Assembly: GCA_037447655.1 (NCBI GenBank) | Contig: JBBHKE010002205.1 | Span: 1-64,000 of the forward strand | Source: Zygnema cylindricum | Lineage: Eukaryota; Streptophyta; Zygnematophyceae; Zygnematales; Zygnemataceae | Length of the DNA: 64,000 nucleotides | Direction: 5' to 3' | In this document: positions 1 to 64,000 of the stretch, piece after piece | Position numbering within the stretch: position 1 is the first letter of the stretch | Layout: every line of letters begins with the position of its first letter | The notes under the pieces: generated by a model | The model's database searches: none | The model's input: only the letters and a program-made list of their open reading frames with translations | What the model was told of the DNA's origin: nothing | Program-made: the position numbers and the translations under genes

Positions 1-1
1 A

Positions 2-1152
2 CCAGGCACTACATCCGAGGAGGAGAAACGAGTAAAGAAAAGGTCTGAGGAGGAGGAACGAGTAAAGAAAAGGGCTAAAAATTATCTTTGGTTAGGTGGT
101 TCGCTAGTTCGATTGTTAGCGGACAGTAGTCACAGACACGTGCCTCGCCCGACTGAACGCCTCTGGTTGTTTGAACAAATTCACTCCGAGCGGGGTCACT
201 ATGGGACCAAGCCCACTTTAAGCTTACTGTAGGCACGCTATTGGTGGTCTGGGATGCAATCTGATGTCACAGCGGTATTGCACAAGTTTGCAATATGTGA
301 TCGTCTACATCCCTCTTTTAGCAACCAGCAGACTACCCTCCAACCATTACCCATCAAGGGGTTAATTTACTGCTGGTCGTGCGATTTGACAGGCCTTTTT
401 CTGATGTCTCGGAGGGGGAAAAAGTATATAATAATCATGATTGAAAATTTTAGCAAATGGGTTGAAGTTGTAGCGTTACCACACAAAACTGCTAAACTCA
501 CCACCGTTGCTTTTAAAGAACATGTCCTTAGGAGATACCACGCTCCAGCCGAAGTCCTTATAGATCAAGGGATTGAATTCCGCGGAGAATTCCAAGAAAT
601 GCTAGATGACGCTCTCATACACCATTGTCGCACAAGCCGCGATCATCCACAGGCTGATGGATTGGCGGAACGCGCAGTTCAGACCTTCAAGCGGGCATTA
701 CGCAAGCATTGCTTGGAGAAACATATAACAGTGTGGGACGAGTCACTACGCTATATTGCCATGGGGTATCGAATGTCGGTACAGGCGAGTCTTGCTAATT
801 TTCGTCCATACTATGTCTTGTTTGGGCGTCAACACTTGTTGGGTAGGAATATCCAGAAAGCCGCAAGCTTTTCGCTTCCCTTACTATCTATAGGGTTTTT
901 ATGGAAGAACTTACTAACTGGAAGTTGCTTTTTGCCCGAGAGATGCCCATGGCTTTTGACAACCTGCAGATTGTCCAGCACAACGATACTTTGCACTTCG
1001 CCATGACACGCAGCGGCAACTACCAGCCCCAGCAGAAGCCTTACCAAGTGGGAGATTATGTATACTCACAGCGCCAATCCTTCGATACCTTGGACACAGA
1101 TGTTTCACCTCATATTCTCCGAATAATTGAAGTAGACACAATGGCATGCTAG
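2..1152 (+). pseudogene. Ty3/gypsy pol 3' fragment: zinc-binding region and integrase
   Basis: The tail of a gypsy polyprotein enters from the left edge. One frame from base 2 gives a charged linker, a zinc-binding H2C2-like segment (HSERGHYGTKP at about 172-204; the first Cys appears replaced, KFAICD) and a DDE integrase core. The three acidic positions are visible as CDLTG, IDQGIEF and DGLAERAVQ, with the typical TSRDHPQADGLAER context. A stop at 230-232 splits the frame, and near 890-905 the frame shifts to one that runs to 1152 (integrase C-terminal part with YQVGDYVYS). Integrases of this family join element cDNA to host DNA in the nucleus. The stop, the frameshift and the lost Cys make it a dead copy. 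Gag, protease and RT lie outside the window if they exist. Family confidence is high. Confidence 0.85.
20..78 (+). repeat. Two tandem copies of a 30-bp coding repeat
   Basis: Two near-identical 30-base units sit in frame with the pol fragment and encode EEEKRVKKRS / EEEERVKKRA, a highly charged linker just before the zinc-binding region. Confidence 0.7.
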
Positions 1153-1451
1153 GACTTCAAGGAGCAGATATGCGAACCTTTCAGGAGCATTCGAACAACT
1201 GTGCTCCATGCTATTTACCGGATCTCTCCCAGGACATGGACCCTATGTGTATGCCTATCAATGAGGCTACAGAATGCACGAGTTGCAACCGAGCCGACAG
1301 AGAAACATCAATGCTTCTATGCGATCATTGCAACCAAGGATTTCACATGGAGTCTTTGACTCCTCTGTTAACAGCCGTTCCGGACGGTCATTGGTTATGT
1401 CACGGCAATCGAGAGTTACCAGTCGTATTGGCCAGCTCTTCGATAGGCTAA
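1146..1451 (+). pseudogene. PHD-finger-like segment downstream of gypsy integrase
   Basis: The open segment encodes the usual tail of this element type (GLQGADMRTFQEHSNNCAPC) and then a Cys-rich finger: CTSC, CDHC, GFH, and a final W-L-C. This spacing fits a C4HC3 PHD finger, a reader of histone H3 tails. Two positions are lost: the Cys after the His is Ser (HMES), and the partner of the last Cys is missing, so this copy is probably not functional. It overlaps the end of the integrase frame and looks like its continuation after a small frameshift. Chromatin-reading domains at the C-end of gypsy integrases are known to guide integration; using this finger that way is inference. Confidence 0.6.
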
Positions 1452-1537
1452 AAAGATGGGGGGGGAATAAACTAAGCCTCCTAGCTTCCTCTCTCACCCT
1501 ACCTTTATTTTTTCTTATAATATGGTTATTTGTTGCT

Positions 1538-1665
1538 TGCTACTTATACATATTTATCTTCACTTGTTTTTTGAGATGTTCATGACTTTCTCGCTTATTT
1601 CTTTATCATTTATCTTGCAGCTGATTGTGTTGCATGTTTACCACCTCTTTTGTCACATGCATGAG
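1538..1665 (+). repeat. Direct repeat, copy 1 (partner 2884-3006)
   Basis: About 120 bases, including ACATATTTATCTTCACTTG, TCATGACTTTCTCG and GTTTACCACCTC, recur nearly identically at 2884-3006 in the same orientation, 1.35 kb downstream. The pair could be an LTR duplication or a remnant of a nested insertion. Confidence 0.75.
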
Positions 1666-1689
1666 AGCTGTCATGCCGTATCATATCGC

Positions 1690-1775
1690 CGCATTTTAAC
1701 CGCAATTTGACCGCATATAACCGCAGTTTAACCACATTTAACCGCAGTTTAACCACATTTAACCGCATTTAAATG
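1690..1775 (+). repeat. Short tandem repeat, TTAACCGCA-like unit of about 12 bp
   Basis: Seven or so imperfect units alternate between AACCGCA and AACCACA (for example AACCGCAGTTTAACCACAT). It lies within the presumed gypsy LTR or flank. Confidence 0.8.
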
Positions 1776-2883
1776 GCATAAGAACAATCCGTACAAACTA
1801 ACGCCACACTAATTTGATTTCTGGTATGTTTCGGTGGGGACAGAACCGTACATATTTTCGTTAACGTCGTGAAACCGGGGGATAGATTGGATTCTGTCCG
1901 CGAAGTCGTCAGGCGACGTGAAACCCGCGAACATTTTGAAGTCCGTACGTCTATTCGTTAGGCGCCGGAATTCACGCGAACAAGTCTGATTTTCGTATGT
2001 ACAATTAGCGAACTGAAGCGCCAACTTGGAAATATGTCAAGACCAGCGCGAATTCGAGCACGCATCTACGGACGCAGATGATGCAAACGAACGAACGATG
2101 AGGATTCAAACGGCGCACAACGACGCGATTGGTTAATTTTAAGTCGTGGACCCTTGGAGGTCTCACGCATTCACACGTGCGTAGGAAGGGTTTTTATCCT
2201 TAGGTTGTAGATTTTGTAACTCAAGGCATACGATTCTGGTCGCCTATTGGCCAGAACACAAACTAGGAGCAAATAGCTACATAGAACGCATGTATTCGTA
2301 GTAAGGTAGACTCTCAACTGTAGACTGTGTACGTAGGGAATTGTAGGTGAACTCTGTGCTCACAATTTCAAGAGCACAGGAATTCTCTCTTTTTGGAAGA
2401 TATAACCTAAACTTTTATTGTTTTCTTGTGAAATTGTTAGGATAGGTTTAGTGACTATTTTCTGGTAATTCAGCATTTTGTTGCCTAGCTCGCTCTCACC
2501 TTTATTTGTAATCTGCCTTGCAAATTAATTTACGTGGCTTAAGCCAAGGCCTAACCGGTTTCCCTTCACTTCTTCTCTCTTCATATCAAGTGGATTGCTG
2601 CTCAACTTTCTATCTCAGGCTGTTGTGAACTCTGGATTGTGATTGGACCTTTTTGGGTTTGCTTGTGTGGTTGTTTGGTGATAGTGGATTAGGATTGACT
2701 TTCTTTATTTGTTTTGTTTGTGGCTAAATCAAGTTATCTCATATTTGCCTGTGGTTTTCTACATTTTTAGTTTATGTGTTGTGATATTTAGGATATATCT
2801 TTATTTATTAAACTCCTGTAAGGAAAATAAATTGACCAAGGAGCCTAGTGATTATTTGTTGGCTTAATGTTTATTCGTTGCTT

Positions 2884-3006
2884 GGTGCTTGTACATATTT
2901 ATCTTCACTTGTTTTCTGAGATGTTCATGACTTTCTCGGTTATTTCTTTATCATTTATGTGGCAGGTGATTGTGTAACATGTTTACCACCTCCTTTGTCA
3001 CATGCA
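2884..3006 (+). repeat. Direct repeat, copy 2 (partner 1538-1665)
   Basis: Near-identical to 1538-1665. It ends a few bases before the first recognisable copia coding sequence, so the copia fragment may abut or interrupt it. Confidence 0.75.
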
Positions 3007-3014
3007 CGACACTA

Positions 3015-5811
3015 GTTAAGTGGGATCTGTGGATTTGAAAGTCTTAGTTGAAGGTAAGACATCCATAGTCACCTTCTCCAATATCATTTTTATTCTAGAT
3101 TTAAAAAAAAATCTTATCTCTAGGTCGGTCTTAGATGATAAGGGTTTTGAGACTTGTACTTAAAAAATAGTCTTTATTGCTAGCCATGAGGATGAAATAT
3201 GTTTCACAGCTAAAAAGGGTAGCCAACAAATATTTAGGCTGAATTCTATTAATGGAAAGATGGGGGTTTACTTTGCTAGGGTAAGTGACTTGGAAATTCG
3301 GCATAAAAGATTGTGCCATGTGCATCTAGATAGATTGACAGAAATGAAGAAAATGGGAGTAGTTGAGGGAATTCATTTTGGAGATAATGAGATCTTGGAT
3401 GACTGTAGTGGATGTGCTCAAGGTAAGGCCCAAAGATTACCTTTCCCAAAAACCACAACCTAAAAAGGTGAAAAGGTCATAGATCTAGTTTATACTGACA
3501 TATGGGGAATGGCCAAAGTGCCACCGGTTGGAGGGAAAAGATAAATGCTTACTATTACTGATGATTAGTCTCGATATTCCACAGCCAATTTCTTGAAAAA
3601 AAAAATGGAGGCACTTGCCTATTTTAAAGAGTATAAATCATGGAGTGAGAAGCTTCATGAGACACCTATAAAGACAGCGAGGAGTGATAATGGGGGAAAA
3701 TATACTTTTAATCAGTTAGAGGGTTATTTGAAATTGGGAAGGGTTCAACCACCAAAAGACTGTCCCAAAAAATCCGCAACAAAACGGTGCAGCCGAGAGG
3801 ATAAATCTGACACTAAGTGATAGTGCATGTAGTATGCTATCGGATAAAAAAACAAGAAAACGCTTTTGGGCAAAAGCTATGAACTGTGCTAATTACCTTA
3901 AGAATAGAGTCCTCACCTCGGCGGTGAAAGGTCAAACACTCTATGAAAGATGGACCGGAGAAAACTAGATATCTCTCACTTAAAAGTGTTCGGAAGTCAA
4001 GTTTTTAGTCTTAGTGCAAAAAAATCTGATTAGAAGCTAGATGTAAGAGAAAAGCCGGGATACATACTTAGATATGATGAAGGGTAAAGGGATATAGAGT
4101 TTATGATCTCAGGAAAGAAGATGTCTTACTAGTGAAACACTTGGTAGTTATGGATCAAGGGAAGTCAGTAGATCCCTTTAAATATACTAAACCGGTGAGA
4201 ATTAGAATTGAATCCGGAAGTGAGTTAGTTTCAGATACTTTTAACAGAAATTCGGTTCAGTCGGACATAACTAATGAAGGGAAAAATCTTACAGAGAATG
4301 ACTCTCTCATGAAGCCATAGTTTCTGGTTCAAACCAAGGAGGACGACGAGGAAAGACCAGAAATAGATTCCACGGATAGGGGAGAAAGACTGGAGATGGG
4401 CTCCACGGATAAAGGAGAAGATGAAGTCATTCGAAGAAATCCGAGATTACCCTCTATGCCGGCATCGGATTTTGAAAGAGGATGGAGAAGCAGCAAAAGT
4501 TTTCAAGAAAGAGAAGTGAATAATAAGGTAGCTAAGCTGTCACATTTTAGTGAACCCCAAATTTATTCAGAAGCAATTAATAGTCAAGAAAAGAGTAGAT
4601 GGATGAGCACCCGGAAGGATTCGTGGAGAAAGGAGAAGAAAGCAACGTGTGCAGATTGATAAAGTCTCTTTATGGACTAAAGCAGGCTCCTCGCCAATGA
4701 AACAAGAAACTGGACGAGTTTTTGACAAATTTGGCATATGTCTGAATCAGCTTGGATCATTCTATCTACCGTTTTGAAGATGAAGAAAGTATAATTTTCA
4801 TTGCAATCTACGTTGATGATTTGCTTCTTTTAAGGAAATCAATGAAGAAGATTAATGAATTGAAAAAAGATTTAAAAAGTAGATTTCAGATGAAGGATTT
4901 GGAAGAAGCAAATTATATTTTTGGAATTCAGATGGAGAGGGATAGAGAGAAGAAAATAATTAGATTAACTCAAAAAGAGGCAATCAAAAACATCCTTGAG
5001 AAATTTCAAATGGATAAGCCAAATAGTTGTACAACTTCGATGGATTTAAAGAAGGGAAATGAGGGGAGTTCAGAAGATGACTTGTGGTCTTGGATGATGA
5101 GTTAAGACCGGAGGAGAGAGAGTTTATGAAAGATATTGTGTACAAAAAGGTTGTCGGTAGCTTGATATATTTTATGAATTGTACTTATCTTGATATAGTG
5201 GCAGTTGTAAAAATATTAAATAGGAGCTTAAATGATCCTAAAAAGAAAGACACGGAAGCACCTAAGAGGGTAATGCGGTACTTGATAGGATCAACAAATT
5301 TGAGGTTGCATTTTGGGGTGGATAATATTGACATCACCACTTGGAGTGATGCCAGTTATGGGGATGCTCCGATGAGGAGGTGTATTTTTGGGTATGTGCT
5401 GTATGTTAAGAATGAGGCTCGTTGTTGGAGCAGCAAGTAACCAAAGGTTGTTGCTCATTCCACAATAGAGGCTGACTGGGTGACTACATGGCCTCTAGTT
5501 CTGCTCTAAGGGAATTAATAAGGGTGAAATCCTTGCTCCAAAAGCTTAGATTTATGAAAAGTGGTGTGTAGAGTGTCTTTTGTGATAACCAGGCTAAAAT
5601 TCCCATTGTAGCCAATCCCAAACATCATTTTAAGGCAAATCATATGGATGTCAAACTGAGCTTTGTTAGGGAAAAGGTTGAGGATAAAATTATAAAATTG
5701 GAATACAGACCAGATGGGGAAATGGTAGGTGATATGATGACAAAACTTGTCCCATTCCCAAAACTGATATTTTGCAAAAGGAAATGTGGGCTAACAAAAA
5801 AAGAAGACTAG
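3015..5811 (+). pseudogene. Ty1/copia element 1, pol remnant
   Basis: Pieces of a copia polyprotein follow each other in order with many stops and frameshifts. They are the post-protease region, GAG-pre-integrase (about 3260-3460, RHKRLCHVHLDRL ... CSGCAQGK), integrase (TDIWG near 3495, RSDNGGKYT near 3680, NGAAER in another frame near 3785), reverse transcriptase with intact YVDD at 4809-4820, and the RNase H/terminal part (TWSDASYGDAP near 5340, MMTKLVP near 5735). Gag and the protease active site are absent, so the 5' end is missing. An internal deletion near 4600-4610 joins RWM to EHPEGF and removes the N-terminal half of the RT. A polypurine tract and LTR follow. This was once a cytoplasmic replication machine and is now dead. 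Confidence 0.9.
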
Positions 5812-5824
5812 AAAATAAGGGGAG
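5812..5824 (+). other. Polypurine tract of copia element 1
   Basis: AAAATAAGGGGAG immediately precedes TGTTAAAAT, the presumed start of the 3' LTR. A nearly identical tract precedes the LTR of copia element 2, which supports both calls. Confidence 0.7.
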
Positions 5825-6660
5825 TGTTAAAATACATTTTATAGTTGCTTGTCTAAGTCTATATACTTCTTGTAGTCAGTGAGACTTAAGCAGCCAAGGT
5901 TGCCTTCAAGCAGCTGAGGAGACAAACAACAGAAAGTCCTTTGATAAAAGGATTTGTGACCTGATTCGGATTTGATTCTGGGTCCTACAAAATCATCGCT
6001 GGTCAAAGTAGTTGTCTACCTTATCTGCCAAGTCATAGAAGAGTTGTTATATACATGGGGCATGATATCTATATAAGCATTACCACGTCGATTAAATGAT
6101 TTAACGAAGCTGACAAAAGGATTTGTGACCTGATTCGGATTTGATCATGGGTCTTACAAAATCACCGTTGGTCAAAGTACTGGTCTATCTTATATGTCAA
6201 GTTGTAGAAGAATTTTTATACACATAGGGCGTGATAGTTATTTTAGCAGTACCATGGCAATTAAATCATTTAACAAAACCAACGGACAACATTGTACATA
6301 TGAATTGTTTAATTACCGGAACGCAGATATGACCCTTCAAATTAACGTGATCAGACGTTCGTCAATCCAACCGCCAACCTGGAATGAACTTTTGGCGGCT
6401 TTTGGGGAACAATGTCACGCAATGCCACGTGGCGGCATATCATTGGCCACCAAAGAATACGAGAGGAACCATGGCTCCCAAGTTGACAGGCGTCCACTAG
6501 AAGGCCATGTCGTAAAATAAGCGTACAACAGGTATATCGGCCAGTGTACCTCTTCTTGTACTGCACAGTCTCCGCATTGGTCTAAGGTTTAGTAGTAGAT
6601 AGCTATGAATAAAGTTAAGGGACTTAGTGTTTTTTATGGCGCCTCTCTCTAGGTGGCCTT
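5825..6660 (+). mobile_element. 3' LTR of copia element 1 (right end uncertain)
   Basis: The LTR starts TGTTAAAATA after the polypurine tract. It holds an internal 169-bp tandem duplication. Its distal part (about 6410-6520) resembles the distal part of the next LTR (about 8870-8965), with shared ACGTGGCG, CATTGG and GGCCATG blocks in the same order. No 5' LTR is left, so the right border is a guess from that similarity. Confidence 0.5.
5946..6281 (+). repeat. 169-bp tandem duplication inside the LTR
   Basis: Two units, 5946-6114 and 6115-6281, both start AAAAGGATTTGTGACCTGAT. They align end to end with scattered substitutions, so the duplication is not recent. Confidence 0.85.
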
Positions 6661-6889
6661 TTGTATTTGTATACGTCATCTTTGGCCAGCCATAACTTAC
6701 TGCTCAAAGAAGCAATTTCAATTTTTTTTTTTGCGTCTAACTCAAGAAAGTTGAGCCCATACAGGGGTAAGGTTGGTCAAAACTCTTGTTTGACTAGGTG
6801 GCTTTTATTTGGTATCGAAGTCAAAGGGGCAAAAACTATTATAGAGGCTTCATATAAGCAAGACACTTTGTGGGCCAATAGAGGTCACA
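6661..6889. other. Junction between copia 1 LTR and copia 2, no gene
   Basis: Sequence between the first LTR and the first readable RT codons of the second copia. I see no gene in it. Confidence 0.4.
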
Positions 6890-8302
6890 GAGTTACATAT
6901 GGCTCGGTTAGTGGCCAAAGGGTTCACTCAAAAAGAGGGAATCCAATACAAGGAAAATTTTTCCATGGTCATAAGATTTCCCTCTGTTCGTATTCTTCTT
7001 AGTCTAACAGCAGCGAAAGACATGGAGGTGCATCTACTTCTTAGTTTGGCGGCATGAAAAGACATGGAGGTGCACCAAATGGACATCAAGATAACCTTTT
7101 TGCATAGAGAGCTAGAAGAAGATATTTTTATGCAGCAGCCCGAAAGATTCATGGAGCAAGGAAAGGAGAGCAAGATATGCAGGTTGATCAAATCTCTTTA
7201 TGACCTAAAACAAGCGCCTTGGCAGTGGAAGAAGAAGCTTGATAAGTTTCTTATCGGTCATACATTCATATAAACTCATTTCACTCAATTTACACGTTTG
7301 AAGATGAGGAAGGTTTCATTTTTATTGCCATTTATGTTGATGATTTGCTTCTATTGAGTAAGTCTATGGAAAAAATCAATAAACTTAAAATGAATCTAAA
7401 AGGCAGATTTGAAATCAAGGATACAAGAGAGGCAAGATACATTTTGGGTATTCATGTGGAAAGAGACAGAGATAGGAAAGTTATTAGATTAACTCAAGAG
7501 GACGCCATTGGAAATATGCTAAAAAAGTCTCAAATGGACAAAGTTAATAGTTGTATAACTTTAATGGAAGTGAGGGGAGTTTGAAACGGGGAGTCATAAT
7601 TTTGGATAATGAAATAGGTCTTGAAGGACAAAAATTAATACAGACTATTCCTTATAGACAAGTAGTGAGCAGCTTAATTAGTTTTATCAATTGTACTCAA
7701 CCGGATTTTGTTGCAACTGTAGGAGTTATGAGTAGAAGTCTGAATGCTCCCACTAAAAGGGATTGGGAGAAGGTTAAGAGAGTCTTTAGATATCCTATAG
7801 GGACTAGGGATTTATGGTTTCATTTGGGCGGGGATAATGACATCACCAACTGGAGTGATGCGAGTTATGGGGATGCTCCTATGTGAAAATGTACTTTTGG
7901 ATATGTGTTGGTTGTGGGAGATGGGGCTTGTTGCTATAGCAGAAAACAACAAAATATTATTGCTCAATTTAACATGGAGGCTGAGTATATGGCTGCTTTG
8001 TTTGTTATAAAAGAGTTAATGTGGGTCAAGTCTTTGCTTGTTGAGCTTGGTCAGCTCAAAAGTGGTGTGCAAAAAAATCTTTTGTGATAATCAGACAGCA
8101 ATTGCCATTGTTGCCAATCGCAAACACCACTGGAAAGCCAAACACATGTATATTATACTCATTTTTGTTAGAGAGAAAGTAGAAAACAAAATCCTTAGCT
8201 TAGAGTACATAACAAATAGTGAGATGGTAGCAGACATGATGACCAAACCTGTACCTTCCCCTAAATTTATTTTCTTCACGGAGAAGTGTGATCTTAAATG
8301 AA
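6890..8302 (+). pseudogene. Ty1/copia element 2, RT-RNase H remnant
   Basis: The fragment begins inside the reverse transcriptase (ARLVAKGFTQKEGI, read from 6902) and runs through VHQMDIK, SLYDLKQAP and the YVDD box at 7333-7344. It continues to the RNase H part (NWSDASYGDAP near 7850, DNQTAIAI near 8090, MMTKPVP near 8240). Frame breaks occur near 7275, 7580, 7885 and 8085, so it is inactive. Gag, protease and integrase are missing. Sequence, polypurine tract and order match copia element 1, so both belong to one family. The two lie head to tail, compatible with nested or sequential insertion. Confidence 0.9.
6995..7078 (+). repeat. In-frame 42-bp tandem duplication in the RT
   Basis: Units 6995-7036 and 7037-7078 both encode LLSL.AA.KDMEVH. 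The second carries a TGA in frame. The duplication adds 14 codons just before the QMD motif of the RT. Confidence 0.8.
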
Positions 8303-8313
8303 AAGGTGACTAG

Positions 8314-8326
8314 AAAATAAGGGGAG
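8314..8326 (+). other. Polypurine tract of copia element 2
   Basis: AAAATAAGGGGAG followed by TGTAGAAATT, matching the tract of element 1. Confidence 0.65.
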
Positions 8327-9115
8327 TGTAGAAATTAATAATTTCTTTTAAAGTATTTTCTAGGTCTGAATAAAAGTCAGAAAAGAAGCAAAGGCGGCTT
8401 GCTTGTAACTCCTCTCTCAAGTCCTCACACCTACCGCAGTCACTAGAGATTGGAGAGGGAGTTAGAGCCATGGCTACATAGGTTGTCCAAGGAGACAAGG
8501 AATAGGGTTTTGGTAGAGTTACCAAAAAGGCTTGACGAACCTAGGATTGGATCTTGGTACATATCGTTTGTCAGAGTAGCTTGTAGGCGTTAGAGTTGTC
8601 CTATAACATAGGAATTGTGCTGAGATTTATAGGTTTCGACAACTATTTAAGGATGTAGCTTTAGAGAATATCATTTAATTGACCGGACGGACTTTTAGGA
8701 AATAGACACAGTTATACACAGCACAGATGGGGTACCGCTCGAAATAAATACACCACACATTTATTTCGACGGCTAATATTAAAAGCCAATTTTTATCGAA
8801 CGGTCTCGGTGAAAGGCGACATCGCGGAATGGGCGCTTTGGCGGTTTGCTGTCACAGCCACACCAAGTGACACGTGGCGCTATCTCATTGGCTTGCGACA
8901 TTTTCGGAGAGCACGAGAACAAGTCCGGATGTGACGGGTGTCAACTCGATGGCCATGCCGTACGATGGCCGTACAGAAAGTACTCCGTCACCAGTACCTT
9001 TTTGAATCTTGCGTTTTCGGGCTCTGTGAATCTGCAGGCTGGTTTCATGCATTGTGAGAGATCCACGTCGCCCCCTATTTGCTTTTCATTTTATGACGCG
9101 TCGCGCCGCGCGGCC
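8327..9115 (+). mobile_element. 3' LTR of copia element 2 (right end uncertain)
   Basis: It starts TGTAGAAATTAATAA after the polypurine tract. The distal 250 bases share ordered blocks with the LTR of element 1. The right border is inferred from that similarity and may lie anywhere up to the hairpin at 9134. Confidence 0.45.
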
Positions 9116-9133
9116 TTCTTCATGTATATATAT

Positions 9134-9207
9134 GTTTAGGGTTTTTTTATTATTTGTGTTTTTTTTATATAAAAAGTAACAAAAACAAATAATAAAAAAC
9201 CCTAAAC
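9134..9207. repeat. Inverted repeat with telomere-type motif
   Basis: GTTTAGGGTTTTTTTATTAT on the left pairs with ATAATAAAAAACCCTAAAC on the right. The arms are about 28 bases and the AT-rich loop about 18. A further CCCTAA follows at 9214-9219. It could be the end of a small inverted-repeat element or an interstitial telomere trace. Confidence 0.8.
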
Positions 9208-9414
9208 GTGTAAACCCTAACCATAGGTATCTTGTGAGTGGTGAACTTACGGCGCATTTCGCATAGTGAATAGCTGATTCACAAGATTTTCCACACCAAG
9301 GAAACATGTAAGATACCTAGTCTGTACAGTGATATGATTGGTGTCGTACTCTTGTAGTAGAGGGTTTAGAGAGGGGTTTAGGACTTAGACAAATTGTTAG
9401 GTAGCATTCTCTCT

Positions 9415-9880
9415 CCTTGAATGAATGAATGTGACAATGAATGTAACATAACTGTATGGGAATGTGACATATATGTAAATTTGGCATGAATGTGATGTGA
9501 CAGGAATGTCATGTGACATTAATTGGAATGTGACCTGAATATGAATGTGACGTGTATGGCAATGTGAATAGAATTTGAAAGAAACATGAATTTGAATGTT
9601 GTAATGAATGTGAATGTGACTTGAATTGGAATGTGACACGAATATGAATGTTACACGAATGTTAATGTGACATGAATGAGTTTGACATGAACATGAATGT
9701 GAAAAGAATGTGAATGTGACAAGAATGTGAATGCAACATGAATGTGAATGTGACAAGAATGTGAATGTGACAAGTGTGAATGTGACACGAATATGAATGT
9801 GACAAGCACTGCAATGTAATAAGAATGTGAATGTTACATGGATGTGAATGTACAAAAATGTGAATGTGACAAAGGGATAG
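9415..9880. repeat. Degenerate GAATGTGAC/ATGAATGTGA tandem array
   Basis: About 460 bases of imperfect units (GAATGTGAC, ATGAATGTGA) with a period near 12. The same motif flanks both sides of copia element 4 (36150-36197 and 42434-42715), next to gene B. The long minus-strand open frame here (Phe/Ser/His-rich) is a product of the repeat. Confidence 0.9.
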
Positions 9881-11049
9881 TGAAGAATGTTTAGGGGGGG
9901 GAGAGGAGAGTATTTGTTGGGAGAGTGAGGGGTAGGGGACAAGCAGATGAGGACAAAAATAGGATGAAACGGACTTAAGTATGAGGAAAAAGACAGATAG
10001 GAGACAAATGACATAAATTGGAAAGGGTAAGAATAGGAGGAGAAGGACAAAATAGGAGGGTAAAGGCGAATGGGAGGAAATTACAAGAATAGGAGAAATA
10101 ACGGTAAAAACAGGAAAAAGTTACAAAATAGAATGAAAAACACAAAAAAAAAAAATCGTAAGTTCAATGAGAGTATGCAATGAAACGCAAAAGATTGTTC
10201 ACTTCCGCCCCTTCCTCCCTCTCTCTCTCTCACTCTTCTCTCGCTTCTCTCTCTCTCTCCTCCTCTTCTTTTCCTTTCCTCTTTTTCTCCCCTTTTTCCC
10301 TCCTGTTTTTACTGGCAATTTTTCCATTTTTTTCAACCTCTCTTAAATTTTCTTAACCTTTTCTTAACTTTTATTTTTAATTTTCATTACAATATAATCC
10401 TTAATCATTTTTCCTATTCGTCATAAAAAAAAAATTCCATAGAGGTTATACTTCGGTTTTTTAGCTTCCTCTTTTGTTGTGACGCCAGACCATTGTGGGG
10501 GTAACCGCTCTTCCCCTCTTTTTTTGCCCCCTCCTCTGCCTCCTTCCCCTCCCCGTTTTCCATCCCCTCTTCCCTCCCCTCCCCCACCTGGCCTCCCCTC
10601 CCTCCCACTAGTCTGCAGTCCTCTCTTCTCCCCTCCTCTCCCCACCCCTCCTCTTTCTTCCCCTCCTCTCCTCTCCCCTCTCACATTTTGGTTAAAAAAA
10701 ATCCTCCCTTTATCTCCCATCTATTTTTTTTAATTTTCAAATGGAAAAAACTATCAATGGACTTGTTTTCTTTAAATGCTCTAAGAGATCCCGTTTTTTA
10801 ATTGTTTTTTTCTATCTTTACACATTTGAATAACTGAATATTTATTCATATTTATTATTACTTGTTCATGAATGTTTTTCAATCACAATTTGTTCATTTT
10901 TATTTAAATTCTTTATTGAACATTCTTTAATATCGTTTATGATTGTTTCAAATTATTTATCATTAATTATTAAATTTGATCATTTATTTTATTTAGTACT
11001 ATTTGTTATTATGTACTGAACATACGCTAGGTATAATTTTACAAATCTG
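9881..11049. other. Low-complexity spacer 3' of gene A
   Basis: Purine-rich to about 10150, pyrimidine-rich at 10205-10310 and 10498-10690, then AT-rich. No counterpart lies beside gene B, where the GAATGTGAC array runs directly into the duplicated block. No gene seen. Confidence 0.7.
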
Positions 11050-11692
11050 GCATACAACCTATAACATTTTGTGGAAAATTATAAGAAGCAATGAAAAAAT
11101 ACTTCAATTTTTTTATAATTGTTCACGCTTGAAATGAATAAGGAAAAAAAATTGCAAATGCGGAACTGACTCAAAAATTATGAAGTAGCTATAAAATAAG
11201 CCTTGAAGTCTTAGCAATGATTTATAATTTCTTGCTTAAAAGTAAAACAAGAAATCCAATTCGCAAAGAGGTACTAACTCAAAATTTATGCTTAAGCGAT
11301 AATAAGTCCTAAAATCATCAATACTGGTCTAAACATTCATATTTCAAAGAATTATGGTACCGATACTCAAAAAAATTACAAGTGACTCAAATTACAAAGC
11401 GATTTTAAAATCAATTTTAGACCTCAAAAAACTGTTCTACGAATATCACACTTAATTTAATAAGATATTGGAATTCGCAAAAGCGTCATCCACGACAAAA
11501 GTATGAAGAAGTAATAGCACTCTTACAACTTTCCAGCAAAATTTCTTGCTCGAAGTAAATAAGGTACCCAAGTTGGCAAAAAAGTAAGTGACTAAAAAAC
11601 TATAAAGTACCTTCTAATAACATCCTTTGACAACATTTGGAAGAAGTCAATTTCCTTCTGTCATATTTGACCTAAGCTTGCCGTACACTCTC

Positions 11693-13446
11693 TCATTTCA
11701 GTTTTGGAGTACAAATTTTGGGAGTTGTACTGGCTTTTTTGGCCTTTGCACGAATAGTGTTAAGTGCTGTGTTGGTACATGCGAACTTATTTAAAGTGAG
11801 AAAGGATGCAGGTATAATTTTTGTATTCGGATTATCTTTGAAGTAATTGGTTCTCAAAATGGCACAGTTTTGTGAGGTTGCCAATGTGACTGCTGTCCCG
11901 CTGCATCCTGCTATTGCACCTCCAAGGTCCACAGTGTCTAAGCAAACCTGGAGGCACGAGAGATGCAACATCCATTATGAACATTATTTTCCACACTAGA
12001 TAGACTTTGCGCAATAGAAATTACAAACCCTGGTTTAAAGACAAAAGGCAACTACAAAGATCTAAAATACATATTATAGGAGATTGCAAAAGACCACAAT
12101 ATTCTCGCATCCATAATATTAATATGTCACGCCTAATTACGGGAGACCGTATCTAATAAACGTGCAAATCGCAAGTATGGATGAGGGAAACCTTGTGCCA
12201 ATTAGCATTAAAAAGGCAAATAATAAACTTTGTATGTTTTGAAAGAACAGATATTAGTCATGGATTGGACATTAACAAGTTAGATGAATGTTGGTGTGTT
12301 GAAATTATTCTCACCTCTTGCTGAAAGGTGTTGTCATCGTTGGAATATAACCGGATACGGCCACAGTACACACCAGGGTTCAGGGAATAGAATTTTGTCA
12401 CGTTTCCATTCATGTATTGACGAATAATGGTTGGGCACGTTTCCCCCCGCTTAATGCTATATGGACGGGTACAGGGTCCACGAAATGGTAAATCTCCCTT
12501 CGTAATGCATATCTAGCAAAAATGGATTTATTTTCCAAAAGCATACAACAAAAAGTTTAGTAATTTTGGATGTCTAAGTGACATGATAATGTTAACACAA
12601 CAGTATACAAACTCGTCAGAAATTAAGCGAAATTACATCGCACTTTTGTCCATTCATGCATCCAGATTTTGAAATGTAGGGTTAAGGTTTTCCAAAACCA
12701 CCTGTTGATATGGTTTCAAATTTGAGCAGTTCAAGCTCGGATTTGGAGAATTTGGGCCATTGAGTTTGAAGCTGTCCAGGAATTTAAAAGTAAACTTGAT
12801 GGAATCACATGTATCGCCCTGGAAAATCCGATTTTGCATTGATCAGCTATTTAAAGTAATTAAGTACTCAAATGGAATTGCTATTTTAGAAGACCATAAT
12901 AATAGGGCCAATAGCTAAAACTACTCTAGGAAGATAAAAAGAGAATAAAAGCTCGAAAGGTCCAAGTACGTGAGTCAAATTGAGTTAAAAAAAAGTTGCA
13001 TGGTTCACAAGAACGTAAACTTACCTCTTCCGCTGCATAAATTAGGGAACATTCTATGGAGTTGGTTACATTAACTTTGGCACCTTTCGGAAGAAGCTGG
13101 TTGCAATTCAAGTTCTGGAGCTCAACCCAAATCCACTTTCGTAATGGTGTTAGGCCAACATTATACCGTACATCTATGCAAAAGAAGACCGTTACATCTA
13201 CGCAAAAAAACCGATTGCACCCTTCCCTTTCCAAAATATGATAATTGCTACAGTCATCGAAGAAGAAAACTAGCAGTTTTGACGGTAAATACGCTCAACA
13301 ACAGGGCAAAAAAAGTGATAGAAATAAAACCTTGTTTTGTTTTAAAAAACTTTGTTGTGAGATGCCATATGTGTTGAAGATTGTCGAGCAGGAAATAGTT
13401 CCACCAACTGGCACAACATATTCCTTTGCCCCTACCATAGCGGCAG
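11693..13446 (-). other. Gene A exons 18-22: four LysM-like modules and stop
   Basis: LysM1 is split by an intron (13331-13446 with EYVVPVGGTISCSTIFNTYG; 13025-13114 with NLNCNQLLPKGAKVNV). LysM2 starts GDTCDSI (12702-12818) and is completed in the next exon. LysM3 (12315-12512) has KRGETCPTII and FYSLNPGVYC. LysM4 is in the last exon (SQNCAIL ... FLTLNKFACTNTAL ... ICTP). The pattern GxTC..I ... LNP..xC..L fits the Cys-bearing LysM type. LysM modules bind chitin or peptidoglycan oligosaccharides; the ligand here is unknown. LysM4 is the least certain. Confidence 0.8.
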
Positions 13447-16400
13447 CTGAAAAAAAAAATAAACCATGAAGAGAAAAACAAGGTTGAAGTGAAAACGTTG
13501 GTGGATATCAACAGGAAATTAAAACACTGTTTTAATAACCCAAAAAGTGTTTCACGTTAGCATCGCTACAAATTTACTTCATGCATTTGCATGTGACAAT
13601 GATTCAACATATTAAGTGTTTTTCAAATATCATTTTTAACGTGCATTAAAATGGATATAGGTAAAAATGTCTTTCCTTATGATTTTCCTTACCACAAAAG
13701 AAATTGTGATGTAATGAAGGAACAGAGACTGTGAAATGTAAATTAGTGTTGAACCTCCGACTAACCTTAATCTATGTAAATTATTGAAAACATAAATCTC
13801 TCGAAGACCGTTGAGGTGTCTGCACTGGAACTCTATGCCTTTTGAGGTTGAATTTTTACAAATTTTGATCAAAATATGATTCTCTACTTAGAGTTGTAGA
13901 AATAGGTAAATGATCAAATCCGTATTTCATTGTATAACTTGAAAGAGTGAAATTTCTAAGCAAATTTGTGCAATAAGACAAGAGTCAATAGAACCCACCT
14001 GGAACACACGAGAGAGAACCGTCTGAATTGTCCGCCGCATATCCAATCGAACAAACGCAAGCGTACGTTCCCGGTTTGTCCTTAGAGTCCACGCAGGTTC
14101 CCATTCCACAAGGGTTGCGAGATGTGAAGGTACATGGAGAGGCTAAACAAAACAAAAAAAGGGTTGAGGCCATTAAAAAATCTTGAACCACATGAATACA
14201 ATTTACAAATTGCGTTTTGAAAGACTTCCATTAAAAAGAGAATTGAAGACTTACAATGGATGAAACGAAATTGTATTCACAATGTTCTTAAACAAAGCAA
14301 GTCCACGCGGCCAAACAACTAAAGGGTGATCGATCTAGCAAAGTTGCTTTATGGGATATGGAGGATTGTTCCTGAGTTAAGGCGACCTTTAGATTGTGTT
14401 CCAATATCAATACTACAATCATTTTCAATTGATAACGGGCACTGTGCGGTATTGTATAACCAAAGAAACTTAAATGAAGGACAAATGCGTTTTCAAATCC
14501 ACCAAAATATATGCAGAATTTCAAACATTTCAACAGACGCTTTTAAAACTGGACATATACACCAATGTGCATACACATTCTGTACTCTGGAGTTTAATCA
14601 GTCTTGCCCATTGAAAAAAATCTTAGAGTGTAAAAATATTTCTTTAAAGTTACAAATCAAAAAAATTCAACATGCTTGAAAACAAAGTCTAAAAATTATA
14701 AAATGTTTCTCACCTGGAGCGCAAGTTTGGGTTCCGTCCGTATTGTTCACGGCTACAAATTGATCCATACATTTACAGGTATATGTTTTACTGTTTGAAG
14801 TACATAAACCATTGCCACATGGGTTCATGCTTCCAGGACCAATAGTAGCATTCTGTTGTACTTGTGCAAAATTTTTGACGTTGCACAGATCACCAGCTGA
14901 AATGTCCCAGAAGGAAAAAAAATAAAAAACGTACAAATCAGCACGTTGACTTCACCCACTCACGGTATATGCAAAAAAAATCAATCACATACAATGATAG
15001 TTCATTCAATTCACCAACTAGCATCTATGAAGATAGCCAGCTGCTCCTACATATCTTTTTTGAGTCACACAAAACTTGAGCAGAATATACGCCTTTTACC
15101 GAACTTACGTTTGGGCTTCATTATTGGTATGATAGCTGGTTGAGTATTGATTCCGCAAATCCCATAACCACTTGATATTTTAAGACGCATGTATCCTTTA
15201 TCCCCCCACCTGGTTCCCCATGAATTTTGAATGAGCCAATAGGGCGTCTCGGCTGTCAAATCGTAACCAACGACTAACACCGCATGGTCCACCCCGTTTG
15301 AGAAGCAAGTCTCGTCATCAAAGACACCCTGCACCAATCCCAAACACATGTGTGTTACAACAAATAACAGAGTACCACGTGAAATTAGTTCGTAAAAATG
15401 TGCACAAAGATCCTATGAAATTTGAAACATTGAACCTGAGGATAGCTCCAAAATTCTAACAACATTTGAAAAAGCTTGCAGCAGCGATTTCAGGTTGGTT
15501 TCACATCGCTAGAATATTTCTAAATGGCATTTGTGGATTGTAAAAAACTCAAAACTTGGTACAAGTGCTCACTAATTCCGGGTTGTAGTTGTTGAAAGCA
15601 TAAGAGCTGGCCTCGATAGCCACCACAGCTGGCTGCTGTTGAAGTGCCAATAAGAGGCCACTCCAGCCATCCATTTGAATTCTATCATATGATAAAATTT
15701 GTATTCCGTTTAATTTCTGCCAAATAATCCGACCAAGGATGTTATGTTGTAAAAGGATGTCAGGAATTTTAAAAAAGTAACACAGGGTACATAATTTCAG
15801 CGATTAAAAAAATCAGAACATGAATATAATGCTTTAGAAATTCGTGAAGAATTTAAAAGAAGTAATTAGAGGGCACATAAATTAAACGCTGAAGAAAAGT
15901 GAGCAGATAGGGAAAACCAGGTATGTGAAAGATCATAAAGAGCACTAAAGAAAAAAAAAGAGTAGACAGGGAGTACGTGGAAGGTATTTGGAAGCATAGA
16001 CATAAATCATGTGGTCGCAAGATATCTCATTTAACCATTGAATAAAAATAAGGAAAGCGAGAGTAAAATATATAGAAGGAAACCCTAAAAATTGAAAGAG
16101 ACAGGAGAAAAAACACGAATGAGGGTATTTGGAAGGCATAAACATCGACTTACATTGACCAATTTGCAGGTACTTTCATTCGTGAAACTTTTTGATGATA
16201 AAAGACCTGTGTTTGCTGCATAATCAAACGCTTCGTTCGGCCAACCTCCTCTAGCACAGGTAATTTTAGAGCAATTAAGCATTTGCCCGGCTGGTAAGTC
16301 AGGGAGAGGTTGTGTTCCCGCGTTTGCAATGTAATAAGCATGTTCAATGGCAGTGAAAGCAGAAATGATCCAGCATGTATCTACACATCACAAAAAAATT

Positions 16401-19400
16401 ACAAAGAAATTGACCATTTCGAATTGTCAACTATTAGCATAGTGTGGTTTTGCTACATTAGTGTGGTAATGGCATCAAAATCATGAATGGAAGGTCATTT
16501 GCAGAGATGAAACAAAAGAGTTAAATCACATTTTTTCTTCAAGTAACATAAATTTAGGGATTTTTGGGCATTTACTGCAGCTAGATTGATCCTTGACTTT
16601 GCTGCTAGGTAGTTGAGCAGTCCAATTCCATGAGGTCGCCACTAGCCATGTTCGTTTTTTATCCTTGGAATACAAATATCCAGAACTTGCGTAACGGAAA
16701 AATTGATTTGTTTTGTTAGACAATGTTTGCGGCGGTGTTAATAATCCCAGCCCACGTGGTTCTGCAAAAATCAGAAGAAAAAATTACAATTGTAAGTCAT
16801 GCATCACAAAAAATATTTGCACATTGCTGACTCCAAAATACCTCAAAAGTTTTTTGTGGTTACAATGAGCCACAAAATTGATAAGGAATTTAGTGCATGA
16901 CAATGTGATCACTTAACAATACATAAACCTTAAATCATACGAAACTCAAGATGATAGCTCAATGAACTGGAAACAACAAGAAATAAATAAAAATGACCTG
17001 TCGCATTTGGACATTTCACACAATTTCGGCAAAATTGTTACATGGTTTTAAAACAATAATGTATGTTCGAGGCAATGGCGATTCAATAACATTCTATTAC
17101 TAACACAAGCAATCGTCAAAAAGGGCATTATTGAGCCATACATTAAATTGGCCTCACGAACGTTGAGTTTTAAATCATTAGTTGTGATTGCTTTTAAAGG
17201 CTTGTTATGGCAAGGAAGCAATTCTAACACATAAAATAGGTTCTGGTTAGTCTACACATGCATTTGCCTTAAATTTAGAAAATATGACGTTCTAAAAATA
17301 AACTCCATATCGATTAGTGTATATCATGTTGACAAACCTCACAATACCCAAAACATGGTGTTGCGTTTGTTGCGATTTTTATTGAAGTTTGGTGTGAGAA
17401 GGGCCATATAAGGAAAAACATCATATCAATTAGCGTGGATAGTGTCGACAGTGTAGAGACTTACTGAAAGTGCACGTGTTGTTGAAACTTATATCCGTGG
17501 AATAGTCAGCATCGCATATGCAAGACTTATTCAGTCCAGGACAGATACCGTGGCCGCCACACGCACCCATTGGTTGAGAAGCATTACAGAACTGCAAACA
17601 CTGGGATTTGTTCCTTTGCCCCTTTGAAGAACAATTTTTCAGCAAAGGGTCATTGTCATTGAAGCAGTTCCCAATAGCTGCATTGCAAACATTGGGAGTA
17701 TTTTGATACATTATTGCAGAACCGGAAAGGAAATTATTTTTAAAGTCGAATGCAGGCATAGATGCCCAAGAATCCAGCGGGAACGAAATCAAGCCACTCA
17801 AACGATTGTCTTCCAATGACCTGCACAAAAGCATAATGAGAAAATTATCAAATTCAAGTTCACAACATTGGACAAAATCTCCGTGTTGTGAAATTTTGGA
17901 ACTGATAATGAAACAATTCGTTACGAGAACTAACCCTCCATGGTGTGAAACTTTGAAACCGACATAGAGGATGTTATTACAGAAAAAAATAACATAGACT
18001 CTTAGCCTACTCTGAACCTTCTTGTAGCACCATCTTTAAGTATAAAATAATACAATTGTTTTTATGTCTTCTGCCTTCCACACATTTCCAGTACTTTTGT
18101 TTATGCACTTCATTATTATCACTTTTATAACTGACTTTCTCACGTTTTCAAATTTTACGTTAAGTGGAAATATATATATTTTTTCCCAAGCATGTGGTGT
18201 CACCAGTAGATTATAACTTTACACAATCTTTTTTGTTTACAATCTGTTCTTCTGTTCAACTACTAAGTGGTGTATTCATTTGTTCAAGGTTTGAGAGGGA
18301 AAGGGCGAGGGAGGAACAAGTGATTGCAAGAAGAATTCGAGGTAAGAGGAAAACCTGGTATAAGGCGTTAGGAGAGAGCTCAAAGAGAAGAAGCAACCAG
18401 GGAGCATATATTAATTTTCTCAGATTTGCTTACAAATAGCGGACTTGTATACCTCCGTTCGAAACTCAAAATGAAAACCAACAAGTGGGTATCACATGGT
18501 TCCCTTTAAATTTATTGTATGTGCACAAATTTGGATCCTGTTAATTCTACTTAAGAAAATTTCAATCGCAGAATGCACGATACCAATATTGAACGGGCTT
18601 TGGGTTCGATGGAGTGAGTGTTATGCTAATGGAGAAAAAGGTAAATATGCATCAATCGGACAGAATAATTTTCATAAAGGGCTAGGGTGATAGAAATTTT
18701 AATCATTTAATTGTTCGTACCAATTTTTTGATTGCTTAAAAAGCTATCACCCCTAACACCAACCCTCGCCTTTTGTGACCCGTGCCACTTTGATTGAAAC
18801 TTTACTCATTTTATATTTAGGTTCTAAATACGCGAAAACACCTCTATTCAAACGGAATGCTTCTTACAATGTGGAGAGAAATCTCAGTTGACTGATGGAC
18901 GGCGGAATGCTTCCAACCAGCCGGTTGCCAGATAAAATTCTGTGACATCCTCACCCCCATAACTCTTAGGCACTTTTTACTAAATACGAATTGCAAGTTC
19001 ACAATAAACAAGTGTAAAGTATAATATTCTTGCAACACATTAACGTCTATCTTATCCAACATTGGGCTTGTGTGTGTATAAAGACTTCATTTTTTTCATC
19101 GATTTTCAGTTGTTACTATACAAAAGCTACTCCTATTCTCCCACAAGCTTAAAAGGAATATAAATTATGATTTTTTTGGTCAAAGTAAATCAATCAATTT
19201 TAGTTTTTTGACCAGATTGATTTTCCACTAGTAAACTACAAGGAAATAAAAATCGGTTAATTACTCTTACTGATTGTGTTAAATGTTTGAACTTCCCAAC
19301 ATAAGTTAAAATCAATTGTTACATAAGCGGTTTTTTTTTAATTACATTTCAATGATTAAAAAATCATAAAAAGCGTTTCTCTTATTTTTAGGTATTCGAC

Positions 19401-22400
19401 AATACACTTGCCAATGTCGAATATTGGTAACAAAACAATTAAAATCCATTAAAATGCATTATATTAGAAAAATAACTTTGTTCGAACGTAAATTTCATTA
19501 CCCCATTCCCCCCTTTCATTACTTAACCCCCTCCCCACCCTCCGCCCACATTTTATTCCACCCATATACGAAGATCATAATTGTTCAAAACATCAACTCA
19601 TTTTTTTTTTTTTTTTATGAAATTACATTTTTTTCTTATTAGTTTATTTTATTGTCTATTTAGTAGGTGATGTTCCCTACAGGATTTCAAGGGATATTTC
19701 CTGTGAGTTTCTCTTATTATTCTTACAAGTATCGGATGAATGTGAGTTGACCGATGGACGATGGAATGCTTCCACTCAACTGGTTGTTAGATAGGTCTCT
19801 GTAACATCCTCACCCCGACACCTCGTAGGTACTTTATACTCAACGCCAGTTGCAAGTTCACGCCAAACAAATGTAAGATATGATTTATGCAGCACGTACT
19901 TGTAAATTTATCTAGCATTACGCATATTGGCTTAAAAAGTCGTGTTTCCTTCATTGATTTTTAAGTTGTTATCAAGACAATCTTTTCCTGTTCTCTATTA
20001 GCCTTAAAAAGATTAAGTTATCATTTTTTTGATAAAAGTGAATAAATCAATTTAGCTTTTTGACCAAATTGATTTTCCACCAACAAATTACAAATGCGGA
20101 AATGAGAAATGGTCTCATTGTTCATATTGATAGTATTAAGTATTTTAATCATTTTTCATCATTACATATTAGTTCTAATATTAGGTTTTCTTTTAAAAAA
20201 CGGCTCTTTTATGTGTTTTAGTTATTCAACATTACACTTGCCCGTTTCAAAAGTATTATTTTCTGTATTGTTTTTTTGCTTTTGGTACAACAAAATTGGA
20301 TCCCGCCGTGATAATAACAAATTAATGGCCATTGAAAAATGGTAAACAGATTAATGTTGATATTTTAAAAAATCAACAACACTCATTATAATAATAATTA
20401 CAATTTATAAACAGGAAAACATTTAAGAAAAAACAAACATAAAAGAACAAAACCTGGTTGAAACTTAAATTTCTTTTGATTAATTCTCCCCCCCCCACCC
20501 CTGCTCGCATTTCATTCTACCCGCATATAAAGATCTTGATTGTTCAAGTTTTATTCTTATTTTCTATTTTTTTTACCTTACATTTTATTGTTATTAATTA
20601 AACATTTTATCTTTGTAGTATCCAGGTGATGTATCCTTCAACATTTCAAGGGATCCTTCCAGTAATTAGATAGTGCATTTCTCTTATATTTCTTACAAGT
20701 TATAGAGGGATGTTAGTTGACCGATGGACGATGGAATGCTTCCACTCAACTGGTTATCAAGGAAAACTCTGTGACACCTCGCATCCCCACCCCCAAACCT
20801 CGCAGGATTTTGATATTCAAATTGGCTTATTATTGTTGTTAATGAATTTCTATTATCAACCATTTTTCATCTTTAATAAATATCAATCTCTGATTATTGA
20901 TTAGCATTGTTTATTATCGTTATGAAAATGCTGTGATTTATATAGTGTTATATATTTATCATGAGTATTATTAATAATTTATTATCCGTTGATTTTACTT
21001 ATATTAATTATTAGTTTCTATTTTTACTGTTGAATTGGCAAGAGATTGCCCTTCAAGACATGCCAATTCCGGATTCTGTTGAATTCTAATAATTATCATT
21101 TATTATTACCGATTATTCCTATTAATTTTACATATTACTATCATCATTTATTTATTGTTATTATTTTTAAATAATTATTGATGTTTTCAAAATGATCGAA
21201 ATCAATTGTAATAATAGTTGTTTATATTAATTTATTTTAAAACCTGTAAAATAGTTATGATCATAACCAGTTTTCACGTGACTGGTGTCCACTCCTCCTC
21301 GAAAACCCTAATTATTATTAATAGATCAATTATGTTTTCATTTATTATTATCTACTACAAAATTTGTCCTACAATGTTTTGCGGGGTGTTATCACTTTGT
21401 AAAATGTGTCCTCTTCTCTTTCTTACAATAGTTGAAGGGATGTCAATTGAACGATAGATGATGGAATGCTTCCACTCAACTGGTTGCTCCACAAATAGCT
21501 GTAATAACCCACATCCCCATCCGTTATCCTCTAAACTCTTTTTACTCAAACTGGCTTATTATTGTTATTAATGAAATTTTACCGTCATCTATGTTTTATG
21601 GTTAGTTAATATCAATTGTTACATAATTAATTAGCATTACTAGCTAATATTGTTTTTAACTGTTAAAATCAGTTTTTATTAATAAATATTATCATCAATA
21701 TTTATTTGTGTTTACCATCAGTTTATTTTATACATTTATGTTCATAAAATACTTATTATTATGATCAGTTTTACTACTGATTGATTTTATACATTCTAAA
21801 AAATACCATTATCATTTATTCTTTGTTTTTATTTTTAGTTAATTGTTAATATAACTAATTATTTTAAATCATTTGTTCAATATCAATTTAATTAATTACA
21901 GCATCTGTTGTTATAATTAATGTATTTTTAATTTTAAATTGCAATGATCATAACTAGTTTTTATTTCGCCCGCCCCTACCCATCCAGAATTCATGTTATA
22001 TAATATTGTTTAAGGGAACGGTTTTATTTTTTTATGTTACTATTTATTGTAAAATGTGCATTACAATGTTTCGTCAGACGTTTCAAATTTGGCAAATTTA
22101 TACTTTTCATATATTTCTTACAATTTTTCGAGGGATGTGAGTTGACCGATGGACGATGGAATGCTTCCACTCAACTTGTTTTCAAATAGAGATCTGTGAC
22201 ACCTCGCATCCCCACCCACAAACCTCCCAAACCCTTTTTAGTCAAACAACTCAAATATTGTTATTTTAAACTATCCATTTTGTACGATTATTTAATATTA
22301 ATCTTTATTTGTTGAATGGCTACTTGTGAATTATAGTTTATTATTTAATGTTTATATTATTTATGATTTGTCAATTACTAATTATTAATCATGTATGGTT

Positions 22401-25400
22401 AATTTTTGATTAAGATTTCCAGTGACTGTTGTTTTTAATAGTTGAAGTTAATTTTTACTATTAAATATTCATCATCAATATTAATTACTTAATTTTTATC
22501 AGTTTAAATTATTTATGTATATATATGTCAATAAATTCATAATAATAACTACTTATTAATAATAAGTAGTTGTTATTACTATCAATTTTTGTTACTTATT
22601 ATTTTTGTGAAATTTACTTATTACTCTTGTTATTTTTTTTTTTTTACAATTTAATTTTTTTATTATATCATAAAATACTTTCTTCATTTGTTTATATTAA
22701 TTACAATTAGTTTTACATTGTTTGTTTAATTTTTTATTAATAATTTGCTATGATATAACTACTTTTGACGTGCTTACTACCACTCCCTCTCACGGACTAC
22801 CCTGTAAAACACAAGATTTTTTAAAGAATCGGACTTTTGTTTTTAAATTATTACCTATTACAAAATGTGCCTTGCAATGTTTCGAGGAATGTTTTAAAGC
22901 TGTAATTTTTTTTTTTCTTATAAACTTCTTACAAGGTTCGGAGGGATTTTAGTTGACCGATGGAAGATGGAATGCTTCCACTCAATTTGTTGCCAGATAA
23001 ATTTCTGCGACACCCCACATTCCCACCCTCAAACCTCCCAAATTTTAGTCAAACAATCTATTATATTTTATGAAGTTTTTTAGTAGTTATGTTTTCGCTA
23101 AATATTCGTCAACGCTTGATTAAATATAATGGCTGTTATAAATTACTATTACGTTTTTTTTATCCAGCCATCTATGACTACCGGAAACCGCACCCACAAA
23201 GCTCCTAGTTGCCTTCGATGAGACCTATCATTATTACTGTTTTGTTCCTATTACTATATAATGTTATTCATCGACTCGTATTGTTAGTCATTCGTATTAT
23301 TTATCATTAGTATTCACTATTTTTTGACTAGACTGTTAACCTTTATTTATCATTATACATTTTTAAAATTAATTGTTACAAACAACAATTATTAACATCT
23401 ATTATTATTAAATTTCTGAAAATGATCGAATTTACTTCTACAATCACTATTTTTGACTATTTTTATCATTTACTTACACTGTTATTGTTTTTTTTCTGAT
23501 ATTTTATAATTATTTTTATAATTCTAGCTGTTAATTATTTTTATAGTTTCATTCTTATTAATCGGAATTATTACTTATGATTGTTGAGAATAATTTTTAC
23601 ATATTTTTTGTTTATGATATTATTTGTTATTATTATTTAGTAGTCCTTGTAAAATTATGCTTTCACTTGCTTAAAACGCCCCCCCGCCCTCTTCGACCCT
23701 TTACTATAGTCAATACTATTAAGGTATCAATCTTAGTTACTTATTCATTTGGTAGATAATATGTCGATAGCTTGTCTTACAAGTACTCGAGGGATGTTAG
23801 TCGAACGATGGACGATGGAATGCTTCCACTCAATTGGTTATAAACCATAGATCTGTGACACCTCGCATGCCCATCCCAAAACTCCCAAATGTCTTTAACA
23901 TAAAAAATATTGGATTTTAATCATAAATCTTGGTAAATACAATGCACATGCAAATCAAAAAGTAAAATTTTCAAAATGATGTTTTTTTACTTATCCGAAA
24001 CCATCCTCAATTCATCCCACCACCTTCCAAAATCCAACAACGAACAAAAATACAAAAATATAAATTTACCTTTAAAACGCATTGCTTTTCGGTCAAACTA
24101 TTATTTCTTTTAATGGTTGTTTATTAAAGTGGTGATCACTTCGAACCCACCAATGAACCCCTTCAAAGATTGAATCATCCCACGAGTACAGAATTTTTAC
24201 ATATCAAAAAGGATTTTTTGGAAAACAACACATATTCCAATCTAACCAGCTCTAACTTTTTATTAAATTTTCCAATGTTTCAAATTCCTCAAGTAACCGA
24301 CATTTACACCCATTCATTTTTTGAGAACAAAACTATTTTATTTCACCCCCACCCCCTCCACCGTTTCACATACCACCCCAATCATTACCACCTACAAAGG
24401 AATACGATTATATTTTAACATTCTCCATCTCTTTTAGAAAATGTTCACCAACACAAAGAAACATTATTTGTATCATAAGAACTTCCCATATGAGATTCAT
24501 TTCCTCTCTCAATTTACACTCACAATATTTTTAGTCTTGTGAGGTTGCCGATCTCCGGAGCAATGCTCCCCACCCAACCGTTATCTGATAGATCACTACA
24601 CACCTCCCCCCCCCTCCCCTATTTGTCAATAAACCAAACTATCTATGTCATCTTCACACTTTCCCTCTCCTTCCTTAGTTTTTCCCTTTCGTTTTTTTTT
24701 TTTTTTTTCTCTTTCCTTTTAACGTCTCCCCAAGGAATCCCAAAACCCCCCATCCGTCTCAAAGGGCATCAGAGCAGAGTCAAATCCAGATTCAGTAGAT
24801 TTAGTGCTATTTTTCGTGTGGGTAATGCTCAAATTTCAGTGCAAAATTCAGTGCGAAATTCAGTGCGAGATTTGATGGTAGAATCAATTCGAATTTTACA
24901 GAGGATGCTGTACAAATTCTAGTGCGATATTCATTGCTACAGTCAGTGTGATTTTTCAGTGCGGATCAAATGCAGGTTTTTGTGCAAACATTTGTCGTAA
25001 ATTTAGTGCGAATTTAAATGCTCTCTTTCAGGCGCACGAAAGGTACATCCTTCACAGTCTCAGCACTCTTCTAACAAGATCCCTCATTTACCCCCCTCCC
25101 CTTCTCTCTCGCTTCCACTCCACCTCATCCCTCCCTCTCCTCACGAAGTCCCTCACTCTTTCCACCCCATTTCCTTTTCCGCCTCTCTGTCCTAACTAGA
25201 TTCCTTGATTCTCTACCTCCCTCCCAGTCTCCTCTTTTCGCCTTCCCTGTTCTAAAATTTCCCATATTTCTCACTTCCTTCCCTCACCCCTCTCTCCTTC
25301 CTCTCCTAACGGGATACATAAAGGCATCCACATTCTCTTCCCTCTCCTTACCTTTCCCCCACTTCCCTCCCCTTACCATTCCCCCTCCCTACCCTACCTC

Positions 25401-26118
25401 CTCCCTTAACCTTCCCTTCCCACTATAATTTTGCCATTTCCCCCCTTCTCCCTCCTTTTCCCTCCCCCCCCCACCCATTTTCTCTAGCGAGATCCAACAT
25501 CCTTTGCTCCCTTCTCCCTCCCTTCTCCCCCCCCTCCCATCCCCCCAGTCTGGCTCTGAAAGCGCATCGCAGCAGATAGTGCCGCACTCTGCCAACCATG
25601 CATCCGTGCGGAATTTAGTGCGAAATTCAGTGCGATAATCAATGTGATATTCAGTACGAGATTCAGTGCGATATTCAGTGCGGAATTCAGTGCAAAATTC
25701 AGTGCGAGATTCAGTGCGGGATTTAGTGCGGGATTCAGGGCGAAATTCAGTGAATACGGTAGAGAGTGCACGCAGGGATAGTCGCTCACACTGAATACAC
25801 GCGACCGGAATTGTCGCACTTGAAATTCGCCAAGCCGCATTTGATTTCCGGAGAGTAGCCCTTTGTCGCCATCGCCGCCTTCACCGCCTCCAGAGCCGAC
25901 TCTGCAGCACAAGTACGGACAGACGAGGCGGAGGACCCAATCAGATGCATGACTCGCACGTGTGAATGCATGAACAGCAGACCGAAAAGGGCGAAAAGGA
26001 AGGATAGAGGGGAAAACCTACTGTCAGGCTCTGGCATGGTTCCAATGTAGTCTCCCATTACGAGTGCCACGTGGCACGTCAAAATCAGGACTGTCGATAA
26101 CAATCTGGTGGCAGCCAT
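11693..26118 (-). CDS. Gene A: secreted LRR-EGF-papain protease-EGF-LysM protein (22 exons)
   Basis: I joined 22 exons: 26118-26022, 25901-25790, 24595-24524, 23852-23781, 23004-22933, 22193-22122, 21498-21427, 20768-20697, 19798-19727, 18939-18868, 17820-17465, 16761-16576, 16380-16154, 15716-15573, 15328-15109, 14896-14714, 14142-13999, 13446-13331, 13114-13025, 12818-12702, 12512-12315, 11947-11693. All borders are GT-AG, all phases agree, and the total is 3021 nt (1006 residues plus stop). The start ATG at 26118 has a good context (AGCCATGG) and opens a hydrophobic signal peptide (residues 1-22). The order is LRR N-cap, LRRs (70-295), Cys-rich/EGF-like (296-380), C1A peptidase (about 415-639), EGF-like (641-700, 702-748), four LysM-like modules (752-1000). 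No membrane anchor follows, so it should be secreted. Domain calls are strong. The role (protease targeted by protein and glycan binding, perhaps in defence) is inference. An unseen extra exon cannot be excluded. Confidence 0.85.
13999..14896 (-). other. Gene A exons 16-17: two EGF-like modules
   Basis: Exon 14714-14896 encodes NPCGNGLCTSNSKTYTCKCM ... TCAPG. Exon 13999-14142 encodes NPCGMGTCVDS ... YACVCSIGYAAD ... SCVPG. Each is a phase 1-1 exon, the classic arrangement for shuffled EGF modules. They link the protease to the LysM part. Confidence 0.88.
15109..16761 (-). other. Gene A exons 12-15: papain-family (C1A) peptidase domain
   Basis: Four exons give a complete papain fold. Oxyanion Gln439 is in VKDQSSC and nucleophile Cys445 in NTCWIISAFTAIE, with the same six-residue spacing as in papain. 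Then come MLNCSK/GGWPNEAFDY, His581 in DHAVLVVGYD and Asn601 in WLIQNSWG. All catalytic positions are present, so activity is plausible. Family members are endopeptidases usually made as zymogens with an I29 inhibitor prodomain; none is visible, and the LRR/EGF part sits where it would be. The active-site motif CWII instead of the common CWAF is unusual. Confidence 0.92.
17465..17820 (-). other. Gene A exon 11: last LRRs and EGF-like Cys-rich module
   Basis: This 356-nt exon begins with a ninth, degenerate LRR (NRLSGLISFPLDSW) and a tenth partial one (NNFLSGS). Cys-rich sequence follows, ending in an EGF-like pattern CNASQPMGACGGHGICPGLN...CIC. It bridges the LRR array and the protease. The paralogue's exon at 49703-50058 has the same length. 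Confidence 0.85.
18868..24595 (-). other. Gene A LRR exon array: eight 72-nt exons
   Basis: Exons 24524-24595, 23781-23852, 22933-23004, 22122-22193, 21427-21498, 20697-20768, 19727-19798 and 18868-18939 are each exactly 72 nt, phase 2 in and out. Each encodes one 24-residue plant-type LRR, for example NQLSGSIPSSIGQLTSL. The first differs most (NGWVGSIAPEIGNLTRL) and follows the N-cap exon, as in plant LRR receptors. LRR arrays form a curved protein-binding surface. Introns are 0.6-0.9 kb and AT-rich, with a conserved G-rich block before each acceptor. Their similarity shows that the repeat unit duplicated was exon plus flanking intron. Confidence 0.93.
24826..25020. repeat. Intronic TTCAGTGCGA-type repeat, block 1
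   Basis: Imperfect 12-13 bp units such as AATTCAGTGCGAGATT lie in gene A's second intron. Block 2 is at 25608-25760. Confidence 0.75.
25075..25555. repeat. Pyrimidine-rich tract in gene A intron 2
   Basis: CTCCCTCC-rich on the plus strand, hence purine-rich in the sense of gene A. The open frames across it are low-complexity artefacts. Confidence 0.8.
25608..25760. repeat. Intronic TTCAGTGCGA-type repeat, block 2
   Basis: About twelve 12-bp units (AATTCAGTGCGA with variants) begin about 30 bases downstream (in the gene's direction) of the donor of exon 2. On the sense strand they would read as a repeated ALN(X) peptide, but they lie in the intron. Confidence 0.85.
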
Positions 26119-26490
26119 GGCTACACACTCGCCACGTCAAACGGATTCAAAATTTTCTAAGAAAGGCCACGTGGCAGTTTCAGGTCAAGAATTTTTGTTC
26201 TCCAAATAGACCTAAGGACACGACTCGGCGGCAGCTGTTTCCTTCTCTTTACAGTGTTGCGCAAAGCTGCGAAGCAACCTCAGGCGTCGTCAGAGTCGTC
26301 GAAGAAGCGATGGAAGCTTTGCGCCGCCTTTTGACCTATTTGTAACAGTAAGGTCGACGTGACGCTGACAGCTGGCGCTTACGGTTCAAGCGGCGCCTTG
26401 AGCTAAGGGCGACCGTTGGATCGCGGACTAGACGGTGATCATTTAGTGCGCTTTGTGCGGAATCACTTATTAAATTTTGAAATTTATGTG
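26119..26490 (-). promoter_or_regulatory. Presumed 5' flank of gene A
   Basis: This is the sequence directly upstream of the gene A start codon. I cannot identify a TATA box or other defined element with confidence. It is less AT-rich than the introns. Confidence 0.3.
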
Positions 26491-26499
26491 CAAGGTTGC

Positions 26500-26665
26500 G
26501 CCGTACAATGAATTATTGGCAGGACCGGAACCTACAGAACTATGCATTCAATGGAAGAGCTGTGACGTACAGTACATTATTGGCAGGATCTAAACGTACG
26601 ATGCATTTAATGCAGGCCGAAACATACGGTACGTTTATTGGCAGGGCTGGAGCGTACAATCTACT
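26500..26665 (+). repeat. Three imperfect tandem units of about 62 bp
   Basis: Units starting near 26503, 26567 and 26628 share GTAC followed by (A)TTATTGGCAGG, and AATGCATT-like blocks. The copies are divergent. Confidence 0.6.
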
Positions 26666-26998
26666 TGTGAATCGTACAATTATTTTCTGACCACCGACCA
26701 AAACCAGAAATTATGAAATGGATGACTTATCGGAGTCGGCGGAATGACCGCGGACGAATCGGATACATGAGCTCCGCTGGGTTTTATATATCGGACGGAG
26801 GATAAGCGTTCACTGACGTGGCGCAGGGCCACTTTACACGGCACGACTGCCGCGACTTTAATTTGGTGTCGGTGGAAAAATTAGATTAAGGGTACGGCCC
26901 AATGTAATTGTATCTTACCGGACTTTATTTGTATTCTACCGCGGATTCTCCGTACGTGGCTTTTGATTGTCCCGATCTGTAAAATCTGTACTGTACTG

Positions 26999-28601
26999 TA
27001 GTGTTGTGTATCGGGTAATTTTTTTTGCGATCAAATCGATATTCGATATATTGCATATCGACCAGTCTCGATATATCGCACCGGGACCAACAACTTATCT
27101 CGCTATGCATTTCATGATATATAATACAGTACTACAGGACTTAAATTTAGTACTTTATAGCATGTAGTATTTTTTAAAAACATTGAATAATATGGTACGC
27201 CACGTTTAACGTAAATTTAGTTACGGAACGTCAATCTAGAAAGCGCAACATGTAACCGTCAAAAATTAGTACGTTATGTAATCAGTACGTACAGAACCTA
27301 AAAAATCCGAAACGAAATGGTCACACTAATTTCGTCAAATTGAAATGATGATCTCACAACATTTTTTGATTTGACATGTTTGAATGTGGAAAATGGGGAA
27401 TTGCAAATCGGATAATACTGACATCTCGGAGGTCTAAACATTTGTTAATTTAAAAAATTCTCATTTAAGGAATCGAGATTTGGAAATTTCATGTTATAAG
27501 TTTGAGAAACAATGTAAAATTAAGATATAGAATTTGGATATTTATAAATCGGGCAAGTAGGAAATTTGAGATCTTAGAATTATGTGGGAAATGGGGAATT
27601 AGAAATCGGATACTCTAGACATCTCCGAGTTCTAAAATTTTTTCAAAAGTCAACATTTGAGGTGTTGGATATGGAATATGAGAAATTAAATACTAACATA
27701 TGGAAATTTATGTTAATTGTGGCCAAGTATTGGGCTCCAATGAGTGGTCACGAGAAGGAATTGTACCAAGATCTACAAAATTCCGTTGGCTTAATATTAC
27801 ATTTTTTATACTGATCTCATTTTGAGACAGAAAGTGAACATGAAGAACTGTTTTTGTCGTATAACACAGGAAGCCCATTGCAAAAGAAAAACAAATTAAG
27901 CACCGGTTAATACAGGTTATTTAGAGGCCGGAAATATACACTATGTTAGTACTACAAAAACACAAAGTATAAAGCTATGTATATACCATACATGTGAGTT
28001 GGTGATCAAATTTATTTTAGGGGTCAAAATACAAACATGTTATTCAACCAATTTATTGGTTAAGTTTTATGGCAGTGAATAAGATGCCTTAATTATTTGC
28101 ATCTTTATGTTTTTTTCTAGGGGGTGATGCAACATCTTGTTCTTAACTTTTCGTAATACAAACCAATCTGGTCCATAATATGATACTACTACCAAACTTT
28201 GACGGAATTCTAATTTCTACTTGTCTAGCTGCTACGCCAATCGCACCTGTCCGGCCACTACGGCCACTACAGTAGTAAAACTTGTGTTTTATTTATGAAA
28301 ATATATAATTTCAAGCATAATGACAGAAAAAAACCACACAAAAAAATCTAAAAACCATAAAAGTCAAATTGGAATGAGTATGGGGGCACAAACACTTGGG
28401 AATATTTACAAAAAATAAATATATAACGTCGATATATCGAGATATAATATATCGCCATATCGGCTCGACATATCGGCAAAATACGGCTACATTGATAACA
28501 TATACAACTATTCTATATATTAGAGCGATACATTGATTACTAGGTACACAAAATTAGGAACATATCGAATATCAGCCAAGGGCCCTCAATACACAACACT
28601 A
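26999..28601. mobile_element. Possible non-autonomous TIR element (hAT-like ends)
   Basis: The left end TAGTGTTGTGTATCGGGTA faces an inverted TAGTGTTGTGTATTGAGGG at the right end. Inside both ends lie CGATATATCG-rich blocks (27035-27080 and 28425-28490) that are also inverted to each other. TAGTGTTG-type termini occur in some hAT elements. No clear 8-bp target duplication and no transposase are visible, so this is tentative. Confidence 0.45.
27378..27645 (+). repeat. Direct repeat spaced by about 210 bp inside the TIR element
   Basis: AAATGGGGAATTGCAAATCG at about 27390 and AAATGGGGAATTAGAAATCG at about 27589 are followed by similar GACATCTC(G/C)GAG(G/T)TCTAAA. This is an old tandem duplication. 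Confidence 0.65.
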
Positions 28602-29794
28602 ATAACAAGGATATAGTTACTTAAAGATATGACTGTTGTATACGTAAATAAAGCTCGTGACGTCTCTCAACGCCTACAATTGGTCTTCTCGCACCCTATT
28701 TTTCAAAAGGTTTTGGAGCGTCGCAAAACACATCGTAATATTTGAAACTTTTTGGTTCATCGCATGTCTTTGCATGACATTGTAGATGTACAACCGTCCA
28801 ACAATGGCTAAATAAGATGCTTTTACGTTTGCCTCTCTTGTCCGATCTCCATGAATGGACATAACAATTTTTAGGCCTTTGAAAAAACTAAAATAATAAT
28901 AATAATATATATAAATACAAAAGTATTTTGGGCGCGTTTGTTGGATTCCTCTTAACGTGACTAAGTTCGCGCACGTGTAGTTGCCCTTATCACCGAGCAT
29001 TCCTCCGTTCGTGCACAAAGTGGTGAAATTTTGAGTGAAGGAGAGGCAAGTGATAAAAGTGAGACAGACGCGAGTTGAAGTGGCGCCTTCACGGATTTGG
29101 CACCTTTAAAGACCGCAACAAAAAAAAAATGGTACAAGATTCAAGCGAATAAAAAGAAACAACAATGTATTTTTTTTCAGTCATAAAAAACTTGTGAGAA
29201 ATTTTCACGCGATAAAATATAGTTTTCTGTTTGTGAAATGTGGTTTTAATTTATTTAAAACACATTGTCGATGTGTTCAATATGAGTTTGAAAATGACGT
29301 GACAAAAGGTCGAGAAAAGACAAGACGACAACTTTTTGTTTATCCTAATTTGACAATGACACAAATTGTACTCAACAATTTCGCAATTTGTTCATACTTT
29401 GCAAATTTAGCAGTACAACGATAAGTTTCAAAACTAAGCAATCAAATACAACCCTTACTTAGCCACATAGGGTCGTACTCTAAAACCTTTTCACGACACT
29501 ACATTACTGGGAGATAGACGGTCCAGATGTAGTATTTGGTTTGACCGATGATGGTACAATGATATATTTAGTTATTGTATAGTCAAATAATTGGATTTGT
29601 ATTTCACGGTAGAAGTCAACCATTGGTATAACTAGTGTGGAATCGATAAACTACAATTATCGCTACATACATGTACCTAAAAAACTCATTATTGATAATA
29701 GTTGGATTCTTCAAAAAAATGGACTTAAGAAAGGAGATCATATGGAGCGAACAAGAGGGTGATGGCTTCCTAAATGATAACTAGTCTTTAAGGT
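28602..29794. other. Intergenic, no supported gene
   Basis: A minus-strand frame at 28674-29018 (114 codons) has no recognisable motif and includes an ATA/AAT microsatellite. I found no other gene signal. Confidence 0.5.
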
Positions 29795-30517
29795 TGTTGT
29801 TTCTTGAAAGCTTTCAACCTCGACAAATTAGTAGAACGGTAGAAATGTAGTAATTTGTAGTTTAAGGATATGCCTCATCACTTGAGTGCAATACAAGACA
29901 ACGCAACTGTTATACAGACAGAGCAGTGCAGCACCGCAGCTGCTATGACGACAAAGCAGCGTAGCAACCCATCTACTATGCAGACAAAGCAGCGGAACAG
30001 CGCAGCAGCGAAGGTGCGACATAGACAGGACAACCCAACTACGGCCACTTTGGATATGATCCGTATAGACAACGCAGCAGCTGTTACCTTCGATATGATT
30101 TGGTACGGGACAACGCAGCTGCGATTGATATGAATCAAGTCAACAGACCTCAACTCAATGGTAGTTTAATGGTAGCTCAGTGGTAGCTCGACAGATTAGT
30201 ATTAGCTTTGTAGCTTGACGTACCTCTTAGGTACACTGGTATCGTCGTTACAACACAAGTATAAGACTTAGGACTTAGAACACATTATGTATCCAGACTT
30301 CAAAGTAGTAAAACTGCAGATAGTTTTTGGGAAACTTCGGAGTATTATATCTTGAGTGTTGTCGAGTCACTTGTACTAAAACTTTGGGAGTTGTCAGTGT
30401 TTATGTTTGCTTTATACTTTGATAAAGCTTTGTGAAGTTTGGATGCGTGTATAAGATTTGGTGAGCACTTGTAAACAGCTGTTTCCTAGGATTCTTGATA
30501 GCTTTTGAACGAGTATC
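29795..30517 (+). mobile_element. 5' LTR of copia element 3
   Basis: It starts TGTTGTTTCTTGAAAGCTTT, aligns with the LTRs of copia element 4 (start TGTTGATTTTGGAAAGCTTT), and shares the internal GACAAAGCAGC-type repeats and the segment ending just before ATGTCTACTTCTACTAC. No 3' LTR remains. Confidence 0.7.
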
Positions 30518-32606
30518 ATGTCTACTTCTACTACTACTGCTGCTCCTCCACCCGCACGGTGGTTGTAGAACAATAAGTTATGGGCCTGTCATCAAGAATT
30601 CCTTTTTTTTCCGGGGAAAAGTATGTTTACTAGGCGGATATGGTGGAGACACATTTTGAGAATGTCAATCTCTTGGATATATTGGATGGTTCGCTTGATG
30701 AATCTGATCCGTCATGGTTTAAGAAAATTTCGCAGGCTCGTTCTATTCTGAAATTTTGTATATTTGAGGACTTAGCTATGTCTCGGATTAAAATGAAAAA
30801 AACAATTGATATCTGGAAATCTCTTAAAAATTATTATGAAAAGTCTAATGTCCAAGAAGAGCTCCTATTTGCGCGAAAAATTTGGGACTATAAGTACACT
30901 GGCAGTACAATGGCTGAATTTTCTAACAAATTTTGCATCTTTGTAGATACACATGCTTGTGCAGGTGGGATGTTTCCTCAGTTTCAACAAGTAGTATTAC
31001 TCATGAGGGGTCTCCCTCGCAGAATGAAAAAACCATCTGATATGCTCAAACAGAATGATAAGGCTAGCTGGACTTTACAGTTAGCTATCAATATATTACT
31101 AGAAGAGGAAGCTACATCTAATGTTCTCAATGTTGAGCAAGAAGAGGCTTTTAATTCAGACTTTAAGAGAAAAGGACAGTTTAATCAGCAAAGGAATCAG
31201 CTTAATTTGTTCAGACAGTTTAACCAAGGTGGAAATACACAATCCAACAATGCATGCTTTTATTGTAGGGAGAGAGGTCATGGATATAAATTCTGTCCTA
31301 AGCTTAAAAAAGCTAACGATATAGGTTTATAGAGGCCGGGATGGCAACAAAGCTTGTTTAACAAAAGCTTCACGGGGCCTACACCTCGTGGAAATGCACT
31401 AATTTCGGCTTTTTCGTCTCTCTAAGACAAAACTTTGACGTTTTCTGCGGAGGACGATACGGATCTATTCGCTATGGCGGCAGGAATGGAGGGCGCAAAG
31501 GACCCTGGATGGATAATGGATACGGGAGCGTCAGCTCACATGTGTTGGAACAAGGCCATCTTCAAAAAATCTGAAAACAACGCCGGAGAAATATATTTAT
31601 TATGCTTGTGGAATGAGTTTTCAGACTCGTGCTGTGGGTGATGTGTCCTTGCTAGTTGATGTAGAAGGAAAGGCAATTGAAAGGACTCTTCACAACGTCT
31701 TATTTACGCCTGACTTTAAGAAAAATCTGTTTTCTATGTCTTTGGTAGAAAGTAGTTAATTTGAAAAATGGTCAGCAGGTTGTTAGCAAAAATGGAAAAG
31801 TTGCGTTTACAGGTACAAGAGATAATAGCAAGATGTACCGTATGGATATGGCTAATACCAAGGAGAATGATATTTTGTACTCCGATGTTGTGCACTCCGA
31901 TGAGTTGTGGCATAAAAGATTAGGCCATGTAAACTATGATAGTCTGAGAAAAATGGTACTTGCTAGAAAAATAGAGGGTGTAGCACTCACAGATCAACTG
32001 TTAAAAACATGTGATGGCTGCGTTTTAGGCAAAATCCACAGACTGCCTATTCCTAAAGAGTCCGAGCATCGGTCAACAAGAATTTTACAACAAATTCATT
32101 CGGATGTTTTGGTCCAGCGAAGGTTCCATCTGCCGAAGGATGAAATATATGGTCACATTCACAAATGATTTCTCCCGGTTTACAAAAGCTTTTTTCATGA
32201 AGGAAAGAAGTGAAGTGTTCGTTCACTTCAAACACTGTAAAGCATGGGTTGAAAAGCTTCATAATTTACTTATTTTGCAGCTCAGATCGGATAATGGTGG
32301 TGAATATACATCAAAAGAATTTGAAACCTTTTTACTCGAGGAAGGTATAAGTCATCTGTTGACTATTCTATATTCACCGAAACAAAATGGGGTGTCCGAA
32401 AGATTGAATAGGACTCTCACGGAGAGCTTTAGGTTGATGATCGGAGATAAAAACGTGGATCCGAAATTCTAGGCTGGTGCTCTAAATTGTGCAGTTTATA
32501 TTAAAAATAGGTTAGGATCAAGATTGGTAGAAACTACTGTTTAAGAGATCTTGACAGGTAGCAAACCAGATGTTAGCCATTTTAAGGTCTTTGGTCAAGG
32601 TTAGCC
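30518..32606 (+). pseudogene. Ty1/copia element 3, gag-protease-integrase
   Basis: Gag begins at the MSTSTTTAAPP ATG (30518) but soon meets a stop. The main gag frame runs 30640-31332 and ends in a CCHC zinc knuckle (CFYCRERGHGYKFC, 31255-31296). The protease has DTGAS at 31519-31533. GAG-pre-integrase (LWHKRLGHVNYD) and integrase (HSDVLV, RSDNGGEYT, NGVSERLNR) follow with several frame breaks. At 32606, within VSHFKVFG, the element stops and inverted copia sequence begins. Gag packages element RNA, protease cleaves the polyprotein and integrase inserts the cDNA; this copy lacks RT and its 3' end. Closest relative in the window is copia element 4. Confidence 0.9.
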
Positions 32607-33455
32607 ATTAATTCTTTCATAGCTGAACAAGAGGCCATATACTTAGTCCATGGTGGACTGAGCAATCACCTTTTGTTACTTACTGTTCCAACAGCAAGCC
32701 CCATTCCCAACATACAACACATACCCAAAATTACACCTCCTCATTGGAGCATCCTTATAACTTGCATCACTCCAAGTGGTGATGTCGGTTTTATCCCCTC
32801 CTAATTGCAACCACAAATCTCTTGTTCTTATCAAGTATCGCATGACCCTTTAGGCCGCTTCTCAATCTTACCTCCTAGGAACATTCAGACTCCTACTTAA
32901 TATCCCTACAGCTGCTGCTATATCAAGACAAGTAGAGTTCATAAAATAGATCAAACTACCGACAACTTGTTTGTATGCAAAAGTTTGCATAAACTCGCTT
33001 TCCTCATGTTCTAACTCATTATCCAAGATGAAGACTCCCTCTTCTGAGCTCCCCTCATTTCCCTTCTTTAAGTCCATTGGAGTCGTACAACTATTTGCTT
33101 AATCCATTTGAAATTTTTTAAACATATTTCCTATTTTTTTTTGTGTTAATCTAATTGTTTTCTTCTCTCTATCCCTCTCCATCTGAGTTCCCAAAATATA
33201 CTTTGCCTCCCCCAAGTCTTTCATTTCAAATTTACTTTTTATATCTTTTTTCAATCCATTAATTTTCTCCATTGACTTACTCACAACAAGGAAATCCTCA
33301 ACATATATAGCAATGAAAATTATATATACCTCATCCTCAAATAAGTAGATGGAATGATTCGAAATGATTCGGATATATCCCAAACTTGTCAAAAACTCAT
33401 CTAGCTTTTTAATCCATTGTTGTGGAGCTTGCTTTAGTCCATAAAGAGACTTTCT
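32607..33455 (-). pseudogene. Inverted copia RT-RNase H fragment
   Basis: Read on the minus strand it gives [19 protein letters not shown], then YVED where copia RTs have YVDD, then KFEMKDLGEAKYILG, SLIYFMNSTCLDIAA, TWSDASYKDAP and CCWNSK. It closely resembles element 1, not element 3, which it interrupts. The Asp-to-Glu change in the catalytic box and the frame breaks near 32870 and 33080 make it inactive. Confidence 0.88.
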
Positions 33456-33559
33456 AGCAGTTCTCAGTGGCTAGATCAAGTATGAGAACTATAGAATGAC
33501 CATAGACTAACAAAAGAGATAGAATACAAAATACCCTTTTTCAACACGTGGTACCAGCT

Positions 33560-35360
33560 AATTTGAGAAGCTTTATAGTCTTGGCAAATTGAATTTGTTT
33601 GCTCTCAAAACGAGCTTGAGCACTAATCTAGATACAATGATCACAGTTTTGGCTCTAGTGTCCGTGAGAGGAAGGGAACGAGCGATATTGTGAAAAACAA
33701 CCGACTTTTTAGAGATACTTGGAAAACTAATTTGAGAATCTAGGTTAACCGGCTGAACCATCTGAAAATTGCGGTTTAGCAAAGCCATCAAAGCGGCTTC
33801 TATAGCGACCTCATCAACAAGAGGAGAGGCCTTTCGGATGACTTCTATCATTGTTGAAAGGATGCTCAACCGTCCTTTGACTTGGTGATTATCCTGTATG
33901 GTGCCATCGTGAATGAGCGACCTTATCCACGAGAGGAGAGGCTTTGGGGACGACTTCTATCATTGATGAAATGATGCTCAGCCGTCATGTGACTTAGTGA
34001 GCATCGTGGATGGTGCCATCGAGAATGGTTAGTGCTTCGGCAAGAATGGTAGTAGTTGTTTCTGGTAGAGGGGGGAGAGTCTTCTTTTCAAACGAAAAGT
34101 AGATTCGAGAATTTTGTAATTTGTCTACACACTTGTGATCATCAACCCTTATCAAACCTAGATGCTCGTTGTTGGATGGTGGAATCTATAAGGATTTCAG
34201 TTGGCCAACAAAAGCATGTGAACGACCGTTCTGGACATTCCGGTAAACTTCAACTTCATTACCTCCATAAAGGCGGCGAACTGTTCTTTCGTCATCACTG
34301 ACATAGTAGCTTGCAACTCGATCATTTCTCTCTCTCTCGAAGATATTTTAGGCGGAGTAGATTATTTATGGGTCTCCTTAAGCTGTGTGACCAGCATGGC
34401 GGAATAAGTGGAAATAACCCTTTTTTTTCTTTTGATTTTGATAAGATAACTTGCCGTTTTTTAAATGGCAGCGATAACCAAAGTGATTTATTTGCTGAAA
34501 ATGAGTGTATGTGGTTGTTTTATTTGAACACATGTAAGCCTCATGCTTTGTTTCCTCGCAACAAAAACACAACCTGTTTCTTGGATTAGATGGTGCAACT
34601 CCTATGGTAGGAACTTTGAAGGGCCTATTGTTAGGCCAAGGGTTTCCTGGTGGGGAAAGTGTAGGATCTGCCTTCTCTTTTGTAGTGAATTCGGATGTTC
34701 CTAAGCATCCTACCAAGATGTTTGCACTTCATACTTAACCGCATATTGAGCCACTTACTCAAACGTGAACATTGGTCGATATAATTCATTGAAATGGGTT
34801 GGTATGAATCTCGTAGATGTAGTCCAAAGCTGTCCAACAAATTATTAAAAATCTTTTGGACATGAGGTGTGGAAATGCTTCAAGAAGAGCAGTACTGTGT
34901 CATTGCAAAAATGCACTTTCAGGTATAAAGAGTGAGGGTTGAACCTCGAAGGGATTAGTCGAGAAAGGAAAAGAGGATGCGGAGGTCAAACCTATCATTA
35001 TAGCGGAATGCTAAATCTCTCATTTCCGGGTCATACAACATTCAGAAACGAGATAAGAACATAGTGTCTTTTATGCCCGAGATACAAAATTTCATTTTCT
35101 CTATAGATCTCTTCACGGAGGAAGCCATGTAGTCAAAAGAAAGGTTGACCGGTTGTGCCAAACTAAGACCAGCCAAAAATTCAAAGGAGAGGGGATTGGA
35201 AATGAATTCTTTGGAAAATCCTTTAATTGGTCCATGCATCAAGAGGAAAGAGGTGACGACGGCGCAAAATTTTGCAAAAGACCTATCAATGGATTTTAAG
35301 ATCCAAGACCTCTGCATAATGTTTTCCGTACGTGCTCAATTTTTTCGTACATGCACGTGA
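33560..35360 (-). pseudogene. Gag-like remnant with CCHC zinc knuckle
   Basis: Several minus-strand frames (33573-33869, 34378-34716, 34631-34840, 35042-35317) read like one decayed retroelement gag. A C-x2-C-x4-H-x4-C knuckle, ending CCEETKHEAYMC, lies at 34528-34569, and LRDSYQPISMNYIDQCSRLSKW near 34800 has the look of a gag core. Stops and shifts separate the parts. I cannot assign a family. Confidence 0.5.
33804..34027. repeat. 112-bp tandem duplication
   Basis: Units 33804-33915 and 33916-34027 start AGCGACCT(C/T)ATC and share GACTTCTATCATTG and GGTGCCATCG(T/A)GAATG in order. Confidence 0.85.
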
Positions 35361-36149
35361 GAGGCAAGGAGAAAAATAGCGATTACTCTCCCTAGTCCTA
35401 AAACTTTCCTACTCGTGTGGCACGTACGTGGGTCGTTTTTCATTCATTGTTTGGGCGTACTTGAGTTGAAATTACCCTCTTGAGGTGATTTTTGATGATG
35501 TTGTATTATGGGATGGATTCTCTTACCCAGGGTCGAAAAGAGGAAAATGCCAAAATGCGTTGAGATGATGAAAAACATGAAGTATATTAAAAGTACCGAA
35601 TTCACGTTCACAATACTTTGGAAGAAATAATTTTCTTGTACGGCAAATTTTTTTTTCAAAGTTCCTTGTATTTTGGGACAATACGACAAAAAAAAGTGAA
35701 TACTTTAATACATTGGGACACCCCTTCACATTAAAATGAAGGTCGTCCTCATCGTCACTTTTCAAATACTCACTGTCGGATACTCTTTTAAAAGTTGCGT
35801 GTATATAGAATATAGCGAGGCTTCATCATCTAATAAAATACAAGATAAAAATCGCGTGATTTTTTGTAGTATGCAAACCAAAATGACTATTGTATACACA
35901 ATTGCGACTTGAATACCGCATCCAACTTGTAAATACTATCTCCTTTCCTTTCCATTTGCACTATAACGGTAGACACTAGAGTACCAAGCTTTTACTACAT
36001 GATTCCCATGACAAGAATTACACATGCTTAGCAATACTAGATGTTATACCACAATTATTGTAATTATTACATAAATAATCCATAGTCGAGCATTACTTAG
36101 TTTTTTGTGGAGTGCGACCTCCGGAAAAAAGGAATGGTGAATGATGTTT
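35361..36149. other. Spacer, no gene seen
   Basis: AT-rich sequence between the gag-like remnant and the GAATGTGAC array. No supported coding or repeat feature. Confidence 0.5.
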
Positions 36150-36197
36150 ATGAATGAATGAATGTGACAATGAATGTTACATTAACGTATGGAATGT
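36150..36197. repeat. GAATGTGAC array, left of copia element 4
   Basis: ATGAATGAATGAATGTGACAATGAATG, the same motif as the array at 9415-9880, directly abutting the 5' LTR. Confidence 0.75.
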
Positions 36198-37087
36198 TGT
36201 TGATTTTGGAAAGCTTTACGTCTCAGAAAAAAAATATGACGAAAGAAAGATAGTATAATGTAGCGTGTAAAGGACATTCGACGTCACTTAAGAAGCAAAC
36301 AAGTATTTTTGGGACAAAGCAGCTGCGACGCTGATGGGACAAAGCGGCTGCGGCGCAGATGGGACAAGTAGCTGGGACGCAAAAGAGACACTGCAACCGC
36401 GATACAGACAGGACAAAGCAACTGCGGTTATTTGGAAAATAATCTACTACGGAACGACACAACTGCAATGAAGCTGCGGTGACGTTGAATATGGTTGGAA
36501 CGAGTCATCACAGCTGCGGTTGATATGAATCGAGTCAACGGACAAGATTCACAAAGGGATCACAAGTGGTTTGCTGGCAGGTGTTTTCCTAACATCTTAA
36601 TGGACATATCCGAACACTTATAATTAAGTGGGCAACAATTAATTGTACAATCACTTATAGTTGATCTCTTAGTAATATTGATTGTATAGTGATAGATTAA
36701 CTTTAGCTTGATTAGGAGTACTTAGATCTAAGTGTCAATTTGGTTCTTACACCTATATCTTAGGAACACTTGTATCGGAGGAACAACACTATCTAATAGG
36801 ACAACTAGGAGCAAGCACTCACTATGAATATAAGACTTAAGACGTAGAACATTTTATGTATCCAGACTTCCAAACTGTTTAATCTGCAAAATGTTTTTGG
36901 GAAATTTCTGAGTTGCATATCTTGGTGTATGTTGAATCAGATGGGTTGAAACTTTGGGTGTTATCAGACTTTGTGATATACTATACTGTCGTATAGTTTG
37001 AAGCTGTTTGGATTTTTGTATCAAATTTGGTGAGCTGTTGAAAACAGCTGTGTGGTAGGATTCTTGGTAAGCTTTTGTGGGTGAATT
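36198..37087 (+). mobile_element. 5' LTR of copia element 4
   Basis: It starts TGTTGATTTTGGAAAGC and repeats at 41487 in direct orientation. Internal degenerate units of GGGACAAAGCAGCTGCGACG lie at about 36310-36425. The repeated block runs past the gag ATG at 37088 to about 37142, so the true LTR end is unclear. Confidence 0.8.
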
Positions 37088-40000
37088 ATGTCTACTTCTA
37101 CTACTGCTGCTGCTCCACCTGCTCCATTGGTCGTATAACAACAGTTTATGGGCCTGTCATATATATGTTTTTTCTCCTCAGAAGAAAAATATGTTTATTG
37201 GGCGGATATGGTGGAAACGCACTTCGAAAATGTGAATCTTTTGGATATTCTGGATGGTTCACTGGAGAAATCGGATCCGTCTTGGTCGAAGAAAAACTCG
37301 CAAGCTCAATCTATTTTGAAATTCTGTATCTCGAAATAATTGGCTATGTCACGGATAAAAATGAAAAAGGCGATCGATATCTGGAAGTCTCTCAAGGATA
37401 ACTACGAAAAGGCTAATATCTAAGAAGAGTTTTTTTTGGCTAGACAAATTTTGGACTATAAATACACGGGCCACAATGGCCGAATATGGTAACAAGTTTC
37501 GAATTCTAATAGATTCTCATGTTTGTGCAGGTGGATCTTTCCCTCAATTTCAGCAAGCTGCATTACTAATGATGGGTCTTCCTAATACTATGAATGTAGC
37601 GTATGATAGGCTGAAGCATAAAGATAAAGCTAGCTCGACTTTACAGCTAGCTATTAATTCGATATTGGAAGAAGAGGCTAATTCTAAAATTCTTAGTGGA
37701 GAAGAGCAAGTAGAGACATTTAATGCACATTTTGACAAAAAAACACACTTTAATCAGTAGAAAAATCAGTTTCATCAGAACAAGAATCAGTTTAAACAAA
37801 TTAATCAGAGAGGAATTAGATTGTTTTTTAAAGCGTGATTTTATTGTAATGTAAAGGGTCATGGATATAAGTTATGTTCTAAGCTTAAGAGAGCTAAAGA
37901 AATAGGTTTGTATAGGCCTGGATGGCAACTGAGTTGGTTTAATCAAGGGTTCACAAGATCTATGTCTCGAGGAAATGCACTATTCTTGCCATCTTCATCT
38001 TATGAAGACAAGTCTCGACCACTCTTTGACGAGGAAGAAGAGGACTTATTCGCTATGGCGAAAGCAATGGAGGGTGAATAATACACTAGAAAGTTAATGG
38101 ACACAGGAGCATCGGGACACATGTGCTGGAACAAGGCAATTTTCAAAAACTTGAAATCCACACCCGAGAAAAATATCTACTATGTCTGTGGTATGAGTGC
38201 ACAAGCACGTGTTGTAGGTGATGTCTCCTTGCTAGTTGATATAGAATGAAAGGCAGTTGAGAGAACTCTTCACAATGTCCTCTTTTTATCGGATTTCAAG
38301 AAAATTTTGTTTTCAACTTCTTTGGTAGAAAGTAAAGGGTTTGAAGTCAATTTGAAACATTATCAACAGGTTGTTACCAAGAATGGAAAGATTGCAGTCA
38401 CAGTCACTAAAGATGCCAGCAAAATGTATCGAATGGATATGCATGATAATAAATAAAATGATGTTTTGTATTCCGGTGCATTATCTTCCGATGAGCTGTG
38501 GCATAAGAGGTTAGGCCATGTGAACTATGACAGTCTGAAAAAAATGGTACATGCTAGAAAATAAGGAGTCACTCTTTCAGATCAATTAGCTAAAACGGGC
38601 GATGGATGTGCACTAGGAAAAATACACAAGTTAGCGTTTCCTTAGGAATCTGAACTCCGGTCCAATAAACATTTGTAACTAATTCATTCTGATGTCTTCG
38701 ATCCTGCAAAGGAACCATGTGCCAGGGGGATGAAATATATGGTTACTTTTACAAATGATTTTTCACGGTTTACTAAAGTCTACTTCAAGAAAGAAAAGAG
38801 TGAAGTCTTCAGCCACTTCTAACACTACAAAACATGGGCCAAGACACTACATGGTCTGCTAATTTTGGAACTAGGATTGGACAATGGCGGCGAATATACA
38901 TCAAAAGAGTTTGAAAACTTCTTACTTAAGGAGGGCATTAGTCATCAGCTAACAGTTACATATTCACCGGAACAAAATGGGGTTTCAGAAAGACTAAATA
39001 GAACAATCATATAGAGGTCTAGATCCATGCTTGCAGATGAAAATGTGGATCCAAAATTTTGGGTTGAAGTATTGAATTGTGTTGTTTATATAAAGAATAG
39101 AATAGGGTCAAGATTGGTAAAGACTACATCTTATAAGGTCTTGACTGGTAAAAAAACAGATGTTAGTCATTTCAACGTCTTTGGTAGCAAATGTTTTATT
39201 TTGGATACGTTTAAATACAGATTGAAAATATAACCAAAAAGATTATCGGGTATTTTGCTGGGGTATGATGATCACTCCAAAGGGTATAGAGTCTTTGTAT
39301 GTGAGAAACAAAAAATAATTGTAGCAAGGAATATTATTGTAAAGGACGAGCTTGACTCGATCGATTTCTTTTACGTGACAGACCAACAAAGGCAGCAAAT
39401 AATACATAAATATGTCATTTTAGATTCCAAACAGGAGATTGTCACGCGGGTGCAAAAGCCTCCGGTGGTGACACCGGTATCTAAAATGAACTAACTTCCT
39501 CAACAAGTTCAGTTAGAGCCCAGTTAGAACTAAGTTCCAGAACAAGTTCATTTTTAGCCCGGTGACCAGAATTAAAATCCTACGGATTCCACACAAAGAC
39601 AAAAGAGAAATGCGAGGGATCTGACGATTTCAGCCTCGAAAATTTCGGGGGGAAGACGATCAAGAAGCCGATTGCAAACAACTTCCCACTTTGCCTACTC
39701 TGCAGCCTTAGGAAAGCCTCTGAACATTTGAAGGCCTTTTCAACACCAGAAAGACATCAGTGGATCGAAGCAGCTAACGATGAAATAAAATCGATCATGG
39801 AAGCTCAGACATGGGAGCTTGTGGATCTTCCTCCGGACCGAAAAGCGATCTGCGTCGAATGGGTATTCAAGGTAAAGTTAAAGCCCGATGATACTATTGC
39901 AGAATACAAGGCTAGGCTTGTTGCAAAGGGGTATAATCAGAAGGAAGGAATTGATTCTGAAGAAACTTTTTCTCTGGTTATAAGATTTTTGACAGTTATG

Positions 40001-41219
40001 ATTTTGCTGTCCCTAGCTGCTATAGAAGATATGGAAATACATCAGATGGATGTAAAAACGGCCTTCGTGCATGGAGAGCTACAAGAGACCATTTACATGA
40101 AGCAGCCCGCAATGTATACACAACCAGGAAAAGAGCACTTTGTATGCAAATTGTTAAAATCTTTGTACGGCCTAAAACAGGCCCCAAGCAATGGAATCTG
40201 AAGCTTCATGAATTCTTAAGTAGCCTAGGATTTCAAAGGATAAGTTGTGATCATTTGGTCTACGTTCTAAAGGGTGAGGATGGGATAGTGTATATAGCAC
40301 TGTATGTAGATGATTTACTATTAATTAGCAAGTCAATGGCTAAAATTAAAAAAATAAAAAATGCCTTGAATTCATGGTTCAAGATGAAAGACCTCGGTGA
40401 GGCGAAATATATTTTGGGTATTTAGGTAAAAACGGATAGAATTAAGAAATTAATATAATTGACTCAAAAGGAGGCTATTAGAAACATGTTAGATGAGTAT
40501 GGAATGCAAGGGGCAAAACGATGTGTAATTCCAATGGTGTTTCGGTAGAAGTAAGAGGGAGAAGAGACAAGGTTTGGTGTTATTCTCAATGAGTATTTAG
40601 AGTCAAGGGAGGATGATCGTATGTCACTATATTATATGAATTGTACCCGTACTGACATTGATGCAACAGTTGGGGTACTGAGCGGAAGTCTAGAAATTCC
40701 GAGAAAATTTGACCGTGATGCTGCAAGGAGAGTCTTAAGATATTTGGCAGGAACCGAAGACTTCACACTCACACTATACCGAGAAGAAGTCAAGTTGCAA
40801 TCATGGAGTGATGCAAGCTATGGTGACATACCAAGCCGGAAATCCACCACGAGATTCGTTCTAAAAATTGGAAACGGTAATGCTCTTAGAGCAGCAAGCT
40901 TCAAAAAGGTCACGGCATAGTCGACAATGGAGTCAAAATACATGGCAGCGAGCTCAGCCCTCAAAAAGCTCTTATGGGTAAAATCTATGTTGCACGAACT
41001 GGGATACATGCAGGTTCGACCACAAGTTATCTATTGTGATAACCAGGCTGCCATTGCCATTGCCTCTAACGCGAGTCACCACTTCAAAAGCAAACACATG
41101 GATGTAAGGCTACACTTTGTAACAGAAAAAGTGTTTTCAAGGGTGATTGAATTATGCTATTTGTTAGATGCAAAAATGATTGCTGATATGCTTACTAAAG
41201 CTCTCCCCGTTCCTTAACT
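37088..41219 (+). pseudogene. Ty1/copia element 4, gag-pol, decayed
   Basis: The order is complete: gag (MSTSTTAAAPP; MVETHFENVNLLDILDGS from 37208), a poor knuckle near 37840-37870, protease DTGASGHM near 38100, GAG-pre-integrase (LWHKRLGHVNYD near 38500), integrase (HSDVFD, GLDNGGEYT, NGVSERLNR), RT ([12 protein letters not shown] from 39728, YVDD at 40303-40314) and RNase H (WSDASYGD near 40805, DNQAAIAIAS near 41040, MLTKALPVP). Many stops and shifts (for example 37136, 37337, 38079, 38454, 39013, 40423) make it non-autonomous. RT, gag and LTR place it with element 3. Because it sits inside an array shared with gene A's flank, it inserted beside gene B. Confidence 0.92.
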
Positions 41220-41472
41220 GAAGTATTGTAGGGATGTTGTGGGACTAGGTGACTAGCTAAAGTTGATTCGCTGCCATAGTGAGCTAGTCCAGCTTGTCCA
41301 GCATCAAGATGTAGTGAGACTTGGTGACGTGCTAAAATTGCGGCATTGCTATACTGCCATGCTGCGGTACATTGGAATTCGGTGGGTCTATATAACTAAG
41401 CTAATTTGTTGCGTTGCTATGCTGCTATACTGCACTTCTTGACATCCCAGTTGCGCTGATATAGTGAGTCTA

Positions 41473-41486
41473 AAGCTTTAAGGGAG
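41473..41486 (+). other. Polypurine tract of copia element 4
   Basis: AAGCTTTAAGGGAG directly precedes TGTTGATTTTGG, the 3' LTR start, and fixes that border. Confidence 0.65.
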
Positions 41487-42433
41487 TGTTGATTTTGGAA
41501 ACCTTTACGTCTCAGTAAATTAGTATGAGGGAAGAAAGATAGTAAAATGTAGTTTATAAAGGACACGCCGCGTCACTTAAGAAGCGAACAAGTATTTTTA
41601 GGATAAAACAGCTGCGACGCAGATGGGACAAAGCATCTGCGACGCAGATGGGACAAAGGAGTTGCGACGCAAATGGGACAAAGCAACTGCGATACTAACG
41701 GGACAAAGCAGCTGAGGTTATTTGGAATATAATCCGGTACGGAACGACGCAGCTGCAATGAAGTTGCGCTGACGATGAATATTGTCCGAACGAGACATCG
41801 CAGCTGCGGTTGATATGAATTGAGTCAACGGACGAGATTTACAAAGGGATCACAAGTTGTTTGCTGCCAGGTGTTTTCCCAACATCTTAATGGACGTAGC
41901 TTGACACTTATAACTAAGCCGGCGGCAATGAATTGTACAATCACTTAGAGTTGGTCTCTCTGTAATATAGATTGTACAGTGATAGATTAGCTTTAACGTG
42001 ATAAGGAGTACTTAGATCTTAGTGTAAGCTTGGTTATTGGATGTATCTCTTAAGAACACTTGTATCGGAGGAACATCACTATCTAATAGGACAACTAGGA
42101 GCAAGCACTCACTATGAATATAAGACTTAAGACGTAGAACATTTTATGTATCCAGACTTCCAAACTGTTTAATCTGCAAAATGTTTTTGGGAAATTTCTG
42201 AGTTGCATATCTTGGTGTATGTTGAATCAGATGGGTTGAAACTTTGGGTGTTATCAGACTTTGTGATATACTATACTGTCGTATAGTTTGAAGCTGTTTG
42301 GATTTTTGTATCAAATTTGGTGAGCTGTTGAAAACAGCTGTGTGGTAGGATTCTTGGTAAGCTTTTGTGGGTGAATTATGTCTACTTCTACTACTGCTGC
42401 TGCTCCACCTGCTCCAGTGGTCGTAGAACAACA
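41487..42433 (+). mobile_element. 3' LTR of copia element 4, mosaic
   Basis: The first 580 bases differ from the 5' LTR at many positions. From about 42067 to 42430 the two copies differ at only a handful of bases, and the match runs about 50 bases into the gag start (MSTSTTAAAPPAP) before the GAATGTGAC array begins. This is not a simple LTR end. Confidence 0.8.
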
Positions 42434-42715
42434 AATGTGACAATAATGTGAATGCGAGGTTAATGTGAATGTTGACATGAATGTGAATCCTGACATGATT
42501 ATGAATGTCACATGAATGTGAATGTTGACAAGAATGTTATTGTGACATTAAATTGAATGTGACATGAAAGTGAATTTGACATGAATGTAAATGTAACATA
42601 AATGGCAATGTTTCACGAATGTGCAGTCGACATAAAGGTGAATGCGACATGAATTTGAATGTTGCCATGATTATAAATGTGCCATGAAGAATGTGACTTG
42701 AATGCAAATATGACT
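42434..42715. repeat. GAATGTGAC array, right of copia element 4
   Basis: Imperfect ATGTGAATG/GACATGAATG units. With 36150-36197 it forms the array that copia element 4 split. Equivalent to 9415-9880 beside gene A. Confidence 0.85.
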
Positions 42716-45700
42716 ACCATTTTGTGGAAATGTATAAGAAGTAATGAAAATGAACTTCAAATAATTAACATTATTCTACATATTCATGCTTGAAGTTAAT
42801 AAGAAAAAAAAAATTGCAAAAACAAAAGTAACTAAAAATTTATGAAATAGCTAGAACACCAGTCTTAAAGTATTAGAAATGATTTATACTTTCCTACATA
42901 AAAGTAAAACGAGAAACTCAATTCGCAAAGAGTAATCGCTCAAAAAGTATGCATAAGCAATAATAAGTCCTAAAAAAACAAACCAGTCTGTACATTCTTA
43001 CTTCATAGAACTATGGTACCCATACTCAAATATAGCAAGTGACCAAAACTACAAAGAGGTTGTTAAATCAATTTTAGAATTCCTAGCAATGTCATACAAA
43101 TTCGCCTTAAGGTAGTAAGGTATTGGAATTCGCAAAAGCGTCATCCAGTGCAAAATTATTAAAATGTAATAAAAGTAGTCTTAAACGTTTCAGTTAAATT
43201 TCTTGCTTGAAGTTAGCAAAAAAAAAGTGACAAAAAACTAAAAAGTACCTATAAACAACATCCTTCGACAGAATCTGGAGGAAGTCAATTTCCTTCTTTG
43301 TCACATTTGACCTAAACTTTGCCGTACACTCTCTCATCTCAGTTTTGGAGTACAAATTTTGGGAGTTATACTATCTCGTTTGGCCTTCGCACGTATAGTG
43401 TTAAGTGCAGTGTTTTGACAGGCGAACTTATTTAAAGTGAGAAAGGATGCAGGTTTTATTTTTGTATCCGGATTATCTTTAAAGTAAGTGGTTCTCAAAA
43501 TGGCACAATTGTGTGATGTTGCCAACGTGACCGCTGTCCCGCTGCATCCTGCTATTGCACCTCCAAGGTCCACGGTGTCTAAGCAAACCTGGAGGCACGA
43601 GAGATACAACACCCATTGTGAACATTATTCTGTAGTAGAAATTACAAACCCTATTTTAAAGATAGATGGCAACCACAAAGGCCTAAATATTTAAAGATAT
43701 TAAGAGATAAAGAGATTGCCAAGACCACATTATTCTTGCATCCATAATACTAATCTGTCATGCCTAATCACGAACGATAGTATCTAATACACATACAAAT
43801 CGCAAGTATGAATGAGGAAAACCGTGTGTCAGCCAGTATTCAAAAGGCAATTAATGAAATTTGTACGTGTTGAAAGAACGGATATTTGTTATGGATTGGA
43901 CATTAAAAAGTCGGATGAATGTTAATGTATTGGAATTATTCTCACCTCTTGCTGAAAGGTATTGTCATTGTGAGAATATTCCAGGATACGACCACAGTAC
44001 ACACCAGGGTTTAGGGAATAAAATTTTGTCGCGTTTCCATCCATGTATTCACGAATAATAGTTGGGCACGTTTCCCCCCGCTTAATGCTGTATGGACGGG
44101 TACAGGGTCCACGAAATGGTACATCTCCCTTTGAAATGCATATCTACAAAAATGGATTTATTTCCAAACGCATACAGCAACAAGTTTAGTAATTTAGGAA
44201 GTCTAAGCGACATGACGATGTTAACACAAGAGTATACAAACTCGTCCGAAATTAAGGGAAATTACATCGCACTTTCTATTTATGTCCATTCATCTATCCA
44301 TATTTTGAAATGTAGGGTTAAGGTATTCGAAAACCACCTGTTGGTATGGTTTCAAATTTGAGCAGTTCAAGCTCGGATTTGGAGAATCTGGGCCATCGAG
44401 GTCGAAGTTATGCTTGAGTTGTAATGTAAACTTTATGGAATCACATGTATCGCCCTGGAAAGCCCGATTTTGCATTGATCAGCTATTTACAGTAATTAAG
44501 TACTCAAATGGAATTGCTATTCTAGAAGACCATAATAATGGGGCCAATAGCTCAAATCACTCTAGCAAGAAAAAAAGGGTTGCATAAAAGCTCGAAATAT
44601 CCAAGCCCGTGTAAATCAAATTGAATAAAAAAAACTTGAATGGTTCACAAGAACGTAAGCTTACCTCTTCCGCTGAATAAATTAGGGAACATTCTATGGA
44701 GTTGGTTACATTAACTTTGGCTCCTTTTGGGAGAAGCTGGCTGCAATTCAAGTTCTGGAGCTCAACCCAAATGCATGTCCCTAATGGTATTAGGCCAACA
44801 TTATACCATACATGTATGCAAAAGAAGGGCCCTTGCCATCACACCCTTCCTTTCCAAAACAGTATGATGATTGCTCCATTCATTGAAGAGCAAAACCAAG
44901 GGTTTGACTGCAAATACGCCAAACAACAGGGCATTAAAAGTGATAGAAATAAAACCTTGTTTTGTCCTAGAAAGCTTTGTTGTGAGATGCCATATGTGGT
45001 GAAGATAGTCGAGCAAGAAATAGATCCACCAACTGGCACAACATATTCCTTTGCCCCTACCATAGCGGCGGCTGGAAAAAAAATAAACCATGAAGAGAAA
45101 AACAAGGTTGAAGTGAAAACATTGGTGGACATCAACAAAAACTTACAATACCCTTTTAATTACCAAGAAAGTGTTTCACGTTAGCATTGCTACAAATTTA
45201 CGTTATGGTTTTACATGTGGCATTGATTAAACATATGAAATGTTTCTTCAATATCATTTTTAACAACGTGTATCGACATGGATGTATGTATATATGACTT
45301 TGCTTACGGATTTCCTTAGCTCAATAAATTATGTGATATATTGAAGGAACAGAGTTTGTGAAATGTACATTGGTGTTGAACCCCCGATTAAACTTAATTC
45401 ATATAATGTTTCGAAATCATAAATGTCGCAAGACTTTTAAAGTATCTGCACTGGAACTTTGTGCCCTCATGGGTTGGATCTGTACAAATTTTGATCGAAT
45501 TTGGTTCTCTACTTAGAGATGAATGAATAGGTAAATGATCACACTCGTATTTGATTCAAATTTCTAAGCAAATTCGTGCAATAAGACGAATGTAAACAGA
45601 ACCCACCTGGAACACATGAGAGAGAACCGTCTGAATCATCGGCGGCATATCCAATCAGACAAACGCAAGCATATGTTCCCGGTTTGTCCTTAGAGTCCAC

Positions 45701-45918
45701 GCAGGTTCCCATTCCACAAGGATTGCGCGATGCGAAGGTACATGGAGAGGCTACACAAAACAAAGGGTTGCGGCCATTTAAAAATCCTGAACCACTTGAA
45801 TACAGTTGACAATTTACGTTTTGATAGACTTCCATTAGAAAGAGGAATGAAAAATAGAAAGGGCTAGGAATGAAGCAAAGTTGTATTCAGATTGTTCGTT
45901 GAGAAAGCAAGTCACCAA

Positions 45919-46562
45919 TTTCTTTCACACGTATATTTCTTTGGCGTAAAGCTAAATTTGTATCCACAAACACAGAACTTGATTACAAAATACGTTTCAC
46001 ACCAAAAACGTGCAGACCTCAATTTATTGAAAAAAAATCGCGAAGGTTAAATTCCCCCCTTTAGATTCAGGAACCGCAAAGTTTCACAGTGAAATCCACA
46101 AATAGTATTGTTCAAACCTGAACCATCACAGTACTGAAAGTTTGTGGATGTCATCTGGAACATGCTACAAAAAAGATACTCACAAAAGATTTAGCAAATG
46201 TTGGTATTCATCACTAAACTTATATTTTTTAATGCATATGCTTGAATATTCCGATTTCAAGTGTCGTTATAGGTCATATAAACTTCTATTGGATAGCAGT
46301 CGTCCATTTTGAAATTCTTAAATAAACATATAAATTCAGAACAATAGTCACCACATCCGATTAGCCTTTGCAATAAAATTGGAATTGAAATGTTTCTTTG
46401 ACTAATGCAATCGAATTCTAAATGTTCACCAGTTTTAATTGACTGTGTCATTTTTGAGGGTCTATTAAAGCTCCTGCAATTATAGAAATTATTTATATAT
46501 ATGTATTATACATGTTTAAAGCGGCAACTTGAACAAAAAAAAAATGCTGTCAACAATCCAAA
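45919..46562. other. 644-bp segment present in gene B intron, absent from gene A
   Basis: The segment is bordered by AAGTC on each side; gene A has AAGTCCACGCGG at the matching place (14296-14307). It is either an insertion with a 5-bp target duplication or a deletion in A between short repeats. Minus-strand open stretches (46257-46451; about 46065-46168) contain several Cys, but their phases do not fit gene B's exons and no known domain is evident. Confidence 0.55.
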
Positions 46563-49383
46563 AGTCCACGCGGCCAAACAACGAAAGGGTGATCGATCTA
46601 GCAAAAGAGGAACATGGGATATAGAGGAATATTCGTGAGTTAACGCGACCTTTAGATTAAGTTCCAATATAAACAGTACAATCATTTCCAAATAACAACG
46701 TGCATTGTGCGGTACTGTAAATCCAAAGAAAGTAAAACAAAGGACATGCGTTTTCAAGTCCACCAAAATATATGCAAAATTTCAAACATTTTAATGGATG
46801 CTTTTAAAACTGGACATATACACCAATGTGCACACACATTCCGTACTATAATGTTTAATGCGTCTTGCCCATTGAAAAAATCTTTGAATGTAAAAAAAAT
46901 AGTTTTGCTCACAAATCAAAGAAGTTCAACATGCTTGAAAACAAAGTCTAAAAATACATAATGTTTCTTACCTGGAGCGCAAGTTTGTGTTCCGTCTGTA
47001 TTGTTGACGGCTACAAATTGATCCATGCATTTACAGGTATATGTTTTGTTGTTTGACGTACATAAACCATTGCCACATGGGTTCATGCTTCCAGGACCAA
47101 GAGTAGCATTCTGTTGTATTTGTGCAAAATTTTTGACGTTGCAGAGATCATCAGCTGAAATATCCCAGAAGGGGAAAAAAAAAAAAAAACGTACAGATCA
47201 ACACGTTGACTTCACCCACTCACAGTATATGCAAAAAAATCAATCAAATGCTATGATAGATCATTCAATTCACAGACTAGCATCTATGGCAATAGTCAGC
47301 TACTCCTACGTATCCTTTCTGAGTTACACAAAATGTAAGAATATATGTCTATTACCGAACTTACGTTTGGGCTTCATTATTGGTATGATAGCTGGTTGAG
47401 TATTGATTCCACAAATCCCATAACCACTAGATATTTTAAGACGGATGTATCCTTTATCACCCCAGCTGGTTCCCCATGAATTTTGAATGAGCCAATATGG
47501 CGTCTCGGCTGTCAAATCGTAACCAACTACTAACACCGCATGGTCCATCCCGTTTGAGAAGCAAGTCTCGTCATCAAAGACACCCTGCACCAATCCTTAA
47601 CACATGCGTGTCACAACAAGTAATCGAGTAACATGTGAAATTAGTTCGTAGAAATGCACACAACGATCCAATGAAATTTGAGACATTGAATCTGAGGATA
47701 GCTCAGTGATTTAAAAAACATAAAAAATAGTTTTCAGCAGCGATTCCAAGCTGTTTTCACACCGTTAGAATATTCCCAAACGGAATATGTAAACTGTAAA
47801 AGACTTTAAAATAATTACAGAAGCTCACTAGTTTAGGGTTGTAATTGTTGAAAGCATAAGAGCCGGCCTCGATAGCCACCACAGCTGGTTGTTGTTGAAG
47901 TGCCAAAAGGAGGCCACTCCAGCCATCCATTTGAATTCTATCATATGATAGAATTTGTATTCCGTTTAATTTCTGCAAAATCATCAGACCACGAATGTTA
48001 TGTTGTAATTGGATTTGAAGTATTTTCAAAAAATAATCACAGGGTAAACAATGTAAGGGTTGAAAAAGTTAGACCATGAATATAATGCTTTAGAACTACG
48101 TGAATAATCTAAAAAAGTAATCACAGGATACATAAATTAAACGCTGAAGAAAAGTGAGCAGATAGGGAGAACCAGGCATGCAAAAGATAATAAAGAGCAA
48201 TAAAGAAAAAAAGTGTAGATACGGAGTACGTGGAAGATATTTGGAAGCATAGTCATAATTTATGCCATCGCATGATATCTCATTTAAGCATTGAAGAAAA
48301 AAAAGGAAAGCGGATGAAAAATACATACAAGGAAACCCTAAAACTTGAAAGAGACAGAAGAAAAAACACGAATTAGGATATTATAAGGCATAAACATTGA
48401 CTTACATTGACCAATTTGCAGGTACCTTCGTCCGTGAAACTTTTTGATGTTAAAAGACCTGTGTTTGCTGCGTAATCAAACGCTTCGTTCGGCCAACCTC
48501 CTCTAGCGCAGTTAATTTTAGTGCAGTTAAGCATTTGCCCGGCTGGAAAGTCAGGGAGAGGTTGCGTTCCCGCGTTTGCAATGTAATAGGCATGTTCAAT
48601 GGCAGTGAATGCAGAAATGATCCAGCATGTATCTACACATGGCAAGAAAAAGTTACAAATTAAATTAAACATTCCGAATTGCTAACTATTAGCAGTGTGG
48701 TTTTGGTACATTAGTGTGCTAATGGCCATAAAACAGATAAAAGGAAGGTCATTTGCAGAGAAAAACGAGAAGAGATCAATTTCACATTTTTTCCTCGAAG
48801 TAAATTAAATTCACGGAGTTTTGGGTATTTACTGCAGCTAGATTGATCCTTGACTTTGCTGCTAGGTAGTTGCGCAGTCCAATTCCATGAGGTCGCCACC
48901 AGCCATGTTGGTTTCTTATCCTTAGAATACAAAAATCCAGAACTTGCGTAACGGAAAAATTGATTTGTTTTGTTGGACAATGTTTGAGGCGGTGTTAATA
49001 ATCCCAAACCACGTGGTTTTGCACAATTCATCATAAGAAATAATCGAAGTTTAATTCATGCAAAATGCATGTTTACACATCGTCGCCTCTACAATACCTC
49101 AAAACTTCGTCGTGTGTTACGATGAGCCACTAACTTGGAAGGAATTTAGTGCGTGATAATGTGATCATTTAACAACGTATAAACCTTAATCATAGGCAAC
49201 TAAAGATGATGGCTCTACAGATTGAAAACAACAAACAATAAAAAAAATAAGTTTCGCATAAATTTGGGACATCACACAATTTCAGCAAAGCAATTATTCA
49301 TGGTTGAAGCAACGCAACTCGATGAAATTCTATCACTAACTCAAGCAATCGAAAGAAAAAGGCACTTTTGAGCCATATGTTAC

Positions 49384-49458
49384 CTTGGCCCCATGCAAGT
49401 TGAGTTTCAAATCACTAGCTGTTGTGATTCCTTTGAGAGGCTTGTTGTGGCAAGGAAG
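49384..49458 (-). other. Conserved intronic block, possible cryptic exon
   Basis: The block has an AG acceptor and GT donor, 75 nt, and reads LPCHNKPLKGITTASDLKLN. Gene A has the matching LPCHNKPLKAITTNDLKLN at about 17150-17220, with an in-frame 3-base difference, but lacks the donor. Inclusion in gene B would enter the wrong phase and meet a stop, so it is not counted as coding. Confidence 0.35.
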
Positions 49459-52400
49459 CTATTATAACACATAGAATAATTTTTTCTGGTTCATCTACAC
49501 ATACGTTGCCATAAATTTGGAAGTTATGACGTTATGAAATACAAACTCCATATTGATTAGTTCATGTTGAAAAACTTAACAATACCCAAAACATGCTATT
49601 ACATTTGTTGCGAAATTTTTTCAAGTTGTGTGTGAGAAGGGCCACATAAGCAAAAGCACCATATCAATTAGCGTGGATATTGTCGACAGGGTAGAGACTT
49701 ACTGAAAGTGCATGTGTTGTTGAAACTTATATTTGTGGAATAGTCATCATCGCATATGCAAGATTTATTCAGTCCGGGACAAATGCCGTGGCCGCCACAC
49801 GCACCCATCGGTTGAGAAGCATTACAGAACTGCAAACACAAGGATTTGTTCCTTTGCCCCTTTGAAGAACAATTTTTCAGCAAAGGGTCATCGACAATGA
49901 AGCAGTTCCCAATAGTCGCGGTGCAAACATTTGGGTTCTTTTGATAAACTATTGCAGAACCGGAAATAAAGTTGTTTCTAAAGTCAAATTTAGGCATAGA
50001 TTCCCAAGAATCTAACGGGAACGAAATCAAGCCACTCAAAAGGTTGTCTTTCAATGACCTGCACAGAGGCATGATGAGAAAATCATCAAATTCAAGAGCA
50101 CAACATTTGACAAATAATACTTTGTTGTGAAAAGTTGGAACTGATATGGAGGATGTTATAAAAGTATAAAAATAACACATATTCCTAGCCTACTCTGAAT
50201 CTTTTTGCAGCACCATCTTTGAGAAATAGAAAATAATACAGTTGTTTTTATGACTTCCACACAGTTCCAATACTTCTTTTGTTTATGAACTTCATTATTA
50301 TTACTATTGTATCTTATGTTCTCTTGTTTTCAAATTTTACTTAAGTGGAAACATTTTTTTAATTGTTTTCCCCAAGCATGTGGTATCACCAGTAGATAAG
50401 AACCCTACATAACTTTTTTTGTTTACAAACTGTTGTTTTGTTCAACTACTAAGTGGGGCATTCATTTGTTAAAGTTTTAATAGGGAGAGGGCGAGTTAGG
50501 AACAAGTGATGATAAGAGGAATGCGGGGGTAAGAGGAAATCCAGGGATAAGTCGTGGCGAGAGGACTCAAAGAGTAGAAACGAACGGGGAGCATATATTT
50601 GTTTGCTTATGCTTTACAATGACATGGAATCCCAGTAGCTAAAACTTCTCGCAAATTTTCTTACAATAAACAGACTTGTATGCCTCTGCTGTGAAATTCA
50701 ATGTAAAGATCAACCGGTGGGTATCATATGGTTCCCTGGCCATTTCTAAGTTTATTATTTGGGCTCAAGTTTGGATCCTGTTAAATCCACTTAAGAAATG
50801 TTCAATTCCAGACTGCTAGATAACAATATTGAACGTGATTTGGGTCCGATGGAGTGGGTGCTACAGTAATGAACAAAAAGGTAAATATACACCATTCATT
50901 ATTGAAATTGAAATCCCTTAATTTTTCATAATTAATTTTTCAATTGCTTAAAAACCTGTCGGCCCGCACACAAGTCCCCACCTTTTCTCCCTCTCCTTTA
51001 ATGGAAACTTTACTCATTTAACATTTACGTTTTAAATATAAAAAAATTCATCTATTCAAATGAAATGCGGCTTACAATCGCAGGATAAATCTCAGGTTAC
51101 CGATGGACGACGGAATGCTTCCAATCAACTGGTTGCCATGTAAAACTCTGTGACATCCTCACCCCCCATAACTCTTAGGTACTTCATACTTAATACGCGT
51201 TGCAATTTCACAATAAACAAATGTAAAGATGATTTTTTTGCAAAACATTATTGTTTACTTTATCCAACATGGCGCTTGTGTGTAAAAAGACGTATTTTTT
51301 TCGTTGATTGTCAGTTGGAACTAATACAACTACTCCTGATATTTCTCAACCTTAATGAATATTAATTATCATTTTTTTGCTCAAAGTAAATTAATAATTT
51401 TTTGGTTTTTTGTCCAGATGGACTTTCCACAAGTGAACTACAAGGAATTCGCCTAATTATTTATACTGATCGTATTAAATATTATAATTTCTCAACATTA
51501 ACTGTAATCAGTTGTATTATAAGCTGTTTTTTTTAATTGATTTTTTATGATTAAAAAATCATAAAAGACAGTTTTTTTTAATGTTTTTTTTGTTATTCAA
51601 CATTTCACTTGCTCATATCGCAACTAAAATTTAATAAATGCTAATACTGATCATTAACACTAATAGTCATTAATAATAGCAATTACAATTTATTATTTGA
51701 AGAATGTATAAAATATCAATAACGAAACAAAGTGCATCCATTATAATGCATTGTATTATTAATAAAAACCTTGTTCTAACTTAAGTTTGACTACTTCAAC
51801 CTCCCCTCTTTCCCCTCGCCCACATTTTATTCCACCGACATACAAAGATCATAATTGTTCAAAATATTATTTTTGTTTATTTATTTATTTATAAAAATAT
51901 ATTTATTTATCTATCCGGTAGGTGATCCCTACAAGATTTCGAGGGATTTTCCGTGTAAGTTTATCTTTTACTTCTTACAAGTATCGAAGGATTGTCAGTT
52001 GACCGATGGACGATGGAATGCTTCCACTCAACTGGTTGTCAGATAGGTCTCTGTGACATCCCCACCCCAATACCTCGTAGGTACTTTACACTCAAACACC
52101 AGTTGCAAGTTCACGCCAACAAATGTAAGATATGATTTATGCACTATATACTTGTAAATTTTATCAAACATTGTGCTTATTGGTGGAAATGTGTTTCCCC
52201 CATTGATTTTAAGTTGTTAGTAAGACAAGAATTGCTCCAATTCTCTATCATCCTTAAAAAGGTTAAAGTTATTGTTTTTTTTGGTAAAAGTGAATTAATC
52301 AAAGTTTTTTGACCAAATTGATTTTTCACCAAAAAATTACAAATGCGGAAATGAGAATGGCCTAATTTTTTATACCGATAGTATTAAGTATTTTTATCGT

Positions 52401-52920
52401 TTTTCATCATAAATATAATTAGTTCTAATATTAGGTTTTTTTCAATACTATTTTATTACTATTTGAAAATCCTAGAAAACAGTTAATCAACATTACACTT
52501 GCTCGTTTCAAAAGTAACATTTTCTGTATTGATTTTTTTCTCCTGGTGCAACAAAATTGGATCCCGCCGTGATAATAACAGATTAATGGCTATTGAAAAT
52601 AATGGTAGGTAGATTAATGTTGATAATTATTAAAATCAAAAACACTACTTAATAATAACAATTACAATTTATAAATAGGAAAATATTTAAAAAGTAATAA
52701 AATCCTGGTTGAAACTTAAATTTTTCTTAATTAAACACCCCCCCCCACCCGTGCTCACATGTCATTCCACCCGCATATGAAGATCATAATTGTTCAGATA
52801 TCATTTTTGTTTTTTTTATCTTATGTTTTATTTTATGAATTAAATATTTTATCTATCTAGTATCTAAGTGACGTATCCTACAAGATTTCAAGGGATGTTT
52901 CCAATAAGTAGAAATGTGCA

Positions 52921-53064
52921 NNNNNNNNNNNNNNNNNNNNNNNNNNNNNNNNNNNNNNNNNNNNNNNNNNNNNNNNNNNNNNNNNNNNNNNNNNNNNNNN
53001 NNNNNNNNNNNNNNNNNNNNNNNNNNNNNNNNNNNNNNNNNNNNNNNNNNNNNNNNNNNNNNNN
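52921..53064. other. Assembly gap (144 N)
   Basis: A run of N. It starts where gene B's sixth LRR exon is expected. Strand polarity of the LRR exons reverses across it. The real size is unknown. Confidence 0.99.
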
Positions 53065-53891
53065 AAGTTTTTAAAAGAACTTTCTAAAAAACGAGGGAGG
53101 GAGGAAGTCCGTTGAATTTTGCGTTGGTGAAGGAAATTTTTCTACTTGTAATAGCACTTAATCTAACATTCAATTCTGATTTACCTTTGTTGTGATGTAA
53201 TTTTAGACGGACGAGTGGGTAGAGGGGTGAGAGGGGGCTGGGTAGAAGGAAAGATTTGAAGATGACATAAAACTCTTGATCTATCACAAACGGGAAGGGT
53301 GTAGTGATCTATCTCATTTGGGGCTGGAGGGGAGCATTGTGGCAAAGATTGGCAACCTCACACAACTAAGATTTATGTGAGTGTAGACTGGGAGAGGAAA
53401 TGCATAAATATACTTTGGAAATACATGTTATTTTCCAAAAAATCTTTCAAGAAAATTTTTGAAAAAATAGTTACATTAACATTTAAGTACAGATTATATC
53501 AATAATTATAGTACAATATATATTATAGTATATATTATAGTATAATAGTACAATAATTATATTTTTGAATCAATAAAGTTAATCAATAACAATAATTGGT
53601 AATAATAAATTAGTAATGTATGAACTTAAATATAAAGGAAGAACATTAACCTATAAGCAGCTATTAAATCTGGATAACAGTTTGTAATCATAATTAACAA
53701 TTGATAACATTGAAAAATAAATGTTAATTAATCATAAACCATGGATGATAATAAAAATTCATTGATAGCAAGTTTGACTGAAATGAGGGGGTTGGGGTTG
53801 GGGATGTGAGGTGTCACAGATCTCTATCTGACAACCATTTGAGTGGAAACATTCCATCGTCCATCGGTAGACTGATATCCCTCGAATACTT

Positions 53892-55156
53892 GTAAGAAAT
53901 AAAGAGAAAAATACGATTTTCAAATGGGAAAGACACTTCAAAAACAGTGTAAGACAAATTTTAATAATAATTAAAAAAAATGATCCTTTAAGCATTACTT
54001 ATATTACGGGTAATGGTCGTGGACGAGCAATGGGAGCTCGAGGGACGAGGCGGGATGGGGAGTTAAATAATTACTTGATATGATCATTACAATTACATGT
54101 AAAATTAGGAACTAAAATCCGACAGACTTGGAGCTGATTAAAAATAAGGCTGAGAAATGATTTAAATAAAATATTGTACTAACATTTAATTGCAAATTAC
54201 TAACAACAAATAAATTATAAGATAATTTTTCGCATCAATAAAAATAATCAGTAATAATGGCTGATATTATAGGTCTATATCCTTCATTGTGTAGAGGATT
54301 CTATTTCAGCTAAGCAAAGAGTGAACAGAAAGCCTGAACTCTCAATCAGAGAGTAATTTGGGTATCACACCAATTCTACCCTATTACACTTTCGGCTTTG
54401 AAACTTGACCAAACAGTAGATTTTATCATACTCAAACAGCACAACAAATATCACCAACGTTGGAGAAAAAAGTAAGAAGATATGAATGAAGTCTCAATTA
54501 CCTCTTTTTTTTGAAAGTGTTGAAATGCTAACAAAGTTGTTGTGATAAAAAATATAAAGTCCTAAGTGATTTTACCCCTACTGATGTAACCCCTGGCTAA
54601 TTAGAACACGGGATAGTATTGTACCCAACACTGTTGAAACCCTAAACAGTAACTTTGTGTACAAACCGTTGAAAACACACTGTTTAAAACCGTAATCATA
54701 CATATTCACCGACAATTTGCATCAAAACGTGCCAAATTAGTTCGTATCAATGTGGTCCCGTATTGAGTACAAATAATCTTTTTTGGCGTTTTCATCTCGG
54801 AAACTTGAAGGCCACTATAACTATTCGATTCTAAAATTGATCGGCGACTGTTATAGTAGGCGTCGTGGTCTTGTTTCAAATGCCAAGGTGGCGTATAATT
54901 AGGTGTTCAATGAACGAACAATATTAATGAACTTTTCAAAATGCTTTCATATTTTCAATACATTATCAAGCATAATCTGGAACTACAATCCACTCTCATA
55001 GAGCTTAGTACCAGACTAAAGCTTACCTTCCAATATTAACAATTAGTAATTTATAAATATAAATATATATAAGTAAATAAAAATGATAACAATAGTAAGC
55101 TATTTTGAATGACAAGAGCGTGAGAGGTTTGGGGTTGGGGATGCGAGGTGTCACAG
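53892..55156. other. Long intron between plus-strand LRR exons
   Basis: AT-rich. Contains about 700 bases at 54250-55020 with no counterpart in gene A introns and no recognisable motif. No gene seen. Confidence 0.5.
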
Positions 55157-55974
55157 AGTTTTATCTAGCAACCGATTGAGTGGAAGCATTCCATCGCCCA
55201 TCGGTCAGCTAACATCTTTCAATTCTTGTAAGAAATATAAGCAAAATAAAGGCTTTTAAAATTGGAAACACCGCTCAAAACTCTGTACGACACATTTCCA
55301 TTAAAAAATGAATAAAAAATGATCTCTGAAATAACATTGTGCATTCTATAAGACAACAATGTTGACGAGGAGGGGGTGTGGTTGAGTGGGGAAAGGGGTT
55401 GCTTAGAAGCAGGTAAAAACTAGCAACGATAATAAAAATTTAAATTAAAAAAGAAAAAATCATGTAAAAGTATAGGTAATTACCGTAATAATCACAAATG
55501 ATTTAATTTCTTTAAAATACTAGTAACCAATTATCGCTAACAATAAGTGAATGTTAATAATAAAAATAAAATTTAATGAATACTCTGTTATGATAATGGA
55601 TACTAATAAAAATTAATAATCAATTATTGATATTTGTATAAAAATATATCATTAGTCGATAACATATTATTAATAATTTTTTAAGGGTAAACATTAATTA
55701 TAAAAATAAAAACAGCAGATATGTTAATAAATAATTAATATCGGTTAAACATACATAATCATTTGATAACAAAAAAACATTTTTAATAATAATAAGACAG
55801 TTTAACTATAAAGTGTTTGTGACGTTTGGGATGGGGATGCGAGGTTTCATAGACTTCTATTTGGTAACCAGTTGAGTGGAAGCATTCCATCCTCCATCGG
55901 TCAATTGACATCCCTCCAAGCCTTGTAAGACACATGACCCTATGGTTATATTGCGCTTCAAAAATACGGACGGG

Positions 55975-56400
55975 TGGGAGTGGGAGAGAGGAAGAGGGGA
56001 ATAAGCAGAAAAAGGGAGAGGTAGGGGGTGAGAGACAGAGTGAGAGCGAGAGGTAGAGAGGGGGGAAGAGCGAGAGGGAGAGAGGGTGGATGAGCGAGAG
56101 AGGGGGAGGGGGAGGGAGGGCCATTGGGAGTGAATGGAGACGGGGTCAGGGTGCAGAGAGGGGGATGAGGAGAGAGATGGAGTGAGGAAGAGGGGGAGGG
56201 CGAGGGGGGGATCTCACGAGAGGGAGAGAGGAGGATGAGAGGCGTGCGAGATGAGGAGAGATGGGAGAGAGGGGGAGGTGGAGAGGGAGAGGTGGAGAGG
56301 GGGGAGACGGTGAGGGGAAGAGAGAGGGAAAGAGAGCAGGAGAGGGAGAGGGGTCGAGAGGGATAGGGGAAAAAAGCGAGGGGGAGAAAGGGTTGTTAGC
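55975..56400 (+). repeat. Polypurine tract 1 (GGGAGAG-rich)
   Basis: Almost pure G/A on the plus strand, the sense strand of the LRR exons around it. Open frames here are artefacts. Confidence 0.9.
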
Positions 56401-56770
56401 AGTTACATTGGTTCAAATCCGTACGTTAAGTTTGGTCGCATGTTTCATCACGTTTCACTTTGTTTCCCGTTCGCTTAGTACTCCGTACGTCTATGTTTGT
56501 TGCGCTGCGTTTTGGTTCGGCATTGTACCATTGTTTATTTCAGGTTTATGTATCGGACGTCTTCTTTGGCTGCGCACGGTTTAGTGCAGCTGCGTACTTT
56601 ATTATGTTATTGTTTTATGTTAGGTTGGGGGAGAGATGGGAGAAAGGAAAGATAATTTTTAAAATTTTAGATTGAGATAAGAGAATTCTTGATTATTCAG
56701 ATTGAGATAGGGGCAAGACAAGGCAAGTATCCTTTTAAAAATGGAACAGATCTCAAATTGGATGGAGGTG
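56401..56770. other. Unique sequence between purine tracts
   Basis: Mixed-composition DNA with two short overlapping frames (56261-56584, 56460-56675) that have no known motif. No gene supported. Confidence 0.5.
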
Positions 56771-56774
56771 ATTC

Positions 56775-57350
56775 AGATAATAAAGTCAAAGAAAAATAAG
56801 CAAAGTGTGAAGAAAAGAGTGATTAAAAGAGTGAAGAGAAGAGTGAAGAGAAGAGTGAAGAGAAGAGTGGTGGGAAAAGTGTAGAGACGAAGAAGAAGAT
56901 GACAAAGAAGGAGAAGAGGACGAGGAAGACGAGGAACACAATTACGAAGCCGAAGATGAAGAAGAAGCAAAGAGTGAAGGAAAGATTGAAGAAAAGAGCA
57001 AACAAAAGAGTGACGAGAAAAATGTAGAGACGAAGAAGAAGACGATGAAGAAAAAAAAAAGATGATAGAGAAGACGAAGACGACAAAGAAAAAGCCGAAG
57101 AAGTTGAAAATAAAAAGACGAAGAAGGCGACAAAGATGAAGAAACCGAAGATGATAAAAAAGATGATGAAGAAAGAGTTCAAAGAGAAGAGAGAAGAGAA
57201 GAGTGAAGAGAATAGAGAAATGAAGAAAAAAAAGAGAGAAGAGAGAAGAAATTAGAGACGAGAAGATAAAAGGAAAGAGAGAAGATAAAAGAGAAGTAAA
57301 GTGAGAAATTACGAGAGAAAAGAGTAGCAAAAGAGAAAGAGAAGGGGAAA
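56775..57350 (+). repeat. Polypurine tract 2 (GAAGA-rich)
   Basis: Includes a 14-bp tandem block, GAAGAGTGAAGAGA, at 56820-56875. The Phe/Ser/Leu-rich frames on the other strand are artefacts. Confidence 0.9.
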
Positions 57351-57709
57351 AAGGCGCGGATTATGCCGAGGAGGGCAAGAGACGTATTGAGGACAAGCAC
57401 GACGATCGGATAAAACTTCTTTGTTTTAGTTTTGGACGTTAAATTTTGTCGGTGGAGCTGAATCAGAGATTAACTAGTGTTAGTATGGCTATCCAATGGC
57501 AAGCGACTGGTTAGGCTTGCCAGGCATAATCAAGTAAGAATGTGGGGAAAGAACGGAGGTATTGAGGAGAAATTGAAATGAAGTATGTCTCCCTGAGTTG
57601 AAGGTTGAAGAAAATGAAGATCGGCATTCGGAAGATCTTGTTTTGGTGCGAGAGTTAGACGTGGCTAACGCACAGCTACGAAATCGAAGTGGGGAGAAAG
57701 GAAAATTGA
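57351..57709. other. Spacer between purine tracts
   Basis: Mixed composition, no gene seen. Confidence 0.5.
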
Positions 57710-58010
57710 AAAGAGGAGAAAGGAGAAAGGGAGAGAGGGAGAGAGGGAGAGAGAGAGAGAGGGTGAGAGGGAAAGAGGGCGAGAGGGTGAGAGCGAGAGG
57801 GCAGGGCGAGAGGGCGGGAGGGCGGGAGGGGGGGGGGGGGGAGAGGGGGAGAGGGGGGGGGAGAGGGGGGAGAGGGAGAGGGTGGGGCGGGGGGGGCGGG
57901 GGGAGGGGGGGGAGGGGGGGGAGGGGAGAGGGGGAGAGGGGGAGAGGGCGGGGCGGGGGGAGGGGGAGAGGGGGGAGAGGGGGGGAGGGGGGGGGGAGAG
58001 GGGGATCAAA
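57710..58010 (+). repeat. Polypurine tract 3, extreme G-runs
   Basis: Long GGGGGAGAGGGGG runs over 300 bases with few pyrimidines; many G-quadruplex-capable runs. Confidence 0.92.
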
Positions 58011-58499
58011 ACTAATCGTTTTTAATCATAATTCATAAGATATCTAAAAAAACAATTCATTTTCAATGTAAAAAATATGAATAAAGTTTTTTTTTGTTGT
58101 TTACCCTGATTTTTTAGATTTGTTTTTATTTTTGGAAGCAGTTTTTTGTGACATTTTTTTTCCGTATGACTTTTGTTTTTATCATTTGGTCTTTTTTTCG
58201 ATAAAACTTCAAAAAATAACTGACAAATTGTGGCAAAGCGACACGGGGTGGAGAAGTGGGAGGGGCGAAAAGGGGCGTATGTAATTAAATGCGAAAGTGT
58301 CTTTCAAAATTGTTAATTGGATTCCTTGATATTTGTTTTTATACAGTTTTTTTATGAATGGTTTTGTTTATGACTATTTTCACAGATATCTATATAACAA
58401 CAAATTGAGTGGAAGCATTCCATTGTCCATCGGTCAACTAAAATTCCTCGAATACTTGTAAGACACATGACACTATGTATATGTTGCGCTTCAAAACTA

Positions 58500-60235
58500 T
58501 GGAGGAGGGTGGGGAAGAAAGGAATGAGGGAAAAAAGGGAAAGGAGGGAGGTTATAGAGGGGGGGGGATAGAGGGGCAGAGGGGGGGTGAGAGGGAAGGA
58601 GGAGGGGAGAGGTGGACAAGGGGGGTGAGTGGGAGGGAAAGGGCGAGAGGGGACGGGAGGGTCGGGGGGAAGGGGGAGAGAACGGGAGAGAGGGATGCAA
58701 AGAGATGCAAGCAAGAGTTGAAGGGGATCTGGGAGAGGGAGAGAGAGGGGATAAAAGAGCGAGTAGAGAGGAGGGTGAAAAGGGGGAGAGATGGAGGTGA
58801 GGGGGAAGAGAAGGGGAGGGAGAGAGGGGGAGGGGGAGGGGGTAGGAGAGAGGGAGGGTGAAAGAGAAGTGGCGGGGAAGGAGAGGGTGAGGGTGAGGGA
58901 GAGGGAAAAAGGAAAAGAGTGGGAGATGGGGGAAGAGGGATAAGGAGAGAGGAAAACGGGTAGATGGGTATGCAAGCACAGTGGGGTGGAGGTGTAGAGG
59001 GGAAGAGGTCAAAAAAGAAATAGGGGCAAAAGGGGGAAGCGGGAGAGGTGAGAGGGGAAGAGGTGTATAGGGGTAGAGGGGGAGAGGGGGGAGGGGTAAA
59101 AAAGGAGAGGGGGAGACAGGAAGAGGCGGAGAGGGGAGAGAGAGGGAAAACAGGCGGAGTGATGGAGAGGGAGGAGATGGGAGATAGCGGGATAGGGGAG
59201 AGGGTTAGAAAAGAGAAAGGGGCGACAGAGATGTAAGAGAGGGGAGAGAGAGGAAGAGTGATGAGAGTGGGGGGAGAGGGGGGAGAGAGGGATAGGGGAT
59301 ATGGGAGAAAGAGGAAGAGAACGGGAAATAAGGAGAGAGAGTAGAAGTTGGAGAGGAGAGGGAAAGGGAGTGGGACAGGGAGACGGGGAGGGTAAGGGAG
59401 AGGGAGAGGAACAGGGGTGAGGACGAGAGATGGGAAGGGAGGGGTTTGAGAGGGGGAGAGAGGAAGAGGGAAAGAGGGGGAGAGAGGAAGAGAAAGAGAG
59501 AGAGAGGCGGAGAGGGGGGAGAGGGGAGGAGGAGAGGGCGGAGTGAGAGAGGTAGAGGGAGAGGGAGTAGCGAGAGAGGGATAGAAGGGAGTGAAGGAGG
59601 TGAGGGGCAGAGAGGTATAGGATGAGAGGGGTCGACGTGGAGCCGGGGTGAGGGCGAGAGGGGGAGAAGCGAAGAGTGGGAGAGGGATAGAGTGAACGAG
59701 GGAGAGAGGCCGTGAAGGGAGGGAAGAGGAGGGTAGAAGGGGGAGACGGTGAGATTGGGGAGGGGGAGGAAGATGTGGAGGGAGAAGGCATAGGCGAGGA
59801 AGATAGAGAGAGAGAGGGATACCAAGGGCGTTGGGATGAGGGATGGGGGAAGGGAGATGGAGAGGCGGAAATGAAAGAGGGGGAGAGGAGAAAGAGGAGG
59901 GGGGGGAGGGGTTATTGAGGTAAATGGGGAGGGTGAGGGTACGTGCATGGTCAATGGACAAGGCGAGGGAGTGGGAGAGGGGTAGAGGGAGGGATAGGGA
60001 GAGGGATAGGGAGAGGAATAATTTGTGGGAGAGGGAAAGAAATAATATGAGGGAGTGGGAGAGAAAAAGGGGAGAGGGAGAGGGGGAGAAGAAGGAGAGG
60101 GAGAAAAAGTGGAGAGGGGTGGTGAGGGTGAGAAGTGAAAAGAGAGGGAGAGGGAGAGAGAGAAAAAAGGGGAGAGAGGAGAGCGAGGGAGAGGGAGAGC
60201 GGTAAAAGGCTGAAGCAAGAAGCGGGAGAGGGTGG
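58500..60235 (+). repeat. Polypurine tract 4, about 1.7 kb
   Basis: GGGAGAGGG-type sequence that runs from just after the last LRR exon up to the broken end of the retroelement. Very long Pro/Ser/Leu-rich frames on the minus strand come from this composition and are not genes. Confidence 0.92.
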
Positions 60236-62034
60236 AAGGGTCCGGATTCCTGCTGAGTCCGTCGGCATTCCCATGAATCTCCCCGGCTCTATGGATGATG
60301 CTGAAATCATATTCCTGAAGATGAGAACCCATCTGGCCAGCTTTCCAGTCAACTTAGTGTTCTCCATGATCCATTTGAGGGACTGGTGATCCGTAATAAG
60401 GGTGAACTGTACTCTATAGAGGTAAGGCTGGAAGTGCTGGATGGCCTAAACCGCGGCGAGTAATTCCCCATAGTACCTGTTGTAATTCCCCTCGGCTTTG
60501 TTATTACTCCGGCTTGCGTAGGCAACTACATACTCAGCCCCTGCGTCGTCCAACTGAGCCAAAACTGCTCCCAATCCGAACCTGCTCCAATCTGTATAAA
60601 GAAAAAAAGACCGTTGGTGATCGGGCATCCGGAGCACAGGATCCTGTTTGAGGGAATCCTTCAGGAATTGGAACCCTATCTGCTGTTCTTCCTTCCACTG
60701 CCACTCCTGGTCCTTTCGCAACAATTGGTTCAATGGCTTAGCGTGGCTACTGAATTCAGGAATCAACCGCCGGTAATAGTTGGCAAGGCCCAGGAAAATA
60801 CGAAGAGCAGAAATGTCCTGCAGGGGTGGAAGAGGGTCTAGGGCTGCCACCTTAACCATGTGGGGACCCATTGTCACGGGAGTCACCTCATGACCCAGAT
60901 AAATAATTTTCTGCACCCCAAAGATGCCCTTCCCTGGGTGACACTTTAAGCCCGCTGCTTGGAGTGCCCGGAGAACGATTTGTATGTGCTCCAAGTGTTC
61001 TTCGAATGTCTTGGAGAAAATGATAACATCGTCGATATAACACCGTGCGAAATCAATTCCCCGGAGAGCCTCGTCCATGGCCCGTTGGAATTTGGCAGGT
61101 GATTCTTGAGGCCAAATGGCATGTACAGCCATTCATATAGCCTGGATCCGGCCCAAAAAGCAGTCCTCTCTCGGTGTTTCGGCTCCATTGCAATCTGGTG
61201 GAATCCATTTTTCATATCCAAAGTGGAGTAAATGGTGGCCCCAGCAAGAGAGTCGAAGATCTCTTCCGGGGTAGGCATAGGATAACGGTCGGAGACAGTT
61301 GCCGCGTTGAGCATCCGATAGTCCCCACACATCCGGAAATCTACAGTTTTTCCGGAGGAGTCTTTCTTTGGCGGGAGCACGGTTGGTGAGGCAAACCCAT
61401 GTAGTCCTGTACTCTCCTGAACCAGCCCAGCTTCCACCAAAGTCTGCACCTTTGAAGTGATGAACTCCTTCTCCTTGAAACTGAGAGGGTACTGTTTCTG
61501 CCAAACAGTAGCCGTCTCGTCGATCAAGTCAATCCGAAAAGGAGTCCCTTTATAGATCCCTACATCGGTGTCAGACCAGGCGAACACCTGCCCGTTCTCT
61601 TCTAACAGCTTGGAGAGCCGGGCCTTCTGCTGTGGGTCTAGCTGTTCACCTAGAGTCCAGTCCATCTTCCCGGGTTCCACTGCTGCCAATGCTTCCGGTG
61701 GTCTACCCAAGAGAGAGATGTCGAAGGTCAGCTCTACCTGTTGGTTAGTCCCTGGTTCGGCTGTTAAAACACTGCTGCTGACAACTTCCTCTAAGCTGTC
61801 TTGTTCTGAGACTCCGTTCCCCCACACTAAGGAAACTTCTAGGTCCAGTGTGCCATTGCTCCCCCCCACTGAGGAAGTTCCTGGGAATTTGGTGAATGTG
61901 AATTTTTCCCTCCTTGTCTCTCTCCCCCCCTCAAGCTTTAGAGTTGCTTGCATAGCCAACAACTGTGGAGCTTGAAGGTATGTTGTCCGTGATTGTGGAG
62001 ACTGAAGGCTTGAAAATGCAAGAGAATGTTTCAG

Positions 62035-62973
62035 CACCCAGGAAATTGCATTTAAATCCATGCTTTGTCCGATTAAACTGCACCTTTTTGAAGCCGATAC
62101 CCCTGGCGCAGCTGTGGTTCCCTGTTGAAACCCCATTGCTTGTTCCCGTTCTGTAATATTCGGCGCTGTCCACGTGGCGGTTGTACTGTCAAAGATCATT
62201 CCTGGTGCGCCCTTCCGGTAAGCGTGGCTATTAGGAAAAGATACCAGAGTTGGGAGGGCCCTCCGTGGATACCCAGGCTTATTACAACAGAAGAAGGGTG
62301 CTTTGTCGGCTGTGATCACCGGTGTGGCCATTCGCCCCGGTCCGAGGATCTGTTGGATCGTGATGTTGGGATCTGTAACCTGTGATCTCAACAGCTGTTG
62401 GAGGATTGAAAGAGGAACCAAGTTGGTCCAATATGCCCGAACTCTGTGGGCTCTCGATCCGATCTGAGCTGCATCAAAAACTATGGGAGTCCCTAGAACC
62501 TTGGTCAATTGGTTCCAGCTGTTGACCACCTGTTTTCTCTTATCATCTGTGGGGTGAACGTTTTCCAAGACGTACCCCACTGGTGTGTCTTGGCGTTCCT
62601 GTAACTCTGTTATTAGTCTGGTCATTTGAAAGAAAGTTCTGCTACGGACGTTCTGGTGTCCTCGGCCCTGTCCTGCTAACGAATACCCCTGGCATGGCCA
62701 TCCAGCGACCACAAGGTCTACCCTTTCGAGCTTTTCCAGATGGGACTTCGTGATATTATCCACATTCTGGGGAAGCGTGCGATGAGAGTTAGACATGGCG
62801 GACACCGGGAGTTGCTGTGGGTAAAGTTGGTGCAACTGTTGCAGGCGGTACTCACAGACTGCACAGGCGGCCGGGTCTATCTCGACTGCCGAGTAAGTTT
62901 CTATTTGGTATCCAGCTTTCAGGACGGCTTCCTGATCGGAACTAATGCCAAAAAATAGGGATAGAATCCTAAG
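62035..62973 (-). other. DNMT3-like C5 cytosine methyltransferase domain
   Basis: Residues 54-366 of the long frame carry the ordered C5-methyltransferase motifs: I (LRILSLFFGIS, with Phe where FDG is usual), IV (AGWPCQGYSLAG with catalytic Cys147), VI (GYVLENVHP), VIII (IGSRAHRVRAYWTNL, close to the AAHRARYFWGNLP of DNMT3 enzymes), IX (REQAMGF) and X (LIGQSMDLNAI). No stop lies within the domain. Such enzymes move a methyl group from AdoMet to cytosine C5 in DNA. Retrotransposons with captured methyltransferases have been reported in dinoflagellates and charophyte algae. The enzyme may mark element or host DNA; that is inference. Confidence 0.9.
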
Positions 62974-63360
62974 TCTTGAAAGCGGGATTTGTATTGACAC
63001 CACTTGTCGATTAAAGTCTTTCCCTTTGTTAGGAACCGTTGGAAGTTCTGACCGGGGGACTTTTGCTGCTCCGGGTGATATTGCAGCCAAGCTTCTGTCC
63101 ACTTCCCGCCGAATTGTGGCCATCTGTACCAATCGGTTCTAATACTCTTTTTCCCACCGCTTGGAAATAGGGAATTACTAGATAGAATCAGCGATATTGT
63201 TAGAGCATTTGAATAGCTCCGAGGGGGTTGAGGCAGAGTAGATGGGATAGCATCCAGACACCGGAACAGTCGTTTTTCCCCGGTTCCACAAATCCAAGGG
63301 GACCACCACTTTTGTTCCTTCCGGATCCTCAAGGTCTGAGACTGTAACTTGTTCCTTCCA

Positions 63361-63738
63361 TACGCTCAACTCCATGTTCAACCTTGTCCACGTAGCCATA
63401 CCCAGCAAAATTTCAAATTGCTTACCTTCCAGCACTAGGAAGGGAAGCCGAATCTGCACGTGCTGGCCTGCGTCGTCAGCAAATTCGATATCCATGGCTT
63501 TTATGATCCCATATACTGGTTGGCTGCTACTGCTGACTGTGCTCAAGCATATGTTACTTGGACTGATTTTTGGCCGGAGTTCCTCGGGCATTTGTTGTAA
63601 CGCTGATGTAGTTATTAAGTTTGGAAGAGCTCCGGTATCCACCACTGCATCCTGGTACCCGCCGTATCCATTAAGTTTAAAATTTCCCGTCCTGTTGAGA
63701 ATAAAAGCCACCGAAAGGGCCTTATAATCCCTATCTGC
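63361..63738 (-). other. Retropepsin-like aspartic protease domain
   Basis: VVDTGALPNLITTSAL carries the catalytic DTG (63631-63639), followed by FLVLEGKQFEILLGMATWTR, the conserved ILG(M/T)xW region of gypsy-type proteases. It would cleave the polyprotein. Confidence 0.85.
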
Positions 63739-64000
63739 CATAGAGGTATTTCGTTCTGCCGACATGAAGACTGTCTTGGGCAGTTCTGCCAGCGCGACCC
63801 TTTTCCTCCTAGTGTGAATTTCTTCCCCTAATGCCTTAATGAGGGTTTTTTCGGGCAAATTGTGGGAGGAAGCCAGCGTTTTGACATGCGTCAAGGCGTA
63901 GGGCATTAAGTGTCGTACTAGCATAACTGCCGGTTTGGAGGAAGAAGGGAGAGCTTTGGGCGATGAAATGGGTGAGTCCTCATCTTCCAATTTCTCCTGT

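Follow-up and report, generated by a model that had tools for sequence, protein, structure and literature searches.

Gene model and domain composition at 26118..11693

The minus strand of the window, by which we mean the whole 64,000-nucleotide stretch of Zygnema cylindricum DNA analysed, carries at 26118..11693 a set of 22 exons which, read from the genomic sequence, splice in phase to a protein of 1006 amino acids with a single terminal stop, AG and GT flanking every internal junction. A previous sequence-only reading had proposed 22 exons joined in phase to about 1006 residues, and our coordinates, strand, exon number and length all agree with it. From N to C terminus the predicted protein comprises a signal peptide-like start, an LRR cap, eight 72-nt LRR exons and a last LRR with an EGF-like stretch, followed by a papain (C1) domain, two EGF-like exons and four LysM-like repeats. 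The tRNA and Rfam scans of the 64-kb window were empty, and the NCBIfam search gave no match. The exons are as follows:

26022..26118, minus strand: exon 1, with the start codon; the N terminus (MAATRLLSTVLILTCHVALVMG) resembles a signal peptide by hydropathy, and the C39 copy has a counterpart exon
25790..25901, minus strand: exon 2, resembling an LRR N-terminal cap; LRRNT_2 is scored in two relatives, P0001 and P0017, but not in this gene's protein
24524..24595, minus strand: exon 3, LRR 1, 72 nt, phase 2
23781..23852, minus strand: exon 4, LRR 2
22933..23004, minus strand: exon 5, LRR 3
22122..22193, minus strand: exon 6, LRR 4
21427..21498, minus strand: exon 7, LRR 5
20697..20768, minus strand: exon 8, LRR 6
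19727..19798, minus strand: exon 9, LRR 7
18868..18939, minus strand: exon 10, LRR 8
17465..17820, minus strand: exon 11, a single open frame holding the final LRR, a Cys-rich cap and the first EGF-like stretch
16576..16761, minus strand: exon 12, linker leading into the papain domain, whose N-terminal part here includes Gln439
16154..16380, minus strand: exon 13, papain domain, catalytic Cys445
15573..15716, minus strand: exon 14, papain domain
15109..15328, minus strand: exon 15, papain domain, His581 and Asn601; Pfam C1 match in the own-genome search
14714..14896, minus strand: exon 16, EGF-like, phase 1-1; sub-cut-off Pvs28 EGF match only
13999..14142, minus strand: exon 17, EGF-like, phase 1-1; Pfam EGF 16.4 bits, under cut-off
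13331..13446, minus strand: exon 18, LysM 1, first part
13025..13114, minus strand: exon 19, end of LysM 1 and start of LysM 2
12702..12818, minus strand: exon 20, LysM 2; PDB sequence match 5bum (chitinase A LysM chain), E 0.0063
12315..12512, minus strand: exon 21, LysM 3
11693..11947, minus strand: exon 22, degenerate LysM 4 (by alignment), protein end and stop codon

Since exon 11 (17820..17465) encodes both the final LRR and the initial EGF-like stretch, the join between the LRR and EGF parts needs no splicing. In the Pfam search of the spliced protein, a check that the earlier reading had put forward, C1 (residues 422-630, 3.1e-41) and LRR_1 (5.5e-24) were matched, LysM reached 24.5 bits against a cut-off of 20.9, and EGF stayed at 16.4 bits, short of the 21.5 required; by Pfam and alignment together, the architecture that had been claimed, of LRRs, papain protease, EGF and LysM modules, is right. 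Alignment with relatives identifies Gln439, Cys445, His581 and Asn601 as the full papain catalytic set, bearing out the claim that the protease keeps all catalytic residues. The I29 inhibitory propeptide is common in C1 proteases and not essential; PF08246 was absent both from the whole protein at E up to 1 and from exon 12 alone, and the C1 assignment consequently rests on the catalytic domain.

The LRRs are plant-type 24-residue repeats (LxxLxLxxNxLxGxIPxxIGxL) carried by the 72-nt phase-2 exons. Exon 11 alone gave no Pfam match at E 0.01; its Cys pattern and an alignment with P0002, a relative containing three EGF stretches, mark it as EGF-like. The Pfam EGF cut-off is exceeded in relatives P0002, P0008, P0010, P0014 and P0017. 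Scored singly, LysM 1, 2 and 3 reach 18.0, 13.1 and 18.1 bits, all under 20.9, and LysM 4 alone has no Pfam match. The four repeats were recognised by alignment with relatives, among which P0014 has four LysM stretches (2.1e-26); searching the whole genome exon by exon with Pfam LysM gave 29 matches, none on the window's contig. From the name of the LysM family, a GlcNAc-glycan is the putative ligand. Hydropathy windows above 1.6 begin at residues 1-10 only, and this signal peptide-like start is in line with the secreted protein that had been proposed. No C-terminal membrane anchor or transmembrane helix was found by hydropathy, and the Pfam search, taken as far as E 1, gave no kinase domain.

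Copies in the same genome and their variation

Two further features of the same type lie in the window:

43334..52050, minus strand: copy 2, equivalents of exons 9-22 (14 exons), lengths identical, 89.6% amino acid identity
53305..58457, plus strand: four LRR exons like those of the window gene, past a run of N (52921-53064)

Between copy 2 and the window gene the exons are 91.8% identical with no gaps, whereas the 13 introns are 80.8% identical with 79 gap events; in copy 2 the bases preceding exon 12 are GCAA, without AG. The four LRR exons are either an inverted part of copy 2 or the result of an assembly join. Another copy, elsewhere in the genome (C39, 46137-60635), has all 22 exons in the same lengths, with AG/GT throughout and one stop, and shares 851 of 1006 residues with the window gene. 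The matching exon lengths in copy 2 and C39 and the contrast in gaps between exons and introns raise the exon model above chance. C1505, with exons 4-21 94-100% identical, was a candidate for a further intact copy but was rejected, as its exon 22 carries a stop and its exon 3 is broken. The LRR-C1-LysM family makes up 18 of the best 20 C1 loci outside the window, and the genome holds at least 18 family loci beyond the window, or at least 20 counting the window's two, some of them broken or unclean. Two search lists compared by hand show, on 12 contigs, 13 additional C1 loci that are followed on their own strand by a LysM match at a distance of approximately 1.4-5.5 kb. At one locus, L026, exons 1-2 lie upstream of exon 12; exons 3-11 were not found there, and the phases of exons 2 and 12 do not join.

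Judged by substitutions between the window gene and C39, the protease is strongly constrained (C1 dN 0.023, dS 0.151, ratio about 0.15). The LRRs were compared over 16 disjoint exon pairs, three of which lack differences and some of which include copies broken in other exons. The five predicted surface positions, presumably outward-facing by plant LRR geometry and fixed after the repeats had been seen, are the freest class (dN 0.357, dS 0.352, ratio about 1.0), against a dN of 0.075 and a dS of 0.192 at the other 18 LRR positions, and only 1 of 33,649 five-position sets, the surface set itself, is as variable. Nonsynonymous changes at the surface amount to 54 of 68, against 78% expected (p 0.49), giving no sign of positive selection. 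Values over all pairs (exon 9 surface, dN 0.414 and dS 0.487; exon 10 surface, dN 0.975 and dS 0.390) come from non-independent pairs and were not relied on. The free variation of the predicted LRR surface fits a recognition arm, and a similar pattern would arise if redundant copies had lost constraint.

Relatives in other algae and the catalytic cysteine

LRR, C1 and LysM parts occur in one chain in P0001, P0061 and P0078, which bear names of Trinity transcript assemblies, in P0014 and P0017, whose Mesen1 identifiers we take to denote Mesotaenium, and in P0018 and P0066 of Closterium. The identifier of another relative, P0111 (SM000144S00689), is presumably of Spirogloea style. Domain order was taken from Pfam coordinates in P0001, P0014, P0017 and P0018, and from precomputed Pfam lists and the sequences by eye in P0061 and P0078; EGF-like parts were identified by alignment and in some relatives by Pfam. 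More than one genus thus has proteins in which LRR, C1 and LysM follow one another within a single polypeptide, and a search for it in other algae, which the sequence-only reading had recommended, finds it in predicted proteins of Closterium and Mesotaenium; many Closterium relatives additionally contain a legume lectin. The statement that no described protein has this order holds for the literature found, in which our search met no description of an LRR-C1-LysM protein, but not for the databases, where the proteins listed above contradict it. The Zygnema genome preprint reports 209 Pfam combinations unique to Zygnematophyceae, and the passages considered here do not name the LRR-C1-LysM combination (PMC9915684). 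The window gene belongs to a large, apparently undescribed family with many predicted relatives in Closterium and Mesotaenium.

The predicted fold of P0001 has a mean pLDDT of 57.8 and is poor outside the LRRs, which match FLS2. That of P0002 is better (mean pLDDT 76.0, pTM 0.75) and matches actinidin with a target TM-score of 0.90; the 50 structure matches listed are papain-family enzymes, with no LysM protein among them.

The catalytic column of the 127-row alignment contains Cys, Ser or a gap only, while His is kept in 124/125 and Asn in 126/126 letters; the domain flags used with this alignment were transcribed by hand from 120 listed rows. Ser replaces the catalytic Cys in 34 of the 87 tree rows with that column, mostly unverified predicted genes, through nine changes on the tree; the remaining 29 of 116 tree rows have a gap there, and if these are counted as not Ser, 13 changes are needed, 8 of them forced by well-supported branches. 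An initial count of 42 Ser in 127 rows, taken from the first aligned piece, was replaced by these figures, as the best piece shows Cys for P0012 and P0140 at least. Cys is kept in the window gene and in 17/17 other readable copies of its genome, copy 2 included. The distribution suggests that catalysis is not needed across the whole family: with so many Cys-to-Ser relatives it appears dispensable in parts of it, and some members are most likely protease-dead.

Possible function and comparison with known systems

We hypothesize, with an even chance of being right, that the gene encodes a secreted-type soluble papain-family protein belonging to a glycan-anchored recognition set, in which the LRR arm varies around a conserved protease. 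The LysM tail would anchor the protein to a GlcNAc-containing glycan of fungi (chitin), of bacteria (peptidoglycan) or of the alga itself (wall or mucilage), the LRR arm would bind a protein or peptide, and the protease between them would cut, or be guarded, at the anchoring site. As the sequence-only reading suggested, what the two binding ends recognise may set the action of the protease. Duplication and change of the LRR surface may have generated a range of recognition proteins that share a single conserved effector, for which defence at the cell surface is the most likely use. No link of the LRR-C1-LysM family to infection was found, which counts against this explanation, as do the weak single LysM scores, the genome LysM search without this gene and the broken copies.

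A housekeeping role in the wall or mucilage of the alga itself, in which LysM and EGF parts hold the protease in the matrix, the LRRs act as spacer or substrate clamp and the protease would process wall proteins, is in keeping with a secreted-type protein of 1006 residues with 46 Cys and 16 N-glycosylation sequons, and with LysM and C1 without scored LRRs in Trebouxia P0020 and in the Chlamydomonas proteins as given in passages of PMC2728734. We nevertheless consider it unlikely, since at least 20 loci in one genome, a freedom strongest at the LRR surface and the many Cys-to-Ser relatives exceed housekeeping need. The variable surface would also fit mating or self-recognition, with LRR arms distinguishing conjugation partners and the protease acting on the wall or on pheromone precursors. 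CpRLP1, by its name presumably a receptor-like protein, is relevant here. Its regulation of the sex pheromone PR-IP in Closterium (PMC5736609) speaks for this alternative, but tens of copies are superfluous for two mating types, which leaves it improbable. 

The protease fold could also be chiefly a scaffold or decoy, its state read by the LRR arm or a partner, as the repeated replacement of Cys by Ser beside near-invariant His and Asn would allow; the Cys present in the window gene and all readable copies of its genome makes this quite improbable as well. That adjacent LRR, protease and LysM genes were joined by eye is very improbable: the 22-exon model is a prediction from genomic sequence, but the compared exons are retained in two other copies, LRR and EGF-like parts meet inside exon 11 itself, and the same order recurs in the three relatives with transcript-assembly names, all of which already largely contradicts an artefact.

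To our knowledge, little is known about microbe sensing in the algae nearest to land plants. The receptor survey PMC10834447, in the part considered, deals with membrane receptors, and a soluble LRR-papain-LysM family would escape surveys of this kind. The recognition set proposed above would unite three types of land-plant immune part in one protein, as a large family whose evolution may have served the extracellular recognition of other organisms, and its Cys-to-Ser members provide a natural test of enzyme versus scaffold roles. We tentatively raise the possibility, doubtful in its full extent, that a lineage near land plants evolved a large secreted repertoire combining LRR target recognition, papain effector and LysM anchor (with a legume lectin added in many Closterium members) in one soluble polypeptide, to do work for which land plants use a separate receptor, guarded protease and LysM sensor, and that the repeatedly arisen Cys-to-Ser members are decoys for attackers' protease inhibitors.

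In Plasmodium, the SERA proteins are secreted papain folds, many of them with Ser in place of the catalytic Cys; their lineage is unrelated, and we know of no LRR, EGF or LysM parts in them. Plant papain-like proteases (MEROPS C1; ficin, actinidin) share the Gln, Cys, His and Asn and the fold, ficin 3 being the best PDB sequence match of the protease (7.3e-32), whereas the Zygnema protein is flanked by LRR, EGF-like and LysM parts and no I29 propeptide or granulin domain was found in it. Likewise, the LRR type is that of the plant receptor kinases GSO1, FLS2 and MIK2, with GSO1 as the best PDB sequence match (5.2e-153), but the Zygnema protein has neither a transmembrane helix by hydropathy nor a kinase match. 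Peptidase_C1 and LysM are found in one protein in Chlamydomonas, where LRRs are unmentioned in the passages considered (PMC2728734), and in Trebouxia P0020, which has no scored LRR and a record from which the beginning of the C1 domain is missing; both resemble the Zygnema protein in this pairing. In tomato, the LRR receptor-like protein Cf-2 acts with the papain Rcr3 (PMC8042752), LRR and papain cooperating in extracellular recognition as separate proteins, while in Zygnema they would share a single polypeptide that has no membrane helix. The resemblance is one of parts, and the LRR-papain-LysM family makes it possible to test whether such pairings have a one-chain counterpart.

Exon structure and domains of the window gene

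The features of the window are as follows:
26118..11693, minus strand: gene for the LRR / EGF-like / papain (C1) / EGF-like / LysM protein
52050..43334, minus strand: second gene copy (copy 2)
52921..53064: run of N
30640..40201, plus strand: frames resembling, by eye, pieces of a Ty1/copia-like retroelement, between both gene copies
60200..64000, minus strand: Ty3/gypsy-like retroelement
254..1006, plus strand: integrase-like frame of another retroelement, recognized by eye

The 22-exon gene proposed by the sequence-only reading is upheld by the exons rebuilt from the window, which run from 26118 to 11693 on the minus strand, display AG and GT at every internal junction and, spliced in frame, encode 1006 residues followed by one terminal stop. 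Exons 3-10 are eight LRR exons, each of 72 nt and phase 2. Exon 11 stays open from the last LRR through a Cys-rich cap into an EGF-like stretch, which links the LRR and EGF-like parts independently of splicing. The product is a secreted-type chain with plant-type LRRs and a LysM tail; no C-terminal anchor was detected by hydropathy and no I29 propeptide was found. In the spliced protein Pfam recovered three of the predicted domains, namely LRRs, C1 (residues 422-630, 3.1e-41) and, over the whole protein, LysM above the cut-off, while the EGF prediction remained below its cut-off. All key papain site residues are present, as had been claimed. Scored one by one, three LysM repeats reached 18.0, 13.1 and 18.1 bits, below the 20.9 cut-off, the fourth gave no Pfam score when tested alone, and an exon-by-exon Pfam LysM search of the genome listed 29 matches, none on the window's contig. 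Four repeats are nevertheless accepted, because of the unbroken alignment with relatives, the four LysM stretches (2.1e-26) of P0014, a relative with a Mesen1 (Mesotaenium) identifier, and the model of the relative P0002, with strand-helix-helix-strand elements in the outer two repeats and partial elements in the inner two.

Copy 2 holds counterparts of exons 9-22, every length equal to that in the window gene, with 82 of 792 residues different. Aligned exon by exon, the exons of the two copies are 91.8% identical without gaps and the 13 introns 80.8% identical with 79 gap events, a contrast located at the predicted splice sites. A third copy, on contig C39, matches the window gene in the length of each of its 22 exons, keeps every splice site, contains one stop and shares 851 of 1006 residues with the window protein. 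Judged from these sequence comparisons, the structure of the window gene is not due to chance. Copy 2 itself may be damaged, since GCAA directly precedes exon 12 and the AG is absent; more LRR exons lie past the run of N, inverted on the plus strand, and may reflect an inversion or an assembly join.

In the Ty3/gypsy-like retroelement, a retropepsin-like frame and the reverse transcriptase flank part of a C5 cytosine methyltransferase (PF00145, 4.5e-14); eukaryotic retroelements bearing a methyltransferase are known. The Ty1/copia-like frames comprise, by eye, a gag with zinc knuckle, an integrase and a reverse transcriptase.

Family size and constraint in the Zygnema genome

The genome searched comprises 352.8 Mb in 2689 contigs. 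A Pfam C1 search, in which 150 of 303 candidates were scored, listed 150 exon matches, 137 of them covering the His/Asn exon, two in the window (hand count). From these, the 20 best-ranked loci beyond the window were fetched (two shortened by a contig end), and tblastn with the window protein assigned 18 to the LRR-C1-LysM family; in the other two, L009 and L010, it matched one C1 exon only, as expected of ordinary papains. Exon 11 was found in 16 of the 18 family loci, same-strand LysM exons also in 16, and exon 11, C1, EGF-like and LysM in that order within the fetched stretch in 14. The family thus numbers at least 20 loci, the two window copies included, and the search lists would allow many more. 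On 12 further contigs, 13 C1 loci are followed about 1.4-5.5 kb downstream by a same-strand Pfam LysM match (hand comparison), and some of these may lack LRRs. The copy on contig C1505 is not intact (one stop and one broken exon), and at least one unclean exon occurs in 10 of the other 18 modelled exon sets, copy 2 among them, as judged by a simple exon match that diverged copies fail too. The catalytic Cys (Cys445 in the window gene) is kept in all 17 readable copies besides the window gene, copy 2 included. In L026, a locus on contig C1991, exons 3-11 were not found, and exons 1-2, located upstream of exon 12, are in a phase incompatible with it, which makes this locus a likely deletion copy.

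When the window gene is compared with its C39 copy, C1 has the lowest dN/dS of all parts (dN 0.023, dS 0.151), the other values being 0.041 and 0.104 for EGF-like, 0.107 and 0.246 for LysM, 0.128 and 0.245 for the LRR exons, and 0.237 and 0.264 for signal peptide plus cap. Against copy 2, C1 gave 0.023 and 0.181, the LRR part 0.134 and 0.230, and EGF-like 0.030 and 0.251, a constraint equal to that of C1. Within the LRRs, the five surface positions (x of xxLxLxxN, outward-facing in plant LRRs) are the freest, with dN 0.357 and dS 0.352 over 16 disjoint exon pairs, against 0.075 and 0.192 for the remaining 18 positions in the same pairs (nonsynonymous/synonymous contrast, Fisher p 0.003); among 33,649 five-position sets the surface set alone attains its value. 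Nonsynonymous changes at the surface positions of these pairs do not exceed the neutral expectation (54 of 68, p 0.49), and therefore positive selection at the LRR surface is unsupported.

Relatives and the catalytic Cys-to-Ser change

Protein searches returned 13 relatives in one search, 44 in an alignment search and 150 with a Mesotaenium member as query, the first and last scoring only the approximately 8,000 candidates with most shared words. Among the 120 of 150 relatives listed from the latter, precomputed Pfam lists with hand-copied flags gave C1 in 116, LRR and C1 in 52, these two with LysM in 24 and with legume lectin in 42. In the rows to P0163 every organism name given is Closterium, the rest having Mesen1 identifiers, one SM identifier, and Trinity or 'lgn' names without organism. 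Among the last nine rows, LysM accounts for the matches to a chytrid, a nematode and a smut-like fungus; nameless C1 proteins and two Rhizoctonia C1 plus LysM proteins are listed there as well. The Rhizoctonia solani proteins P0169 and P0171, with C1, EF-hand and LysM listed, represent another C1/LysM pairing.

The full domain order occurs under Trinity transcript names in P0001 (1041 aa, 43% identity), P0061 and P0078, which suggests that relatives transcribe the chain as one unit; these names do not extend that conclusion to Zygnema cylindricum. P0016 (57% identity across 77% of the query) ranks closest among the matches listed and clusters with the window protein in the tree. Closterium P0003 has the order LRR, EGF-like, legume lectin, C1, EGF-like and LysM-like, the last below cut-off. 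A legume lectin domain lies ahead of the protease in P0003, P0007, P0010, P0011 and other Closterium members, and is likely a second glycan-binding module.

In 127 aligned members the catalytic column holds Cys, Ser or a gap and no other residue, with His conserved in 124 of 125 letters and Asn in 126 of 126. In a tree of 116 rows, mostly unverified gene predictions, 87 have a letter at this column, 34 of them Ser, and the pattern requires nine changes on a topology (SH-aLRT support, quick search) in which several long branches leave details unsure. The recurrence of Ser, with the other site residues kept, points to putative protease-dead scaffolds; Ser-type catalysis in these members would be the less likely alternative.

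Proposed function and comparison with known proteins

We propose that the LysM tail would tether the protein to a GlcNAc glycan and the LRR arm would bind protein or peptide, and that the protease would act, or be watched, at the tethered site. The number of copies and the positions at which they vary freely favor recognition of changing targets, and hence defence, to which we would give about an even chance. Wall processing and mating recognition are live rivals, and so is a protease fold serving purely as scaffold.

Searches of open-access literature, in which few subscription papers are covered, revealed no description of a single chain that combines LRR, C1 and LysM. The earlier statement that this order is undescribed consequently stands for the literature searched; databases do hold such proteins, as hypothetical or unnamed entries. 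The protein is a combination of known parts, undescribed and expanded. C1 together with LysM was already known from Chlamydomonas, and peptidase plus LysM proteins are recorded as lost in angiosperms, according to PMC2728734. In tomato, as described in PMC8042752, the LRR protein Cf-2 senses the papain Rcr3 in complex with Avr2, a fungal inhibitor; there LRR and papain are two proteins, whereas in the window gene they are encoded in one chain.
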